Positions 1 to 64,000 of a DNA stretch of 64,000 nucleotides are shown one piece after another. The DNA is from Seonamhaeicola aphaedonensis. Lineage in GTDB: Bacteria > Bacteroidota > Bacteroidia > Flavobacteriales > Flavobacteriaceae. Made by a program: the position numbers and the translations under genes. The notes under the pieces are model-generated. The model saw only the letters and a list, made by a program, of their open reading frames with translations. It was not told the DNA's origin and did no database searches. The stretch covers positions 682,001 through 746,000 of the forward strand of contig NZ_QRDX01000001.1 in the NCBI RefSeq assembly GCF_003386195.1, given 5' to 3'. Position 1 is the first letter of the stretch. Each line of letters begins with the position of its first letter.

Positions 1-1403
1 AAATTAGATGTTGATGACCAGTTTATGGTTTTCAAATTTTTAGTAAGTACTTGCACTCTATCATTATTGTAGTCCTGAAATAAATTTTCAAGCACCATTC
101 CAAAATCTTCATCTAGATTAATGGATTCATTTTCTTTTGATATATCTCTTGTTTTATTGTAGATATGCTCTAAATCATCAAGAAAATCTTCTTCATTATT
201 AACATCACTTTGAAGTTTAGACATGACTTGATAAACATCATTAGCCACTTCATCATGTATTTTTTTTGAGATTCTCTTTTCTGTGTTATAAACTTGAAGA
301 AGCCGATCCTTTTTATGTTTGGTTTTTAAATAGAAATACAAAAACACCAACAGTAGCAACAAAGTAAGTCCGCTAAAAAAATACATAAGAGAAAGCCTCT
401 TTTGTTCTTCAATTTCAAGCTGACTTTCTTTAAACTTTTTTTCAGTTTCATTAATATTGTATTTAATCGCTGCATAATTATTTTCTCTAGTAATTCTTTG
501 CGACTCAATGGCATTACTAAGATCAATATACTCTTTAAATTCAAGGTTATCATACTGTTCCAATCCCAATTTCATAGCTTCCAATTTATACAACGGACTA
601 TTAATAGTATCTGCTATATATTTCACTCTACCAACATAATCCTGAACCTTACTTTTATTACCTAGACTATCGTAATAGAGAGCTAGATGTCTATAACTTG
701 AAAATAACCCTATTAAATCTTTTAGCCTTTCTCTTATTTTCAAAGCCATTTTCATGTTTAGTAAACCATTTGGGTCACCTATCATTGTCTGATAATACCC
801 TAGGTTATCAAAATAATTAGCCTTTATATTAGAATCTTTAACAGTCATCGCTTGGGAATAGAATGGCAAAAGCTGGTTAACAGCATTTTGAAAATGATCC
901 TGATCCGCCTCAAGATTGGCTATATTAGTAATAATGGCTATTTTATCTATTAAACTAGTATCTAACTCTAATGCTTTTTTATAAAAAAACATGGCATTGT
1001 TATAATCCTTTATCTTTCGGTAGAGCATGCCTAATTGATTGTTTAATCGCTTTTTGGGTTCCTTGACATTTGCATTGTCAAGCTGATTTAAAAGATTTAA
1101 AGCTTCTATTGTAGTAGCTTCACTTTCATAATAAAGCCCCATTTTAAACTGCCCTAAAGAGATCAACTCCAAGTTATAAGCAGCATTGATATAATCATTA
1201 TTCTCTAAAGCCTTCTTTGACGCCCTTTCAAAAAAATCAAATGCGCGAGCTGTTTTAGCAACATCCTTTATTTCGATAATGGATTGATAATATGTTGAAG
1301 TGCTATCTTGGATGTTTTGAGCTGTTAATGCAGCAAGCCTATTTAGTAACCCATTCATCAACAATAGGCATAAAAAAGGTAATGAAATTCTTAATGTTTT
1401 CAT
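1..1403 (-). CDS. TPR-containing sensor histidine kinase, C-terminus beyond window
   Basis: The frame stays open from ATG at 1403 to the window edge (467 residues seen). It begins with a hydrophobic signal-like segment, continues with helical tetratricopeptide-type repeats (about residues 40-300), then one membrane span (SLMYFFSGLTLLLLLVF, about 345-362) and a dimerisation segment with the phosphoacceptor motif RISKKIHDEVAND, His at residue 383. IHDEVAND is the HisKA_3 (NarX/LuxR-type) form, so a LuxR-type response regulator is the likely partner. The HATPase domain would lie to the left of the window. This layout, periplasmic TPR sensor plus HisKA_3 kinase, is common in Flavobacteriaceae. 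The ligand is unknown. Frame and H-box are read directly; pathway is inference. Confidence 0.85.
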   Translation of the reverse strand, partial: MKTLRISLPFLCLLLMNGLLNRLAALTAQNIQDSTSTYYQSIIEIKDVAKTARAFDFFERASKKALENNDYINAAYNLELISLGQFKMGLYYESEATTIEALNLLNQLDNANVKEPKKRLNNQLGMLYRKIKDYNNAMFFYKKALELDTSLIDKIAIITNIANLEADQDHFQNAVNQLLPFYSQAMTVKDSNIKANYFDNLGYYQTMIGDPNGLLNMKMALKIRERLKDLIGLFSSYRHLALYYDSLGNKSKVQDYVGRVKYIADTINSPLYKLEAMKLGLEQYDNLEFKEYIDLSNAIESQRITRENNYAAIKYNINETEKKFKESQLEIEEQKRLSLMYFFSGLTLLLLLVFLYFYLKTKHKKDRLLQVYNTEKRISKKIHDEVANDVYQVMSKLQSDVNNEEDFLDDLEHIYNKTRDISKENESINLDEDFGMVLENLFQDYNNDRVQVLTKNLKTINWSSTSN

Positions 1404-1900
1404 TCTTCTAATGTAAAACTAAAATTTAGATTAGTTTATAAATTTTCCTAGACTAAATGAAATGTAGGCAATTTTAAAAACAACCCTAAATTTTTAGAAT
1501 AATACTTTTCCCGTAAGATTTGAAAGCAAATTAAAAATCAGGAGGAAATTAAATAGACGTTATACCAAATTAACTATAACTAAGACTAACAAATCTATGG
1601 AACAGATAAACTCAAATAATTTCTATAAGGAATAAAATCTGTAACTAAAATTGTCAATTCCAAACGCATATTTATTATCCATAAAAAAGGTAAAACTTTA
1701 AAAAGTATAAGCTGTCAAGATAAAGGATACAAATAAGGCTTTTCCTTTAGATGAGAATAGAACCATACAAAAGATGAATAAAAAAGATACAAAGCATGTA
1801 TAACATCTGAAAGATAGGTCATGTTATCTAATAATCAGGATAATATTCAATTCTAAAAAGAATTATCACTTATCTTTATTTGCTTTCAAAATTCAAAACT
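1404..1900. other. AT-rich intergenic region between divergent genes
   Basis: No convincing reading frame on either strand. It separates the minus-strand kinase from the plus-strand T9SS gene, so it should hold both promoters. A TAnnTTTG match lies on the minus strand at 1590-1597 (TAGATTTG), about 190 bases before the kinase start; nothing stronger was seen for either gene. Confidence 0.4.
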
Positions 1901-2434
1901 ATGATAAGACTAGGTGTTCAATTATTATTAGAGAGACATAAATTTATGACAAGGCTTTTCAATGTATTAGTCATTATTTTGCTGTTGTCATCATACAGTT
2001 ACTCACAAACAATCATAAGACAAAGTATATCAAGTTATGGGACGACCTCCACCGGAGATGCCCATTATTACGCTCAAACCATAGGGCAAAGCTACAATAC
2101 CCAAAGCTCCAAAAACACTAAAGTGATGCAAGGTTTTTTGCAACCAGTAAGTTTAAAAATTGAAAAAGTGACTCAAAGTAACGTAGAAGAGTTGGAGCTT
2201 AAAATATTTCCAAATCCTTCACAGTATAGTGTGACCCTCAAAAGTTCAGATGCAATAAAAGATGCTATTATTCTTGTTTCTGATGTTCATGGACATATAA
2301 TTTACAATCAAAGAATTCAAAGCCTGGAAGTTCATAACATTAACTGTAGTTCATGGTCCACAGGAATATATCTTTTGAAAGTTCAAGATGATAACAATAA
2401 ACAATTGGTCAGTAAATTAATAATTTCTAAATAA
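1901..2434 (+). CDS. Secreted protein with T9SS C-terminal sorting domain
   Basis: A small secreted protein. The signal peptide is MTRLFNVLVIILLLSSYSYSQ, so the functional start may be the internal ATG at 1946; ATG 1901 is the next one upstream and a TTG at 1880 is also in frame. A short region of about 60 residues (TIRQSISSYG..., similar to what precedes sorting domains in other flavobacterial proteins) is followed by a type A sorting domain: LKIFPNPSQYSVTLKSS, a beta-rich core and SWSTGIYLLKVQDDNNKQLVSKLIISK-type end. Such domains direct passage through the type IX secretion system and attachment to the cell surface. It is first of three co-directional genes with short gaps. The cargo part is too short to assign a function. 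Confidence 0.8.
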   Translation: MIRLGVQLLLERHKFMTRLFNVLVIILLLSSYSYSQTIIRQSISSYGTTSTGDAHYYAQTIGQSYNTQSSKNTKVMQGFLQPVSLKIEKVTQSNVEELELKIFPNPSQYSVTLKSSDAIKDAIILVSDVHGHIIYNQRIQSLEVHNINCSSWSTGIYLLKVQDDNNKQLVSKLIISK

Positions 2435-2442
2435 GCAACAAT

Positions 2443-3066
2443 ATGAAAAGAATTATACTTGCCCTAACAGTAACTTGTATATCGCTTTCAAGTATTGCAC
2501 AAGAATCAAGTTTTACCATAGAGGCGTCTCAATTAACAAGTACCTTTAAATTTGTTGATAGCGATAACAACAAACTAAATTCAGATTATCAATCGATATT
2601 TACAGGAGCTTATGGTATTGGGTACCGCAATATATTTGACAATAACATCATGTTGAAAGCAGGTTTGGGTAAGCGCAATAGTGGTGCTAACTATGTCTAT
2701 GATAATACCAATTACTCATGGCGTTTAGAATATGCAGAGCTAAAAGTTGGAGGAGGTTATAGATTAGAACGACGCGTGTTCAGCCCTTATGCCGTTATTA
2801 ATGCCTATTATGGTCATTTATTGCGTGGCACTCAGGTTTTAAACAACGAGGAGTTTAATATTACAGAGTCTAGTATACTTGAGAAATCAGATTTTGGTTT
2901 GATTGGAAATATTGGAGTCAACTTTAAAATTTCTAGTTTCATATCGGCCTACGCAGAGGGGCTTTATCTCTTTGGGCTGAGTAACATTGAAAAAGATTCT
3001 GGTCAGACGACTGCTAATAGAAGCCTCGGGATTACATTGGGTCTTGCTTTTAATTTAAAAGAATAG
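2443..3066 (+). CDS. Outer-membrane beta-barrel protein
   Basis: A 207-residue protein with a clear signal peptide (MKRIILALTVTCISLSSIAQ). The rest alternates polar and aromatic residues in short strands (YGIGYRNIF, LEYAELKVGGGYRLE, LGITLGLAFNL) and ends in a hydrophobic strand, as in small OmpA/OmpX-like 8-strand porin-type barrels. It starts 8 bases after the T9SS-sorted protein and is followed closely by a secreted repeat protein, which suggests one transcription unit. No enzymatic motif. Barrel call rests on residue pattern and length, so the family is not fixed. Confidence 0.7.
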   Translation: MKRIILALTVTCISLSSIAQESSFTIEASQLTSTFKFVDSDNNKLNSDYQSIFTGAYGIGYRNIFDNNIMLKAGLGKRNSGANYVYDNTNYSWRLEYAELKVGGGYRLERRVFSPYAVINAYYGHLLRGTQVLNNEEFNITESSILEKSDFGLIGNIGVNFKISSFISAYAEGLYLFGLSNIEKDSGQTTANRSLGITLGLAFNLKE

Positions 3067-3089
3067 TACTAACCATTAATTTGATTGTC

Positions 3090-4478
3090 ATGAAAAAATT
3101 TAAATATATATTATTTACTGTAGTTTTTAGTATTGCTGTTAACGTGGTTTCAGCACAGCGCATCGGAAACCTAGACGGCATTAATTATCAAGCGGTTGCA
3201 CTTAATGATGAAACTCAGGAAATTGTTGGCCTTGACATAGAGGCAAAGCCATTGTATAATAGGGAAATTGGGGTCAGATTTACAATTACAAAAGGACTTG
3301 ATGGTGAGGTTCAATGGGAAGAAACCCATGTAACAACAACAGATGCCTACGGTCTGTTTAGCTTGGTGATTGGGAAAGGCACGGTGTCAAGCACAACCTA
3401 TTCAAGGTTACTGGATATGCCATGGATTGAAGCAGACCAGTTCTTGAAGGTTGAAATATCAACCAAAAATGATGGTAGCTACAAAACTGTGAGCAATCAA
3501 AAGTTTATGGCAGTGCCTTATGCTTTTTATACAGATGATATTGCTGATGATGCTATTACCACAGAAAAAATACTCAATGAAGAGATTCTTGCAGAAGATA
3601 TTGCAGAGGGTGCCGTTGAGACCTCCGAGATTTTAAATGAAACCATTTTAGCCGAAGATATCGCTGAAGGAGCTGTAGAAACCTCTGAAATTTTGAATGA
3701 AACCATTTTAGCCGAAGATATCGCTGAGGGCGCCGTTGAAACCTCCGAGATTTTAAATGAAACCATTTTAGCCGAAGATATCGCTGAAGGAGCCATTGAA
3801 ACATCTGAGATTCTGAATGAAACTATTTTAGCCGAAGATATCGCCGAGGGTGCTGTTACAACATCCGAAATTTTAAATGAAACCATTTTAGCCGAAGATA
3901 TCGCTGAAGGAGCCGTTACAACGTCTGAGATTTTAAACGAAACCATTCTGAATGAAGATATTGCAAATAATACAATAAACCTAACAACCAAGGTTACAGA
4001 TATTTTGCCATTGGAAAATGGAGGTACAGGTCTCGATGCATCAGCAGTTGCTGATGGTGAAATTTTAATTGGAGATAGCACCACTAATGAATTCAATTTA
4101 ACAACCCTTACTGCCGGGACAGGTATTGTTATTGAAAATACCCCAGGTAATATCACCATAATCTCACCTCCAGTTTCAACGAGCGCAGATGGCTCTTTTA
4201 ATATTCCCGTTGGAAGTAATGGTACTATTGCACCTAATTCTGCCTGGTATTCACCAAATAGTTTAAAGGTCGATCCTCCGGTTGATAAACCCTTTGAAAT
4301 GGGAGATATTTTCCTGGCCTCTGCCGATGTTGATCTACAGGGATGTATATTATCGGTTTATCTACAAAGTATTGATGGTAACGGACAAGCGAATGTTCAG
4401 GTAATTTTATTTAACCCGAGAAACATTCCAGTAACCTTACAAACACCTGTAACATTTAAATTCTTACTTGTGAAGTAA
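3090..4478 (+). CDS. Secreted repeat protein (tail-fibre-like stalk)
   Basis: ATG at 3090 begins a typical signal peptide (MKKFKYILFTVVFSIAVNVVSAQ). Residues about 25-150 form a domain often found at the start of Bacteroidota surface proteins (GINYQAVALND, YGLFSLVIG, VPYAFYTDD). Then come near-identical 20-residue repeats of the form ILAEDIAEGAVETSEILNET, six well-kept copies with degenerate ones at both ends, encoded by a 60-bp tandem repeat. A linker of the type LPLENGGTGLDA, as found in phage tail-fibre and trimeric stalk proteins, leads to a C-terminal beta domain. It probably makes an extended surface stalk, perhaps trimeric. No T9SS tail seen. Copy number may vary between strains. Confidence 0.75.
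   Translation: MKKFKYILFTVVFSIAVNVVSAQRIGNLDGINYQAVALNDETQEIVGLDIEAKPLYNREIGVRFTITKGLDGEVQWEETHVTTTDAYGLFSLVIGKGTVSSTTYSRLLDMPWIEADQFLKVEISTKNDGSYKTVSNQKFMAVPYAFYTDDIADDAITTEKILNEEILAEDIAEGAVETSEILNETILAEDIAEGAVETSEILNETILAEDIAEGAVETSEILNETILAEDIAEGAIETSEILNETILAEDIAEGAVTTSEILNETILAEDIAEGAVTTSEILNETILNEDIANNTINLTTKVTDILPLENGGTGLDASAVADGEILIGDSTTNEFNLTTLTAGTGIVIENTPGNITIISPPVSTSADGSFNIPVGSNGTIAPNSAWYSPNSLKVDPPVDKPFEMGDIFLASADVDLQGCILSVYLQSIDGNGQANVQVILFNPRNIPVTLQTPVTFKFLLVK
3541..3966 (+). repeat. 60-bp in-frame tandem repeat
   Basis: Seven consecutive 60-base units: six strong copies from about 3585 to 3960 and one degenerate unit before. The core aaccattttagccgaagat recurs exactly. Differences between units are mostly third-position or conservative (GAVETS, GAIETS, GAVTTS), so the array seems to be under protein-level selection. 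Confidence 0.9.
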
Positions 4479-4506
4479 AAAATTTATTTAATTATAACCT
4501 AAAATT

Positions 4507-4543
4507 AGAGGCTATTTCATAGGGTAAATAGTCTCTTTTTTTT
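4507..4543 (+). terminator. Rho-independent terminator after the three-gene set
   Basis: Stem AGAGGCTATTT (4507-4517) pairs with AAATAGTCTCT (4526-4536), with one G-U pair, an 8-base loop and a run of eight T. It lies 29 bases after the stop of the repeat protein. Confidence 0.85.
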
Positions 4544-5277
4544 AGTAGGGTCTTGGGTTATGAAAATTGTTGAGCGTACATTTTAATATTAAATTGTATA
4601 TAAAACTTCAAAATTAATTACATAAAGTAGTTAATCTTTAAACATAAAGTGTGTTAATTTTATAGCTACAGATGAACCAAAATCTGAATTTATTTATGGG
4701 ATTGAATTAAATCTTTTTATAATTTAAAAGACAGGTGAGTTGATTATTTTTGAATAATTATAGGTTGGAGTAACTCAAATTGATCAAATAGATTTTGAAA
4801 TTGTTAGTAGATTAAAAAAATACAAATCAGAACTAAAATTTGAGATATCAATAAATTTAATTTGTACTTGTAATGGCCATAATTTTATTCTTATGTATTG
4901 GTATTATAGATGTTGTTTGCTAAAACAAATAATCCCCTCTAATACCAATACATAAGAATAAAGTTCCTTCAATTCGAAGAATTGGGAGGGCTTGTATGTC
5001 GGCTTTAGGAAGGCCTTAAGAAGCTGGCTGATGTTAAGAGGGTTCCCAACGGTTTAATTTAGTAAGATAAACTGATATCCATCATTTTCTTTTTAACCTG
5101 ATAGCACTACATTAGTATAGATTAGAACCTTGCTTGCAGAGTTCTATACAGGTCCGGATTTATGCTTCACCAATTATTTTGGACATCAATCCTGTTGGTA
5201 TATAATAATTTTAGAAAAATTCTAAAACAATACTGTAATGGAAATTATAATTTACATTTTAAACACCATATATTTAA
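4544..5277. other. Gene-poor region with decayed coding remnant and inverted repeat
   Basis: No intact gene of useful size. Around 4668-4860 short stretches read like protein when frames are switched (ATDEPKSEFIYGIELNLF, then QIDQIDFEIVSRLKKYKSEL), each cut by stops, as in a small decayed gene. A perfect 23-bp inverted repeat sits at 4884-4962. A short hairpin (TTTTAGAA-AAA-TTCTAAAA) at 5209-5227 lies 50 bases before the next gene and could be part of its control region. The segment at 4965-5060 is richer in G+C than its surroundings, but I could not assign it. Confidence 0.45.
4884..4962. repeat. Perfect 23-bp inverted repeat
   Basis: Arms 4884-4906 and 4940-4962 (TTTATTCTTATGTATTGG... and its exact complement) flank a 33-base loop. 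There is no T-run directly after the right arm, so it is not a standard terminator. It could be the two ends of a small lost element, a protein-binding site or a structured RNA. Confidence 0.8.
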
Positions 5278-6879
5278 ATGACAAAGGTGACTAAACATCT
5301 CATTTCAGCGGTTACACTGCTGTTGTGCATTGGGTTTGTAATTTTCTCATGTGCAAAATTGTATATCAAACAGGATTTCAGACAGATCTATAGAGGGTTT
5401 AACGATTCCATTCATAAAAATTTATATAAAGAGGCCTTTTTTAAAGTACATCTTAAAAATGGTGATGTGAGTCTGTTGAGTGACTGGAGCCTAAATGCTG
5501 AGAGAGATTCGATATTAGGGAATGGAAAGTTGTTTGATTTTAACAGGAATGAACTCAAAGAGGGCCCTCTGGTCCATAATATTGACGATATAGCCATTAT
5601 TGAAACCAATCAGCTAGAAGCCATAAAATCTACGGACAAAGATAAAATTTCAACACTTGCTGTGCTTACGGGAGTAAACCTAATACTTGATGTCGCTTGC
5701 ATTGCCAATCCAAAGGCTTGTTTTGGTTCCTGTCCGACGTTTTATACAGCAAATAGCAATTCTGTTCATGATGCAAAGGCAGAGAGCTTTTCCAGTGCCA
5801 TATCGCCCGCATTGGAAAAAATGGACATGGACGCCCTTAATACACAAACTGGTGGAGGTGAATTTTTCCTAACTATGAAAAATGAAGCCTTCGAAACCCA
5901 TATGTTAAATGAATTGGTGCTAACGGCTATACCTAAGAAAAGCCATGAATTTGTTTTTCATGATCGAAGGTATAAATTTTACAAATCCGATTATACCATA
6001 ACCCCCAGCAGCGCCACAGTTGATGGGACAGATATATTGTGTGACATTTCCAGAATGGATGACCGTGAATTTTTCTCCTATACAGATAAAGATGATCTCA
6101 CAAAAAAAGAAACTATCTATTTGAATTTCGTAGGTATTCAGGATCAACAACAAGGCTTAGTTATTAATTTCAGGCAAAGCTTATTAACTACTTTTTTACT
6201 CTATAATGGATTATCATACATGGGCGATGAGGTAGGAGATTATTTCACTAAAATTGAAACTAATACAACAGTGAAAAATCGATTGAGCAATCCTTTTAAA
6301 TTATTGGGCAACATACAATTGTTTGTATGGGATCATAATAAAGATAAATGGGTATTCTTCGATGCAATCTATGAAACCGGACCCATTTCAAAAAACCTGA
6401 TCATTGCACCCATACCAAAAACATTAGCACATAACCAAGAAGTAAAAATAAAAATAGAACTTACCAAAGGCTTATGGCGTCTAGATTATTTGGGTCTCTC
6501 TGCCATTAGAGAAGTGTCAGATGTAACAAAAATACGACCATCTGAAGTTATGGAGATTCAAGGAGTATCCGGCGGGTTACAGCGTGTCCTCAGTGATGAT
6601 GAGAACTATCTGGTCTCTTTTCCAGGTAATGAATTTGTGTTCAGATTTGAATTGCCTGAACTAAGGCATCAAGATGCCTATGAACTGTTCCTGTCCAGTA
6701 AAGGGTATTATTTAGAATGGATCAGGGCGAACTGGCTTATGGATAAGAATACCTCTAAATTGGAGAAGATGCTTTCCAATGATCCCGGTACCTGGAAGTT
6801 ACTGGCAAAAGAATATAAAGTGGTAGAACACCAAATGGAACGCGTGTTCTGGAACTCAAAATACGGTGATATTCAATAA
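5278..6879 (+). CDS. Predicted lipoprotein of unknown function, 533 residues
   Basis: The N-terminus is hydrophobic and ends in a lipobox-like IFSC (Cys about residue 28), so it is probably a lipoprotein. A second hydrophobic patch (STLAVLTGVNLILDVACI) is followed by a conserved-looking cysteine motif CFGSCPTFYT near residue 150, where the two Cys may form a disulphide. The remainder is soluble, mixed alpha/beta, with no catalytic motif I recognise. It is followed after 2 bases by a second lipoprotein, so the two probably work together at the outer membrane. I cannot name the family. The ATG at 5278 is supported by the signal sequence right after it. Confidence 0.7.
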   Translation: MTKVTKHLISAVTLLLCIGFVIFSCAKLYIKQDFRQIYRGFNDSIHKNLYKEAFFKVHLKNGDVSLLSDWSLNAERDSILGNGKLFDFNRNELKEGPLVHNIDDIAIIETNQLEAIKSTDKDKISTLAVLTGVNLILDVACIANPKACFGSCPTFYTANSNSVHDAKAESFSSAISPALEKMDMDALNTQTGGGEFFLTMKNEAFETHMLNELVLTAIPKKSHEFVFHDRRYKFYKSDYTITPSSATVDGTDILCDISRMDDREFFSYTDKDDLTKKETIYLNFVGIQDQQQGLVINFRQSLLTTFLLYNGLSYMGDEVGDYFTKIETNTTVKNRLSNPFKLLGNIQLFVWDHNKDKWVFFDAIYETGPISKNLIIAPIPKTLAHNQEVKIKIELTKGLWRLDYLGLSAIREVSDVTKIRPSEVMEIQGVSGGLQRVLSDDENYLVSFPGNEFVFRFELPELRHQDAYELFLSSKGYYLEWIRANWLMDKNTSKLEKMLSNDPGTWKLLAKEYKVVEHQMERVFWNSKYGDIQ

Positions 6880-6881
6880 TT

Positions 6882-7391
6882 ATGAAAAGCACCTTTAACA
6901 TACTCGTCGTATTGATATGCTTCATCCAGGGATGCAGTTCTCCTAAATATTTGTCCACGCCAAAGGATTTCCAAAATAATGTCAAGGGGCTTTATTTTAA
7001 ATGCCATTATGAAAAAAACTACGCAAAAATTATCGGCGAAATCATTGAAGTTAGTGATAGCCGTATCAAACTATTGCCTGTAGAAAAAGGGGCAAAAATG
7101 ATTAGCATAGATAGAAATGCTATTGAAGAGGCTGAAATTATGATATCACTATCTGTAGACAATCCAAAGAAAATCGATACTTGGGCCAGTTTGCTAAATG
7201 CAACTTCAATTGGGCATGGGTTCTGGGGGGTAATTACCCTTCCGGTCAATATTGGGGTCTCAGCAGGGATCAATTCAAAAAATGTGTACTGGATGAAATA
7301 CCCCGAACACATCAAATGGGATCAACTTCATAAGTATGCAAGATTCCCCCAGGGTATTCCTAAAGCTATAGATGAAACCCTTATTCAATAA
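6882..7391 (+). CDS. Small predicted lipoprotein, unknown function
   Basis: 169 residues. Signal peptide with lipobox IQGC (MKSTFNILVVLICFIQGCSS). The middle (IIGEIIEVSDSRIKLLPVEKG) has the look of a small beta-barrel or Sm-like strand set. A hydrophobic glycine-rich segment follows (SIGHGFWGVITLPVNIGVSAGI), then an aromatic C-terminal tail with KYARFPQGIP, a tail type I associate with uncharacterised flavobacterial lipoproteins. It lies 2 bases after the 533-residue lipoprotein gene, so co-expression is likely. Function unknown. Confidence 0.7.
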   Translation: MKSTFNILVVLICFIQGCSSPKYLSTPKDFQNNVKGLYFKCHYEKNYAKIIGEIIEVSDSRIKLLPVEKGAKMISIDRNAIEEAEIMISLSVDNPKKIDTWASLLNATSIGHGFWGVITLPVNIGVSAGINSKNVYWMKYPEHIKWDQLHKYARFPQGIPKAIDETLIQ

Positions 7392-7743
7392 ACAAACAAG
7401 TATACCAATTAATAAGTTAAAAATATTTATCCTTGTTGACGGATGGCCAATGTATGTTAAGAAAACCTAGTCCTCTTTCTTTTCGAAATCTGATGGATTA
7501 AATATGGCCTATAGAAAGCTTTTAATTCTGTCTATCTTCTTTAAGTATCAAATACAAATAAATACGAGGAACTAAAAATCTAAGGATATTTAATCTTAAC
7601 CTTTAAACATTTTGGACGAAATATGAACTAGGTATAAAACAAAAAGCCTCAATGAATTAATCTTCTATTTTTAATGTTTTTATTTTGAGGAAAAAAAGGA
7701 AAAATCTTCCAATCATACACAAATTGTACATTTTACAAATGCA

Positions 7744-7784
7744 AAAATCCGCAAAAGCTATATGTTTAGCTAATTACGGATTTT
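7744..7784 (-). terminator. Hairpin after tRNA remnant
   Basis: Outer stem AAAATCCG/CGGATTTT and inner stem AGCTA/TAGCT, followed on the minus strand by TTTTTGC. It sits just where the terminator of a minus-strand tRNA would be, and seems to have survived the loss of the tRNA's 5' half. Confidence 0.6.
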
Positions 7785-7791
7785 ATCTGTA

Positions 7792-7839
7792 CTCAAGGTG
7801 GAAATCGAACCAGTGACCTTCGGGTTATGAGCTCTGCGT
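7792..7839 (-). pseudogene. 3' half of a tRNA (CAT anticodon loop onward)
   Basis: On the minus strand the sequence CTCATAACCCGAAGGTCACT then GGTTCGATTTCCACC reads as anticodon loop CTCATAA, 3' anticodon strand, variable loop and T-loop TTCGATT. The 5' side of the anticodon stem does not pair (GCAGAG against CCCGA), and no D-arm is present upstream. The last 22 bases resemble the 3' end of the tRNA-Leu at 26752 (one mismatch). So it is a broken, perhaps chimeric, tRNA, cut at the anticodon loop. Confidence 0.65.
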
Positions 7840-8074
7840 CCTTATTTTTTTAACCTCATTTACTGGGCTTATAAGCCCTTGTTTTATAAAACTCATTTTG
7901 CTAAACACTGGATTCTTTTAGAAAATGTATTTCTACGAATTACCAAAACTATTTACCATTAATTTACAGATTAGGATTTCTATTGTAGAAATATATACTC
8001 TAATTTGATGGACTATCTAACAGATAGAACTTAAAATTCATTGAATGATAAACATCTCCATTTTTCACACATAA

Positions 8075-8704
8075 TTAACTACTCGCCAAAGCAAGACCAT
8101 CAGTAGCTGATGCATCTTTTGGTTTGTTGAGTAATACTTTTTGAAACAAATCTTTTGCTTCCTTTTTATTTCCAAGCTTAAGCTTTGTCCATGCATAGAT
8201 TAACAAGCCATCGTAATCAAATGGGTACAAATCTACAATTTGTTTAAAGTAGGTTATTGCCTTGTCATATTGCAAGCGGTTATAATAAATGGTACCCAAA
8301 TAATACATGGCTTTTGTATTATGAGGTGAGTTTTCTAAAATTTGGTTGTATACCGCTATAACCTCATCCCAACGTCCTAAAGCAGTTAAAGGGAAAATAT
8401 AGCCAAATTTAGGCTCATCTGCATAAGGCATCAGTTCCATAGATTTTTGATAAAATGCTATAGATTCGTTAAAACTGCCTGCCATATAATTTAGCCAACC
8501 TAAGCGTAAATTAATTTCATAAGTATCTTCTTGGTATACCGTTTTTAGTTCGTTGATGGCTAATTGAAAGTCACCATTGCCTTCTAAGGTATAACTCTTT
8601 CTAAAGGCGTCATGTAGTTCTGTAAAATTCTGCTGAGCAAATATATAAGACGTTCCAAAAAAGGTAAATATACCAATGACTATTGTTTTTCCTAAAGTAC
8701 CCAT
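8075..8704 (-). CDS. Secreted TPR protein, last gene of the PqqD/ATP-grasp operon
   Basis: 209 residues with a signal peptide (to about residue 24, SYIFAQ). Almost the whole mature part is built of tetratricopeptide repeats: INLRLGWLNYMAGSFNESIAFYQKS, AMYYLGTIYYNRLQYDKAITYF and LLIYAWTKLKLGNKKEAKDLF are good TPR helical pairs. TPRs bind peptides or other proteins; here in the periplasm. The start overlaps the end of the outer-membrane protein gene by 13 bases, so the two are translationally linked and probably form one complex. No enzymatic motif. Confidence 0.8.
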   Translation of the reverse strand: MGTLGKTIVIGIFTFFGTSYIFAQQNFTELHDAFRKSYTLEGNGDFQLAINELKTVYQEDTYEINLRLGWLNYMAGSFNESIAFYQKSMELMPYADEPKFGYIFPLTALGRWDEVIAVYNQILENSPHNTKAMYYLGTIYYNRLQYDKAITYFKQIVDLYPFDYDGLLIYAWTKLKLGNKKEAKDLFQKVLLNKPKDASATDGLALASS

Positions 8705-9972
8705 GTGATTGCTGCTGTTATATTTTGTTGATTAAAATCGAAGGTTTTTGATGTTATTTCAAAATTAGCTTTATAATAATTGGCTTCCATGTTCATAAAT
8801 GAATAGCCTAATTTTAATACTAAATATTTCCCGAAATATTTAAATGAACCACCAAATTCGTTTAATGCAGTTGCGGGCTGATTGTAAACTATAGCCCCTT
8901 TATTGGCAATAAAGTTATTCATATTGCCTACAGTTCCAAAACCAGTTAGTGCAATTTTATTTAGTGTTACTGCCAGACCTGCTGTAAAAACCATGTTGGA
9001 TTTTGAATCTTGACTTTTGTATTGTAGCGACCCAAAAGGTACCAATTCTGTGCTTCCTAAAGGATATAACGACATCGCATAACCCATTTGAAATTGATTA
9101 AAACCATTTAAATTTGAAACCGACATATTGATACTGCTTTTAATTAAATAGGACGCCTTAGTTATCGCACCACCAAAAACCATATTGTTATACTTAATTT
9201 TTGAATCTGATGTTACTGTATTCAGATTATCGTAATCTCCAAAAATGGCATTTAAATAGGTATCTAAATACCATCTATTGCCAAGTGCAATCGTTACGTT
9301 ACCATAATAGCGATATTCCATTACTTTATAGGTTTCATTTTGTAAAACACTTCCTGCGTTTGTTTGCTGTACAGAATTAGCAGGCACCAAAGTAAACTGA
9401 TGAAATAGATTTAGTCCTTTTGATATGGGATGACTCATAGCTAAAGAATACATTTGGTAATTTTCAGGAATAATACGAAAATGATCTGTCTGTCCATTAG
9501 CATTCGATTTTAGCTGCGTATCGTAATCTAAATTGTTAGCTGCCAAAACATTAAAGCTAATGCTACTTACAACCGGCAAATCGAGCTTTATTTTATCTTT
9601 TAATGCTTTTGACATTTTAGAGTAAAATAAACGACTTTCCATTTCTAATCCGCTATAACGATAGGCCCAATACAAATAGTCTTGTACCACAACGTTTTTT
9701 GAATCTAAAGCATAGGCTTCTTCTAAAAACTGAATGGCACTAAACATTTTATTTTCTTTAAAATACGCTATTCCTATTCTTACTTTTAAGTAGTAGAAAT
9801 CAACTCCCTCTGCTATAGATTGTTTTCCCAATGTTATAATTGGTTTCCAATCTTGTTTTAAAAATAAGGCATAGGTCGTACTATCTACATCCTTAATCGA
9901 TAATGGCTTTTTTTGTGCACTAACCGCTGTTACAAACCACAAAAGTACTATGCACACAAAGTGTTTTTCCAT
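8692..9972 (-). CDS. TPR domain plus outer-membrane beta-barrel protein
   Basis: 426 residues. Signal peptide MEKHFVCIVLLWFVTAVSAQ. Residues about 25-130 are TPR-like helices (YLKVRIGIAYFKENKMFSAI, DYLYWAYRYSGLEMES). From about 140 to the end the chain is a series of amphipathic beta strands typical of a barrel of a dozen or so strands, ending in NQQNITAAITWVL. It is probably a pore or anchor in the outer membrane with a periplasmic TPR docking arm. It overlaps the transporter-peptidase gene by 25 bases and the downstream TPR gene by 13. It could carry the operon's product, or a subunit, to the outside; this is inference. Confidence 0.75.
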   Translation of the reverse strand: MEKHFVCIVLLWFVTAVSAQKKPLSIKDVDSTTYALFLKQDWKPIITLGKQSIAEGVDFYYLKVRIGIAYFKENKMFSAIQFLEEAYALDSKNVVVQDYLYWAYRYSGLEMESRLFYSKMSKALKDKIKLDLPVVSSISFNVLAANNLDYDTQLKSNANGQTDHFRIIPENYQMYSLAMSHPISKGLNLFHQFTLVPANSVQQTNAGSVLQNETYKVMEYRYYGNVTIALGNRWYLDTYLNAIFGDYDNLNTVTSDSKIKYNNMVFGGAITKASYLIKSSINMSVSNLNGFNQFQMGYAMSLYPLGSTELVPFGSLQYKSQDSKSNMVFTAGLAVTLNKIALTGFGTVGNMNNFIANKGAIVYNQPATALNEFGGSFKYFGKYLVLKLGYSFMNMEANYYKANFEITSKTFDFNQQNITAAITWVL

Positions 9973-12158
9973 TTTAATATTATTTTGGATTTTTTGGAAG
10001 TATCACATTGTATATTAATTTCTCTGTTTTTATGTACTACTATTTCTGCCGAAAAAAGTGATACCTCATGATGTCCTACTATTTTAGACTTAAATCCAAT
10101 TTTTTCAGGATTAAAAGTTTGTTCAGATTCTATATATGAAAGTTTATAATTTCCTTTTAAAAAAATACCGAAAGGCACTAAAAAGTCTTGAATGGTTATC
10201 ACTGGAAAGCGATATAAATGATGTACTGGAAATCTGGTCGCCACCGAAAGTTCAGAGTGTTCACTTAAAACCACTTTATACAAACTACTATAGAAATAAA
10301 ACAAGGCACTTTTTTTAGAACCTATATAATTTAATGCCGAAAATGTTTTACCATTATTTTCATAATATAATTTTGCATTGGTGTTTAAACAATTTAAAAA
10401 GGATTGGTTATATATATCAATTTCATTTCTTATTGTAAATAGTACTGGCTTGTTAAATGCATTAGCCATACTTAATTGAAACTCATCTCCCGGACTCCAT
10501 TTAAAAGCTGATTGTAAAATTGGCGAGATTGAAATATTTAACAGTTTATCCTGTTCTTTTGGAATCCCTTTTGGAACAAAATGTAACTTAGACGCATTGT
10601 CTACTAGATACTCTGATAAAGGCCAAAATAATGTTGTTGCCCCAATTTTTGAAGTACTTTGTAATTGAAAATGCAAATGCGGATATGGGGAACGCCCAGA
10701 ATTACCACATCTACCAATATACTGTCCTTCAACCACAACATCTCCAATATTAACTTCTATAGAGCCCTTTTTTAAATGACTTAGTTTTGAAAATAAATAA
10801 TTTTCGTGTTGCAGCACAACCGTATTCCCCCAATTTTGCAATGTGTTTGTTGCTCCTATTTCATTATCTTCAACCGTGTTAAGTACATTAACAACAGTCC
10901 CTAATGCTGGTGCCACAACAGGCTTATCATAACAGTAATAATCAGTTACCAACAAACCCTCTCCACTAAACTCTTTACTTGAAGCCTCGTCCTTAATAAT
11001 AAAGTCCCAGGCAAAACGGAAAAAGTCTTTATGGGTATATTTCCCATTATGTGCTTGATTAACCGTCCATTTTCCCATAAAAGGTAATCGAATTGGTACT
11101 GTAAATGCTGCATATTTTTTAGCCGGCTGACTGTCGAATAAATAAGCATTAGTTTCGGGGTTTTTTAGATGAACCAGCGTTAAAATTGGTCCCTTTGTTT
11201 GATCATAACGAATTTTTAAGGCGTACAACACACCTATCATTATCACATTAAAAGGTAAAGAGTATGCCGATAATTCAAAATACATAAAAAGACGATCTGA
11301 ACCTATTGTAGTTACAACCAATACTGGGATTAATAACAAGCTCAACAAAAAAGATTGTCTTGATGGAATTAAAAAATAACCACCAATCGCAATTGCCGAA
11401 AGAATAAAATTAAACCCATAATAGGTGTAATTTAAAGAACCTGTATACATTCCTAAATAGGAATACATTCCATAAGCCACAAAAAAGCCAACTAGTGATA
11501 ACAGAAAATTCACTCTAGAATGAATTAACAAGCCTAATGATATCATTACTCCGGATAGTATATTAAACTGAAAGAAAATAGCGCCAAGAGACAAAAAATA
11601 GGTATCAAAACCTGTGTCTTCAAAAAGGAAACTTAGATCTTCCATCACAGAAACGAGAACATCTCCACCCATTTTAAAATACATATTAGATGGGTATAAT
11701 GTTTCCATATTTAATGCCACATTAGTAAACGATGGAAATGCCAAAAGCAATAACCACATGCCTACTAAAAACGGAATACTTAAAAAGGGTATACCGTATT
11801 TAGCAAAAATTCCCATAAAAAATACAGTACTAAAAAAGGCAATTGCTGCTCCTGCAACAATAAGCAAAAGGACTTCTAGTCCTGGTGCAAAATAAGTACC
11901 AATACCTAATCCCACCAATAAGGCATTAAAACTGTACAGTCCTTTTTCTGTTGTGATTTCTGAATAATCAAATAGTTGAGCTAAAGCAATGGCTGTTAAA
12001 ACAGCAATTAAACCGCTTAAACCTGTCCACCATTCCATAAAACTAACTACTATTAAAATTGAAGCTAAAATTTTATTTTCTGTGAAAAAAATTTGAGAAT
12101 AGCTCGTTAGTGTTGCTTCTAAAAGAAACTTACTTTTTTTTAATAGCTTGTCTGTCAT
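9948..12158 (-). CDS. Urea-transporter domain fused to M23 metallopeptidase
   Basis: 736 residues, two known families in one chain. Residues 1-315 contain about ten membrane spans with urea-transporter features: YSFNALLVG (75-83), IPFLSIPF (123-130, the LPxxTxPF-type signature) and the repeat YGFNFILSAIAIGGYF (247-262). Residues about 345-530 are an M23/LytM-like endopeptidase: THKDFFRFAWDF with Asp385, NWGNTVVLQH, LSHL with His461 and PYPHLHFQL with His494/His496 as zinc or catalytic residues. A beta-rich tail follows to residue 736. The position of the first zinc His (370 or 376) should be checked. The channel may carry a small polar compound, while the peptidase faces the periplasm. It overlaps both neighbours, in the operon's centre. 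Confidence 0.85.
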   Translation of the reverse strand: MTDKLLKKSKFLLEATLTSYSQIFFTENKILASILIVVSFMEWWTGLSGLIAVLTAIALAQLFDYSEITTEKGLYSFNALLVGLGIGTYFAPGLEVLLLIVAGAAIAFFSTVFFMGIFAKYGIPFLSIPFLVGMWLLLLAFPSFTNVALNMETLYPSNMYFKMGGDVLVSVMEDLSFLFEDTGFDTYFLSLGAIFFQFNILSGVMISLGLLIHSRVNFLLSLVGFFVAYGMYSYLGMYTGSLNYTYYGFNFILSAIAIGGYFLIPSRQSFLLSLLLIPVLVVTTIGSDRLFMYFELSAYSLPFNVIMIGVLYALKIRYDQTKGPILTLVHLKNPETNAYLFDSQPAKKYAAFTVPIRLPFMGKWTVNQAHNGKYTHKDFFRFAWDFIIKDEASSKEFSGEGLLVTDYYCYDKPVVAPALGTVVNVLNTVEDNEIGATNTLQNWGNTVVLQHENYLFSKLSHLKKGSIEVNIGDVVVEGQYIGRCGNSGRSPYPHLHFQLQSTSKIGATTLFWPLSEYLVDNASKLHFVPKGIPKEQDKLLNISISPILQSAFKWSPGDEFQLSMANAFNKPVLFTIRNEIDIYNQSFLNCLNTNAKLYYENNGKTFSALNYIGSKKSALFYFYSSLYKVVLSEHSELSVATRFPVHHLYRFPVITIQDFLVPFGIFLKGNYKLSYIESEQTFNPEKIGFKSKIVGHHEVSLFSAEIVVHKNREINIQCDTSKKSKIILKWKNTLCA

Positions 12159-13507
12159 TAGTTTTGAAGGTAATCTGGTACTAATTCTTGTCTTCTGAAT
12201 ACTTCTTTGTTTTCTTGCTTTCTAATTAAATGCACTTTTTCATTTTGATCAATTAGAACAATATTTGGTCTATAGGTTATAAACTGCATCCACTGTGTCA
12301 TTGTATAGGCTCCCACTCTTTTAATCACAAAGTGGTCTCCTTTGTTTAGCATCGGAAAATCAATATTTTTTCTAACGATATCGATATTCATACATAGAGG
12401 TCCATAAATGGTCGTTGGTTCAGATTGATAACTAGATTCGTGAACCGGATAAATTTCATAATCATACCAAAACGAAGTAAACATTAAATTAACACCAGCG
12501 TCAATAACCATAGATCTTCGCCCGTCGGCTAAACGTTTATTTGCCATTATGGTTCCTGCCAACCAACCAGCGTCATCAATTAACGCACGGCCAGTTTCTA
12601 AAATAAGCATTGGTGTTTCATTATTTGGAAAATCGGCAGCTGTCATAGCGGTTGTAATGGCATGAGCATAATCATCAAAACTAGGTGTAGTATCAGTGGC
12701 TGGCATATAAGCTCCTTGTAAGGTATTTTGAGATGCGAACCCTCCACCAACATCTATGTAACCTATGCTTTTTTGAAAACGATTATAGGTTTTATTAGCT
12801 AAAGCTGCTAATTTTTCAATGGCAACTGCATAAGGTTTAGAAATAGTAATATAGGTGCCAATATGAACGTGTAAACCTATAAAATCCATCTTTTTGCTAG
12901 ACAAAATACGGTTGATAGCATTCCAAGCTTCACCATTTTCATAATTAAATCCGAAACGATCCCATTGTGGAATAATACCAGTATCCATGTTCACACGAAT
13001 TGCTACTTGGGGTCGTTCTTTAAGTTGATCCATTAAACTTAAAATCATGTATAATTCATCAAAATGATCAATATGAATAAGAGATTTGTTGTTAATTGCT
13101 TTTACTAAATCTTCCTCACTCTTATCAGGACCGTTAAAAATTATTTTATTTCCAGGTATATTGTTGTCAATCGCTTTTTCATATTCAAATCCTGAAACAA
13201 CTTCTGCCCAAGCTCCTTCTTGATGAAAAATTCGGCATACTGCATCTAAATAATTTGTTTTATAAGACCATGCAAATTGTACTTTTGGGTATCGCGTGGA
13301 AAACGCTCGATATGCATTTTTGTAGGTATCTCTAATCGTTTTTTCTGAAAGAACAAACACAGGCGAACCATATTCTTCAATAAGACTATCAATCTCTACA
13401 TTATCAATGGTGCTAATTGGTCGTAACCTCTTTAAACTTCCAAATTTATTGGGAATACCTTCTACTACTTTTCGTAATAATGGACGCTCATATATTCTTT
13501 TGTTCAT
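12158..13507 (-). CDS. Fold-type III PLP-dependent decarboxylase (LysA/BtrK-like)
   Basis: 449 residues, the usual length. Alanine-racemase-like barrel followed by a decarboxylase beta domain. The PLP lysine is K83 in AWSYKTNY; HVHIG (213-217), the phosphate-binding VGGGFA (253-258) and ETGRAL (304-309) follow; the catalytic cysteine of the diaminopimelate/ornithine decarboxylase group appears as GPLCMNID (C372), with Met where DapDC usually has Glu. That change and the context argue against lysine biosynthesis. It would decarboxylate a basic or acidic amino acid, free or attached to a carrier, as BtrK does in butirosin synthesis. Its stop overlaps the start of the transporter-peptidase; the ATP-grasp gene is 11 bases upstream. 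Confidence 0.85.
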   Translation of the reverse strand: MNKRIYERPLLRKVVEGIPNKFGSLKRLRPISTIDNVEIDSLIEEYGSPVFVLSEKTIRDTYKNAYRAFSTRYPKVQFAWSYKTNYLDAVCRIFHQEGAWAEVVSGFEYEKAIDNNIPGNKIIFNGPDKSEEDLVKAINNKSLIHIDHFDELYMILSLMDQLKERPQVAIRVNMDTGIIPQWDRFGFNYENGEAWNAINRILSSKKMDFIGLHVHIGTYITISKPYAVAIEKLAALANKTYNRFQKSIGYIDVGGGFASQNTLQGAYMPATDTTPSFDDYAHAITTAMTAADFPNNETPMLILETGRALIDDAGWLAGTIMANKRLADGRRSMVIDAGVNLMFTSFWYDYEIYPVHESSYQSEPTTIYGPLCMNIDIVRKNIDFPMLNKGDHFVIKRVGAYTMTQWMQFITYRPNIVLIDQNEKVHLIRKQENKEVFRRQELVPDYLQN

Positions 13508-13518
13508 CTTATTTAGTT

Positions 13519-14562
13519 TTATAGTTCTCCAAAAATTACTATTTTCTCAAAATCAGCTATATCTCCTATTAAATCCCACGAATACCGAATAAACATTTTA
13601 CCGTATTTATAGGTTGTTATTGGTTCTACTTTTTCTCCCATAGCTAAACGACATACCATTTCTGGGATGTTTTGTCCTGCTCCTACAGCTAAAAATACCC
13701 AAGCTGGTATACGCGGATTAATTTCTATTAAATAATACTCTCCTTCATCGGTTTTTATCATTTCGAGCTCCATAGCTCCTCTCCATTTTGTTTCTTTAAT
13801 AATATGATGAGTAATTTCAAGCAAGCGCTCATCATTTAATGTTATGCCTCCCCAAGCTTTTCCTTTGTCAGTGATATATTGTTTACGCATAGCAACTGCC
13901 GAGACCGTATTTCCTTCTCCATCACCCAAAGCAATCACATTGACTTCGGTACCATTGATAGCTTGTTGAACAACTACTGGAAGTCCCCATTTTGCAGAAA
14001 GTTTATTAAAATAATATATTCCTTGATTGTTATTTACCACTTTAAATGCTTCATAAAATTTACCTTTTATAAAGTAAGGGTAAGACAGTGGTTTAGGTAA
14101 ATTAGAAAGTTCTTTACTATTTACTATTGGCCTACTTTCTGGCACTTTAATTCCATACTTTTTAGCATATTCGGGCAAATTATCTTTATGGCGTTCTTCA
14201 AACTGTTCCATTGTTGGTAAAAACGTATGAATGCCCATTTCTAATAATTTATCACTGAATTTTATAAATAAATACAATTCAGAATCGAAATTTGGAATAA
14301 TAATATCTAACTTTTCTTTGCTGTGTATGTATTCTAAACGCTCAAGAAATGCCTCGCTACCAGTTGAGGGAAATGGTATTAAATAGGTTTTATCTACTAA
14401 TCCAGGCATATAAATACCAGGTTCTAAATTCTCGTAAGCCAAACCTATAATTCTAGCATCTATTTCTGACTCCTTTATTCCACGAATTACAGAAACTCCT
14501 GGTCCTGGACTATCAATATTGTTAAGACCAGTTACTCCTATGGTTAGTTTTTTTTGCTCCAT
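13519..14562 (-). CDS. ATP-grasp ligase
   Basis: 347 residues with the carbamoyl-phosphate-synthase-like ATP-grasp fold. The pre-ATP domain starts with KLTIGVTGLNNIDSPGPGVS; the ATP-grasp part includes YPYFIKGKFYEAF (161-173, nucleotide lysine), QQAINGTEVNVIALGD (199-214) and the metal-binding LIEINPR (278-284, E280 and N282). Such enzymes join a carboxylate, through an acyl-phosphate, to an amine or thiol. Between a PqqD-like protein and a PLP decarboxylase it probably attaches an amino acid to a peptide or carrier, as BtrJ does. Substrates cannot be read from the sequence. It is 6 bases after the PqqD gene. Confidence 0.85.
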   Translation of the reverse strand: MEQKKLTIGVTGLNNIDSPGPGVSVIRGIKESEIDARIIGLAYENLEPGIYMPGLVDKTYLIPFPSTGSEAFLERLEYIHSKEKLDIIIPNFDSELYLFIKFSDKLLEMGIHTFLPTMEQFEERHKDNLPEYAKKYGIKVPESRPIVNSKELSNLPKPLSYPYFIKGKFYEAFKVVNNNQGIYYFNKLSAKWGLPVVVQQAINGTEVNVIALGDGEGNTVSAVAMRKQYITDKGKAWGGITLNDERLLEITHHIIKETKWRGAMELEMIKTDEGEYYLIEINPRIPAWVFLAVGAGQNIPEMVCRLAMGEKVEPITTYKYGKMFIRYSWDLIGDIADFEKIVIFGEL

Positions 14563-14568
14563 GATGTT

Positions 14569-14808
14569 TTAGTCTAGCATTTTTTCACGTTTCAAAAAGT
14601 CTAAATACTCATATAAATCGCGTCCTGCAGAAATAGCATCGATATCAAATTCTTCTGTAATTACAGAAATTATTTCATCAGCAGATTTTCCTTCTTTTAA
14701 AAGATTTATAATCATTAAACCTATTTCATTTGTGGTAAATGACTCACCAGTAGAAGGTTTGAAAATAAATCCATTATCGCTTATTGCTAGTGAATTTAAT
14801 TTGCTCAT
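14569..14808 (-). CDS. PqqD-like small peptide-binding protein
   Basis: 79 residues. Pattern matches PqqD/RiPP recognition elements: a first strand pair (LAISDNGFIFKPSTGESFTT), a helix (EIGLMIINLLKEGKSADEI) and the winged-helix end ISVITEEFDIDAISAGRDLYEYLDFL. No phosphopantetheine DSL motif, so it is not an acyl carrier protein despite the size. PqqD-type proteins hold a precursor peptide for a modifying enzyme; here the partner would be the ATP-grasp ligase 6 bases downstream. No radical-SAM gene and no precursor peptide gene was found in the operon. It is the first gene, with ATG at 14808 after a 265-base untranslated gap. Confidence 0.75.
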   Translation of the reverse strand: MSKLNSLAISDNGFIFKPSTGESFTTNEIGLMIINLLKEGKSADEIISVITEEFDIDAISAGRDLYEYLDFLKREKMLD

Positions 14809-14900
14809 TTTTTAATTTTTTTGATTGTAAGTTCTTGTTTTACAGAGCACTGAATGAAGTATTAAAGTTAGTTAATAAAGCTCATTTTTTGTGCTACAAA

Positions 14901-14921
14901 TGTTACACTTGTTCTGTCACA
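14901..14921. promoter_or_regulatory. Possible operator before the PqqD operon
   Basis: TGTTACA and TGTCACA, 7 bases apart, form an inverted repeat with one mismatch, about 95 bases before the PqqD start. Within it the minus strand reads AACATTTG, one base off the TAnnTTTG box. A regulator could sit over the promoter. Weak evidence. Confidence 0.3.
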
Positions 14922-15073
14922 TTAATTAGGAAGGGTTGATTTTTTAAATCAGAATCTGGATTTAAGAAGCTAGAGTATAGAAAGTTTTAAACGTTGAGGG
15001 TTTAGGCTTTCTTTTTTGATATCTTAAGCCGAAAGCAAAATAAATATCTAATGCGTTGAACGTTAAGAATTGA

Positions 15074-15940
15074 TTAAGAGTTGCCCATTATTCTAGATCC
15101 TTTACGAATAATTTTTCTACTCTCTTTACCTTTGACTATTAAACCGCTATCCTCTAACCATACTATGGCACCAGTAGGACATCTCTGAATAGGTTTTTGT
15201 GTGTTATGATTTTCAGAATAATTAATTACGGGTAAATTATTTTTCATAGTAATTAACTCACCAGGGGCATCCATGGCACATTTACCACAGGCGGTACAAC
15301 CCACCTGACAATCTTCAAGAATGGCTTCGCCTTGTTCAAGATTTTTACATGCTACCCAAAGTTTATGACTTATAGGTTGAAGGGAAAATAAGTCTTTAGG
15401 GCAAACCTCTACACAGTCACCACAGGCTGTACATTTCTCGATATCAATTATAGGGAGACCATACTCGTTCATGGTAATGGCATCAAAATCGCAAACAGAT
15501 TCACAATCACCATGGCCAAGGCAACCCCAAAAACAGCCTTTACCTCCTCCAGAAACCAGATTAGCGGCTTGACAACTTTGAACACCAACATACTGAGCTC
15601 TATTAATAGCAACATTCGTCCCACCGGCACAAGCGAGACGCGCAACTTGTTTTTCTTCAGCTCCTAAAGCAACACCAAGAAATTCTGCTATAGACTGCCT
15701 ACCTTCATCTGAACTCACGGTACATTTTCCAGGTAAAGATTTTTTAAGAACCAATGCCTCCGCGAACGGCCTACACCCCGGGTACCCACAAGCACCACAA
15801 TTAGCATGAGGCAACATGTCTTCCACTTTGTCTATTCTTGGATCTTCATAGACAAATAGCTTTTTGTTTGCAACAATTAGCATTATTGCAAGAAGTAAGG
15901 TTAGGCCTCCTAGTGCGGCAATGGCAATAACAATGGACAT
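15074..15940 (-). CDS. rnfB: Rnf complex subunit RnfB (ferredoxin-binding Fe-S protein)
   Basis: 288 residues. One N-terminal membrane helix (IAIAALGGLTLLLAIMLIV), then the RnfB-specific 4-Cys motif ANCGACGYPGC, then Cys-rich ferredoxin domains (CFWGCLGHGDCESVC, CTACGDCVEVCP and CTACGKC). It takes electrons from ferredoxin and passes them into the Rnf membrane complex. It lies last in the operon, 48 bases after the reductase-like gene, instead of next to rnfA where many bacteria have it. ATG at 15940. Very clear family match. Confidence 0.95.
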   Translation of the reverse strand: MSIVIAIAALGGLTLLLAIMLIVANKKLFVYEDPRIDKVEDMLPHANCGACGYPGCRPFAEALVLKKSLPGKCTVSSDEGRQSIAEFLGVALGAEEKQVARLACAGGTNVAINRAQYVGVQSCQAANLVSGGGKGCFWGCLGHGDCESVCDFDAITMNEYGLPIIDIEKCTACGDCVEVCPKDLFSLQPISHKLWVACKNLEQGEAILEDCQVGCTACGKCAMDAPGELITMKNNLPVINYSENHNTQKPIQRCPTGAIVWLEDSGLIVKGKESRKIIRKGSRIMGNS

Positions 15941-15988
15941 ATTAACTCATTAATTTAATGAAACATGATTCTCTTTTTTCAGACCAGT

Positions 15989-16846
15989 TTAAAAAATAAT
16001 TTCAGCCCATTTTCTACCGGCAATTAATTCAGCTTTACGTAATCGCCATTTTTCTTCTGAACCTAAAATCTTAGAAAATGATTTATTGAGTTTATCAAGA
16101 ATATTTGCATATCCTGCAACGTAAACATAGGTATTGGACTTAGAAAGCAATTCTTTAATTTCATCTGTTTGCCCTTCAATTGCTTTTTCTAAATCGATTG
16201 AATCTGCCCAATGTGGTCTCGGGCTTAATGCATGAAAAGCCTCAAATGTATCTTTGTCATAATAATTAGTAAGATCACCATCCTTATCATTTAAATATAG
16301 TAGCTCTAAGCCACTTCGAGCGCCGTAAAACAATCTTATTTTACCTTCCCAATCTTTCACATTTTTATAGATATGTTTGATAAAAGCACGGAAAGGAGCA
16401 ATACCGGTACCCATACCAATGAGTATCATATTAGCCGCTTTATCTTCCGGAATTTTAAATGGTAATTGAAACGGACCGGTAAGTGTAATTTCATCACCTT
16501 TTTTACGATTGCATAAATAATGTGAAGCAACACCCTTATATTCTTCACCATTGAAATCATCAATATAAGAGCAACGTTTTACTAACATGGTAATTTTAGG
16601 ATTACCATTTACTCGTGCAGGCAAATCAGCTACACTATACAGTCTGTGGTGATGCGTGTTTCCAAAATCACTAGTTACTTTTACCAATACACCAAAGCTT
16701 TGGTCTACTTCGCATTTAAATTCTGGATCTTTCACTTCCAATACAATCTCACGTACTTCCTCAGTGTCTTGAGGTGTTAATCGAGAGGTTTTTTTTACAA
16801 CTGCTTTATACCTTTTTTCGGTATCAAAATCTAATAAATGTGCCAT
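15989..16846 (-). CDS. FAD-dependent NAD(P)H:ferredoxin/quinone reductase-like protein
   Basis: 285 residues, no signal or membrane segment. Ferredoxin-NADP+ reductase fold: FAD motif RLYSVA (68-73), nucleotide motif GMGTGIAPFRAF (144-155) and the C-terminal YVYVAGYANILDKL (NAD(P)-side CG motif position) with an aromatic end. Located inside the rnf cluster, it may exchange electrons between ferredoxin and NAD(P)H, or act as an additional electron entry site like NqrF, whose Fe-S domain it lacks. It is 28 bases after the small Cys protein. FNR fold is sure; the partner is inference. Confidence 0.85.
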   Translation of the reverse strand: MAHLLDFDTEKRYKAVVKKTSRLTPQDTEEVREIVLEVKDPEFKCEVDQSFGVLVKVTSDFGNTHHHRLYSVADLPARVNGNPKITMLVKRCSYIDDFNGEEYKGVASHYLCNRKKGDEITLTGPFQLPFKIPEDKAANMILIGMGTGIAPFRAFIKHIYKNVKDWEGKIRLFYGARSGLELLYLNDKDGDLTNYYDKDTFEAFHALSPRPHWADSIDLEKAIEGQTDEIKELLSKSNTYVYVAGYANILDKLNKSFSKILGSEEKWRLRKAELIAGRKWAEIIF

Positions 16847-16874
16847 GTTTATTTTTTATTTTGTTGTTATTTTG

Positions 16875-17078
16875 TTATTCAATAAGGTTTATATTTCCTT
16901 TCTCTTTTCGTTCACAAACCGTGGTACAACCACAGTTTGAGCAACTTCTTCTTCCTGCTAAAACATCGTCTTCGTGATATTCGTCTTTAAACACCTTTTT
17001 CCATAATGTTTGTACAAGCATCCAAAGTATTGCTATTGCTACTATAAAACCAATTCCTATTGTAAGTGATTTAAACAT
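16875..17078 (-). CDS. Small NqrM-like membrane protein with Cys motif
   Basis: 67 residues: one membrane helix (SLTIGIGFIVAIAILWMLV) and a soluble tail with four cysteines, C46, C49, C51 and C55, in the order CSNCGCTTVC. This is the same plan as NqrM, a small one-helix protein with conserved Cys needed for the assembly of the membrane Fe centre in Na+-NQR. It is placed directly after rnfA, and RnfA/RnfE hold the homologous centre between their cysteines. I propose an iron-delivery or assembly role. The identity with NqrM is not certain, as the cysteine spacing must be compared. ATG at 17078, 12 bases after rnfA. Confidence 0.75.
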   Translation of the reverse strand: MFKSLTIGIGFIVAIAILWMLVQTLWKKVFKDEYHEDDVLAGRRSCSNCGCTTVCERKEKGNINLIE

Positions 17079-17090
17079 TTGTTCTTCTTT

Positions 17091-17672
17091 TTAAGCGCCG
17101 AGACCTGCAAATCCCATAAAGCAAAGTGATAAAATACCTGCTATGAACAGGGTTAACGCCGTTCCTTTTGAAATCTTTGGAACGTCAGCAAAGTTTAACT
17201 GTTCTCTTAATCCAGCAATTAATACCAACGCTAACGTAAAACCAGCACCGGCACCAAGCGCATAGACTATACTTTCTAAAAAACCGTATTCTTTATTTGT
17301 TTGAAATAATGCCACACCTAGTATAGCACAATTGGTTGTAATCAATGGAAGGAAAATCCCAAGTGATTTAAATAGTGCGGGACTGATTTTTTTGATAAAC
17401 ATTTCTACTAGCTGAACCGTGGAAGCTATTACAACTATGTAACTAATTAGTTGTAAAAATGGTGCATCAATTGCAACTAAAAATGCATGAATTCCATAAG
17501 CACACATGGAGCTAATTAGCATCACAAACATTACGGCTGCTCCCATTTTTGTAGCCGTTTCCATTTTTCCGGACACTCCTAAAAATGGGCAGATACCTAG
17601 GAAATAGGCCAAAACAAAGTTGTTGACCAAACAGGCATTTAAAAAAATTGCACCTAAAGATTCCGTATTCAT
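17091..17672 (-). CDS. rnfA: Rnf complex subunit RnfA
   Basis: 193 residues, six membrane spans. Typical RnfA/NqrE sequence: ACLVNNFVLAYFLGICPFLGVS at the N-terminus and LPLITTNCAILGVALF in the middle; the Cys residues in these two half-helices (C28-type and C113-type) hold an iron centre together with RnfE. It forms part of the ion-translocating core. Start codon overlaps the end of rnfE by 4 bases. The next gene downstream is the NqrM-like protein. Confidence 0.95.
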   Translation of the reverse strand: MNTESLGAIFLNACLVNNFVLAYFLGICPFLGVSGKMETATKMGAAVMFVMLISSMCAYGIHAFLVAIDAPFLQLISYIVVIASTVQLVEMFIKKISPALFKSLGIFLPLITTNCAILGVALFQTNKEYGFLESIVYALGAGAGFTLALVLIAGLREQLNFADVPKISKGTALTLFIAGILSLCFMGFAGLGA

Positions 17673-18301
17673 GATTTTGTTTTTCTTGTTTGTATCTTAT
17701 TAATTATTAGCAACCAGATGGCCAGTGTAAAAAATCCACCTGCAGGTAGTATCATTACAATCCAACTTTGAAATCCGTTAGGAAACAGAGCGATATCGAA
17801 TAAAGACCCATTACCAAGTATTTCTCTAACAGCGCCTAAGCAAAAGAGAGCGAACGTAAACCCAACACCCATTCCCAAAGCATCAAAAATGGATTTTGAG
17901 ACCGTGTTTTTAGATGCAAAGGCTTCAGCTCTACTTAAAATCAAACAGTTTACTACAATAAGTGAAATGAACGCACCCAAACTTTTATGTAACTCAACAC
18001 TGATGGCTTGAATAGCGTAATCTGTTACCGTCACAAAAGTGGCGATGATGAGAATATAGGAAGCTATACGCACCTGTTTAGGAACAAAATTTCGAAGTAA
18101 GGAGACTAAAATATTCGACATCAATAAAACAAAAGCTGTTGCTAGTCCCATAGCAAGCGCATTTATTGCTGTGTTGGAAACAGCTAATACTGGACACATT
18201 CCCAGTACCTGAACAAATACCGGATTGTCACGCCACAACCCTTTAATAAATTCATCGGTTGAGGTTACCTTTTGCTTTGATGAAGCACTATCATTGCTCA
18301 T
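17669..18301 (-). CDS. rnfE: Rnf complex subunit RnfE
   Basis: 210 residues, six membrane spans. It matches RnfE/NqrD: WRDNPVFVQVLGMCPVLAVSN and ISLIVVNCLILSRAEAFAS carry the two conserved Cys. It pairs with RnfA in an inverted arrangement around the iron centre. The N-terminal 15 residues (SASSKQKVTST) are a short cytoplasmic extension. Its stop overlaps rnfA by 4 bases and it starts 8 bases after rnfG, so translation is probably coupled. Confidence 0.95.
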   Translation of the reverse strand: MSNDSASSKQKVTSTDEFIKGLWRDNPVFVQVLGMCPVLAVSNTAINALAMGLATAFVLLMSNILVSLLRNFVPKQVRIASYILIIATFVTVTDYAIQAISVELHKSLGAFISLIVVNCLILSRAEAFASKNTVSKSIFDALGMGVGFTFALFCLGAVREILGNGSLFDIALFPNGFQSWIVMILPAGGFFTLAIWLLIINKIQTRKTKS

Positions 18302-18309
18302 TATTTCGT

Positions 18310-18990
18310 TTATTTTTTATTATTCTTTTTATAATGATTACTTAGAATTGGAACTAATGTTGTTGAACTTGCCCCAATAATGTCTCCAATAGCTCTTGAA
18401 GAAATTGTGGCTCCAGTGATACCATCAATTTCCCAAGGATTTTGTTTCTCACCCTGTTTTACAGTAATAACTGTGTTGTTTATTTCTTTACTATCTGTTA
18501 AGCTAACATCCAATGCTTTAAAGTTGTTTAGAAATCGTTCGTCCTTTTCAATTTTATCTCCAAGCCCTGGTGTTTCTTTACTTTCTAAAACTTGAAATCC
18601 TATAATTATTTCCTCATCAGGTTTGTACCCATAAAGTATTCTAATAATGTCGGCATAACCTTGACCAGAAGCTTCAATGGCGTATCCTACAATGCTCTTT
18701 TGGTCATCGTATCCAGCATATACAGTTGTTTCTGCTTTTTCCCCTTCCTTAAGATCGAATAATTCCGATTTTTCATTTACACCAAATGCTTGCATACTGG
18801 CTGTTCCTGGTAACACTTCAAAAATTGCTCTTTCAAGAGCTTCAGCCTTTAAACGTTGAACACGCGGAAGTGTTAATTCAAAAGTGGACACAATAAGTAA
18901 TGCACTCATAATACCAATACCTACCATAGCCAGTAACATTTTACTACTACTTGCTGGGTTTTGTGTTTTTATGTTAGCAACTTCACTCAT
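18310..18990 (-). CDS. rnfG: Rnf complex subunit RnfG (FMN-binding)
   Basis: 226 residues, one N-terminal membrane helix (MLLAMVGIGIMSALLIVSTF) and a periplasmic FMN-binding domain. The covalent FMN threonine is T195 in DGITGATISSRA, the modification being made by ApbE, which is not in this window. QGYADIIRILYGY and ETPGLGDKIEKD are the family landmarks. Overlaps rnfD by 4 bases. Length and motifs are normal. Confidence 0.95.
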   Translation of the reverse strand: MSEVANIKTQNPASSSKMLLAMVGIGIMSALLIVSTFELTLPRVQRLKAEALERAIFEVLPGTASMQAFGVNEKSELFDLKEGEKAETTVYAGYDDQKSIVGYAIEASGQGYADIIRILYGYKPDEEIIIGFQVLESKETPGLGDKIEKDERFLNNFKALDVSLTDSKEINNTVITVKQGEKQNPWEIDGITGATISSRAIGDIIGASSTTLVPILSNHYKKNNKK

Positions 18991-20006
18991 GCCGCTTTTA
19001 TTTTTCGTTTGGTTCCATATACCCTATTTTTAATAACGGAATCTATATGAGGAGAAATGGCATTGGCCAGCAGTATAGAATACATAACCCCTTCTGATAA
19101 ACCACCCCAAATTCGTATTACAATTGTTAGAATACCTATTATAGCTCCATACACCCATAATCCGAGTGGTGTAATTGGAGATGAAACCATATCTGTAGCC
19201 ATAAAAACAGCGCCAAGCATTAAGCCTCCTGAAAGTATCATAAATGAAGGTGAAGGATATAACTCACTATTGAATAGATAAAGTATACCACTTAATATAA
19301 AAGCACTCAATAAAACAGCAGCGGGAATTCTCCAAGACATCATATTTCGCGCAATTAAATAGATGCCTCCCAAAGCAATGATAATAGCACAGGTTTCTCC
19401 AGCAGAACCACTTACCTGACCAAAAGCTAACTCCATGGTTGAGGTTGAAACCCCATCAAACTTGAAGGCAGCAAGAGGTGTAGCCCCTGAAATAGCATCA
19501 TATTGAGGTTCCATAAATGGAAACGTAAGTACTGATTTGGAGATAGTTGTGAATCGGTCAACGAGAAATGCTGGATACCAAGTAGTAATAGCTACTGGGA
19601 AAGCTGCCTGTAAAACAGCTCTTGCAACTAATGCAGGATTAAATACATTATAGCCCAATCCACCAAAAATATATTTACCTAAAGCAATTCCAATAACACC
19701 GCCTACAAAAGCCATCCATAGAGGAAAACTTGGAGGTAATGAAAGTCCTAAAAGTATCCCAGTGATTATTGCCGAATAATCATTAACCGTAGTTTCTTTT
19801 TTAGAAAGTTTACATAAAAGATGTTCGGTTAAAACACTGGCGAGTGTAGCAGTAAAAATGACTAATAATGCATTTAAGCCAAAAGCATAGACAGAGAAAA
19901 ATACAACAGGCAATAAAGCCCACACCACATTTCTCATGATGTCTTCTGTACTTCGTCCTTTAACAATATGGGGAGACGAGCTTATGTCTAAAGTCTTTTT
20001 AAGCAT
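18987..20006 (-). CDS. rnfD: Rnf complex subunit RnfD (FMN-binding membrane subunit)
   Basis: 339 residues, about nine to ten membrane spans. The FMN threonine is T176 in ISGATPLAAF, followed by the loop to FGQVSGSAGETCAI. Related to NqrB, which carries covalent FMN in the same way. It starts 8 bases inside rnfC. GYNVFNPALVARAVL and MATDMVSSPITPLG are further landmarks of the family. Part of the ion-pumping core. Confidence 0.95.
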   Translation of the reverse strand: MLKKTLDISSSPHIVKGRSTEDIMRNVVWALLPVVFFSVYAFGLNALLVIFTATLASVLTEHLLCKLSKKETTVNDYSAIITGILLGLSLPPSFPLWMAFVGGVIGIALGKYIFGGLGYNVFNPALVARAVLQAAFPVAITTWYPAFLVDRFTTISKSVLTFPFMEPQYDAISGATPLAAFKFDGVSTSTMELAFGQVSGSAGETCAIIIALGGIYLIARNMMSWRIPAAVLLSAFILSGILYLFNSELYPSPSFMILSGGLMLGAVFMATDMVSSPITPLGLWVYGAIIGILTIVIRIWGGLSEGVMYSILLANAISPHIDSVIKNRVYGTKRKIKAA

Positions 20007-21357
20007 CTACTTTTTCTTTTTTTATAGCTTCACGCTTTCTTACAATTTGTTTTGACAATCTGAAATACTGTACCAATGGAATATGTGACGGACATACATA
20101 TGAACATGACCCGCATTCAAAGCAGTCCATTAGATTATAATTTGAAGCCATTTCATCATATGCCTCAAATTTTGCCAGTATGCCCAACTTTGATGGATTT
20201 AGTAAAATAGGACAGGCATCTACACAGGCTCCACATTTAATACAAGGATATGTTTTTGGAGACCTTTTAACATCTTTTTTAGTGAAAACCAGAATACCTG
20301 AAGTTCCTTTTACAATAGAGATATTAAGGTTTGAAACGGCTACACCCATCATGGGGCCACCCATGTAAACTTCACTTATTTCTTCATCAACCCCTACCTG
20401 TTCAAGAACAAAACGCAAAGGAGTTCCAATAGGAATAGTATAATTTCCTTTCTTTTTAACCCCGGGACCTGTAATGGTAATAACACGCTCCTGGATACCT
20501 TGTCCATGGGGCAGTAATCTACCAATCTCTGCTGTTGTAGCTACATTGACCACAACTACACCAACTTCTATAGGAAGCTTTCCAGATGGAATTTCTTCAC
20601 CTAAAATTGCAGTGACTAACATTTTCTCAGCTCCTTGAGGATATTTTACAGGAAGTACTTTTATAGAAACAGGTAATCCTTCTGGAATATATTTTTCTAA
20701 ATAATCTGCAGCATCTTGTTTGTTGGATTCAATACCAATTATGGCTTTTTTTGCTCCTGTTGATTTCAACAAATATTTAATGCCTGTGAAAATATCATTC
20801 TCCTGTTCTAACATGACCCTATGGTCTGTGGTTAGATAGGGTTCGCATTCAACACCATTAATAATTAATGTTTCACATTTTTTACCATCAGGAACTTTTA
20901 ACTTCACATGTGTTGGAAAAGCGGCACCACCCAACCCCACAATTCCAGCATCTTGAATTCCCTGAAGAATTTCTTCAGGAGTAGCAGTTTCTGGATCAAT
21001 TGGCTCTCCCTCAAGCACTTCTTGGGTTGAAGATGGAAAGGCTTCAAGAAAAATGCCTTGGGACATTTTTCCTGAAATGGTAGGAACATTTGCAATTTTC
21101 CGAATAGTACCTGAAACTGGAGCATGCAAAGGCACAGAAACATATCCCCCTGCCTTGGCTAACAATTGTCCGCGATGCACTTCCTGTCCCTCACGAACAA
21201 CTATTTGCGAAGGCGCACCAATATGTTGCGCCATTGGTAAAATAATGACCGGAGGAAAGGGAAATTGCTTTATAGGCAATTTATTGGTTTCGTCCTTGCT
21301 TTCCGGAGGATGGATACCGTGCTTAAACGTATTTTTATGAAAATTGAAAAAGGCCAT
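19999..21357 (-). CDS. rnfC: Rnf complex subunit RnfC
   Basis: 452 residues, soluble. Domains in order: an N-terminal barrel-sandwich (GAPSQIVVREGQEVHRGQLLA), the NADH/FMN-binding part (GLGGAAFPTHVKL), an SLBB domain, and two 4Fe-4S sites, CIKCGACVDACP (about 370-381) and CFECGSCSYVCP (about 410-421). It is the NADH-side subunit, as NqrA/NuoF-like. Next gene after nifJ (15-base gap), overlaps rnfD. Length is normal for Bacteroidota; no long C-terminal extension as seen in gammaproteobacteria. Confidence 0.95.
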   Translation of the reverse strand: MAFFNFHKNTFKHGIHPPESKDETNKLPIKQFPFPPVIILPMAQHIGAPSQIVVREGQEVHRGQLLAKAGGYVSVPLHAPVSGTIRKIANVPTISGKMSQGIFLEAFPSSTQEVLEGEPIDPETATPEEILQGIQDAGIVGLGGAAFPTHVKLKVPDGKKCETLIINGVECEPYLTTDHRVMLEQENDIFTGIKYLLKSTGAKKAIIGIESNKQDAADYLEKYIPEGLPVSIKVLPVKYPQGAEKMLVTAILGEEIPSGKLPIEVGVVVVNVATTAEIGRLLPHGQGIQERVITITGPGVKKKGNYTIPIGTPLRFVLEQVGVDEEISEVYMGGPMMGVAVSNLNISIVKGTSGILVFTKKDVKRSPKTYPCIKCGACVDACPILLNPSKLGILAKFEAYDEMASNYNLMDCFECGSCSYVCPSHIPLVQYFRLSKQIVRKREAIKKEKVDA

Positions 21358-21372
21358 TATACCATTTGTATA

Positions 21373-24300
21373 TTAATTATACTTCTCTCCTCTGCTAATC
21401 CATTTTTCCATATCCTTTGCCAATTTATCAGCAGGTAGCCCTGGATGAATGACACCAGCTGTACACTTTTCTGCTGCTTTAACAAGATCCTGGTAAGGTC
21501 CGGCTTTCGGATTCTTAATAAACGCTTTATTATCTGCATTGTATTCAAAAATCTTAGAGTTGATTTTTATACATTCATCACATGAAGTACATTCGTCTGT
21601 TTCTAGCCATGGCGCCATATATTCACCGTTAGATGATTCCTGAACGGACCCATTATTGTTTTCTGATGGTTTCCCCAGTGTCATTTTAAGAAAATCATTA
21701 CCATTTCCACCGCCCGCAAGTTGCATAAGGCCTTGGGCAATATTTCCAACCACTTCGTTTCTTATCTTTTCTTCAAGATCTTCTTCTTCTGGTTTTTCTA
21801 TTTCTACACCAGCAATATCACGTAGCATCAACCAGAAATCGCGTCGTTCTTCGCAAGAGTCAACAATAGGTTTCGCTACCAGTACCCGATTGAGTTTTTG
21901 ATTTCTATCTACTGCCCAGATATATGGGAACTTGTCTTCACGCTTGTTGTCATCTAATTCTAAAAAGTCTGCTAACATCATCATATTATCATTCCAAGCA
22001 CTTCTTGGTACTTTTCTGAAATGTTTTCTAAATCGGGCCTCGGTCAAAGCAAAGTCTGCAAAGGTCATTGGCAATTCCATACGTTGTTCCTGACCATATT
22101 CTAGATATTTTAGGTTGTACGTTGGCCAAATTTTATCCATGGCTGGATTTCCTGATAAATCAAAAGCTTCTTTAGCTTTTATTCCATGATCTGGATTATA
22201 TTTGAAAATTGGATACGCTCTTGATTCTACTGCAAGTTTTGCTTGATGTGCACCTAAATCGTCGGCAACCCCATGTTCAGGTTGACAAGTTGTATATAGA
22301 TTGAAAAGTGCAGGGCGTTTGGTCATTAAACCATCAATAAAGCCTTCAATCATTTGACTTGTATTGGCTAATGTGGCTTGCAGTACATAAGTATTTCTAT
22401 GAGCCATAGCAATAAGACCAATCTCTTTTCTGGGCTCACTTTTTCCTTTCCATACTTTGCCATATTGAGCCATGTCTGAAACCTGGCCAATAAATCCGGA
22501 AGTACAGGCTTGACCACCTGTATTAGAATATACTTGCGTATCAACAACAATTACTTTTATTGGTTTTCCTGAAGCCATAAGACGAGATAAGTTTTGGAAA
22601 CCAATATCATACATGGCACCATCACCTCCTAATGCAACCACTGGCGGACAAAGCAACCATTCTTCATCAGTAAACTGTTTCCAATTGAAGTAAGTAAAAA
22701 AGTCATCATGCTCGTCCGGATTGTATTTTCCTTCAAGTTCTAGTTCAGCCTTACGAATTGTTCTAAAGCCATCAGCCATTTTCGCCATATGACCTTCAAA
22801 GATTCCCATAGCCATAGAAGGAGAATCTTGGAATAAATGATTTGCCCAAGGGAATGGATACGGGTTAAATGGCCACGTACTACCCCAAACCGATGTACAA
22901 CCAGTAGAGTTGAGCATACCCATGTTTGATCTACCTTTACCAGTAGTTCCATTGGTATATCTCCATCTAAGTTTTTTCAATTGAGCCAGTAGTTGAGTGA
23001 CATCACGTAGCCATTCTTGATCAATAGGTTCACCACCCTGTTCAGATTCTAATCTACGGGTTATTTCAGCCATAGTTAAATCTGAATTTTGCATTTCAGT
23101 TACAATTTTAGCCATAGTTTCAGAATCGGTTAATTTCACTGGATTCATCAACTTTATCTGAATATGTTTTTCTAGCTTATCTGTTAATTCTTCCAAATAC
23201 GCCATATGTTTTTCAATACGCGGCTGCATAAGAGATTCAACTGTTGCCGTGAAAATATGTACTACAGATTTTTCAGAACAACCTAAACAAGCACCATCTC
23301 CACTAGCAAAATTCAAGTAAGCATCTTTATTTAAAAGGATGGTTTCTAGTGGACCTATTTTTTCCTCAAGATCATCAATACGATTGAATTTTTGAGGCGT
23401 ATTAGGTAAGTCTAACCAAAAATCCCATTCCTTGTTCAACCTTACAACGGAGCCTTCGGTTTGAGGTATTGTAATAAGAGCTCCATCATTACAGACTTTT
23501 ACACATTCCATACATCCTTTACACGTAGTAGGGTTAATGGTTATACTGAATAACCCACCACTGTTTTCTTCTTTTTTCTCGTGTAAATCGTAATAAGGTC
23601 TGGTTAAAGCAAATTTAAACTCACCCAATTCATCTTTAAACCAATCGAATTCTTTGATTAATTCTGAACTGTTTTTAAACTCATCTAGCGTCATATCAAT
23701 TCCATGTTGAATGAAATCATTAACGGTTTCTCCACTTTTTGAGGTAGAAAATAATTTCCGAACATGACCTTCCAGTTTTCTAACAGCTTTAGGGAGGTGT
23801 TCTACTTTTCCGTGACTCTTTTTCACACGTTTTACAATAGTGTCGAAAACATCAGACACTTCACTTACAAGTCCTGGTATAGCTGTGTCCGGACAAACGG
23901 TGTAACAGTCACCGCAGGCAGTACAGTTGTTAGGAATCCATTCTGGATGTTCAAAACGAATACCAGTCATATCTCTAAATACCGATGAAACCGCAGGCAT
24001 AACACTTAATCCAATGAATGGGTCGGTAAGGTTATCGTTACCCATTCCTTTTAAATAGAAGTTTCCTGTTTGTTCCCAGAAACGATGAATATCACTAAGT
24101 TTAGACTCGCTTTGTGGAATTTCTTTTATCATTTTTGGTATTGGTACACCTTCAATAACACTTCCGTTTTTCTTGTTTTTGGTGCTCAATTCTTTGTTGG
24201 TAATTTCATGAACTTCATCGAAGCCACGTTTTACTACGCGCATATTATCGTCAACCACACGTTGACCTTTTGAACCGAATTTATGCTGTAATTGATCTTC

Positions 24301-26316
24301 AATGGCTTTCAATAGTTTTTCTTCAGAAAGTCCAGATTTCTTCATCAATGGTGAAGCAGCGAAAAATGCGCCTTGGAAAGCAATTCCTTGCATACGTAAT
24401 TGTAATTCAGGGTCGGTGGCTTCCTCACGAGCAATTTTAAACCCGTCAATATAAAAGACATGAATATCATTATCTATAATAACTTTTTGGTAGTGTTCTG
24501 GAATTTCTGCCCAAACTTCACCTGGAGTATTTTTATCACTTTGGATAATAAAACTACCTCCTTTTTTAAGCCCAGCTAATGCGTTGGTGTGTTTAAAGAC
24601 ATTAGGGTCTGGTGATAGAACCACGTCTACAAAGTAATATTCACAATTTATTCTTATAGGTTCGGCAGCAGCGGCTAGGTAATAGGTAGTGGGTTGTCCT
24701 TTTTTCTCTGAACCATATTTTGGATTTGCCTTAATATTATAACCTAGTAACTCATATAGAGTCATTGCTAGATTTTTACCAGTTGTAATAGCACCCCAAC
24801 CACCTATGGAGTGGAAACGTACGGTAATAGCATCTTTTGGCATGAGGTTAGGGTTTTCAGATCCCCTGACAGCCAATTCCTTAACACGTGGGTAAGATTC
24901 TTCTATAGTTTCTTGATATGCTTTTTGCTTTGGTGAAGCAGGTACTTTCTTAATAAAATCAATGGATAAGTAGAATTGTTTTTTTTGTTTACCATTTGGT
25001 AACATATTTTCAATAGCTCCAATGATACCCTCAGGTTGTAAGTCTCGGCTACCTAAACCAAAAGCTCCTGAGTATATAGCGGGTATATCTGATAAAGAAT
25101 ATGAAGTTAGTTCAGGATAAGGTTTCTGTTTTTTGTTGATTCCGTTTTCAATACACTTGTTTAACACAGAACGTACTTCGCGAGTGATTGGAGAATCAAC
25201 TGCTAATGGTTGATCTAGTCGTTCTAAGATAGTTACGGCTTTCTTACCTTTTAGTATGTCTCCGAGCATATCTGATGGGAATGGTCTGAACATTACAAGG
25301 TCGACTACTCCAACTTTAATTCCGCGAGTTTCACGTAAATAATCTACAACTACTTCGGCGCTTGGAATTAGACTTCCTTGACCTAAAATGAGATAATCGG
25401 CATCCTCTACTTTATAAGTCATAACACGTTTATAGCGTCTACCAGTAAGTTTGTAGTACTCCTCAAAAGCTTGATCTGTTAATGCTTGAATGTGATCAAA
25501 AAAGAACGGGCGTTGGGCAGCAACACTTTGCATATAAGAATCCTGATTTTGTACAATACCAGCCATTAATGGATTGTCTACATCCCAAATTTCAGGAATA
25601 CGTCTACGTGTTTCGCCATAAATAATACGTTGGGCAGGCGTTGGAGTGTCAATGATATCATCAGGCCGCCCTAGGTATTCTTTTATCAGTTCGCGTTCTG
25701 GTAGTAGAAACGACTCTATTAAATGAGTAGTCAAAAACCCATCTTGAGCAATAATACCAGGGGTAAGTGCTAATTCTGCAATGCGGTGAGCAATGATGTT
25801 CAAATCAGCAACATGTTGCGCTTTTTTAGCAAACATTTGAAAGAATCCAGTGTCATCAACAGCGTGATAGTCATCATGCCCTGCGTGAACATTTAATGTA
25901 GATTTAGTCATGGCACGAGCACCTATATTTAGCACATAGGTAAGGCGTTTACCAACGGCAGCATATAGTGATTCGTGCATATAAGCAATCCCCTGACCAG
26001 AAGAAAAGTTAGCTGCACGCAACCCCGTCATTGATAAACCTGCGGTTACTGCAGCAGCAGCATGCTCGCCTTCAGGTTCAACAAATATTAAAGGTTTATC
26101 AGAAATGTTCAAGTGCCCTTTTGCAGCTGCATCTGCCCAATATTCACCCATTTGAGTTGAAGGTGTGATAGGATATGCACCCGCAGCATCGGTAGACTCA
26201 CGTTCACACATGATTGCTGCTGTGTTTCCATCAGTAGCAATAGGTATGCCAGGATACTTAAACTCTGTTAACTTGTTCTTCTTTGCTAATTTCTTTTTTA
26301 AAATCGACGTGCCCAT
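21373..26316 (-). CDS. nifJ: Pyruvate:ferredoxin oxidoreductase with C-terminal ferredoxin domain
   Basis: 1647 residues, longer than the usual 1170-1200. Order: pyruvate/TPP domain I (DAAGAYPITPSTQMGEYW, about 40-57), domain II, gamma domain (RFHSIGGWGAITTGKNL, about 515), two 4Fe-4S motifs CTACGDCYTVCP (about 797) and CKGCMECVKVC (about 930), proximal cluster region ACLGCSEKS (about 1010), TPP motif GGDGAMYDIGF to VYSNTGGQ (about 1230-1265), and an added C-terminal ferredoxin, CTSCDECIKINSKIF (about 1575). About 100 residues between the two Fe-S motifs and a helical part at 1040-1110 add to the length. It oxidises pyruvate to acetyl-CoA and reduces ferredoxin. First gene of the rnf operon. 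Substrate could also be another 2-oxoacid. Confidence 0.92.
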   Translation of the reverse strand: MGTSILKKKLAKKNKLTEFKYPGIPIATDGNTAAIMCERESTDAAGAYPITPSTQMGEYWADAAAKGHLNISDKPLIFVEPEGEHAAAAVTAGLSMTGLRAANFSSGQGIAYMHESLYAAVGKRLTYVLNIGARAMTKSTLNVHAGHDDYHAVDDTGFFQMFAKKAQHVADLNIIAHRIAELALTPGIIAQDGFLTTHLIESFLLPERELIKEYLGRPDDIIDTPTPAQRIIYGETRRRIPEIWDVDNPLMAGIVQNQDSYMQSVAAQRPFFFDHIQALTDQAFEEYYKLTGRRYKRVMTYKVEDADYLILGQGSLIPSAEVVVDYLRETRGIKVGVVDLVMFRPFPSDMLGDILKGKKAVTILERLDQPLAVDSPITREVRSVLNKCIENGINKKQKPYPELTSYSLSDIPAIYSGAFGLGSRDLQPEGIIGAIENMLPNGKQKKQFYLSIDFIKKVPASPKQKAYQETIEESYPRVKELAVRGSENPNLMPKDAITVRFHSIGGWGAITTGKNLAMTLYELLGYNIKANPKYGSEKKGQPTTYYLAAAAEPIRINCEYYFVDVVLSPDPNVFKHTNALAGLKKGGSFIIQSDKNTPGEVWAEIPEHYQKVIIDNDIHVFYIDGFKIAREEATDPELQLRMQGIAFQGAFFAASPLMKKSGLSEEKLLKAIEDQLQHKFGSKGQRVVDDNMRVVKRGFDEVHEITNKELSTKNKKNGSVIEGVPIPKMIKEIPQSESKLSDIHRFWEQTGNFYLKGMGNDNLTDPFIGLSVMPAVSSVFRDMTGIRFEHPEWIPNNCTACGDCYTVCPDTAIPGLVSEVSDVFDTIVKRVKKSHGKVEHLPKAVRKLEGHVRKLFSTSKSGETVNDFIQHGIDMTLDEFKNSSELIKEFDWFKDELGEFKFALTRPYYDLHEKKEENSGGLFSITINPTTCKGCMECVKVCNDGALITIPQTEGSVVRLNKEWDFWLDLPNTPQKFNRIDDLEEKIGPLETILLNKDAYLNFASGDGACLGCSEKSVVHIFTATVESLMQPRIEKHMAYLEELTDKLEKHIQIKLMNPVKLTDSETMAKIVTEMQNSDLTMAEITRRLESEQGGEPIDQEWLRDVTQLLAQLKKLRWRYTNGTTGKGRSNMGMLNSTGCTSVWGSTWPFNPYPFPWANHLFQDSPSMAMGIFEGHMAKMADGFRTIRKAELELEGKYNPDEHDDFFTYFNWKQFTDEEWLLCPPVVALGGDGAMYDIGFQNLSRLMASGKPIKVIVVDTQVYSNTGGQACTSGFIGQVSDMAQYGKVWKGKSEPRKEIGLIAMAHRNTYVLQATLANTSQMIEGFIDGLMTKRPALFNLYTTCQPEHGVADDLGAHQAKLAVESRAYPIFKYNPDHGIKAKEAFDLSGNPAMDKIWPTYNLKYLEYGQEQRMELPMTFADFALTEARFRKHFRKVPRSAWNDNMMMLADFLELDDNKREDKFPYIWAVDRNQKLNRVLVAKPIVDSCEERRDFWLMLRDIAGVEIEKPEEEDLEEKIRNEVVGNIAQGLMQLAGGGNGNDFLKMTLGKPSENNNGSVQESSNGEYMAPWLETDECTSCDECIKINSKIFEYNADNKAFIKNPKAGPYQDLVKAAEKCTAGVIHPGLPADKLAKDMEKWISRGEKYN

Positions 26317-26713
26317 AAGATGAGAATTTTAATGTATTATTTAGTGGTTTGTTGCCAATAACTATTATATAATGAATCAACTATTTTCTGTACAGTTGGT
26401 AAATAAATACAGTTTCCACCTGATTAAATTCAGTACTATATTCACATCCTCATATATTATATAGTACTCAAATCAAAAAGATTGAGCTTTCTGTTGATGG
26501 GTTGACAGTTTTTCAACAAAAATCTACAGTGTCATCTTCATTAATAGTTAGTGGTATTTAATCAGCTATACTGTAGTATATATGTCAAAGCGGGATTTAA
26601 AATTATTTAAATATAAGTTCTCATTTTATGACATTTGTCAGGAACAGCCAGAATTGTATGATTACAAGAAGTTTTGAAAAGAAACTTATTCTGATAAAAT
26701 TGATTGAAAGGGA
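26317..26713. other. Upstream region of the nifJ-rnf operon
   Basis: No gene seen. It holds a 10-bp inverted repeat, AGTACTATAT (26432-26441) and ATATAGTACT (26459-26468), about 115 bases before nifJ, which could be an operator. No good TAnnTTTG box on the minus strand was found, so the promoter is not identified. Confidence 0.4.
26432..26468. promoter_or_regulatory. 10-bp inverted repeat before nifJ, possible operator
   Basis: Perfect arms AGTACTATAT and ATATAGTACT with a 17-base spacer. The AGTACT ends are themselves palindromic. Position (116-152 bases upstream of the nifJ start) suits regulator binding. Function unproven. Confidence 0.35.
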
Positions 26714-26750
26714 ATAAAAAAAGCCTTTATCTAAAAAAGATGAAGGCTTT
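26714..26750 (-). terminator. Terminator of tRNA-Leu
   Basis: On the minus strand AAAGCCTTCATC and GATAAAGGCTTT form a stem and are followed by a run of T. It starts right after the tRNA 3' end. Confidence 0.85.
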
Positions 26751-26751
26751 G

Positions 26752-26833
26752 TACTCAAGGTGGGAATCGAACCCACACTTCCGAAGAAACTGGATTTTGA
26801 ATCCAGCGCGTCTACCAATTCCGCCACTTGAGC
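26752..26833 (-). tRNA. tRNA-Leu(CAA)
   Basis: 82 bases. Acceptor GCTCAAG pairs with CTTGAGT (end G-U), anticodon stem CTGGA/TCCAG with loop TTCAAAA gives anticodon CAA, long variable arm (class II, as in Leu) and T-arm GTGGG/CCCAC around TTCGATT. CCA is not encoded. A TAnnTTTG promoter precedes it and a terminator follows. Confidence 0.95.
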
Positions 26834-26844
26834 ATTTCGGATAG

Positions 26845-26852
26845 CAAAAATA
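26845..26852 (-). promoter_or_regulatory. -7 box of tRNA-Leu
   Basis: Minus strand TATTTTTG, an exact TAnnTTTG match, 11 bases before the tRNA, with a TTTG at 26875-26878 as possible -33 element 22 bases upstream. Confidence 0.65.
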
Positions 26853-26917
26853 AATATTTTTCTAAGAATAAAGCCAAAAATACCAGTCAATATACTTTTT
26901 AGGTTAAAATAAATGTA

Positions 26918-26925
26918 TAAATTTG
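26918..26925 (+). promoter_or_regulatory. -7 box of prs
   Basis: TAAATTTG matches the Bacteroidota TAnnTTTG box and lies 51 bases before the prs start codon. No clear -33 TTG-type box. Confidence 0.5.
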
Positions 26926-26976
26926 CACCTCGCTTGAAAAAGCAGTGCTTAAACACTAAAAAACAACACGTTAACC

Positions 26977-27918
26977 ATGCCTATTGTAATTACTGAAGCT
27001 AAAATTTTTGCTTGCACCCAAAGTATTGAGCTAGGGGAAAAAATAGCTAAAGCTTTTGGGGCTGAATTGGGTAATGTAATTACTTCTACTTACAGTGATG
27101 GTGAATTCCAACCATCATATGAGGAATCCATACGTGGTACTAGGATTTTCATTATTGGGTCTACACACCCAAGTCCAAGAAATTTAATGGAAATGTTGTT
27201 AATGATTGATGCTGCAAAACGTGCTTCTGCTAGACATATTACAGCCGTAATGCCCTATTTTGGATGGGCAAGACAAGATAGGAAGGATAAACCACGTGTG
27301 CCAATTGCTGCAAAAATGATAGCTAAAATGCTAGAAACAGCTGGTGCTACACGAATTATCACCATGGACTTACATGCTGACCAAATTCAAGGGTTCTTTG
27401 AGAAGCCTGTTGATCACTTGTTTGCATCTACCATTTTCCTGCCTTATTTAAGAAGTTTAAATCTAGATAATCTTACTATTGCTTCTCCAGATATGGGAGG
27501 TTCAAAAAGAGCTTATGCCTATTCTAAAGCTTTAGAGAGTGATGTTGTTATCTGTTATAAGCAACGTGCCAAAGCCAACGTGATTTCTCACATGGAGCTC
27601 ATTGGAGATGTTACCGGTAAAAATGTAGTCCTTGTTGATGACATGGTAGATACCGCTGGAACACTTACCAAAGCTGCAGACTTAATGATGGAACGCGGCG
27701 CATTAAGTGTTAGAGCTATTTGTACACACCCAGTTTTATCTGGAAAAGCTTACAAAAACTTAGAAAACTCAAAATTAGAAGAACTTATAGTTACAGACTC
27801 TATACCTTTAACACAACAAAGTGATAAAATTAGAGTATTAAGTTGTGCAGATTTGTTTGCTGAAGTTATGGAAAAAGTGCACAACAACCAGAGTATAAGT
27901 TCAAAATTCGTAATGTAA
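26977..27918 (+). CDS. prs: Ribose-phosphate pyrophosphokinase
   Basis: 313 residues, normal length. It makes PRPP from ribose 5-phosphate and ATP for nucleotide, His and Trp synthesis. Family landmarks: FACTQSIELGEKIAKAFG at the start, PYFGWARQDRKDKPR (ATP site), ITMDLHADQIQGFF, SPDMGGSKRAYAYSKAL and the PRPP loop VVLVDDMVDTAGTLTKA. First gene of prs-rplY, a pair usual in many bacteria. ATG at 26977 starts directly in the conserved region. Confidence 0.97.
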   Translation: MPIVITEAKIFACTQSIELGEKIAKAFGAELGNVITSTYSDGEFQPSYEESIRGTRIFIIGSTHPSPRNLMEMLLMIDAAKRASARHITAVMPYFGWARQDRKDKPRVPIAAKMIAKMLETAGATRIITMDLHADQIQGFFEKPVDHLFASTIFLPYLRSLNLDNLTIASPDMGGSKRAYAYSKALESDVVICYKQRAKANVISHMELIGDVTGKNVVLVDDMVDTAGTLTKAADLMMERGALSVRAICTHPVLSGKAYKNLENSKLEELIVTDSIPLTQQSDKIRVLSCADLFAEVMEKVHNNQSISSKFVM

Positions 27919-28044
27919 ATTAATAATTAAACTTAAATAGAAATGAAAACGACTTGAAATATAAATTATGTTAAAATCCATTAATAAGATTTTATTTCAA
28001 AAAGTTTACATAATACCTTTTTTAATAATAAATAAACAACAATT

Positions 28045-28668
28045 ATGAAATCAATTACAATCAACGGATCTCAAAGAGAAAGCGTGGGCAAAAAAGCAAC
28101 AAAGGCCTTACGTAATGCTGGACAGGTTCCTTGCGTATTATACGGAGGGGATAATCCAGTGCATTTCTCTGCACCTGAATTAGCTTTCTCTAAACTGGTT
28201 TATACGCCTAATGCGCATACAGTTGTAATTAGCTTAGATAATGGTGAAACTTTTAACGCAGTATTACAGGATATTCAATTTCACCCTGTAACCGATGCTA
28301 TTCTACACATAGATTTCTATCAGTTATTTGAGAATAAAGAAATCGCTCTTGACATTCCTGTAAACCTTGTTGGTAACTCAAGAGGTGTTAAAAATGGAGG
28401 TGTATTAAGAAGAAACAACCGTAAATTACGTGTTAAAGCACTTCCAGCAAACTTACCAGACTTTATAGAGGTAGATATTACACCACTTAAAATTGGAGGT
28501 AAAGTTTACGTTGGTGATTTACCAAGTGATGATTACAAATTCTTGCACCCAGACAACACAGTAGTATGTCAAGTAAGAACTTCTAGAACAGCTGTTGCTG
28601 ATGAAGACGATGATGAAGAAACTACTGAAGAAGGAGCAGAAGCAGCAGCAGAAGCTACTCAAGAATAG
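28045..28668 (+). CDS. rplY: 50S ribosomal protein L25/general stress protein Ctc
   Basis: 207 residues. N-terminal L25 domain that binds 5S rRNA ([26 protein letters not shown]), then the TL5/Ctc beta domain ([27 protein letters not shown]). The tail from about residue 185 is acidic and Ala-rich, as often in Bacteroidota. 126 bases after prs, followed by a strong terminator. Confidence 0.95.
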
Positions 28669-28686
28669 AGTAACCCTTTTAATTAT

Positions 28687-28719
28687 AAAAAAGCATCCTG
28701 TTTTCAGGATGCTTTTTTA
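28687..28719 (+). terminator. Terminator after rplY
   Basis: Perfect stem AAAAGCATCCTG/CAGGATGCTTTT with a TTTT loop and T-run, about 20 bases after the rplY stop. Confidence 0.95.
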
Positions 28720-28736
28720 TTTTTACCAAACAAATA

Positions 28737-28803
28737 TTTGGGCGTTCCCTATCGGGTCGGGCTTTCCACGTTACATGGTAACTTGTTGCAATCCCTAACG
28801 CAA
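28737..28803 (+). repeat. Dispersed repeat, copy 1 (TGGGCGTTCCC family)
   Basis: Starts TTTGGGCGTTCCCT, then GGGTCGGGCTTTCC, and ends CAATCCCTAACGCA. A second copy lies at 45453-45535, with the same start and end motifs and a different middle. It is noncoding and follows a terminator. It resembles the intergenic REP-like elements known in flavobacterial genomes. Confidence 0.8.
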
Positions 28804-28848
28804 ACCAATTTAGTCTCATTACTGTAGCATTGTTCTAAGTATTAAACT

Positions 28849-29475
28849 ATGTGCCAATTTTTTAAAAGATTATTTAGAAAGAACCCTAGAGAAACACAAG
28901 AAGACCTCATGAAAAAATTTTTAATAGTTGGTTTAGGTAATATTGGAGAAAAATATGAAAATACTCGCCACAATATTGGGTTTAAAGTTTTAGATCATTT
29001 TGCAAAAAAAGAAGATTTATCATTCGAGCCTCAAAAACTAGGGGATTTAACTACCTATAAATTGAAGGGGAGAACTTTTATTTTTTTAAAACCAAGCACT
29101 TACATGAATTTAAGCGGGAAAGCTGTATTATACTGGTTAACTAAGGAGAAAATTCCTTTAGAAAACTTGCTTGTTGTTACAGATGATTTGAATCTTCCTT
29201 TTGGAAGTATCAGACTAAAAACAAAAGGAAGTGATGGAGGGCACAATGGCCTAAAGGATATTCAGGATAAATTAAATACCACAAAATATAACCGTTTTAG
29301 GTTTGGTATAAGTGATACTTTTAGTAAAGGCAAACAAGTAAATTATGTATTAGGACAATGGAATGAAGAAGAAAATGACAAACTCCCTGAGAGGTTAGAC
29401 AAATCTGTAGATTTAATTAAATCTTTTGTTTTGGCTGGTGTAAATGCAACCATGAATATGTTTAATGGGAAATAA
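28849..29475 (+). CDS. pth: Peptidyl-tRNA hydrolase
   Basis: 208 residues. It frees tRNAs from peptidyl-tRNA dropped by the ribosome. Landmarks: FLIVGLGNIGEKYENTRHNIGF (catalytic His), FLKPSTYMNLSGKAV, VTDDLNLPFGSIRLK and GGHNGLKDI. A basic N-terminal extension (MCQFFKRLFRKNPRETQED) precedes the usual start; similar extensions occur in other flavobacterial homologues, but ATG at 28909 is an alternative start. Co-directional with prs and rplY. Confidence 0.93.
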   Translation: MCQFFKRLFRKNPRETQEDLMKKFLIVGLGNIGEKYENTRHNIGFKVLDHFAKKEDLSFEPQKLGDLTTYKLKGRTFIFLKPSTYMNLSGKAVLYWLTKEKIPLENLLVVTDDLNLPFGSIRLKTKGSDGGHNGLKDIQDKLNTTKYNRFRFGISDTFSKGKQVNYVLGQWNEEENDKLPERLDKSVDLIKSFVLAGVNATMNMFNGK

Positions 29476-29556
29476 AGTAGTATGTCATTCTGAATTTATT
29501 TTCAGAATTTGAAACTAGTTCAGATCGACAAATGTGTAGTTTTTTAGACAGCCTCT

Positions 29557-32325
29557 TTATCTAATAATAATCTTTTTAGTAGTTTTCCTAATACCATCAC
29601 TTACATTCAATATATACATGCCTGATTGTGCATGACTCATATTTATAGATTCATTAAAGCTAGTAACATTGAGATATTCTTTTGAGTAGATAGTTCGACC
29701 TCTCAAATCATAAATTTCTAAATCAATTGTACTTGCCGAAGCATTGCTAAATTTAACAGTAAAGTCTCCCCTATTAGGATTTGGAAAAACTGTTAAGTTA
29801 TTGACAAAATCATAAAAGTCTGGGTTGCTTAATGTCACTGTTGTAGTACATAATTCAATAAACCAAGAGTTAAGAGTTCCTGTATCATCAGTTGCAAGAT
29901 CAATCACCCCTAAATCCCAATCTCCTGATGGGTTTTCACCATTAAATGTGCTTAGTGGATTCTCGGGTTTGTAAACTTCATTACCCTCTGTATTAGCACA
30001 ATCAATTGTACTAGCATAATCATCAAACGTAATAATTAAACTACCCGATGAACACGACCCTGGAGTTATTAAGTTTATTGCTGTAGATTGCGGACTTAAA
30101 AGAGCAATTTGTAGATCTCCTTTATAAGTATGAGTAATATCAACCCCAATATTAATATCTGTTATAGAAGTTGATTCGCTAACTGTAATTTTACTTCTCT
30201 GAAATGAGGAGCCTCCATCTATTATTGTTAAAGGAAGATCCGTCCCCCCAGAATAAATATTACAAGTTTCTGTAACTGTGTAGCCAATAGCAAAATCTAC
30301 TTCATTGATATTGAAAAATATATTTTCAGCAGGGTCAGCTTCAACCATAATTCTACAAAAAGGTGCTGCTACGCCTGCTGGTAAAGTGACTTCTGCACTT
30401 CCGTCATTAGAAGTCGAATCTAGTAATAGATAAGGATAAGTAAGACCCCCATCAATAGACAGCTTTATATTTACATTAGTTGTATTTATTGGGTTCGAGT
30501 CTGTACCAGCTACATCCCATTCTACAGTTTGCGTACTTCCAACAGTATAACTTATTCCTAAAGTATTTTGTGAGGTTACCTTAAAAGCACCTCCATTATT
30601 CACAACATTAACTTGCATACCATCAGTTGCTGTTTGGCCATAAGCACTTACACCAGAACCGTTATCTCTAACGGTTAATTGAAAGTTTAAAGTTCTAGGC
30701 ACAGATGCTAGTTTTTCCCAGGTAGTAGAACCATTAGAAATTCTTAAATCTTCAAAACTTGGAATATACCTTACCGGATTTGTGGTTGGATATAGAGACC
30801 TCACCAACGGCCCCGTCGTACTACTTTCAGTAATACTACCTTGACTAGCTGCTAAATCGTATTGTTCCCATGTGAAAGTATGTGTACCAGTACCATCATC
30901 ATCACTAGAAGAACCTGTTAATTTATAAGGTGTTGAAATAGGGATGCTATAGTCATTACCTGCATTGGCAATAGGAGCATTGTTTCCTGCCGAGGACTCT
31001 TCATCACAGCTATTTGAAGAAATATTAGCCCATATTTCCTGTATGCTTATTTGATGAAAATAATCATCGCCGTTTGATTGCACATTATCAGGGGCACATA
31101 AACCCGCATATGCCATGATAGTAGAGCCACTACCAGGCTCATAAGAACTTGATGGAGACCATTGTTGATTGGGTGGATCTGCAACTACACACGCACCATT
31201 CTCACTACTCCAAGTATGTCTTGCTCCAAATTGATGCCCCATTTCATGAGCCACATATTCTACATCAAAAACGTCTCCTGTTGGATTAGGTAGTCCAGTA
31301 GCTCCTTTCGCTTTAGTAACACTATTACAAGGCCCATTCAATGTTGCTAGCCCTCCATTATCTGTACAAAACACATGACCTATATCATAACCATTTGAAC
31401 CGAGAGCATTGTCAATTGCAGTCTGATTAGCATTTAACATGGTTTGATTAACGGTATTCTCATAAGGATCAGTATCAGGGTCTAAAAAAATAATGCTTGT
31501 ATTATCTACCATTGTCATAGTCAAAGATAAATCGCGTTCAAAAATTCCATTCACACGATTCATGGTCACCATCATCGCTGCTATTACTGCATTTTTCTTA
31601 TTCGTATCAGAAGCTCCTGGAGGCAAATTAGCGCCGTTTGAACCCCAATGGTATTCGGCATATTCGGCAGTACAGGCCAAAGCTAACTCATAGGTTCTTA
31701 GGGTGCCATCATTTGCATTAAGAGATTCAAGTGCTTTTATATTTGAACTCAACTTAGCTTGATTAAGGTCATCAATAAATTTGCATTCAAAGGAATTTTT
31801 ATTCGGTTCTAAATCAGCCTTAGCATAAATCATATAATTTTTAGTTCCGTAGCTAACAGGGTCAATAAACTCAACAGGTTTGGTAGGAGACAATGTCATT
31901 CCATGAAATCCTTTTGGAGTGATACTAAAACGAATCATTGCACCCGAATTATTAACATGTTCCCCTATATAACACCTCATATTAGGATGTTTTTCTTGAA
32001 AATTCTCTTCAAATAAAGGAGCTTCTTTAATTCTGTATGGTTGTAATTGTCCATTCTTATCTGGAAAACTTAGTATTATTCCAGATGTCTTTTTAGAATT
32101 TTTTCTACTGGGTATATTTTTCAAAAGTGTTGATAGCCTTACTAAATCCAACTGATAATATTTAGCTTTTTTTATTTCTTCTTTTTGTGAAAGTTTTGAT
32201 TCCTTTAAAGCATTCTCTCTTGAAGTCTTTACCCAAATAGATGAATTTTCTTGGGCATAAAAATTAATCGAGAATAAGAAAAGCAGCAGGTATAAACCAA
32301 TATATTTGCAGTAAGTTTGTTTCAT
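29557..32325 (-). CDS. Reprolysin-like metallopeptidase, T9SS-secreted, with P-domain
   Basis: About 922 residues from ATG 32325 (signal peptide to NFYAQ). Pro-region about 30-200 with EAPLFEENFQEKHPNMRCYIG; zinc metallopeptidase with HEMGHQFGARHTW (HExxHxxGxxH, about 358) and the downstream Met-turn region (GSTIMAYAG). Then beta-sandwich domains, a proprotein convertase P-domain (about 720-850), and a T9SS type A tail (NLTVFPNPNRGDFTVKFS, ending KTTKKIIIR). It should be an extracellular or surface protease. A TTG further upstream is in frame, but the signal peptide fixes ATG 32325. It is a paralogue of the gene at 33098. Confidence 0.92.
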   Translation of the reverse strand: MKQTYCKYIGLYLLLFLFSINFYAQENSSIWVKTSRENALKESKLSQKEEIKKAKYYQLDLVRLSTLLKNIPSRKNSKKTSGIILSFPDKNGQLQPYRIKEAPLFEENFQEKHPNMRCYIGEHVNNSGAMIRFSITPKGFHGMTLSPTKPVEFIDPVSYGTKNYMIYAKADLEPNKNSFECKFIDDLNQAKLSSNIKALESLNANDGTLRTYELALACTAEYAEYHWGSNGANLPPGASDTNKKNAVIAAMMVTMNRVNGIFERDLSLTMTMVDNTSIIFLDPDTDPYENTVNQTMLNANQTAIDNALGSNGYDIGHVFCTDNGGLATLNGPCNSVTKAKGATGLPNPTGDVFDVEYVAHEMGHQFGARHTWSSENGACVVADPPNQQWSPSSSYEPGSGSTIMAYAGLCAPDNVQSNGDDYFHQISIQEIWANISSNSCDEESSAGNNAPIANAGNDYSIPISTPYKLTGSSSDDDGTGTHTFTWEQYDLAASQGSITESSTTGPLVRSLYPTTNPVRYIPSFEDLRISNGSTTWEKLASVPRTLNFQLTVRDNGSGVSAYGQTATDGMQVNVVNNGGAFKVTSQNTLGISYTVGSTQTVEWDVAGTDSNPINTTNVNIKLSIDGGLTYPYLLLDSTSNDGSAEVTLPAGVAAPFCRIMVEADPAENIFFNINEVDFAIGYTVTETCNIYSGGTDLPLTIIDGGSSFQRSKITVSESTSITDINIGVDITHTYKGDLQIALLSPQSTAINLITPGSCSSGSLIITFDDYASTIDCANTEGNEVYKPENPLSTFNGENPSGDWDLGVIDLATDDTGTLNSWFIELCTTTVTLSNPDFYDFVNNLTVFPNPNRGDFTVKFSNASASTIDLEIYDLRGRTIYSKEYLNVTSFNESINMSHAQSGMYILNVSDGIRKTTKKIIIR

Positions 32326-32375
32326 ATTGCACGATTTAGACAAAATGATAGACTCTAAAAATAGCTTCAAATATT

Positions 32376-32948
32376 ATGAATAACAAAAATAGTCGCTGTA
32401 AATTAAGAAATAGCAGACATTTAACCCCTTGCTTTTTAGTGTTTTTTTCTGTTATCATATCCTTTTTAAGCTGTAAATCAAAAAATAATTTACCTAGTAC
32501 CTCTTCGGATACAATTAGTAAATTATGGTGCCCTGAGAGTGATTTTTGTGAACTAGAAATATTGATTGATAAACATTTGCAACTAAAGAAGGACAAATTT
32601 GGAATGTCTTATGTTGAGATAAGTGAGGGTAATAAAATTATTCTAAAGTTCAAATATAAGAGAACGGAAAATCTAGATCTTTCAGACTCTAACTATAGAG
32701 AAGAAGTGTTTGTTATTCTAGATCCAAACGAGGTAGAACTTGAAACTAATAATTTTAAACGTACTCCAATAATCTTTGGACGCTGGTGTTTTTGTAAAGG
32801 GCAAGCTGGAAATTTTGGAGTTAGAAAAGGTAAGCTCTCAATAAAGAAACTAAAAAATAATTTTTACCATCTTAAATTAAATTTTAAAGTAGATGAAGTG
32901 CCTCAAATAATCTCAAATATCAACCATGTTTTTAATTTATCAGTGTGA
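32376..32948 (+). CDS. Predicted lipoprotein between two metallopeptidase genes
   Basis: 190 residues. N-terminal basic stretch, hydrophobic segment (FLVFFSVIISFLSC) with Cys at a lipobox-like position, then a soluble domain with cysteines in LWCPESDFCELEI and GRWCFCKGQ, perhaps disulphide-linked. It starts 50 bases from the divergent metallopeptidase start, so their promoters must overlap. Possibly linked to those proteases, for instance as an inhibitor, but no family is recognised. Confidence 0.65.
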   Translation: MNNKNSRCKLRNSRHLTPCFLVFFSVIISFLSCKSKNNLPSTSSDTISKLWCPESDFCELEILIDKHLQLKKDKFGMSYVEISEGNKIILKFKYKRTENLDLSDSNYREEVFVILDPNEVELETNNFKRTPIIFGRWCFCKGQAGNFGVRKGKLSIKKLKNNFYHLKLNFKVDEVPQIISNINHVFNLSV

Positions 32949-33097
32949 TAGTAAAATATATGTTAATACCTTTCAAACTTAATATTTAAAAACCCTTGAA
33001 ATCATTTATGTTAAAACTAAACTCCTTCTCTGACAAAAATCTGTAGAATTTATTAAACATATTTTTATTCGTCTAAAGCATTTTCAGAAATACTATT

Positions 33098-36000
33098 TTA
33101 TTTAACAACAATCTTTTTAAGGGATTTTTTTACACCATCACTTACATTCAAAATATACATGCCAGATTGAACAAATGGGATGTTTATATGTTCATGAAAG
33201 TCACCAGTTACTTGAAAAGTTTTATTAAAAAGAAACCTTCCTCTGGCATCAAACATTTCAATAGTTATATTTCTGTTTAACGAACCATTTAGTTTAATAG
33301 TAAACATTCCACTATTAGGATTTGGGTAAACAACAAAATTCTCAAAACCAAATTGTTCAATATTTTCTGTTGGAAGAACAACAAGCATATAATCCTCTAC
33401 TTCACCATCACCACCATTGGCAGTAGGCACTAATGGAGTGCCATCATATCCTGTAACAACTCTCATAACAGTACTTCCTAAAACCGCATCTAGAGGAACA
33501 GCTATAGATAAAGGAGAATTACCTGTAGCCGAATTGCTAACATTGGTAGCAGTGCCTAAATCATATTCTTCACCTGCGTCAACAAAACTGCCATTTTGAT
33601 TCCAATCAATCCACACTTTGGTATCGGTAGTAAAATTACCTTCGGTACTTACATTAACTGTTAAGTTGTAGGCACTCTCTCTACTCAGTTCTGTTGAAAT
33701 AGTTGTGTAATCTGAATAGTCTTCAACCTTGGTAGATGGATTGTTTATGGTGTTTAATTGCACTAAATTTATTGAGGTTTCAAAAGCTGTATTTGGCAAT
33801 ACGTTAATAGTATAATCTTCTACTTCACCATCAAACCCATTTTCACAAGACGTTACAACGCCATCATCTTTATATTTTGTTGATACTCTCATGGTAGTGT
33901 TTCCTGTGGCTGCTGTTGCAGGAACTGTAATAGAAAGTGGTGTATTAACTGTTGGTCCATTAGATACATTAGTAGCATCACCTAAATTATATTCTTCTCC
34001 AGCATCATCAAAACTACAATTTTGATTCCAGTCAATCCAAACTTTAGTATTGGTAGTAAAGTTACCATCAGTATTCACATTAATCCTTAAATCATAAGAT
34101 ACATTTCTATTTACATTGGTTGTTGTTGCAGTATAATTACTATATCCAGAAGGTTTTCCAGAAGATTGGTTAATAGTATTAAACTGAACCAAAGTTGTAC
34201 TCGTATTGTATTCGGTATTAGCTATAGAGGTACAAACACCATTGTAAAAAGGAAAATTAAAGTCTTTATTTTTTGTAATGGAAGTTGAGGTTCCAGTAAC
34301 CGTAATGATATAATCATTTTGTGGAACGCTATTCAAGTTAGAAACCGTCATGGTGACAGTTCCTGAAGTGTTCAAGCTTGTTGGTGAAAATGATACTGCA
34401 GATCCAGAAGGATTTCCAGAGGCACTAAACGTTACCGTTTCGGAAAAACCATTGGCAGCTACATAATCAAAATTAAAAGTGGCTACAGAGTCTCCGCATG
34501 CTAGGGGCGACAGGGTTTCATTAACCACAAAAAAGTCTGGGTTTTGAGAAATAGAAAAGTTAAAATCAGAGACATCATAAAAAATATTATCTGCGGCCTC
34601 AACTAATATTCTAGCCTGATTAGTGTCTGCTATTGCAGGAACAGTATAGTCAAAAGTCCCATCATTAGGAGTGCCACTTGCAATAACCGTAGGAAATGTA
34701 ACCCCACCGTCTGTTGATAAAAGGATATTGACATTCTGACAATTAATTGTGGCATTTGTAGTTTCGCCAACTAACCAAGTAATAGTTTGATTACTACCCT
34801 GAGCCCATGATACAGGATTTTCAACTGAAAAAGGTGTAACATCTTCAACTACAATTTGCATAGTATCAAAACTAGATTGTCCTCCTGTTGATGTGCTTGG
34901 TGTTCTATCTCTTACAGTGAGCGCCCAGTTTAGAACTCTAGCCACAGAGGCTACAGTCTCCCAATCGCTCCCCAAAGTAGGGTTTGTTTGTTCAACATTT
35001 CCATTTAAAACACTATTAAATCTTGGGATGTATCTATTGGGTGAACTTGTTGGGGGTAAAGACCTATTCATTGGTCCTGTGGTTAATGCAGGTCCAAAAT
35101 TTAAAAAATTAGTAATACCACTATCAATTTGTTCCCAACAATAAGTTAAATTATCAGTACCATCAGGGTCTGTTGCAGTGCCTCTTAAAACGTAGGGTGT
35201 TCCTTTAGGGATGTTGTAATCACTTCCAGCATCAGCACTTGGAGGATTATTAGAAATAGTTTCAGTGGTTTGACAATTTTTACCTGCTAAATTATTTAGA
35301 ATTTGTTTGATACTATGATAATGAAAATAGTCATCACCATTCAACTCAACATTGTTAGAACCCTCTAAACCTGCATAAGCCATGATGGTAGAACCACTTC
35401 CTGGTTCTGATTGAACACTTGTTCCTTCATTTTCAAAAGCCCAGGTATGATTAGCTCCCATTTGATGTCCTATTTCATGAGCTACAAAATCAAGGTCGAA
35501 TAAATCACCTTGAGGCACACCATTTGAGGGAGATGTAAAAGCACTACCTTTAGAGTTATTATTGCACACACAACCTATACAACCTGCATTACCACCACCA
35601 CCAGAGGCTCCAAAAAGGTGACCGACGTCATAATTAGCCTCACCTATTTCACTTGTTAGGGTTGATTGTACTTCACCAGACCAAGCACCGTTAACTCCAA
35701 TATTAGCATCGGAATAAGGGTCCGTACCCGCATTGGTATAAATAACAAGGTTGTTGTTAGCAATTAACTCAAAAGTAACGGCCATATCAGTTTCAAAAAT
35801 TTCGTTCACTCTTGTTAAAGTAGCATTTATGGCAGCTAAAGCAGCCGCTACGGTACCGCCATGAAAGTTGGTGTATTCACCAGTGGTTGAAATTGCAATT
35901 CTAAATTTTTGCAGGGTTTGGTCATTAGCTCCACCTTCATCAGCTTTTAAGTTAAAATTATTGTTTTGTAAACTTTTACTTAAGTTATCAATCGTTTTAC

Positions 36001-36523
36001 ACTCTAGTTTTTTACTATGTTTTCGTGAACTTTTGTTGTATAAAATATAAATGTCAGAACCGTTTTCAAGAGGTTGCATGAATACATTAGGTCTATCTAT
36101 ATAGGTAATCATGGTTTGAATTCCTTGAGGGGAGGAACTCATCCTTAACCTTGCACCAGGATGATCTAAACTAAAACCAATAAAAGACTTAATTTCAGGA
36201 AATTTTTCTGAGAGCTCTTTTGCAAAAATGGGTGCTTCGTAAATTTTAAAACGCTCTAATACGCCCTCAATCCCAGGTATTGAAATAATAGTATTCTCTT
36301 CGTTCAGTTTAGATGACCTGAGAGGAACTTTTAATGTTTGCTTTTTAAATAGATCTGAATTAAACTTGAAAAAATTGGCGCTACTTTTATCTATTTCAAA
36401 CTTTAAAAGACTTTTGTTATTTTCAATAGCTTTTAGTTTTTCCCATGTAGTATTTTGGGCAGTAGCTGAAAATGCCATTAAAAACATTGCTATTGAAAAA
36501 ACATAATGTAGTTTTGCTTTCAT
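33098..36523 (-). CDS. Reprolysin-like metallopeptidase with GEVED domains, T9SS-secreted
   Basis: About 1141 residues from ATG 36523 (signal peptide ending SATAQ). Pro-region (IYEAPIFAKELSEKFPEIKSF), metallopeptidase motif HEIGHQMGANHTW (about 345) with GSTIMAYAGLE, Ig-like beta domains, then two GEVED-type modules, each with VWIDWNQN and DAGEEY (about 780-920 and 930-1050), then a T9SS tail (FVVYPNPNSGMFTIKLN, ending LKKIVVK). It is a paralogue of the 29557 gene in both the pro-region and tail; the middle domains differ. Likely a secreted or surface protease. Substrate unknown. Confidence 0.92.
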   Translation of the reverse strand: MKAKLHYVFSIAMFLMAFSATAQNTTWEKLKAIENNKSLLKFEIDKSSANFFKFNSDLFKKQTLKVPLRSSKLNEENTIISIPGIEGVLERFKIYEAPIFAKELSEKFPEIKSFIGFSLDHPGARLRMSSSPQGIQTMITYIDRPNVFMQPLENGSDIYILYNKSSRKHSKKLECKTIDNLSKSLQNNNFNLKADEGGANDQTLQKFRIAISTTGEYTNFHGGTVAAALAAINATLTRVNEIFETDMAVTFELIANNNLVIYTNAGTDPYSDANIGVNGAWSGEVQSTLTSEIGEANYDVGHLFGASGGGGNAGCIGCVCNNNSKGSAFTSPSNGVPQGDLFDLDFVAHEIGHQMGANHTWAFENEGTSVQSEPGSGSTIMAYAGLEGSNNVELNGDDYFHYHSIKQILNNLAGKNCQTTETISNNPPSADAGSDYNIPKGTPYVLRGTATDPDGTDNLTYCWEQIDSGITNFLNFGPALTTGPMNRSLPPTSSPNRYIPRFNSVLNGNVEQTNPTLGSDWETVASVARVLNWALTVRDRTPSTSTGGQSSFDTMQIVVEDVTPFSVENPVSWAQGSNQTITWLVGETTNATINCQNVNILLSTDGGVTFPTVIASGTPNDGTFDYTVPAIADTNQARILVEAADNIFYDVSDFNFSISQNPDFFVVNETLSPLACGDSVATFNFDYVAANGFSETVTFSASGNPSGSAVSFSPTSLNTSGTVTMTVSNLNSVPQNDYIITVTGTSTSITKNKDFNFPFYNGVCTSIANTEYNTSTTLVQFNTINQSSGKPSGYSNYTATTTNVNRNVSYDLRINVNTDGNFTTNTKVWIDWNQNCSFDDAGEEYNLGDATNVSNGPTVNTPLSITVPATAATGNTTMRVSTKYKDDGVVTSCENGFDGEVEDYTINVLPNTAFETSINLVQLNTINNPSTKVEDYSDYTTISTELSRESAYNLTVNVSTEGNFTTDTKVWIDWNQNGSFVDAGEEYDLGTATNVSNSATGNSPLSIAVPLDAVLGSTVMRVVTGYDGTPLVPTANGGDGEVEDYMLVVLPTENIEQFGFENFVVYPNPNSGMFTIKLNGSLNRNITIEMFDARGRFLFNKTFQVTGDFHEHINIPFVQSGMYILNVSDGVKKSLKKIVVK

Positions 36524-36601
36524 AAAGATTTTGGGCAATTCTTTTTTTGTCAATTAACAAATCTAGCTTTTTTAAATTAATTTAACAATTGGACTCATTA
36601 A

Positions 36602-37537
36602 ATGGGTAGTGTAAAAAACATTACGGCATATAAATCTGAAAATCCTACTGTTGTAACTATCGGCACTTTTGATGGGGTGCATATTGGGCATAAAAAAATA
36701 ATAGAGCGTCTCGTTAATACGGGAAAGAAGGAAGGATTAAAATCTGTTATTCTTACTTTTTTTCCGCACCCTAGAATGGTTTTACAAAAGGATTCGAACA
36801 TTAAATTGATAAATACTATTGATGAAAGACGAAACATTCTGGAGTCACTGGAGTTAGATTTTTTATTGATTAAGAAATTTACCCATGAGTTTTCTAGACT
36901 TACTGCCGAAGAATTTGTAAAACAACTTTTGGTAGATAAACTTAAAACTAAAAAAGTAATTATTGGCTATGATCATAGATTTGGCAGAAATAGAAATGCC
37001 GATATAGAAGATTTGAAAAAATTTGGCAAACTCTATGGTTTTGAAGTTGAAGAAATATCGGCTCAAGACATCGATGATGTGGCTGTGAGTTCAACAAAAA
37101 TTAGGGATGCTCTTTTTGAAGGTGATGTTATTAAGGCCAATGCGTATTTAGGTTATAATTTTATGCTTACTGGAACGGTTATAAAAGGTAAAGGTTTAGG
37201 GAGGCAGATGGATTATCCAACAGCAAATATTCATATAGAAGAAGACTATAAACTCATACCAAAACAAGGAGCCTATATTGTAAAAGCTAAAATCGAAGAT
37301 TCTGATGTTTATGGAATGATGAATATTGGTATGAATCCTACTGTTAATGGAAAACGAGAAACCATTGAGGTACATTTTTTCAATTTTAGAGAGAATATTT
37401 ACAACCAAACCATTCAAATTGAACTTTTAAAACGCCTGCGTGATGAAGAAAAATTCCAATCGGTTGAAGCCTTAAAAAATCAACTTAAAAAGGACAAGGA
37501 AACTGCGCTTGTCTTCATTGCAAACCACCATGATTAA
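36602..37537 (+). CDS. ribF: Bifunctional riboflavin kinase/FAD synthetase
   Basis: 311 residues. The N-terminal nucleotidyltransferase has TIGTFDGVHIGHKKII and GYDHRFGRNRNAD; the C-terminal riboflavin kinase domain has GKGLGRQMDYPTANI and GMMNIGMNPTVNG. It turns riboflavin into FMN and FAD. The frame ends inside the start region of the HTTM gene (8-base overlap). Divergent from the metallopeptidase gene with 78 bases between. Confident family match. Confidence 0.95.
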   Translation: MGSVKNITAYKSENPTVVTIGTFDGVHIGHKKIIERLVNTGKKEGLKSVILTFFPHPRMVLQKDSNIKLINTIDERRNILESLELDFLLIKKFTHEFSRLTAEEFVKQLLVDKLKTKKVIIGYDHRFGRNRNADIEDLKKFGKLYGFEVEEISAQDIDDVAVSSTKIRDALFEGDVIKANAYLGYNFMLTGTVIKGKGLGRQMDYPTANIHIEEDYKLIPKQGAYIVKAKIEDSDVYGMMNIGMNPTVNGKRETIEVHFFNFRENIYNQTIQIELLKRLRDEEKFQSVEALKNQLKKDKETALVFIANHHD

Positions 37538-38846
37538 TAAATGGTTATTCCAACATATTGATAATTCTGCACTAGTTGTTTTCAGAATTTTCTTTGGCTT
37601 TTTATGCTTTTTAGAATCGGTAGGTGCTATTATAACAGGTTGGGTTCGAACCACCCTAGTGGAGCCTCAGTTTACATTTACCTTCATGGGGTTTGAGTGG
37701 TTACAACCACTACCTGGTTATGGTATGTATATTTATTATGCCATCATGGGATTGTTTGGGTTATTTATTATGCTAGGGTATAAATATCGCATCAGTGTGC
37801 TGGCTTTTGCTCTTATGTGGTCTGCCACTTATTTAATGCAAAAATCTTCATATAACAATCACTATTATTTGTTGATGCTACTGAGCTTTATTATGATTTT
37901 AATGCCAGCAAATAAGTATGCCTCAATTGATGTAAAGCAAAGTCCTACTTTAAAAAGTTTATCAATGCCTTTGTGGTGTAAATGGGTGTTTGTGGTACAG
38001 CTTTTTATTGTTTATACTTATGCATCGGTGGCTAAATTATACCCTGATTGGTTAGATACTACGGTTATTGAATTACTCATGAAACCAAAAGCTCATTATT
38101 TTTTGGTGGGCGATTTACTTCAGCAAAAATGGGTGCATTATTGTCTGGCTTATGGAGGTATTGCTTTTGACGGATTAATAATTCCGCTATTGCTTTTAAA
38201 GCCAACAAGGAAGTATATTTTTATGGTATCTATCTTTTTCCACCTGTTTAATTCGTTTGTGTTTCATATAGGAATCTTTCCTTATTTATCGTTAGCATTT
38301 TCATTGTTCTTTTTTGAGCCTAAAACCATTCAAAAAATATTTCTGAAAAAGAAACCTTTTTATAGTTCTAAAGACATTCTAATTCCTAATAACAAGACAC
38401 CGTGGTTGGCTGTTTTTAGTTTGTATTTTGTACTTCAATTAATTTTGCCGTTGCGTCATCATATAATTAAAGATGACGTGTTATGGACAGAAGAAGGGCA
38501 TCGCTTGTCTTGGCGTATGATGCTTAGAGTAAAAAGCGGAAGTGCTAAATATACCATTATTGACAATGAAACGGGTAGTAAAATGCTTGTGAATCTTAAC
38601 GACTATTTAACCAAAAAACAACAACAAAGTGTAAGTACAAAACCCGATTTTATTTGGCAGTTTTCTCAATTTCTCAAAAAGAAGTTCAAAGAAAATAATC
38701 AAGAAGTTTCAGTCTTTGTTGACTGCCATCTTAGTGTAAATGGGAAACCTTTTAAACAACTTACAGACCCAAATGTAGATTTAGCAAATACAGCATGGGA
38801 AACTTTTAAACACCATGATTGGATTTTGCCTTCAAAACAAGATTAA
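37530..38846 (+). CDS. HTTM-domain membrane protein (vitamin K-dependent carboxylase-like)
   Basis: 438 residues from ATG 37530, which overlaps ribF by 8 bases. Several membrane spans (IFFGFLCFLESVGAIITGW, YGMYIYYAIMGLFGLFIMLGY, KWVFVVQLFIVYTYASVAKL) and the HTTM features: a YASVAKLYPDWL helix and ELPLRHHIIKD-like loop near residue 315 (here QLILPLRHHIIKDDVLW), where eukaryotic gamma-glutamyl carboxylases have their conserved region. The C-terminal part is soluble. Whether the bacterial protein carboxylates anything is not known. Co-directional with ribF and serS. Confidence 0.85.
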   Translation: MINKWLFQHIDNSALVVFRIFFGFLCFLESVGAIITGWVRTTLVEPQFTFTFMGFEWLQPLPGYGMYIYYAIMGLFGLFIMLGYKYRISVLAFALMWSATYLMQKSSYNNHYYLLMLLSFIMILMPANKYASIDVKQSPTLKSLSMPLWCKWVFVVQLFIVYTYASVAKLYPDWLDTTVIELLMKPKAHYFLVGDLLQQKWVHYCLAYGGIAFDGLIIPLLLLKPTRKYIFMVSIFFHLFNSFVFHIGIFPYLSLAFSLFFFEPKTIQKIFLKKKPFYSSKDILIPNNKTPWLAVFSLYFVLQLILPLRHHIIKDDVLWTEEGHRLSWRMMLRVKSGSAKYTIIDNETGSKMLVNLNDYLTKKQQQSVSTKPDFIWQFSQFLKKKFKENNQEVSVFVDCHLSVNGKPFKQLTDPNVDLANTAWETFKHHDWILPSKQD

Positions 38847-38863
38847 AACTCTTAGTAATTCCC

Positions 38864-38871
38864 TAAATTTG
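38864..38871 (+). promoter_or_regulatory. -7 box of serS
   Basis: TAAATTTG, an exact TAnnTTTG match, 18 bases before the serS start codon, so the leader would be very short. Confidence 0.5.
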
Positions 38872-38889
38872 TCGCTTAAATTTTAATAC

Positions 38890-40161
38890 ATGTTACAAGT
38901 ACCTTTTATTAGAGATAACAAAGATTTGGTAATTGAACGTTTAGCTAAACGAAACATTGACGCTGCAGAAGATATTAACCAAGTTGTTGCTTTAGATGAA
39001 GCACGAAGAGGACTTCAAACTAAATTAGATAATGCTTTAGCCGAAGGGAATAAACTGTCTAAAGAAATAGGAGGATTATTTAAATCTGGAGATATTGATA
39101 AGGCTAATGTTTTAAAAGAAAAAACGAGTCAGTTAAAAGTAGATTCTAAAGAACTAACAGAAGCGTTAAACAATACTACCAGTGCACTCAATGAACTTTT
39201 GTATAAATTACCAAATGTTCCTAATAAACTCGTTCCTTCAGGAAATACTGAAGATGATAATGAAGTCGTTTTTAAAGAAGGTGATATTCCTATTTTAGAT
39301 GATGATGCTTTGCCTCACTGGGAGTTGGCTAAGAAGTATGACATTATAGATTTTGAATTGGGAAACAAAATCACTGGTGCTGGCTTCCCTGTTTATAAAG
39401 GTAAAGGTGCCAAACTACAACGTGCATTAATCACTTATTTTTTAGACAAAAACACAGAGGCAGGTTACACAGAATTTCAGCTACCCCATTTAGTAAATGA
39501 AGCTTCTGGCTTAGGTACAGGACAACTGCCTGATAAAGAAGGGCAAATGTACCATGTAGCAGCAGATAATTTATATTTAATACCAACGGCAGAAGTTCCG
39601 GGTACAAATATTTTTAGAGATGTTGTTGTAAACGAAATAGATTTACCAATTGCTATTACTGGTTACACGCCTTGTTTTAGAAGAGAAGCAGGTAGCTACG
39701 GAGCACACGTAAGGGGTTTAAATAGATTACACCAATTCGATAAAGTTGAAATTATTAGAGTAGAACATCCTACAAAGTCTTATGAGGCGTTAAATGGCAT
39801 GGTAGCACATGTAAAGACCATTTTGCAAGAACTTAAATTACCATACCGAATTTTAAGGCTTTGTGGTGGAGATTTAGGATTTACCTCAGCATTAACCTAT
39901 GATTTTGAAGTGTTTTCAACCGCTCAAGATAGATGGTTAGAAATTTCATCAGTATCTAACTTTGAAACCTTTCAAGCTAACCGATTGAAACTTCGTTTTA
40001 AAAATAGTGAAGGTAAAAATGAACTAGCTCATACTTTAAATGGTAGCTCTTTGGCTCTACCACGTGTTTTGGCTGGTATTTTAGAAAATTATCAAACCAA
40101 GGATGGTATTTTAGTGCCCGAAGTTTTGCAGCCTTATACTGGTTTTAAGATTATTAACTAA
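38890..40161 (+). CDS. serS: Serine--tRNA ligase
   Basis: 423 residues, normal length. The N-terminal coiled-coil arm (about 30-105) grips the tRNA-Ser extra arm; class II motifs follow: TAEVPGTN, motif 2 FRREAGSYGAHVRGLNRLHQ, ISSVSNFETFQ and motif 3 ALPRVLAGILENYQ. It joins serine to tRNA-Ser. A T-rich weak hairpin after the stop may end transcription. Confidence 0.97.
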   Translation: MLQVPFIRDNKDLVIERLAKRNIDAAEDINQVVALDEARRGLQTKLDNALAEGNKLSKEIGGLFKSGDIDKANVLKEKTSQLKVDSKELTEALNNTTSALNELLYKLPNVPNKLVPSGNTEDDNEVVFKEGDIPILDDDALPHWELAKKYDIIDFELGNKITGAGFPVYKGKGAKLQRALITYFLDKNTEAGYTEFQLPHLVNEASGLGTGQLPDKEGQMYHVAADNLYLIPTAEVPGTNIFRDVVVNEIDLPIAITGYTPCFRREAGSYGAHVRGLNRLHQFDKVEIIRVEHPTKSYEALNGMVAHVKTILQELKLPYRILRLCGGDLGFTSALTYDFEVFSTAQDRWLEISSVSNFETFQANRLKLRFKNSEGKNELAHTLNGSSLALPRVLAGILENYQTKDGILVPEVLQPYTGFKIIN

Positions 40162-40180
40162 ACTTTTGTAATACAAAAAT

Positions 40181-40204
40181 GAAAGAATATACTTTCTTTT
40201 TTGT
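40181..40204 (+). terminator. Weak terminator after serS
   Basis: GAAAG-AATATA-CTTTC followed by a run of eight T, 20 bases after the serS stop. Only five base pairs, so moderate to low support. Confidence 0.45.
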
Positions 40205-40334
40205 TTTGATGTTATGAATTAAATCGATAAAAAGCAATTTTAAAAGGTTGTTTAACGATTTTTGTTTGTTTTTCTTTGCGCTACGAGATTTATTTAGGAA
40301 GTTAGCACTACCAAATCTATTAAACCTACTAGCC

Positions 40335-40457
40335 ATGAAAAATTTAAAGCGCATTGTAATTTTAGTTGCATTGGTTTTTTTCGCAGGAAAAGTGTTGTTT
40401 TCTGACTTTCAAATAGTTAATTCTAAAAACACTAATGCTGTAAGTGTAAACAAATAG
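40335..40457 (+). CDS. Possible 40-residue membrane peptide
   Basis: ATG at 40335 opens MKNLKRIVILVALVFFAGKV followed by about 20 polar residues to TAA. A basic start and one hydrophobic helix resemble a signal anchor or a small membrane protein. It stands alone between serS and a strong terminator at 40590. No database family can be named from the sequence; coding status is uncertain. The frame is open further upstream (to 40248), but that part looks noncoding. Confidence 0.45.
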   Translation: MKNLKRIVILVALVFFAGKVLFSDFQIVNSKNTNAVSVNK

Positions 40458-40589
40458 GAAACTACTTTCTTTTTAAAGAAATCACTTTTAAAAATTTAAG
40501 GTTTTAACATTAAAACTGTCCCCAATCTAAACAATACAATCGTTTTTAATTTAACGGTAGTTAATGGAACATTTATTTTTGGTTGGTTG

Positions 40590-40619
40590 AAATGCCCAGA
40601 TTTGTCTGGGCATTTTTTA
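40590..40619 (+). terminator. Strong terminator before the TPR gene
   Basis: AAATGCCCAGA-TTTG-TCTGGGCATTT followed by TTTA. It lies 130 bases after the small peptide frame, so it ends either that transcript or a small RNA from this interval. Confidence 0.9.
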
Positions 40620-40666
40620 TGATAATATTTACTAAAGCAAGCAAGCACATTTGTTATATTTACAAA

Positions 40667-42442
40667 ATGAGAGCCTTTTTAGTTCTATACTTATGTTTGT
40701 CGGTTAACCTGTTTGCACAAGACGCAAATTTGGCCATGGATTATTTTAAAAAGGGCGATTATGAAAAGGCAGTATATGAATATAAAAAATTGTATGCTCA
40801 AAGTCCTTCAAATATCACATACATCAATCAAATTATTGCTTCACAACAGCAACTAGAACAATATGATGAAGCTGAAACATTTATCAATAAGATTATTTCT
40901 AAAATAAATTATCCAGCCTTTTTCGTAGAACTTGGGTTTAATTACCAGCTTAAAAACGATTTGCAAAACGCTCATATTTATTATGAAAAAGCATTAGAAA
41001 GTATCAATGAACGGCCAAGTAATGTGTTTAGTATTGCTAGGAGTTTTCAAAACCACTCGCTTTTAAATGAAGCCATAGTAGCATATGAAAAAGGTATGGG
41101 ATTAAATCCAGACTATAATTTTAATATACAACTGGCACAACTTTATGGTGAACAAGGCCATATTGAAAAAATGTTTAATAGTTATTTAAACTTTGCAGAA
41201 TATAATCCAGTGGCATTGTCAGATATAAAAAGAAGAATAAATGGATTTTTATCTGATAGTAGCGATGATGAAAACAATGCAATGTTAAGAAAGTTGTTGC
41301 TCAAAAAAATGCAGCAGCAACCCAACTTACTTTGGAATCAAATGTTGAGTTGGTTGTTTATCCAACAAAAGGATTTTACCAAAGCATTCATTCAAGAAAA
41401 AGCTATTTTTAATAGGCAACCCATAAGTTTAGATAGAATACAAGAATTAGCACTAATTGCAACAGATGAAAATAAAAACGATGTTGCTAAAGAAATTTTC
41501 AATTATATAGTTAATAAAGCACAAGATTTAGAAACTAAGCTTAATGCCCATTATAATTTAATTCAAATTGAAACTTATGAAAGCTCTGAAAAGGATTATA
41601 TCCTTATAAATGAGAAATACAAAAAACTATTTGAAGAATTTGGAACCTTTTCACAAACACTAAAACTACAAATAGCCTACGGGCATTTTTTGGCATTTTA
41701 TATGGGTAAAACAAATGAGGCCACTAAGTTTCTAGAAAAAACCTTAGAATTACCCCTATCAGAACTGCTAAAGGCTCAAGTAAAGTTAGAATTAGGCGAT
41801 ATTCTGGTTTTGCAAGAAAAATTCAATCAAGCATTAATCTACTACACACAAATTCAAAGAAATTTAAAAAATAGTACCATCTCTCAAGAAGCTAGATTTA
41901 GAGTTGCAAAAGCCAGTTATTACAAAGGCGATTTTAAATGGGCAGAATCACAGTTAAAAATATTAAAATCATCTACTTCGCAATTAATTGCCAATGACGC
42001 TCTGGATTTAAAATTGTTGATATCAGATAATAAATATGAAGACTCATTGCAAACAGCCTTAAAACTATATTCAAAAGCAGATTTATTGGCGTTTCAAAAT
42101 AAAAAAGAGGAAGCCATCTCATTGCTAGATATAATATTGAATGAACATAAAACAGAACCCATTGTGGCTCAGGCATTATTTAAACAAGCGCAATTATTTC
42201 AACAGAAGTCTCAGTTTCTTATGGTCAAAACCAATTATGAAAATATAATTGCCAATTTTAGAGATGGTATTTTAGCAGATGACGCTTATTTTAATTTGGG
42301 TCTTTTGTTTGAAAAATATTTGGAAGAACCAGAAAAAGCAAAAGAATTATACGAGCAGATTATTTTTAATCACGCCGATAGTATTTACTTTGTAGAAGCT
42401 AGGAAAAGATATAGAGCTTTAAGGGGGGATGCCTTAAACTAA
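40667..42442 (+). CDS. Secreted TPR protein
   Basis: About 591 residues from ATG 40667, which starts a signal peptide (MRAFLVLYLCLSVNLFAQ). The mature protein is built of tetratricopeptide repeats over its whole length (AMDYFKKGDYEKAVYEYKKL, LLNEAIVAYEKGMGLNPDY, DILVLQEKFNQALIYYTQI, AYFNLGLLFEKYLEEPEKAKELY). A periplasmic or outer-membrane scaffold role is likely. A longer reading with an earlier start exists but crosses the terminator at 40590, so it is rejected. Function in detail unknown; the downstream genes are housekeeping. Confidence 0.85.
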   Translation: MRAFLVLYLCLSVNLFAQDANLAMDYFKKGDYEKAVYEYKKLYAQSPSNITYINQIIASQQQLEQYDEAETFINKIISKINYPAFFVELGFNYQLKNDLQNAHIYYEKALESINERPSNVFSIARSFQNHSLLNEAIVAYEKGMGLNPDYNFNIQLAQLYGEQGHIEKMFNSYLNFAEYNPVALSDIKRRINGFLSDSSDDENNAMLRKLLLKKMQQQPNLLWNQMLSWLFIQQKDFTKAFIQEKAIFNRQPISLDRIQELALIATDENKNDVAKEIFNYIVNKAQDLETKLNAHYNLIQIETYESSEKDYILINEKYKKLFEEFGTFSQTLKLQIAYGHFLAFYMGKTNEATKFLEKTLELPLSELLKAQVKLELGDILVLQEKFNQALIYYTQIQRNLKNSTISQEARFRVAKASYYKGDFKWAESQLKILKSSTSQLIANDALDLKLLISDNKYEDSLQTALKLYSKADLLAFQNKKEEAISLLDIILNEHKTEPIVAQALFKQAQLFQQKSQFLMVKTNYENIIANFRDGILADDAYFNLGLLFEKYLEEPEKAKELYEQIIFNHADSIYFVEARKRYRALRGDALN

Positions 42443-42478
42443 AGAATCTCAATAAATAATTCAGAAACAGAATTTATA

Positions 42479-42808
42479 ATGATAATTTACAATGTTACGG
42501 CAAATATTGATCAATCCATTCATGAAGAATGGCTTTTGTGGATTAAAGAACATATCCCCCAAGTTTTAGGAACCGGAAAGTTTGATAAAGCTACCTTAAC
42601 TAGAGTATTAGTAGAGGAAGAAACAGGGGGTATTACCTACTCTATTCAGTACAGAGCCTATTCACGTGAAGCTTTAGATGCTTATTATCGTGAAGATGCT
42701 GAAAGACTCAGAGCGGATGGGTTTAAAAGGTTTGCAGATAAAATGTTAGCTTTTAGAACAGAACTAGAAATGATTGATGAATACTTTGTGAATATTAATC
42801 CTAATTAA
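42479..42808 (+). CDS. DUF4286 family protein
   Basis: 109 residues, soluble. It matches the small DUF4286 family seen next to rsmA/ksgA in many Bacteroidota: MIIYNVTANIDQSIHEEWLLW at the start, then TRVLVEEETGGITYSIQY and DEYFVNINPN at the end. Ferredoxin-like alpha/beta barrel fold is expected. Function not known. It is 2 bases from the GNAT gene. Confidence 0.85.
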   Translation: MIIYNVTANIDQSIHEEWLLWIKEHIPQVLGTGKFDKATLTRVLVEEETGGITYSIQYRAYSREALDAYYREDAERLRADGFKRFADKMLAFRTELEMIDEYFVNINPN

Positions 42809-42810
42809 AG

Positions 42811-43242
42811 ATGACTATAACAGCATTAGAAAGTATCGATGATGACGTTTTGAATGCTTTTAACAATTTAATCCCTCAGTTATCTTCGTCAAGTCCGGTA
42901 CCTTCCAAAAAAGATTTAGAGACTATTATTAATTCTGGCAATACAAAACTTTTTGTTGTGAAAGAAGGTGATACTATTTTAGGAACCTTAACTTTGATTT
43001 TTAACAAAATTCCCACCGGTGAGAAAGCTTGGATTGAAGATGTTGTTGTAAGTGAAAATGCAAGAGGTAAAGGTGTTGGCAAACTATTAACGCAATTTGC
43101 AGTAGATTACGCTTTAGAGAAGGGTATATCTAAAATAGATTTAACATCAAGTCCAGAGCGCGTTGCTGCCAACAAACTCTATCAAAAATTAGGGTTTCAA
43201 AAAAGAATAACCAACGTTTATAGGTATTTTAACAACAAATAA
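42811..43242 (+). CDS. GNAT family N-acetyltransferase
   Basis: 143 residues, the usual single-domain length. The acetyl-CoA motif is VVVSENARGKGVGKLL (about 86-101), followed by SPERVAANKLYQKLGF at the end. It transfers an acetyl group to an amine; substrate unknown. Located between DUF4286 and rsmA with gaps of 2 and 16 bases, as one unit. Confidence 0.88.
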   Translation: MTITALESIDDDVLNAFNNLIPQLSSSSPVPSKKDLETIINSGNTKLFVVKEGDTILGTLTLIFNKIPTGEKAWIEDVVVSENARGKGVGKLLTQFAVDYALEKGISKIDLTSSPERVAANKLYQKLGFQKRITNVYRYFNNK

Positions 43243-43258
43243 ATTGAATCAATAATTC

Positions 43259-44053
43259 GTGGGTAATAATTCCAATCAACATCAAGTAAAAGCCAAAAAA
43301 CATTTAGGGCAACATTTTTTAAAAGACGAAAACATTGCCCAAAAGATTGGAGACACGCTTACCTTAATCGGCTATAAAAAAATTTTAGAAATTGGACCAG
43401 GAATGGGGGTTCTCACCAAATATCTATTAGAAAAAGATATTGAAACCTACGTCATTGAAATTGATACCGAATCGGTGGAGTATCTAAAAGCCAATTACCT
43501 CAAGTTAGCTCCCAGAATAATAGAACAAGATTTTTTAAAATTCGATGTAACAACTGTTTTTGGTAATGACCCTTTTGCTATAACAGGTAATTTCCCTTAC
43601 AATATTTCATCACAAATAGTTTTTAAGGCTTTAGAAATGCGTAAACAAATACCTGAGTTTACGGGTATGTTTCAAAAAGAAGTAGCGCAACGTATTTGTT
43701 CAAAAGAAGGGAATAAAGTTTATGGTATTTTATCGGTTTTAACTCAGGCATTTTATCATGCTGAATATTTATTTACAGTACCACCATCGGTTTTCAATCC
43801 ACCGCCAAAAGTAGATTCTGGTGTTTTAAGATTGACTAGAAAGGAAGATTTTACATTACCCTGTGATGAAAAATTGTTCTTTAAAGTAGTTAAACAGGGG
43901 TTTCAACAACGCCGGAAAACACTTCGTAACAGTTTAAAAACATTCAATTTGTCAGATAATTTAAAAGCAAATAGTATATTTGGCATGCGTCCAGAACAAT
44001 TAAGTGTCTCAGAGTTTATAGAACTCACCACATTAATTGAAAATGATGCGTAA
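43259..44053 (+). CDS. rsmA: 16S rRNA (adenine1518/1519-N6)-dimethyltransferase
   Basis: 264 residues. Starts with GTG (the first good codon before [16 protein letters not shown]). SAM motif [16 protein letters not shown], then [13 protein letters not shown] and the catalytic NFPYNISS; C-terminal helical domain with [13 protein letters not shown]. It dimethylates two adenines in the 3' end of 16S rRNA. Next gene mgtE follows after 18 bases. Confidence 0.96.
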
Positions 44054-44071
44054 CCAATTAACGCTTTCAAT

Positions 44072-45451
44072 TTGTCTGAGGAAAAAGAGAACATACAATT
44101 TGAGCTTACCAATGAACTCATTGAGCAAGTAGAGGTTTTAGTTGAAGAACAAAAAGACAAAGAACTTCAAAAACTCTTAAAGGAGTTTCACTATGCCGAT
44201 ATTGCCGAAATTCTAGATGAACTTGATTTAGAAGAGGCTATTTATGTTATAAAGCTTTTAGACTCAGAAACGACATCAGACATCCTGATGGAGCTCGATG
44301 AGGACAACCGTGAAAAGGTTTTAAGAAATTTATCGGCTAAAGAAATTGCAGAAGAGGTTGAAGAACTTGATACTGATGATGCAGCAGATATGATTAGTGA
44401 ACTTCCTGAGGAACGCCAACAGGAAGTAATTTCAAACATAGAAGACGAAGAGCACAAAGCTGAAATTAGAGAACTTTTAGCTTACGAAGAAGGTACTGCA
44501 GGTGCGTTAATGGCTAAGGAGCTAGTAAAAGTTTATGAAACCTGGACCGTAGCTGGTTGCCTTCGTAGAATTAGAGGGCAAGCCAAAGAAGTTACTCGAG
44601 TTCATTCTATCTATGTTGTTTCCAAGGAAGAAAAGCTTGTGGGAAGGTTGTCTTTAAAAGATTTAATTGTTGCCAAAAGTGATCAAAAAATAGGAGAAAT
44701 AGCAAAAGACAATGTAGATTTTGTTAACGTTAATGAGGATATTGAAGAGGTTGCAAGACTAATGGCAAAATACGATTTAGAGGCTATTCCAGTAATTCAA
44801 AGTGATGATAATAAAGTGCTGCTAGGTAGAATAACCATTGATGATATTGTTGATGTTATGAAGGAAGAAGCCGAAAGAGATTATCAAATGGCGGCAGGTA
44901 TTACTGGTGATGTAGATTCTGATGATAGTATTTTTGAACTCACCAAAGCACGTTTACCTTGGTTATTTCTTGGTTTAGTTGGAGGTGTTGGCGCCTTTTT
45001 AATTATGGAAGGTTTCAAGGGATTATTTGTAGAAAAAGCCGTCATACTATTCTTTTTCACACCTTTAATAGCAGCCATGGCGGGTAATGTAGGGGTACAG
45101 TCTAGCGCCATCATTGTCCAAGGTTTAGCTAATGATGAAGTCAGAGGAAGCGTCAATAGTCGTCTTTTTAAAGAAATGCTTTTAGCAGCACTCAACGGAT
45201 TAGTACTTGCCATTTTCTTATTTTTATTTGTTTATCTATTTGAAAGTAGGCTAGATTTAGCAATAGCCATCTCTGTTTCGCTTGTTGCTGTTATCATAGT
45301 AGCTGGCCTAATAGGCACTTTTGTGCCACTGTTCTTGAATAAAAGAGGTATTGATCCTGCTATTGCAACAGGGCCATTTATAACCACAAGCAATGATATT
45401 CTAGGAATATTACTTTATTTCTGGATTGCCAAACTCATTCTTGGGATTTAA
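44072..45451 (+). CDS. mgtE: Magnesium transporter MgtE
   Basis: 459 residues, begins with TTG. The N-domain (about 10-135) contains acidic superhelical repeats (LDELDLEEAIYVIKLLDSE), two CBS domains (about 140-265) sense Mg2+, a plug helix follows, and five membrane spans (about 285-459) include PLIAAMAGNVGVQSSAIIVQGLA, the pore region. It carries Mg2+ into the cell. Directly followed by a dispersed repeat. rsmA-mgtE order is usual in Flavobacteriaceae. Confidence 0.95.
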   Translation: MSEEKENIQFELTNELIEQVEVLVEEQKDKELQKLLKEFHYADIAEILDELDLEEAIYVIKLLDSETTSDILMELDEDNREKVLRNLSAKEIAEEVEELDTDDAADMISELPEERQQEVISNIEDEEHKAEIRELLAYEEGTAGALMAKELVKVYETWTVAGCLRRIRGQAKEVTRVHSIYVVSKEEKLVGRLSLKDLIVAKSDQKIGEIAKDNVDFVNVNEDIEEVARLMAKYDLEAIPVIQSDDNKVLLGRITIDDIVDVMKEEAERDYQMAAGITGDVDSDDSIFELTKARLPWLFLGLVGGVGAFLIMEGFKGLFVEKAVILFFFTPLIAAMAGNVGVQSSAIIVQGLANDEVRGSVNSRLFKEMLLAALNGLVLAIFLFLFVYLFESRLDLAIAISVSLVAVIIVAGLIGTFVPLFLNKRGIDPAIATGPFITTSNDILGILLYFWIAKLILGI

Positions 45452-45452
45452 T

Positions 45453-45535
45453 TTTTGGGCGTTCCCTTTCAGGTCGCGCTTTCCGTTACAATCTTTTGTA
45501 AAACAAAAGGATTTTCACTTCAATCGCTAACGCAA
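45453..45535 (+). repeat. Dispersed repeat, copy 2 (TGGGCGTTCCC family)
   Basis: TTTTTGGGCGTTCCCTTT starts 2 bases after the mgtE stop; then GGTCGCGCTTTCC, an internal hairpin (AATCTTTTG-TAAAA-CAAAAGGATT) and end CAATCGCTAACGCA. Same ends as the copy at 28737, with a longer middle. Confidence 0.8.
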
Positions 45536-45624
45536 TTTAATGAACAGATAAAGTTTTAATTTATAGCAACGTTACTTCTAACTTCAGTCTTCCATCTTAT
45601 AGCTAAAAAAACCTATATTTACCT

Positions 45625-46380
45625 ATGCAAATTCCAAAAGGAAAAAAAATATACTTCGCTTCAGATAATCATTTAGGAGCACCAACAAGAGACGCGTCTT
45701 TACCACGTGAAAAAAAGTTTGTGGCTTGGTTGGATGACATAAAAAAAGATGCTGCCGTTATTTTCCTTTTAGGTGATTTGTTCGACTTTTGGATGGACTA
45801 CAAACGCGTTGTCCCTAAAGGCTTTACCCGCACCCTAGGTAAATTGGCTGAAATAAGTGATTCAGGTATTCCCATTCACTATTTTGTTGGCAATCATGAC
45901 CTTTGGATGAACGGGTATTTTGAAGAAGAGCTTAATATTCCTTTGTATTACAACCCTAAGGAATTTACTTTTAACAATAAAACTTTTTTTATTGGTCATG
46001 GTGATGGTTTGGGCCCTGGAGACAAAGGATACAAACGTATGAAAAAAGTGTTTACCAATAAATTTTGCAAGTGGTTATTCCGTTGGCTACATCCAGACAT
46101 AGGTGTTAAGTTGGCACAATATTTATCTGTAAAAAACAAACTTATCTCTGGTGATGAAGATGCAAAATTTTTAGGTGAAGACAAGGAATGGTTAGTTCAG
46201 TACTGCAAGCGTAAGCTTGAGCAAAAACATCGTGATTATTTTGTGTTTGGGCATAGGCATTTACCATTAAATATAAACCTCAATAAAAAAGCACAATACA
46301 TCAATTTAGGCGATTGGATTAGTTATTATACGTATGCTGTTTTTGATGGTGAGACTATGGAGCTAAAGGCATACAAATAG
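45625..46380 (+). CDS. UDP-2,3-diacylglucosamine diphosphatase-like phosphoesterase
   Basis: 251 residues. Calcineurin-like phosphoesterase with all metal motifs: SDNHLGA (about 12-18), LLGDLFDFW (about 48-56), VGNHDLW (about 86-92), GHGD (about 118) and VFGHRHLP (about 200). The length and the two-metal pattern fit the LpxH-type enzymes of lipid A synthesis as annotated in Bacteroidota. Stands between mgtE and a TauE/SafE permease. The substrate is inferred from the family. Confidence 0.85.
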   Translation: MQIPKGKKIYFASDNHLGAPTRDASLPREKKFVAWLDDIKKDAAVIFLLGDLFDFWMDYKRVVPKGFTRTLGKLAEISDSGIPIHYFVGNHDLWMNGYFEEELNIPLYYNPKEFTFNNKTFFIGHGDGLGPGDKGYKRMKKVFTNKFCKWLFRWLHPDIGVKLAQYLSVKNKLISGDEDAKFLGEDKEWLVQYCKRKLEQKHRDYFVFGHRHLPLNINLNKKAQYINLGDWISYYTYAVFDGETMELKAYK

Positions 46381-46399
46381 TAGAGCTATACTATTTTAT

Positions 46400-47152
46400 A
46401 TGGAAGAAACAACCCTTTATTTATTAGTACTTGCAGCAGGAGTTGCTGTTGGGGTTATTAACACCATTGCTGGTGGTGGTTCTTTACTAACACTTCCTAT
46501 TCTTATTTTTTGTGGTTTACCTCCTAGCGTTGCAAATGGCACCAATAGAGTTGGTATTTTGCTTCAAACTGCTATGGCAACAGTAGGTTTTAAAAGCAAA
46601 GGTGTTTCAACATTTCCATTTAATATATATTTAGGAATATCGGCCATTTTCGGAGCCATTTTGGGTGCTAATATTGCCATTGATATTAAAGGAGAAACAT
46701 TCAATAAGATACTCGCAATTATCATGGTAATTGTGGTTCTCATCATCATTTTTAAACCCAAAATTAAAACATCTGAACTCCAAGAGCGTTTAACAGGGAA
46801 GCATCTTTGGGTTGGAATTACCGTATTTTTCTTTATTGGTATTTATGGTGGGTTTGTCAATGCTGGCATAGGATTTATCATCATCATATTTCTTCATTTT
46901 TTCCATAAAATGAATCTAGTTAGGGTAAACGCTACCAAAGTAGTTGTAGTTTTTATTTATACACTGTCTGCCTTAATTGTGTTTATTATAAATGACAAAG
47001 TTGATTGGAAAGTTGGCCTAATTTTAGCCGCTGGAAATGGTATTGGCGCTTGGTTTGGAAGTAGACTATCTGTTAAAAAGGGAGATAATTTTATCAAATC
47101 TTTTTTAGTGGTCATGATAATAATTATGTCTGTGAAACTTTGGTTTTTCTAA
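46400..47152 (+). CDS. Sulfite exporter TauE/SafE family protein
   Basis: 250 residues with seven to eight membrane spans. The family pattern is seen in the two halves: VAVGVINTIAGGGSLLTLPIL and GIYGGFVNAGIGFIIIIF. Members export or import sulfite, sulfoacetate or other organosulfur anions; substrate unknown. It lies 20 bases after the phosphoesterase gene and converges on recJ (4-base overlap of the ends). Confidence 0.88.
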   Translation: MEETTLYLLVLAAGVAVGVINTIAGGGSLLTLPILIFCGLPPSVANGTNRVGILLQTAMATVGFKSKGVSTFPFNIYLGISAIFGAILGANIAIDIKGETFNKILAIIMVIVVLIIIFKPKIKTSELQERLTGKHLWVGITVFFFIGIYGGFVNAGIGFIIIIFLHFFHKMNLVRVNATKVVVVFIYTLSALIVFIINDKVDWKVGLILAAGNGIGAWFGSRLSVKKGDNFIKSFLVVMIIIMSVKLWFF

Positions 47153-48840
47153 GCTTTAATATCTCTTAATTTAAGCTGAAGCGAAATATTTCCCTGCCAT
47201 TCATTTTCATCAATGGAATAGACCGCTTTAAAAGGTTTTTGGTCTTTTATTATATCAAATTTATCGCCCATACCAAAACCTATCCCCACAAAATTATTCG
47301 AATCAGATTGAGAAACGGTAATTCTTAAATGCGTTTTATCGTCGCCAACGCATTTACCATAACCGGTATCTTTTAAACCTTCAGTCATGAAAACAGGCGT
47401 CATATTGCTTGGGCCGTATGGCACAAACTGTTTTAAAATTCTGTAGAACTTGGGAGTAATATCGTTTAAGTTAATTTGAACATCAACCTTCACTTCAGGA
47501 ACTAAAAGGTTCTTGTCAATGGTTTGTGCCACAGCACTTTCAAAAGCATCTTTAAAGGCTTTGTAATTTTCTTCTTTAAGTGTTAAACCTGCAGCATATT
47601 TATGACCTCCAAATTGCTCGATATGCTCACTACAAGCTTCAATAGCATTATAAATATCAAAACCACTTACAGATCTCGCCGAAGCCGACAATGTATTACC
47701 GCTTTTAGTGAAAACCAATGTGGGTCTATAATAGGTTTCCGTTAATCTAGAAGCCACAATACCAATAACGCCTTTATGCCAAGTTTCATCATAAACAACA
47801 GTGGTAAATCGCTTTTGTTCCTTTTGGTCTTCAATTTGCCTAAGAGCTTCTTCTGTAACTTGTTTATCGGTTTCTCTTCTATCATAATTATACGTTTCAA
47901 TGTCTTTTGCATGCTCTTTAGCAAGAGTATATTCCTCCTCCACCAATAAAGCCACGGCAAAATTACCGTGTTTCATTCGTCCTGCAGCATTAATTCTTGG
48001 AGCTACGATAAAAACTACATCGGTTATGGTTAATTGGTTCTTTTCAACTTGCTGAAGAATGGCTTTGATTCCTGGTCTTGGATTCGAATTAATAACTTGT
48101 AAACCAAAATATGCCAACACTCTGTTTTCTCCATCAATAGGTACAATATCAGCTCCAATAGCAGTAGCCACCAAGTCTAAATAAGGTAATAAATCCTCAG
48201 CGGTTTGTCCGTCTTTTTCAGCAAGTGCTTGAACCAATTTAAAACCAACTCCACAACCACACAACTCTTTATAAGGATAATTACAGCTCTCTTGTTTTGG
48301 ATCTAAAACCGCGACGGCCTCAGGAATTTTTTTCCCAGGTCTATGATGATCACAAATAATAAAATCTATTCCAAGTTTTTTAGCATAGGCTACTTTTTCA
48401 ATAGCCTTTATTCCACAATCTAAAACTATTATAAGTGTAAAATCATTATCATGTGAAAAATCAATACCCTTATATGAAACACCATACCCCTCTTTATATC
48501 GATCTGGAATGTAAGTAGCTACGTTGTCTGTTTTAGTTTTTAAATAGCTTGCCATTAAGGCTACCGAAGTAGTCCCATCAACATCATAATCGCCATAAAC
48601 CAAAATGTTTTCTTGATTGGCAATAGCTTTTTCAATTCTAGCTACTGCTTTATCCATATTCTTCATGAGGAAAGGATCATGTAAGTCATCTAAACTTGGT
48701 CTAAAAAAGGTTTTAGCTTCCTCAAAAGTTTCAATACCACGTTGTACCAATAACATGGCTATGGGTTGACTTACCTGCAATGCTTTTTGTAAGTGTTTAA
48801 CTTTTGCCGAGTCTGGTTTTGGCTTTAACGTCCAACGCAT
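47149..48840 (-). CDS. recJ: Single-stranded-DNA-specific exonuclease RecJ
   Basis: 563 residues. DHH phosphoesterase motifs: VYGDYDVDGTTSVALM (about 80-95), DCGIKA, CDHHRPG (about 165) and the DHHA1 domain with GGHKYAAGLT (about 415); C-terminal OB domain (VDVQINLNDITPKFY). It degrades single-stranded DNA 5' to 3' in recombination and repair. Ends in a 4-base overlap with the convergent permease. Confidence 0.95.
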   Translation of the reverse strand: MRWTLKPKPDSAKVKHLQKALQVSQPIAMLLVQRGIETFEEAKTFFRPSLDDLHDPFLMKNMDKAVARIEKAIANQENILVYGDYDVDGTTSVALMASYLKTKTDNVATYIPDRYKEGYGVSYKGIDFSHDNDFTLIIVLDCGIKAIEKVAYAKKLGIDFIICDHHRPGKKIPEAVAVLDPKQESCNYPYKELCGCGVGFKLVQALAEKDGQTAEDLLPYLDLVATAIGADIVPIDGENRVLAYFGLQVINSNPRPGIKAILQQVEKNQLTITDVVFIVAPRINAAGRMKHGNFAVALLVEEEYTLAKEHAKDIETYNYDRRETDKQVTEEALRQIEDQKEQKRFTTVVYDETWHKGVIGIVASRLTETYYRPTLVFTKSGNTLSASARSVSGFDIYNAIEACSEHIEQFGGHKYAAGLTLKEENYKAFKDAFESAVAQTIDKNLLVPEVKVDVQINLNDITPKFYRILKQFVPYGPSNMTPVFMTEGLKDTGYGKCVGDDKTHLRITVSQSDSNNFVGIGFGMGDKFDIIKDQKPFKAVYSIDENEWQGNISLQLKLRDIKA

Positions 48841-48895
48841 TTAATAAGTTTTAAGCTATATTTATGAGTACTTGAAGTTAAAATAAAGTAGGTTC

Positions 48896-49324
48896 TTACG
48901 CTCTCTTATTATGAAAATGAGTTTCAACGATTACCTCTGCAAACTGACGGAACATTTCCATGACACCACAGTATTTTTCAACAGATAAATCCACAGCTCT
49001 CTGCAATTTCTTTTCATTTAAATCAGGACCGTAAAAATGAAAGCTCATTAATACATTATCATAATATTTGGGGTGCTCTTCAGTTAAATTAGCATCAATT
49101 TCAATAGTAAAATCGTCAACATTTAGCTTCATTTTTTTAATTAAAGCCGCTACATCTATACCAGAACATCCTGCTAAACCAGAAAGCATTAACGCTTTAG
49201 GCCTAAACCCTTCACCTTTTCCGCCACTTTCTTCACCAGCATCAATAAACAAATTATGCCCTGAAGGATTCGTGCTTTCAAATTTTATATCACCTAACCA
49301 CTTTGTAGTAACCTTTACTCCCAT
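48896..49324 (-). CDS. OsmC family peroxiredoxin-like protein
   Basis: 142 residues. OsmC/Ohr fold: SGLAGCSGIDVAALIKKM holds the resolving Cys region (C at about 55), and SVEKYCGVMEMF the second Cys (about 118). Such proteins reduce organic hydroperoxides or are of unknown redox role (YhfA group). Divergent from the AhpD-like gene, with which it could share an oxidative-stress role. Confidence 0.88.
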   Translation of the reverse strand: MGVKVTTKWLGDIKFESTNPSGHNLFIDAGEESGGKGEGFRPKALMLSGLAGCSGIDVAALIKKMKLNVDDFTIEIDANLTEEHPKYYDNVLMSFHFYGPDLNEKKLQRAVDLSVEKYCGVMEMFRQFAEVIVETHFHNKRA

Positions 49325-49355
49325 TTTCTTGAAAATTTTTGTTTCTTGTAGATAC

Positions 49356-49363
49356 CAAAAATA
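49356..49363 (-). promoter_or_regulatory. -7 box of the OsmC gene
   Basis: Minus strand TATTTTTG (TAnnTTTG), 31 bases before the start codon. Confidence 0.5.
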
Positions 49364-49380
49364 CTACTTAAAAATTATAT

Positions 49381-49971
49381 ATGGCTTTAGTAGAACCTTT
49401 ATCTTCAGACTACGATTTAGAAACCAAAGCATTAGCAGAATTCTTTAATGAAACCCTTGGGTTTTGTCCAAACTCAGTCCTTACAATGCAACGAAGACCT
49501 GCCATTAGTAAGGCTTTTATTAATTTGAATAAAGCTGTAATGGCCAATGAAGGCAGAGTAACTTCTGCCCTAAAACGTATGATAGCTTGGGTGAGTAGCA
49601 ATGCAACCGGTTGTAGATATTGTCAAGCACATGCCATACGTGCTGCAGAACGTTATGGTGCTGAACAAGAGCAATTAGATCATATTTGGGAATACAAAAC
49701 ACATCCTGCTTTTAGCGAAGCTGAACGTGTTGCTTTGGATTTTAGTTTGGCAGCATCTCAAGTACCAAATGCTGTAGATGAAAACATTAAAAACCGTTTA
49801 TATGAGTATTGGGATGAAGGTGACATTGTAGAAATGCTTGGTGTAATATCTTTATTCGGGTATTTAAACCGCTGGAATGATTCTATGGGAACGTCTATTG
49901 AAGATGGTGCTGTTGAAAGTGGTAAGAAGTATTTAGGTAAACATGGTTGGGAAAAGGGGAAGCATATATAA
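49381..49971 (+). CDS. Carboxymuconolactone decarboxylase/AhpD-like protein
   Basis: 196 residues. Helical AhpD fold with the redox motif CRYCQAHAIRAAERYG (about 79-94, Cys-x-x-Cys and the following His). Members reduce peroxiredoxins or peroxides. It is divergent from the OsmC gene (56 bases between), so both could be co-regulated. The 71-residue gene follows after 18 bases. Confidence 0.88.
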   Translation: MALVEPLSSDYDLETKALAEFFNETLGFCPNSVLTMQRRPAISKAFINLNKAVMANEGRVTSALKRMIAWVSSNATGCRYCQAHAIRAAERYGAEQEQLDHIWEYKTHPAFSEAERVALDFSLAASQVPNAVDENIKNRLYEYWDEGDIVEMLGVISLFGYLNRWNDSMGTSIEDGAVESGKKYLGKHGWEKGKHI

Positions 49972-49989
49972 ACTTACAATATAATTCTT

Positions 49990-50205
49990 ATGGAACAAAT
50001 ATCCTCTAACTACGACAGTTTTGAAGCTATGAAGTTGTATAACGAAGATGGTTCTTTAAAGTTCTATTTGAGAATGTTAGAAGACGGTGATAACAACTAT
50101 TTAATTGAACTTGACGAAAATGAGGACGAATTAAAACGGATTGATGTAAAAGCCAACCCTCAAGAAGCTATGAAATACTTTCAGTATTTACAAGCATATA
50201 ACTAA
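49990..50205 (+). CDS. Small acidic protein, unknown
   Basis: 71 residues, strongly acidic, no membrane segment or signal. Sequence (NSKEDGSLKFYLRMLEDGDNN-like beta turns, then NPQEAMKYFQYLQAYN helix) has a simple beta-beta-alpha look. I do not recognise a family. It is 18 bases after the AhpD-like gene and seems part of the same unit. Confidence 0.6.
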   Translation: MEQISSNYDSFEAMKLYNEDGSLKFYLRMLEDGDNNYLIELDENEDELKRIDVKANPQEAMKYFQYLQAYN

Positions 50206-50251
50206 ACCTTCACTAATTGAAAAATTAAAATCTCATATAAAATTGATGATT

Positions 50252-50830
50252 TTAATTTTGCAATCCTTTAATTCTTAATCTCAGTTCAGGTAAAACATCA
50301 TTTTCAAACCAAGGGTTTTTAGTCAGCCAAAATCTATTTCTTGGGGATGGATGCGGTAATGGGAAATACTTTGGTAAATATTCGGTATAATTTTTAACAC
50401 TAGCCGTTAAGCTTTTTTTAGCTGTTTTTCCCAAATAATAATTCTGAGCATACATGCCAATTAAAATAATCAACTCAACATTTTTTAACTCATTAAACAG
50501 TGGCGAGTGCCATTTTGGAGCACATTCTGGTCTGGGTGGTAAATCGCCCGATTTTCCTTTTCCAGGATAACAAAACCCCATGGGGATGATGGCGAATTTG
50601 GTTGCATCATAAAAATCTTCATCAGAAACAGCTAACCACTTTCGTAATTGTTTACCGCTAGCATCATCCCAAGGGATACCAGAAATATGTACTTTAGTTC
50701 CTGGTGCTTGACCGATAATAACAATTTTAGAATCTGTATGTGCAGAGACCACAGGTCTTGGTCCCAACGGCAAATGCGCATTACATATGGCACATTGTTT
50801 TATGTCTTTAAGTAACTTTTTCATAAACAC
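50252..50830 (-). CDS. Uracil-DNA glycosylase family protein
   Basis: 192 residues. Active-site motifs of the superfamily: IGQAPGTKVHISGIPW (about 38-53) and HPSPRNRFWL (about 164-173); two Cys pairs at the start (CAICNAH). It excises uracil or another damaged base from DNA, though the exact subfamily is not determined. Short N-terminal alternative start (ATG three codons in). Stands between the small acidic protein and queD with a 106-base gap. Confidence 0.85.
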   Translation of the reverse strand: MFMKKLLKDIKQCAICNAHLPLGPRPVVSAHTDSKIVIIGQAPGTKVHISGIPWDDASGKQLRKWLAVSDEDFYDATKFAIIPMGFCYPGKGKSGDLPPRPECAPKWHSPLFNELKNVELIILIGMYAQNYYLGKTAKKSLTASVKNYTEYLPKYFPLPHPSPRNRFWLTKNPWFENDVLPELRLRIKGLQN

Positions 50831-50936
50831 CTTAAAGACCTACATTCAATAGATTTAATCTAATCATAAACTCAAACAAACCCTCTATCCCCTGTTGTTT
50901 GTTAAACTAGTAGATAATTTATCAATAAACAGAAGC

Positions 50937-51392
50937 TTAATTATTATCATAAGCAAACCACTCAGCAAAACTAGTGGCAGTTTCCTGTAGTTTAAGGGAA
51001 TGAAGCTTGATGTTTGCTGGTAAACGAGGTTTAATTTTCTGAGCAAAATCAATAACCATCATTTCGCTGGTAGGTTGATAATCTACCAAAAGAATATTGT
51101 GACCGCGTGCATCCAATTCTTTTGCAAGTTCAATATGGGGTGTGTTTTTATTGAATACAGTCGCATGGTCAAAAACATCAACAATTTCTTCTTCAACAAT
51201 TTTTTTTAAGTCACCAAAATCAATGACCATACCGTATTTCACGTTATTTTTATCAGATATTGGTCTACCAATAACCGTTACATCCAACCGGTAACTATGA
51301 CCGTGAACATTTTTACATTTTCCGTCATAACCATAAAGGGCGTGACCCGTTTCAAAAGAAAATTGTTTGGTAATTCTAATATTATTTCCCAT
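50937..51392 (-). CDS. queD: 6-carboxy-5,6,7,8-tetrahydropterin synthase
   Basis: 151 residues, 6-pyruvoyl-tetrahydropterin-synthase fold. Zinc His are in FSFETGHAL (about residue 17) and VHGHSYRLDV (about 29-31); the catalytic Cys is in GKCKNVHGH. It makes the queuosine precursor from dihydroneopterin triphosphate. Its ATG overlaps the stop of the small membrane gene 51392-51496. Confidence 0.88.
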   Translation of the reverse strand: MGNNIRITKQFSFETGHALYGYDGKCKNVHGHSYRLDVTVIGRPISDKNNVKYGMVIDFGDLKKIVEEEIVDVFDHATVFNKNTPHIELAKELDARGHNILLVDYQPTSEMMVIDFAQKIKPRLPANIKLHSLKLQETATSFAEWFAYDNN

Positions 51393-51496
51393 TATCTACG
51401 TTTTCCTCGGTTTCTATTTACTATGTAAACTATTATTAAAACTATGGCTAGTATTAAAAACAATCCGTTGCCTGTTAAAAAGCCTAATATATCCAT
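51392..51496 (-). CDS. 34-residue membrane protein
   Basis: MDILGFLTGNGLFLILAIVL then IIVYIVNRNRGKRR: one membrane helix and a basic end. Its stop TAA overlaps the queD ATG (TAATG), and it begins 3 bases after the 58-residue gene stop, so it is translationally coupled. Unknown function; the tight spacing argues for a real gene. Confidence 0.6.
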   Translation of the reverse strand: MDILGFLTGNGLFLILAIVLIIVYIVNRNRGKRR

Positions 51497-51499
51497 GAG

Positions 51500-51676
51500 T
51501 TACTCTTTGTCTAATCGTTTTTTATTATATCTGTAAAGGGCGTAGGCAAGTATTATCAAAATAACAAAAGGTATCATAGAGCCAATAAACACCCCTATTT
51601 CGTAACCTTTATCGGGAGCGTTTTTAATTTTTTCTTCTATATCTACCTGCTGAAAAAGAGTGGTTAAAAAGCCCAT
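51500..51676 (-). CDS. 58-residue membrane protein
   Basis: MGFLTTLFQQVDIEEKIKNA at the start, then a membrane helix (GVFIGSMIPFVILIILAYAL) and a basic tail YRYNKKRLDKE. It lies 36 bases after the MATE gene and 3 bases before the 34-residue gene. Too short for most gene finders but in a clean operon position. Unknown function. Confidence 0.6.
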   Translation of the reverse strand: MGFLTTLFQQVDIEEKIKNAPDKGYEIGVFIGSMIPFVILIILAYALYRYNKKRLDKE

Positions 51677-51712
51677 GTTAGATAGGTGTAATCTGTATCA
51701 CAAGTTACAAAG

Positions 51713-53053
51713 TTAATAGTTTTTAGCTAGCGGTATAAATTGTTTTCTAAAATTAATTAGTAATGGAAGGCTTCTAGCAATCATCCAAAAAGTGAGGGCA
51801 ATAAAAATACCATTCAGTTTAAAATTGAAATAATCTAACACATAAAGTACAGGGAGAAATATGATAAATGTTGATAACAATAAAACATTCCTAAGTAATT
51901 TCATTTTACCTAAACCTTTAAAAACACCATCAAAAATAAAAGCGATAGCACAAATGGGTTGCATTATGAGTACAATCCAGAAAACAGAATAAAATTGATT
52001 CAAAACATCTATTTCTTTAGTAAACAATAAACCAATGGGTTTGTAAATTATTAACCCTATAATTGCTAAGAGAACCCCAACCAGAACACCTATTTTAATA
52101 AGTTTTTTATTTAGTTCTACCAACAATTTATAGTCTTTCGCACCATAGAGTTTCCCTGAAAGTATATTGCCAGCACTGGAATATCCGTCAATCATAAAAG
52201 CACCTAAAAACCAAAGGTTAATAGCAATAGTATAGGCTGCAATATAGGTTTTCCCGTAGCCGGTAGCAAATCGGGTGGCAAAATATAGGGTAATATTCAA
52301 AGCCAATGTTCTAATAAATAAGTTGAGCACCCTGAGTATAAAACGATTTATCTCGCTATTAAAAGGGAAATTTGGCTTTAGCGAAATGGGCGTTTTTTTT
52401 AATAAAAAGTATACCGAAAAAGCAGCCATTAAAACTTGAGCAATTACACTGGCGTAGGCAGCTCCTTTGATATGCATAGGTTCAATAAAACCTGTTATGC
52501 CATATACTAGAATGAAATCTAAAACAATATTAGATAATGCCCCTATAGTAGCTATAATCATGGGGTGATAGGTATTCTGTAAACCACGAAAGGTTCCAAA
52601 AACAGCCATAGTAAATAAGGTAAACGGAAACCCGAAAACACGAATTTGGTAATAGGCAACACTATAATCTAAAATTAAACTAGAGGCATTATAAAGCTTA
52701 AATATTTGTGAAGCAAACGGATAAGTGCTTATAATGATTAGAATGCTTATTGAAGTAACAATAAAAATAGCTTGAGCCGGAAGGTTTTGTACTGCTCCTA
52801 AATTATTAGCTCCTACATATTGCGAAACAATAGATGAGATGGCACTTCGGGTTTGACCCAATACCCAAATAAGCATAGACATAAACGTACCTACAATACC
52901 TACAGCGGCTAAAGATTCTACGGCATTTATAGGTATATTTCCTACAATGGCCGTATCAGTAATTGATAATATTGGCTCTGTGATACCTGAAATCAATGCA
53001 GGAATAGCAAGTTTGTTAATATATTTTAAACTAATGGTATTTTTCAAAACCAA
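51713..53053 (-). CDS. MATE family efflux transporter
   Basis: 446 residues, about 12 membrane spans. MATE/DinF-like: ISLKYINKLAIPALISGITEP at the start with the family's conserved Glu-Pro, then PINAVESLAAVGIVGTFMSM, SLVFALALGI-like loops and the internal duplication at about 235. It exports organic cations or drugs with Na+ or H+. First gene of a minus-strand set with two small membrane proteins and queD. Confidence 0.92.
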   Translation of the reverse strand: MVLKNTISLKYINKLAIPALISGITEPILSITDTAIVGNIPINAVESLAAVGIVGTFMSMLIWVLGQTRSAISSIVSQYVGANNLGAVQNLPAQAIFIVTSISILIIISTYPFASQIFKLYNASSLILDYSVAYYQIRVFGFPFTLFTMAVFGTFRGLQNTYHPMIIATIGALSNIVLDFILVYGITGFIEPMHIKGAAYASVIAQVLMAAFSVYFLLKKTPISLKPNFPFNSEINRFILRVLNLFIRTLALNITLYFATRFATGYGKTYIAAYTIAINLWFLGAFMIDGYSSAGNILSGKLYGAKDYKLLVELNKKLIKIGVLVGVLLAIIGLIIYKPIGLLFTKEIDVLNQFYSVFWIVLIMQPICAIAFIFDGVFKGLGKMKLLRNVLLLSTFIIFLPVLYVLDYFNFKLNGIFIALTFWMIARSLPLLINFRKQFIPLAKNY

Positions 53054-53071
53054 TCAATTAGGTTTTATACT

Positions 53072-53079
53072 TATTTTTG
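53072..53079 (+). promoter_or_regulatory. -7 box of the universal stress gene
   Basis: TATTTTTG, 41 bases before the start codon at 53121. It almost touches the opposite-strand box at 53083. Confidence 0.5.
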
Positions 53080-53082
53080 CTG

Positions 53083-53090
53083 CAAATTTA
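53083..53090 (-). promoter_or_regulatory. -7 box of the MATE operon
   Basis: Minus strand TAAATTTG, 29 bases before the MATE start. Overlapping divergent promoter with the universal stress gene. Confidence 0.5.
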
Positions 53091-53120
53091 TTGTAAATTT
53101 AACTACTAAACTTTCCATTT

Positions 53121-53915
53121 ATGAAGAATATTCTGGTGCCTGTAGGGTCCTCAAAAAATGCTCTTAGTCATTTACAATATGCCATAGATTTTGCAGAAGC
53201 CTTTGGAGCTAAATTATTTATTGTTCAAGTTTACAATGTTTATACAAAGGCAGGAACTATGTTGAATGTTGATCACATTATTGAACGCGAAAGTTTAGAG
53301 TTTTTAAATGAATTGGTATCACAGATTGATACCAGGAATGTTGATGTGATAGTAAAAACCTTGAAAGGAGATTTAATTGATACCTTAGAATTAGCATGTA
53401 AAGCGGCTGATGTAGATTTAGTATTGGTAGAACCAAGGACAAACTCCATTAAAGATGAAGTGTATTTGGGTAAAACATCTGGTAAAATTATAAAGCAAAT
53501 GGAAGTTCCTGCATTAATAGTGCCAGAAGGCTTTAAGTTTTCTAAACCTACCCATATTTTAATGGCTATCAAATCGGCTATCATCAAAAAGAACAATGTA
53601 TTACAACCTTTACAAAACATTAAAAACAAATTTAATGCAGTGATAGATTTATTGTTAGTTAAAACACCTTATTACAAAGAGGGGAATTTTAACATTAATG
53701 AGGAATTAAAAACTATGGTAAGGAATACAACACAAACTGAAAATGCTACAACTTTTCAAGGGGTCTTGGAGCATTTTCAATCGCACCAACCAGATATGTT
53801 ATGTGTAGTGAGGCGCAAACGTGGGTTCTTTACTAAAAAATGGGAAAAAAATACCATTCTAAAAAAAGATTTTCATAGTTCTATTCCTGTTTTAGTTTTG
53901 AGTGAGCTGAAGTAG
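53121..53915 (+). CDS. Universal stress protein (two UspA domains)
   Basis: 264 residues. The first domain (1-145) has the Usp pattern MKNILVPVGSSKNALSHLQYA, ending LGKTSGKIIKQMEVPALIVP, close to the nucleotide-binding G-2x-G-9x-G type (here GKTSGKIIKQ); the second (150-264) is degenerate. Its role in stress survival is not further known. Divergent from the MATE operon. Confidence 0.85.
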   Translation: MKNILVPVGSSKNALSHLQYAIDFAEAFGAKLFIVQVYNVYTKAGTMLNVDHIIERESLEFLNELVSQIDTRNVDVIVKTLKGDLIDTLELACKAADVDLVLVEPRTNSIKDEVYLGKTSGKIIKQMEVPALIVPEGFKFSKPTHILMAIKSAIIKKNNVLQPLQNIKNKFNAVIDLLLVKTPYYKEGNFNINEELKTMVRNTTQTENATTFQGVLEHFQSHQPDMLCVVRRKRGFFTKKWEKNTILKKDFHSSIPVLVLSELK

Positions 53916-53928
53916 ATAAACCTGTAGC

Positions 53929-54420
53929 TTACTGTAAAAATCCCCTAAGATTAAGTTCTAAATCATCCAAAAGATCTATTATTTCTTTAATAAATTCTTC
54001 TTCCTTTTCTAATCGATTTATGGTTAGATGAATAAATACAGATTCTGGGTTTGGTGGATGTCCTGTCGTTATAGTCCAACACAAGGCATTGGGGCATTCA
54101 AGAAGCGCAAAACGAACACCTCCTTTTATTTGACTACGGCTCAATGTAAACTCCCCCCAGATACCACCAATTTGAGATTCAGTTTTACTAGGATCTTCCA
54201 GATTAAAAATTTCAGTACAGAACTTACCCAGATTCGCAAGTGTTAATTGTTGATGTAAATCTTGTTCTGATTTATTTATTTTAAGCTCCCTAAAATATTC
54301 CATCAAAATTTGATTCTTCTTAAAGGTTAAATAATCTATGTACCCGTTTTCATCGCTAATATCAACTAACTCAATCTCATTGCTTGATTGAGAAATAAAA
54401 TCCCAATCATCATTTAAATA
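53929..54420 (-). pseudogene. Hypothetical protein, 5' truncated or degraded
   Basis: A frame of about 163 codons is open from 54420 to the stop at 53929, but no ATG, GTG or TTG occurs in the first 38 codons; the first possible start (TTG at 54306) would give 125 residues. The residues before it (NDDWDFISQSSNEIELVDISD) look as coding-like as those after. A stop TAG at 54421-54423 precedes. So the 5' end seems lost. Content: SQIGGIWGEFTLSRSQIKGG and RFALLECPNALCWTITTGHPP. Family not recognised. Confidence 0.5.
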
Positions 54421-54451
54421 CTAATAATCGTTAGTTAAGTTAAAATTAATG

Positions 54452-54664
54452 CTACTTGTTTTCTTTTATTTTACAAGTGCTTATTTTGAAAGGTGCATAA
54501 AGTGGGCAAAAACTTATTATACTAGTTAAAATAAAAATACCTGATACAATAAGTAAAATAATTCCTAGAGTTCCAGATATGATATCATTGAAATATAGTA
54601 TACCAACAATTATAGCAACTAAAATTCTAAACGCTTTATCAGTTGCTCCCATATTTTTTTTCAT
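54452..54664 (-). CDS. DUF2892 (YgaP-like) membrane protein
   Basis: 70 residues from ATG 54664. Two membrane helices (AFRILVAIIVGILYFNDIIS and LGIILLIVSGIFILTSI) and the family's CPLYAPFKISTC near the end. Such proteins occur as the membrane part of YgaP-type rhodaneses or alone. It follows the Crp/Fnr gene on the same strand (79-base gap), a common pairing in Bacteroidota linked to sulfur or oxygen stress. Confidence 0.85.
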   Translation of the reverse strand: MKKNMGATDKAFRILVAIIVGILYFNDIISGTLGIILLIVSGIFILTSIISFCPLYAPFKISTCKIKENK

Positions 54665-54743
54665 AATTATTAATTTTTGAATGTTATTACTTCGTTGCAA
54701 GTACAAAAGTAATTACTAATCAGCTTTTAAGCGGTGACTCTGG

Positions 54744-55370
54744 TCACCACTCTCCAATAATTTTTATTTCACCAGCTTTTTGAATAACTTTTTCATCTGT
54801 TTCAAGTTTTTTCAATACTCTTGTAATGACTTCTCTAGCAGTACCTAGTTCGTTAGCTATTTGACTATGACTCATTTTAATTGAATCTCCCTGTATTAAT
54901 TGTAATTTTTTTTTCAAATGATCATAAAGCCGTTTATCCATTTTGTCTAATAATAAGTGACCAATTGTATCTAGAAGTTCTGAATACCTTAGGTTAAATT
55001 GATTATAGAACAGTTCATTAAACTTAGGGTATTCTCTTAGCCAATTAGGCAGTAAATGCACGGGAATTAAGATTATTTTAGAATCTTCTTCTGTAGTTGC
55101 AAATACTTTGCTGGGTGTATTTTTTAATGCAGCATAGAATGTCATAACACAGCTTTGTGAAGGTTCTATGTAGTAAAGCAATAATTCTTTTTCATCAAAT
55201 CTTGAATATACTTTTAAAAGACCCTCAATAACTATTGGTAAAACTTTTACATATTGAGCTTCTCTTAAGATTTCAGTTCCTTTTTTAAATTCCTTAATTG
55301 TTGATTCTTTTAAAATTTTATCAATTAAATCTGCCTTTAAAAAAGACAATACACTTTTGTCGAAATCCAT
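54744..55370 (-). CDS. Crp/Fnr family transcriptional regulator
   Basis: 208 residues. N-terminal cyclic-nucleotide-binding-type barrel (GTEILREAQYVKVLPIVIEGLLKVY) and C-terminal winged helix (MSHSQIANELGTAREVITRVLKKLE). No Fnr-type set of four cysteines (only one Cys), so it does not carry an Fe-S sensor. The effector is unknown. Probably controls the DUF2892 gene downstream. Confidence 0.88.
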   Translation of the reverse strand: MDFDKSVLSFLKADLIDKILKESTIKEFKKGTEILREAQYVKVLPIVIEGLLKVYSRFDEKELLLYYIEPSQSCVMTFYAALKNTPSKVFATTEEDSKIILIPVHLLPNWLREYPKFNELFYNQFNLRYSELLDTIGHLLLDKMDKRLYDHLKKKLQLIQGDSIKMSHSQIANELGTAREVITRVLKKLETDEKVIQKAGEIKIIGEW

Positions 55371-55511
55371 TTAATAAATTTTTAGAATGAAATTTATAAC
55401 TTTTAAAATTAAGGTTTACAAATGAGATATTTAAAACTAATTAATAACCTTGTAAGAGTTAGTTTAATTATAGCGTACAGGTAATAAAAAAGATTGTATA
55501 TGTTATGCAGA

Positions 55512-55580
55512 AAATATATACATTTGCATAATCCAAAAATTGGGGATGTAGCTCAGCTGGCTAGAGCGCTTGACTGGCAG
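55512..55580 (+). repeat. 69-bp direct repeat, left copy
   Basis: Perfect copy of 61183-61251: promoter box, leader and the first 39 bases of tRNA-Ala. The identity stops exactly in the anticodon loop (GGCAG). Confidence 0.95.
55519..55526 (+). promoter_or_regulatory. -7 box of the broken tRNA-Ala copy
   Basis: TACATTTG, identical to the box at 61190. A TTG 22 bases upstream (in GATTGTATATG) could be a -33 element, which the right copy lacks. Confidence 0.6.
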
Positions 55581-55616
55581 ACGGGAAAAATCAAAATCTT
55601 CAATCTCCCGCACCCC
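55542..55616 (+). pseudogene. Broken, chimeric tRNA-Ala(GGC)
   Basis: Bases 55542-55580 equal the 5' half of the tRNA-Ala at 61213 (acceptor, D-arm, anticodon stem 5' strand and loop). From 55581 the sequence differs: CGGGA, then AAAATCAAAATC, then T-loop-like TTCAATC, TCCCG and CACCCC. Without the 12-base AAAATC duplication, CGGGA-TTCAATC-TCCCG would be a perfect T-arm. So a different tRNA's 3' end seems joined here. Not functional: no 3' anticodon strand. Confidence 0.7.
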
Positions 55617-55783
55617 TTTAATAACAAGGGTTTTCAAGGTTTTTAAAAAGCAGGTTTATAGTAGTGATGGACTATGGTGGTGGGTTTTTTAACCCTTTTA
55701 TTTTTTAATTTTATAAAAATGGACGACCTCAAAATGAGTCTTTTATTATTATCTTTAGCCTTAGATATCATTATCGGTAAAAG

Positions 55784-56908
55784 TTGAGTTTCGTTTTAAA
55801 CATAGGCATAGTTTTATCCATTTTTTTAGGAATTCTTTTGTTCTCTAAAAGAAACAAAGTCCTAACGGACAATCTTTTGGCCGTTTGGTTATTTGTTATT
55901 GGAATCCATTTAACAGGTTATTTCTTGTTCTATAAAGGCTATTGGGAAATCTATCCAAACCTTACAGGTGTAACGGCTCCATTGCCTTTTTTGTACGGCC
56001 CATTTTTATACTTGTATGTTTTATACTCCATTAAAAGTGAATCAAGATTAAGAAAAATTGACTATCTACATTTTGCACCTACTTTAATGTCTTATTCACT
56101 AATGTCCCATTTCTTTTTTTTCTATTCGGCAAATGAAAAAGTTCAAGTTTATCAAGGGACTATTGATGACTATAATGGCACATTGGCAACCATTATGCTT
56201 GTAGGGTTCATAATCTCTGGAATAACCTATACAATTTTGGCATATAGAAATCTTGTAAAAAGAGAAAAAGTAGTAAAAGAGAATTTTTCAGATACGACAC
56301 GAATCAATTTAAAATGGTTACGATATACTATTATTGGCATAGGCTTATTTTTTATAGTAGGAACTATTGTATCTGTTTTAAGAGAAGTTATTGGTTTCCA
56401 ATTTCCTTTTAATGCTGATATTTTATTCTATTCGGTCTTAGTTGGTTTCATAGTTTTTGTCGGTTATTCAGGAATAAGACAGCAAGATTTATTTACTAGT
56501 ACGAACATTAAGGAAAGGGAGCTTGTTAAAACAGAAAGTGAGTATAAAAAATCCAGCCTTAAAGTTGAGGTTGCCAACAATAAGCATCAAGAATTATTGG
56601 ACTTCATGGAAAGAGAGAAACCATATCTAAACAATAAGCTCACTATCAGTGAGCTCGCTGAGGAACTATCGCTTTCAACGAATCATTTGTCTCAGATTAT
56701 AAATCAGTATGAAGAGGTTAATTTTCATGATTTTATAAATAAGTATAGAGTTGAAGAGTTTATACTAAAGGCCCAAAGGGACACTAGTTTTAGTTTGTTG
56801 GGTATCGCCTATGATTCAGGGTTTAATTCCAAATCCACTTTTAATACCGTTTTTAAGAAATTCAAGTCTCTTACACCTTCCCAGTACATTTCCAAGTTGA
56901 AAAAATAG
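55784..56908 (+). CDS. Membrane-bound AraC-family transcriptional regulator
   Basis: 374 residues, TTG start. About seven membrane helices (1-230, including NIGIVLSIFLGILLFSKRNKVLTDN and PLPFLYGPFLYLYVLYSI) and a cytoplasmic AraC helix-turn-helix (about 270-374, LTISELAEELSLSTNHLSQIINQY and FNSKSTFNTVFKKFKSLTPSQY). This architecture is frequent in Bacteroidota next to genes it controls. First gene inside the tRNA-flanked islet, probably regulating the genes after it. Confidence 0.9.
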   Translation: MSFVLNIGIVLSIFLGILLFSKRNKVLTDNLLAVWLFVIGIHLTGYFLFYKGYWEIYPNLTGVTAPLPFLYGPFLYLYVLYSIKSESRLRKIDYLHFAPTLMSYSLMSHFFFFYSANEKVQVYQGTIDDYNGTLATIMLVGFIISGITYTILAYRNLVKREKVVKENFSDTTRINLKWLRYTIIGIGLFFIVGTIVSVLREVIGFQFPFNADILFYSVLVGFIVFVGYSGIRQQDLFTSTNIKERELVKTESEYKKSSLKVEVANNKHQELLDFMEREKPYLNNKLTISELAEELSLSTNHLSQIINQYEEVNFHDFINKYRVEEFILKAQRDTSFSLLGIAYDSGFNSKSTFNTVFKKFKSLTPSQYISKLKK

Positions 56909-57074
56909 TGACTCAAAAAAGGCTCTTTCGAAGATTTAAAGCTAATTAATTTACTATTAAGTAGTCCAATCGTATAGGATTAGACTTTAAAAAAAGTTCA
57001 GACGTTCACGTCGGGGCGATGCGCCTTTGTTTTTGATAAATATTTGCACCAGAATTATTTCAAAAGCAGAAGTT

Positions 57075-57887
57075 ATGGACTTCAAAATGTATCATCAAGC
57101 GACATTATTTTACGGTTTATCTGTGGTCATTCCTTGGATGTTTTGGTTAATTGCTGGTTATGTTAGTCATATAGACTCAAGTAATATAATACCCCAGCAA
57201 TCAGCAAGTATTTTGGCATTTATAGGTCTTTTGGCACCCGTTGGAATTGCACTATTTATTTCAAGAAATAATAGAGCCTTGCTTTCAGATTTAAAGCAAC
57301 GATTCTTTAATTTCAAAGGAATCAGAAGCACTTATATTGTTCTCGCATTTTTGTTAATGCCGATAAGCATTTTATTGGCACAAGGCATTTCCCTTTTGTT
57401 TGGCTACAGTTTAGAGCAATTTCAACTGGCTCAATCATTCTCTTTTACATCTGGCGTGTTTCCTGTATGGTTTATGCTCATCATTGCACCGCTAATAGAA
57501 GAATTGGCATGGCATTCTTATGGAACGGACTGTTTACGAGCTAGGCTCAATCTTTTTAAAACTTCCATGTTGTTTGCCCTTTTTTGGGGTATATGGCATT
57601 TTCCTTTGGCAAGTATTAAAGATTACTACCATAGTAATCTGATGGAGGATGGCTGGATATATTCACTGAATTTCTTAGTGAGTCTTTTCCCTTTCGTAAT
57701 CATAATGAATTGGATTTACTACAAGGCCAACCGAAACATCATTCTACCTATAATTTTTCACATAGCAGCGGGCTACTTTAATGAGGTTTTTGCAACTCAC
57801 CCCATGAGTAAGGTGTTTCAGACTTGTCTGTTGACTGCTTTTGCTGGCTATGTCATTTATAACGACAAAAATTTCTTTTTCAACTAA
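57075..57887 (+). CDS. CPBP family intramembrane metalloprotease
   Basis: About 270 residues from ATG 57075, seven to eight membrane spans. CPBP/Abi motifs: PLIEELAWHSYG (about 154-165, the EExxxR-like motif but with His instead of Arg), FWGIWHFPLA (about 190) and IFHIAAGYFNE (about 240). It would cleave substrates within the membrane. The role in this islet is not known. 15 bases before the TonB receptor gene. A TTG start at 57027 is possible, but weaker. Confidence 0.85.
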   Translation: MDFKMYHQATLFYGLSVVIPWMFWLIAGYVSHIDSSNIIPQQSASILAFIGLLAPVGIALFISRNNRALLSDLKQRFFNFKGIRSTYIVLAFLLMPISILLAQGISLLFGYSLEQFQLAQSFSFTSGVFPVWFMLIIAPLIEELAWHSYGTDCLRARLNLFKTSMLFALFWGIWHFPLASIKDYYHSNLMEDGWIYSLNFLVSLFPFVIIMNWIYYKANRNIILPIIFHIAAGYFNEVFATHPMSKVFQTCLLTAFAGYVIYNDKNFFFN

Positions 57888-57901
57888 AAAACTATCAAAT
57901 C

Positions 57902-60247
57902 ATGAAACAAGTAATAGTAACATTAGTCTGCGTAGTAAGTATTTGCGGTCTTTCATTTTCACAGAGTATTACGCAGACAGTAAGGGGAACGGTTAAGGAT
58001 TTAACCACAGGAGGACCAACAATAGGAGCCAATATTGTACTCATCGACTCTGAGCCACAAATCGGAACCATTGTTGATTTTGAGGGCCATTTCATTATGG
58101 AAAGCGTGCCCGTTGGTCGACAGAGCTTCAAAGTGTCGATGTTGGGATATGAAACAGTACTTATCAATGATATTTTGGTAAGCTCTGGAAAACAAGTTGT
58201 GCTTAACATTGAACTGAAGGAACAAGCGACACAACTTTCTGAAATCGTATTAATTCCAATAAGACAAAAGGATAAACCGATAAATAGTTTGGCAACCGTA
58301 AGCAGCCGTCAGTTTACGGTAGAGGAAACCAATCGTTATGCAGGTGGTCTTGATGACCCAGCTCGTTTAGCATCGTCCTTTGCTGGGGTTGCGAGTCCTT
58401 CCATCAAGAGTAATGGTGTTTCCATAAGAGGAAATTCTCCAGCTGGATTATTATGGCGCATTGAAGGTGTCGAAATCCCAAGTCCCAATCACTTTGCAGA
58501 TTTGAATATAGTGGGAACAGGAGCTTTAACAGCAATGAGCAGTCATGTTATGAACAATAGTGATTTCTATACAGGTGCTTTTCCAGCGGAATACGGTAAT
58601 GCAACCTCTGGAGTTTTCGATATCAATATGCGTTCTGGGAATTCAACCGAAAGAGAACATGCTTTTCAGGCGGGAATACTAGGTCTGGATTTCGCATCCG
58701 AAGGGCCTTTTAAAAAAGGAAATAACTCTACCTACCTATTTAATTATAGATACTCAACACTAGCCTTAATTGGTTCTTTGTTGCCAGATGACGCTGGGAT
58801 ATTAAAGTATCAGGATTTATCATATAAAATAAAAATACCAACTGAAAATTTTGGAACATTTTCATTTTGGGGGATAGGTGCCTATGATAGTGTTGATACG
58901 GAAGCTCTTGATATTGAGGAATGGGAATCTAAAGAAGATAGAGAGCGTTCACAATTGTCCCAATACCTCTTTGCATCAGGGTTAAGCCATAAGATTGGCG
59001 TAGGTTCAAAATCCTCACTCAATTCTACATTGGCACTCTCAGGCAGAGGGCTATCCTTTGATGAACAATATTTAGATGATAACCTTAATGAAAGTGAAGT
59101 CTCCAATGCCAGAAAAGACAGTTATAAGCTAACATTACAATCTAGTTTAAGTACATATTTCAGTGATAATCATTATAATCAAACAGGTGTTTATATTAAC
59201 AGCCTAGGATATAATCTGAATGTTAATCACACGGAAACACCAACCACAACCCTCGAAAACATAATAAGCGAAAAAGGGCAGTCCTTACATTTTCAGTTAT
59301 ATAGCCAATCTCGATTTAAAATATCACCAAAGTTCACATTAAACACGGGATTACATGCACAGTATTTCCAATTGAATAAGGAGGTCACTGTCGAACCGAG
59401 AGTAGCTATAAGTTATAAACTGAACAATAAAAATGACTTGGCTTTAGCCTACGGATTACATAGTAGGATTGAATCTTTGGAAACCTATTTTATTAAAGAT
59501 GAATTTGGCAATCAACCAAACAAAGACCTAAAGTTGATGAAATCCAATCATTTTGTTTTGTCTTACAATTCAACCCCATTCAAAAATGTAAGTCTTGCAA
59601 TTGAGCCGTATTATCAAAAACTCACTAACGTTCCTGTTTCACCAGATTCTTATGTGTCGACCTTAAATGTTGAAGACAATCTGTTTTTCAATGAGGTATT
59701 AATAAGCAAAGGAACGGGGAGAAATGTAGGTATTGATTTTACACTGGAACAATATTTAAGCAAAGGATTGTACTATCTGTTTACGGCATCTGTTTTTGAT
59801 TCAAAATATACCGCTAATGACGGCATTGAACGAAGTACTAGGTATAACAAAAACTTTGTTATGAATGCCTTAATAGGGAAAGAGTGGCAAGTAGGGGAAC
59901 ATAAGAATAACACCTTAAATGCGAATGTAAGATTCAACTATTTAGGCGGAAATAGAGTTGAGGCAATTGACCTACAAAGTTCTATTAATAATCAAGATGT
60001 GGTTTATGGGGAAACTAATGGAGAGATTTCTTTTTCAAAAAGACATCGAAACACACCAATTACATCATTCACTCTTTCATACCGAAAGAATAAGCCTAAA
60101 CATGCTTCAATTTGGTCATTACAAGTCTTCAATAGTTCTTTAACGGAAGAATTTGACAAGAATCTTTTTAATACCTCATTGCAAGCTGTAGAACAGGAAT
60201 ACAGTGCTATCATGATACCTAGCTTAAGCTATAAAATTGAATTTTAA
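57902..60247 (+). CDS. TonB-dependent receptor-like outer-membrane protein
   Basis: 781 residues, shorter than most SusC-type receptors. Signal peptide MKQVIVTLVCVVSICGLSFS; carboxypeptidase-regulatory-like domain (about 25-115, VRGTVKDLTTGGPTIGANI, ESVPVGRQSFKVSMLGYE), plug domain (about 130-240, PARLASSFAGVASPSIKSNG, SVSIRGNSPAG) and beta-barrel to the end. Probably takes up a substrate through the outer membrane with TonB, or acts as a surface docking protein. Substrate unknown. Co-directional with CPBP and the DUF2807 lipoprotein. Confidence 0.9.
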   Translation: MKQVIVTLVCVVSICGLSFSQSITQTVRGTVKDLTTGGPTIGANIVLIDSEPQIGTIVDFEGHFIMESVPVGRQSFKVSMLGYETVLINDILVSSGKQVVLNIELKEQATQLSEIVLIPIRQKDKPINSLATVSSRQFTVEETNRYAGGLDDPARLASSFAGVASPSIKSNGVSIRGNSPAGLLWRIEGVEIPSPNHFADLNIVGTGALTAMSSHVMNNSDFYTGAFPAEYGNATSGVFDINMRSGNSTEREHAFQAGILGLDFASEGPFKKGNNSTYLFNYRYSTLALIGSLLPDDAGILKYQDLSYKIKIPTENFGTFSFWGIGAYDSVDTEALDIEEWESKEDRERSQLSQYLFASGLSHKIGVGSKSSLNSTLALSGRGLSFDEQYLDDNLNESEVSNARKDSYKLTLQSSLSTYFSDNHYNQTGVYINSLGYNLNVNHTETPTTTLENIISEKGQSLHFQLYSQSRFKISPKFTLNTGLHAQYFQLNKEVTVEPRVAISYKLNNKNDLALAYGLHSRIESLETYFIKDEFGNQPNKDLKLMKSNHFVLSYNSTPFKNVSLAIEPYYQKLTNVPVSPDSYVSTLNVEDNLFFNEVLISKGTGRNVGIDFTLEQYLSKGLYYLFTASVFDSKYTANDGIERSTRYNKNFVMNALIGKEWQVGEHKNNTLNANVRFNYLGGNRVEAIDLQSSINNQDVVYGETNGEISFSKRHRNTPITSFTLSYRKNKPKHASIWSLQVFNSSLTEEFDKNLFNTSLQAVEQEYSAIMIPSLSYKIEF

Positions 60248-60401
60248 TATTTAAAACCACTATAAAATGAAAACAAGAGAAACAAAAACAATTGATAATC
60301 GTCATGATTATAATCAATCAGAAAACGAATGGACTCCTATAAACTTTCAACGGATACCATGGGTAAAATTAAATCAAGAATTAAACTTAAAAACAGCAAA
60401 A

Positions 60402-61058
60402 ATGAAAAACTTAATGATGCTACCAATATTAATGTTATTGGTATGTGTTACTTCATGTTCTGATGACGACACACTCTTCGGTTCAGGAAATTTAACCACA
60501 GAAACTAGAGCCGTTGATTCCTTTACAAAAATTAAGAGTGAAGGTATTATTGACTTAACGGTTACCCAGGGACCAATACAGTCCTTAGAAATAACCTCAG
60601 ATGATAATATTATTGATAAGGTTAGAACAGTAGTCTACAACAATGAATTACATCTGTATTTAGATGAACATTATAACTACAGAGGAATTAGTATTCAAGC
60701 TAATATTACTGTAGCCAACCTAAATAGCCTAAAGAATTTTGGAATAGGCGATGTGGTTCTTAATAACATTGATAATAATAGCACTTTTTCTATAGAGAAT
60801 GAAGGAACAGGCAATATTGAAATTAATGGTATTGCAAATGATTTAACTATTAGAAATCAAGGCTCAGGAAATATACTTGGCTTTAATTTTATAGCAAATC
60901 ATTGTACCGTTTATATTGAAGGCTCAGGCAATGTAGAGGTAAAATGTTCAACTAATCTAGATGTCGAAATAGAAGGTAGCGGTAATGTTTATTATAAGGG
61001 CACACCAAGTATAAATACAGACATTACTGGTTCTGGTAGCGTTATCAGCGCAAATTAA
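60402..61058 (+). CDS. Lipoprotein with DUF2807 (putative auto-transporter adhesin head)
   Basis: About 218 residues from ATG 60402: signal peptide with lipobox VTSC (MKNLMMLPILMLLVCVTSCS). Then the DUF2807 pattern: GSGNLTTETRAVDSFTKIKSE, ITSDDNIIDKVRTVV, and repeats with EGSGNVEV and EGTGNIEI, a right-handed parallel beta-helix. Likely a surface-exposed protein; role unknown. The frame opens at 60267 (135 bases upstream, MKTRETKTIDNRHDYNQSEN) but the signal peptide favours 60402. A terminator follows. Confidence 0.82.
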   Translation: MKNLMMLPILMLLVCVTSCSDDDTLFGSGNLTTETRAVDSFTKIKSEGIIDLTVTQGPIQSLEITSDDNIIDKVRTVVYNNELHLYLDEHYNYRGISIQANITVANLNSLKNFGIGDVVLNNIDNNSTFSIENEGTGNIEINGIANDLTIRNQGSGNILGFNFIANHCTVYIEGSGNVEVKCSTNLDVEIEGSGNVYYKGTPSINTDITGSGSVISAN

Positions 61059-61086
61059 ATTTAAATAGAAAGCTTTACAGAAAGAA

Positions 61087-61118
61087 GTCTTCAAGGAATT
61101 TCCTTGGAGCTTTTTTTA
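61087..61118 (+). terminator. Terminator after the DUF2807 gene
   Basis: CTTCAAGGAA-TTT-CCTTGGAG stem and run of T, about 30 bases after the stop. Ends the islet operon. Confidence 0.8.
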
Positions 61119-61182
61119 CTGTATCTATGTGATTTAAAAAATAAATAAATGTATGGTAGATTTTAGTGCTATTTTTTTATAG

Positions 61183-61251
61183 AAATATATACATTTGCAT
61201 AATCCAAAAATTGGGGATGTAGCTCAGCTGGCTAGAGCGCTTGACTGGCAG
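61183..61251 (+). repeat. 69-bp direct repeat, right copy
   Basis: Perfect copy of 55512-55580. Here the tRNA-Ala continues past the anticodon loop, so this copy is the functional gene. The two copies start 5671 bases apart. Confidence 0.95.
61190..61197 (+). promoter_or_regulatory. -7 box of tRNA-Ala
   Basis: TACATTTG, an exact TAnnTTTG match 15 bases before the tRNA; identical to the box at 55519. Confidence 0.6.
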
Positions 61252-61286
61252 TCAAGAGGTCGGCGGTTCGAGTCCGCTCTTCTCCA
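61213..61286 (+). tRNA. tRNA-Ala(GGC)
   Basis: 74 bases. Anticodon stem CTTGA/TCAAG with loop CTGGCAG gives anticodon GGC; T-arm GGCGG/CCGCT around TTCGAGT; acceptor GGGGATG with CTTCTCC, including the G3-U70 pair that marks alanine tRNA. CCA is not encoded. Preceded by the shared 69-bp repeat. Confidence 0.95.
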
Positions 61287-61289
61287 CAT

Positions 61290-61334
61290 AAAAAAGCTTT
61301 CCGAAACAATAACTGTTTAAGGAAAGCTTTTTTT
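61290..61334 (+). terminator. Terminator of tRNA-Ala
   Basis: AAAAAGCTTTCC and GGAAAGCTTTTT form the stem, followed by T-run, just after the tRNA. Confidence 0.9.
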
Positions 61335-61376
61335 ATGCGATTGTGTTTATAAATTAGAAACGAAGGCTTTAGATTT

Positions 61377-62918
61377 TTACATCTTCATTAACCAAGAACG
61401 CACATCTACTTCTTTTTTGATGATCTCTCTTAAGGCATCAATATTAACGCGCTCTTGCTCCATACTATCTCTGTGTCGAATAGTAACTGTATTATTCTCT
61501 AAAGTATCATGATCTACCGTTATACAAAATGGTGTTCCATTCGCATCCTGCCTTCTGTAGCGGCGCCCTACGGCATCCTTTTCATCATAAATCACATTAA
61601 AATCCCATTTCAATTCATCTACAATCTTTCTGGCTATTTCTGGTAAGCCATCTTTTTTCACTAAAGGTAATACGGCAGCTTTTACTGGAGCTAATACACT
61701 TGGTAATTTTAATACCGTCCTGGTAGTACCATTATCAAGATCTTCTTCTTGTAACGAATTGGAGAATACTGCCAAAAACATTCTATCTAAACCAATGGAT
61801 GTTTCTAACACATAAGGCACATAACTTTTGTTTTCTTCTGGGTCGAAGTATTGAAGTTTCTTCCCTGAGTATTTTTCATGCTGGCTTAAATCAAAATCAG
61901 TCCTAGAGTGAATCCCCTCTAATTCTTTAAATCCAAATGGGAATTTAAATTCAATATCGGCTGCTGCATCCGCATAGTGTGCTAACTTTTCGTGGTCATG
62001 AAAGCGGTACAAACCTTCACCCATTCCTAATGACAAATGCCATTTTAACCGGGTTTGTTTCCAATGTTCATACCATTCTTTTTGAGTGCCTGGTTTAATA
62101 AAAAACTGCATTTCCATTTGTTCAAACTCACGCATTCTAAAGATAAATTGTCTAGCTACAATTTCATTTCTAAACGCTTTACCTGTTTGAGCAATCCCAA
62201 AAGGTATCTTTAATCGGCTCGTTTTTTGAACGTTTAAAAAGTTTACAAAAATACCTTGAGCCGTTTCAGGACGTAAATATAAGTCCATAGCACTGTCGGC
62301 CGAAGCACCCAGCTTGGTATCAAACATTAAGTTAAACTGCTTAACATCTGTCCAGTTTTTAGAACCTGTTAATGGGTCTGCAATTTCTAATTCTTCAATA
62401 AGGGCTTTAACATCGGCTAAATCTTCGTTCTCTAAAGACTTCGCCATACGTGATAACGTCTCGTCAATTTTCTTTTGATACCCTAAAACGCGCCCGTTTG
62501 TTGTAATGAATTCTTCTTTATTAAAAGCTTCACCAAAACGCTTCTCTGCCTTGGCTACTTCTTTATCTATTTTAGCTTCAATTTTGGCACAATAATCTTC
62601 AATTAAAACATCGGCTCTGTAACGTTTTTTGGAGTCTTTATTATCTATTAAGGGGTCGTTAAAAGCATCAACATGTCCAGACGCCTTCCAAGTAGTTGGA
62701 TGCATAAAAATAGCAGCATCAATACCCACTATGTTTTCATGCATTTGCACCATAGCTTTCCACCAATAGTCACGTATGTTTTTCTTTAACTCTGCACCAT
62801 TCTGAGCATAGTCATAAACTGCACTTAAACCATCATAAATTTCACTACTTTGAAACACATACCCGTACTCCTTTGCATGCGAAATAACCTTCTTGAATTT
62901 ATCGTCTTGATTTGCCAT
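61377..62918 (-). CDS. glyS: Glycine--tRNA ligase
   Basis: 513 residues, the dimeric class II type used by Bacteroidota. Landmarks: GIDAAIFMHPTTWKASGHVD, TAQGIFVNFLNVQKTSRLK, FRNEIVARQFIFRMREFEQ (motif 2) and YVLETSIGLDRMF (motif 3), then the anticodon domain. It joins glycine to tRNA-Gly. The gene runs towards the tRNA-Ala from the right. ATG at 62918. Confidence 0.96.
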   Translation of the reverse strand: MANQDDKFKKVISHAKEYGYVFQSSEIYDGLSAVYDYAQNGAELKKNIRDYWWKAMVQMHENIVGIDAAIFMHPTTWKASGHVDAFNDPLIDNKDSKKRYRADVLIEDYCAKIEAKIDKEVAKAEKRFGEAFNKEEFITTNGRVLGYQKKIDETLSRMAKSLENEDLADVKALIEELEIADPLTGSKNWTDVKQFNLMFDTKLGASADSAMDLYLRPETAQGIFVNFLNVQKTSRLKIPFGIAQTGKAFRNEIVARQFIFRMREFEQMEMQFFIKPGTQKEWYEHWKQTRLKWHLSLGMGEGLYRFHDHEKLAHYADAAADIEFKFPFGFKELEGIHSRTDFDLSQHEKYSGKKLQYFDPEENKSYVPYVLETSIGLDRMFLAVFSNSLQEEDLDNGTTRTVLKLPSVLAPVKAAVLPLVKKDGLPEIARKIVDELKWDFNVIYDEKDAVGRRYRRQDANGTPFCITVDHDTLENNTVTIRHRDSMEQERVNIDALREIIKKEVDVRSWLMKM

Positions 62919-63024
62919 AGGTGCAAAAATATAAAACCCCCTGAAACTAAAAGCTTTCTGTTATAAAAATTAAATCAAAATTCATATATTTTCATCTAAG
63001 TTTACCAAATCTATATTATCAAAT

Positions 63025-63705
63025 ATGTTTCAACCTTTAATAAACCTATTTTTTCCAAAAGTATGCTATGCTTGTCTTAATTTTTTAAATGACAATGAGG
63101 ATACTATTTGTGTTAGTTGCAGACATGATTTACCTATTACGAATTTTCATTTTGATAATGACCAGAGCATTAAAAAAGTACTTTATGGACGTGCCAATAT
63201 TGAAAACGGCACTGCGCTTTTTAGGTTTGAAAAGCAAGGGCTTGTTCAAAAACTTCTCCATGGTTTAAAATATAAGGGCTATGAGCCTGTAGGTTTTACT
63301 CTTGGAAATTGGCTTGGAGGTGAATTGAAAGAAATCGCAGCTTATCAAAATATAGATGTGGTTATTCCTGTGCCACTACATAAAAATAAATTACGCAAGC
63401 GTGGGTATAATCAAGTGGCCAAATTTGGGAAACAAATTGCGTTGGCCTTAAATGCTGTCTATACAGACAACGTTCTGGTTAAAATTACCAACACAAAATC
63501 TCAAACAAAAAAAACAAGATTGGCGCGTTGGAAAGATAGTAATGAACTCTTTGCTCTAAAAAATATGAGTTCAATTGAAAACAAACATATTTTATTGGTT
63601 GATGATATTATTACAACAGGTGCAACCATAGAGGCATGTGCTTTGGTATTAAACCAAGCAAACAATATTAAGATTAGTGTTGCTACCATGGCAATAGTAC
63701 CTTAA
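63025..63705 (+). CDS. comF: ComF family phosphoribosyltransferase-like protein
   Basis: 226 residues. N-terminal zinc-finger-like CYACLNFLNDNEDTICVSCR and a phosphoribosyltransferase domain with VIPVPLHKNKLRKRGYNQ and PRPP-type loop HILLVDDIITTGATIEAC. ComF proteins take part in DNA uptake for natural transformation. Alone here, divergent from glyS. Confidence 0.92.
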   Translation: MFQPLINLFFPKVCYACLNFLNDNEDTICVSCRHDLPITNFHFDNDQSIKKVLYGRANIENGTALFRFEKQGLVQKLLHGLKYKGYEPVGFTLGNWLGGELKEIAAYQNIDVVIPVPLHKNKLRKRGYNQVAKFGKQIALALNAVYTDNVLVKITNTKSQTKKTRLARWKDSNELFALKNMSSIENKHILLVDDIITTGATIEACALVLNQANNIKISVATMAIVP

Positions 63706-63722
63706 ATTGCTCGTTATATTTC

Positions 63723-63730
63723 TAAATTTG
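63723..63730 (+). promoter_or_regulatory. -7 box of the last gene
   Basis: TAAATTTG, exact TAnnTTTG match, 29 bases before the start codon at 63760. Confidence 0.5.
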
Positions 63731-63759
63731 TGTAGGTTTGTGCAAAACTAAAATTGGCA

Positions 63760-64000
63760 ATGGCTAAAAAGCTTTCAAAATTTATTTCAATACTTTTTTT
63801 ATGTTTTGCACTTGTTAATTGCGCAAACAAAGGTACTCCTGAGGGTGGTCCAAAAGATGAGGACCCACCAGTAATTGTTAAAGAATCTCCCCAAAATTAT
63901 ACTACCAATTTTAATGCTAAAGAAATTGAAATCACTTTTAACGAGTTTGTAAAAATAAAAGACTTGCAAAAACAGCTTATTATTTCTCCTCCCATGGATT
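63760..64000 (+). CDS. Ig-like domain (SbsA-type) lipoprotein, 3' end beyond window
   Basis: The frame stays open to the window edge (80 residues seen). Signal peptide with lipobox (KFISILFLCFALVNC), then GTPEGGPKDEDPPVIVKESP and FNAKEIEITFNEFVKIKDLQ, the start of an SbsA-type Ig-like (Big_5) domain found in Bacteroidota lipoproteins of about 500-600 residues. Function not known. Confidence 0.85.
   Translation, partial: MAKKLSKFISILFLCFALVNCANKGTPEGGPKDEDPPVIVKESPQNYTTNFNAKEIEITFNEFVKIKDLQKQLIISPPMD

Follow-up and report, generated by a model that had tools for sequence, protein, structure and literature searches.

The genome of Seonamhaeicola aphaedonensis carries a run of six tightly packed genes in which putative machinery for modifying an amino acid or peptide lies directly beside a transporter, a peptidase and a predicted outer-membrane barrel, raising the question of what such a gene set makes and where its product goes. 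We analysed this run within a 64,000-nucleotide stretch of contig NZ_QRDX01000001.1 (hereafter the window). A prediction made from the letters of the window alone (the original prediction) had placed six closely spaced minus-strand genes at 8075–14808, and a check of the open reading frames bore this out: six ORFs, all on the minus strand, occupy exactly this position, separated by gaps of 6 and 11 bases or overlapping by 1, 25 and 13 bases.

A conserved six-gene cassette in Bacteroidota

The most upstream gene (14569–14808, minus strand) encodes a PqqD-like protein of 79 amino acids (aa), and the profile check that had been set beforehand for it returned PF05402 at 40.2 bits against a cut-off of 23.4. 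It is followed on the same strand by an ATP-grasp ligase of the CPS/PylC-like group (13519–14562, 347 aa; ATPgrasp_Ter PF15632, 38.5 bits, cut-off 29.1) and by a PLP-dependent decarboxylase of the alanine-racemase fold, or fold III (12158–13507, 449 aa; Orn_Arg_deC_N PF02784, 98.9 bits, cut-off 23.4; Orn_DAP_Arg_deC PF00278, 46 bits, cut-off 23). With these scores the first three identities in the original prediction held, as did the absence of a radical-SAM enzyme among the six cassette proteins in the Pfam search. The fourth gene, also on the minus strand (9948–12158), encodes a 736-aa protein joining a urea transporter (UT) domain (PF03253, 187.1 bits, cut-off 25) to a peptidase of family M23 (PF01551, 54.8 bits, cut-off 28.7), here called UT-M23. 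The predicted fusion of a transporter with a peptidase was thus correct, and the Pfam and structure matches now specify the former as a UT fold and the latter as M23. The remaining two minus-strand genes encode a predicted outer-membrane beta-barrel with N-terminal TPR-like helices (8692–9972, 426 aa), recognized from its predicted structure, and a 209-aa protein with Pfam TPR repeats (8075–8704). Pfam assigned a family above curated cut-offs to five of the six proteins, the barrel being the exception; in NCBIfam none of the six reached a model cut-off among the matches listed (for the TPR protein, the best 25 of 27).

We then examined 67 loci selected through their ATP-grasp gene, 26 from other genomes of a 296-genome sample of the phylum and 41 named loci, two sets that may share species. 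Gene content was judged in the 47 loci with at least 300 bases upstream and at least 6,800 bases downstream of that gene. Using profiles built partly from the same loci, we detected the PqqD-like protein and the decarboxylase in all 47, UT-M23 in 46, the barrel in 45 and the TPR protein in 44, with the complete set, in fixed order, in 44. The barrel belonged to the same family as that of the window in 32 loci and to a second barrel-like family (C7), judged from its sequence to be a barrel as well, in the other 13; some matches were weak, at 47–71 bits in L039, L052 and L053 and at 28 bits for C7 in L054. Profile searches found no TPR protein in L054, nothing past the decarboxylase in L069, and neither barrel nor TPR protein in L029 (genome G005), where the UT and M23 parts lie in two ORFs, either a natural split or a frameshift.

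The ATP-grasp protein was present in 27 of the 296 phylum genomes, that of the window included. A search for the UT family in the same 296 genomes was positive in 35, where the UT frame was long in 26 (535–769 aa), split in G005 (365 aa) and stand-alone in eight (280–308 aa). The genomes with UT-M23, 26 fused and one split, were exactly the 27 with the ATP-grasp protein (Fisher's exact test, p 7e-39). Carriers of the cassette are many and scattered across Bacteroidota, the nearest named genome being that of Seonamhaeicola sediminis (L055), whose ATP-grasp protein is 100% identical; Lutibacter citreus is another of the named carriers. The gene-neighbourhood check, set beforehand, therefore agreed with the prediction that the genes are conserved as a unit. 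This joint conservation excludes a chance arrangement, and we regard it as nearly certain that the six genes form a real, conserved functional unit.

A ligase and a decarboxylase proposed to act in series

In the PqqD-like protein, residues G13, F16, G21 and N27 are invariant in all 57 aligned sequences, and the protein is expected to adopt the peptide-binding fold of the RRE type. The ATP-grasp ligase, which matches ATPgrasp_Ter and CPS-like models in Pfam and NCBIfam, has K166, E265, E267, E280, N282 and R284 invariant in 64 of 64 sequences, and the catalytic motifs of both enzymes are retained throughout the alignments. A PqqD-family protein beside an ATP-grasp enzyme is also found in graspetide clusters and in RiPP clusters where the PqqD/RRE protein is discrete, but the cassette differs from these in containing a decarboxylase and a UT channel, and no conserved precursor ORF was found beside it. 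The absence of a precursor gene had been predicted, and a scan for ORFs of 20–140 aa within 1.5 kb upstream and 1.2 kb downstream found no precursor-like family among the 14 largest. Most small ORFs that recur beside the cassette lie opposite other genes, and the most numerous set among them runs antisense to PqqD genes.

The ligase and the decarboxylase also occur within single proteins. A Bacteroidales metagenome-assembled genome (L088) encodes both in one 835-aa frame, which could be an assembly error in such a genome. On a plasmid of Streptomyces zaomyceticus (L141:7998–10274), one gene encodes a protein of 758 aa that combines a distantly related ATP-grasp part (27.8% identity, with 85% of the query aligned, E 2e-26; 24.2 bits in Pfam, where the cut-off is 29.1) with a decarboxylase part over the Pfam cut-offs (31.8 and 28 bits). 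The loop of the decarboxylase part, SCMEND, is of the Cys-Met type. The union of the two enzymes in one protein argues for consecutive steps. No PqqD match was found on this one plasmid, in a search run with no positive control; the gene after the fusion encodes 195 aa with no Pfam family at E 0.001.

The same two enzyme superfamilies act in series in butirosin biosynthesis, where BtrJ is the ATP-grasp ligase, and the original prediction had used BtrJ/BtrK as its comparison. The parallel between the two enzyme pairs stands, but among solved structures the decarboxylase is nearest to 7kh2, the N-citrylornithine decarboxylase FigC/FslC (198.6 bits), then to diaminopimelate (DAP) decarboxylases (137 bits and below), with BtrK near 90 bits. 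Butirosin further relies on a carrier protein, BtrI, alongside the fold-III decarboxylase BtrK (excerpts of PMC7857480), whereas no acyl carrier family was matched among the six cassette proteins (Pfam, NCBIfam), which include the PqqD-like protein instead. FigC/FslC, with which SbnH and AcsE are grouped, belongs to rhizoferrin synthesis; it shares the Cys-Met motif with the cassette decarboxylase and acts on an amino acid that is already conjugated (excerpts of PMC7857480).

In the cassette enzyme, K83, C372, M373, I375, Y401 and Q405 are each present in 62 of 62 aligned sequences. Excerpts of the same source describe an Asp in ornithine, arginine and DAP decarboxylases (ODC, ADC, DAPDC) that touches the side-chain amine of the substrate. 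In a pairwise alignment this Asp corresponds to M373, and T344, W347 (62 of 62) and Y348 of the specificity helix stand at positions that hold Asp, or Arg in DAPDC, in other members. The replacement of Asp by M373, taken with T344, W347 and Y348, fits a conjugated substrate. From M373 and W347, together with I375 and Q405, we infer that the enzyme may act on a conjugated amino acid whose distal group is neutral or hydrophobic. Conjugation followed by decarboxylation is the order that we favour, by a little over even chances.

A urea-channel fold with a predicted cytosolic peptidase

The predicted structure of UT-M23 (pLDDT 89) comprises a UT part at about residues 1–343, an M23 part at about 343–532 and a beta-rich C-terminal part. 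Residues 1–343 form a complete UT fold, with a Z score of 36 to dvUT (3k3f/3k3g) and a further match to UT-B, and the M23 part reaches Z scores of up to 14.4 to LytM/M23 endopeptidases. We aligned 55 UT-M23 sequences of 680–770 aa, that of the window included and shorter ones omitted. H376, D385, H461, H494 and H496, which we take to be the zinc ligands and catalytic His residues of M23, are present in all 55.

In UT channels the loop that joins the two halves is on the outer side (excerpts of PMC4357013), and with this loop outside and ten membrane segments the C-terminus would be cytosolic. Across the alignment, loops predicted to be inside carry on average 10.1 Lys and Arg residues against 2.1 for those outside; the inside count is the higher in 55 of 55 proteins, and in 52 of 55 when the termini are left out, and five stand-alone UTs show the same positive-inside bias. 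No further helix of transmembrane length follows the UT part in the model. Cysteine makes up 1.01% of the M23/C-terminal part, against 0.14% of the barrel and 0.13% of the TPR protein; the values for the decarboxylase, the ATP-grasp ligase and the PqqD-like protein are 0.67%, 0.38% and 0.32%, and Cys409 of UT-M23 is found in 55 of 55 sequences. Of seven other M23 proteins read in the same genome, six contain 0–0.5% cysteine and one (L136) 1.06%; the latter, of 228 aa and with no obvious signal peptide, is perhaps another cytosolic M23 protein.

The positive-inside pattern, the topology of UT channels and the cysteine content together indicate that the M23 domain is probably cytosolic, and thus, by this prediction from charge bias and cysteine, not in the extracytoplasmic location expected of M23 peptidoglycan endopeptidases. 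A cytosolic M23 peptidase is unusual. The original prediction, in which the last three genes move or trim a product across the envelope, is in its trimming part probably wrong, given the charge bias and the UT topology.

The UT part departs from known urea channels at its selectivity filter. In dvUT the filter residues named are E187, T130 and T294 (excerpts of PMC4357013), to which we matched positions 193, 127 and 300 of UT-M23 by motif. Position 193 is E or Q in none of the 55 proteins, position 127 is S in 51 and T in 2, and position 300 is T in 4, while the two filter leucines are kept in 54 and 48 of the 55. The cassette protein thus has the fold and the Pfam family (PF03253) of a urea transporter and lacks the urea filter residues. 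Stand-alone UTs of Bacteroidota retain E or Q together with both threonines in all five compared (of eight such proteins, seven had loci, and L098 and L099, with a wrong or broken frame, were left out).

Urease was found in 10 of the 296 genomes, 1 of the 27 with the cassette and 9 of the 269 others (p 1.0), and in 5 of the 8 genomes with a stand-alone UT as against 1 of the 27 cassette genomes (p 0.0009); the cassette UT does not track urease. Compared with dvUT, UT-A and UT-B, with which it shares the complete fold, the cassette protein is thus set apart by its fusion to M23, its changed filter residues and the absence of a urease link. UT channels examined to date are tight, measuring about 2–3 Å at the constriction (excerpts of PMC10541013), so that for a peptide or a bulky amine the pore would have to be wider.

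A model for the cassette and the direction of transport

The barrel protein begins with a signal-peptide-like sequence and is modelled with a pLDDT of 91. Its residues at about 133–426 match the TodX, CymA, FadL and OmpG channels (Z about 19–20) and its helices at about 24–128 match TPR arrays (Z about 14); uptake channels predominate among the closest solved folds. The barrel fold and the N-terminal TPR-like helices recall these channels and the TPR-barrel exporter BcsC, but the likeness is one of fold only, the cassette barrel having no sequence family match. The TPR protein is probably periplasmic, its N-terminus looking, by eye, like a signal peptide in the window protein and seven homologues.

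The genes, their conservation, the ATP-grasp/decarboxylase fusion, the active-site residues, the altered filter and the predicted topology were all computed here, and they can be assembled into the following model. In the cytosol, the PqqD-like protein would present a peptide, or serve as an adaptor, to the ATP-grasp enzyme, which would spend ATP on linking an alpha-amino acid, through its side chain or its amine, to a carboxylate. From this conjugate the fold-III enzyme would then strip the free alpha-carboxylate, in the way that FigC decarboxylates N-citrylornithine. At the UT-type channel of the inner membrane, the M23 domain on the cytosolic mouth may release or trim the product; the channel, with its altered filter, would let it through into the periplasm, and from there the TPR protein and the TPR-barrel would carry it over the outer membrane.

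The order of the enzymes, the peptide tether, the trimming and export rather than import are parts of the model that we infer. That the cassette as a whole makes and moves a small decarboxylated product in this way is a tentative proposal, to which we give somewhat less than an even chance. Its most far-reaching form, a new class of biosynthesis and export in which a conjugated amine is made by a PqqD-guided ligase/decarboxylase pair and is then released by a UT fold with a cytosolic metallopeptidase and exported via the TPR-barrel, is more doubtful. With respect to the original prediction, the operon, the gene identities and the conservation remain; the UT-fold transporter, the FigC-like decarboxylase and, as the largest change, the predicted cytosolic location of the M23 domain are what differs.

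Direction is not readable from sequence, and we consider export an evenly balanced call. UT proteins are passive channels, which suits a cassette working the other way round: the UT channel would admit a small urea- or amide-like solute, the ATP-grasp enzyme would ligate it and the decarboxylase finish it, with the barrel and the TPR protein as the outer uptake pore. The likeness of the barrel to FadL, TodX, CymA and OmpG and the predicted position of the M23 domain on the same side as the enzymes speak for such import and modification, but the filter departs from that of urea channels, there is no link to urease, and a biosynthetic pair with a PqqD protein more usually feeds an exported product. 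We consider import rather unlikely.

Flanking genes and further alternatives

Proteins that look secreted and end in type IX-like tails (C6; a Pfam match for the tail in the one member scanned, the others assigned by eye) occur in 16 of the 67 loci (L034, L036–L038, L040, L042, L045–L047, L075–L077 and L086–L089). In 14 of these 16 the gene lies at most 181 bases upstream of the PqqD gene or, in one case, overlaps it; in L047 it lies downstream. This proximity would fit a role in which the PqqD-like protein, the ligase and the decarboxylase attach an amine to a secreted protein that the envelope genes then handle. Such protein or cell-surface modification is nevertheless quite improbable, given that C6 is confined to those 16 loci, that its members have, by eye, at least two different N-terminal parts, that the gene upstream in the window is RnfB, and that no protein can get through a UT channel.

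In 8 of the 67 loci (L068, L072, L073, L078, L079, L083, L084 and L093), the cassette is preceded on its own strand by the gene of a small regulator with an AraC-type domain. Among 92 of 94 flanking proteins (a list without C6, C7, proteins longer than 900 aa and proteins at the ends of loci), type IX tails were found in nine and AraC-type domains in seven, the others being scattered. The flanking genes vary, and no pathway is named by them.

A siderophore enzyme as the nearest relative of the decarboxylase, together with RND efflux genes (C9) inside the fetched stretch in 6 of the 67 loci, could point to a metallophore, a citrate-free relative of the polycarboxylate siderophores exported via the UT channel and the barrel. 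Docking suggested that H357 and R387 of FigC contact citrate (excerpts of PMC7857480). The cassette enzyme shares the Cys-Met motif with FigC in 62 of 62 sequences, but in a pairwise alignment these two residues fall on I375 and Q405, again in 62 of 62 each. The partner enzyme is an ATP-grasp ligase, not an NIS synthetase, a family with no match among the six proteins in Pfam or NCBIfam, and metal-linked neighbours are present in few loci, which leaves a metallophore improbable. Finally, the intact metal-ligand motifs of M23 and its likeness to LytM/M23 endopeptidases would suit a periplasmic peptidase that breaches the wall to admit a trans-envelope pore, or that serves wall turnover, beside a urea channel, but the charge bias and cysteine content that put M23 in the cytosol, and a complete UT part with no later transmembrane-length helix, make this the least credible reading.

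The cassette appears to have a history distinct from its surroundings. The block at 7789–15009 is 95.8% identical in DNA to S. sediminis, compared with 90.4% for the adjoining Rnf region; in a congener (G298) the Rnf region is 82.7% identical and the cassette was unmatched in the stretch fetched; and the ATP-grasp gene is present in two of seven genomes of the genus. The identity contrast, the absence in G298 and this patchy presence suggest that the cassette was gained laterally. Just past the cassette, 28 bases (7805–7832) reproduce without mismatch a segment of a tRNA-Met gene located elsewhere in the same genome (G000:C1:417430–417457) and might be the remnant of an attachment site.

Directly upstream, on the same strand, lies an Rnf-type electron transport operon (15074–21357), with rnfA, B, C, D and E over the NCBIfam cut-offs, rnfG just under, and RnfB matching TIGR01944 at E 2e-25. 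RnfB occurs in three of the seven genomes of the genus, both cassette genomes being among the three. Viral contigs and phages yielded no relative of the cassette, and plasmids the one distant ATP-grasp match described above and no decarboxylase match at 1e-40. In a defence-system library the sole match, a weak one, was to TPR (E 0.0003), no RNA family reached its gathering score in 5000–19000, and neither promoters (31 against a shuffle mean of 37.5) nor terminators (6 against 4.4, sd 2.2) were in clear excess.

Significance

We found no description of the cassette in the literature searched, which included excerpts of PMC12710340, PMC8939145, PMC8503589, PMC10541013 and PMC4357013. If the make-and-move model is true, the cassette would represent a widespread metabolite system of Bacteroidota, carried by 27 of the 296 genomes sampled and undescribed as far as our searches reach. 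It would also give the PqqD family a role that involves neither a radical-SAM enzyme nor a precursor encoded alongside. The urea-channel fold would have been turned to a different solute and fitted with a peptidase at its mouth. To our knowledge, no UT-family channel has so far been tied to a biosynthetic pathway and to a product other than urea, and this one would be the first.
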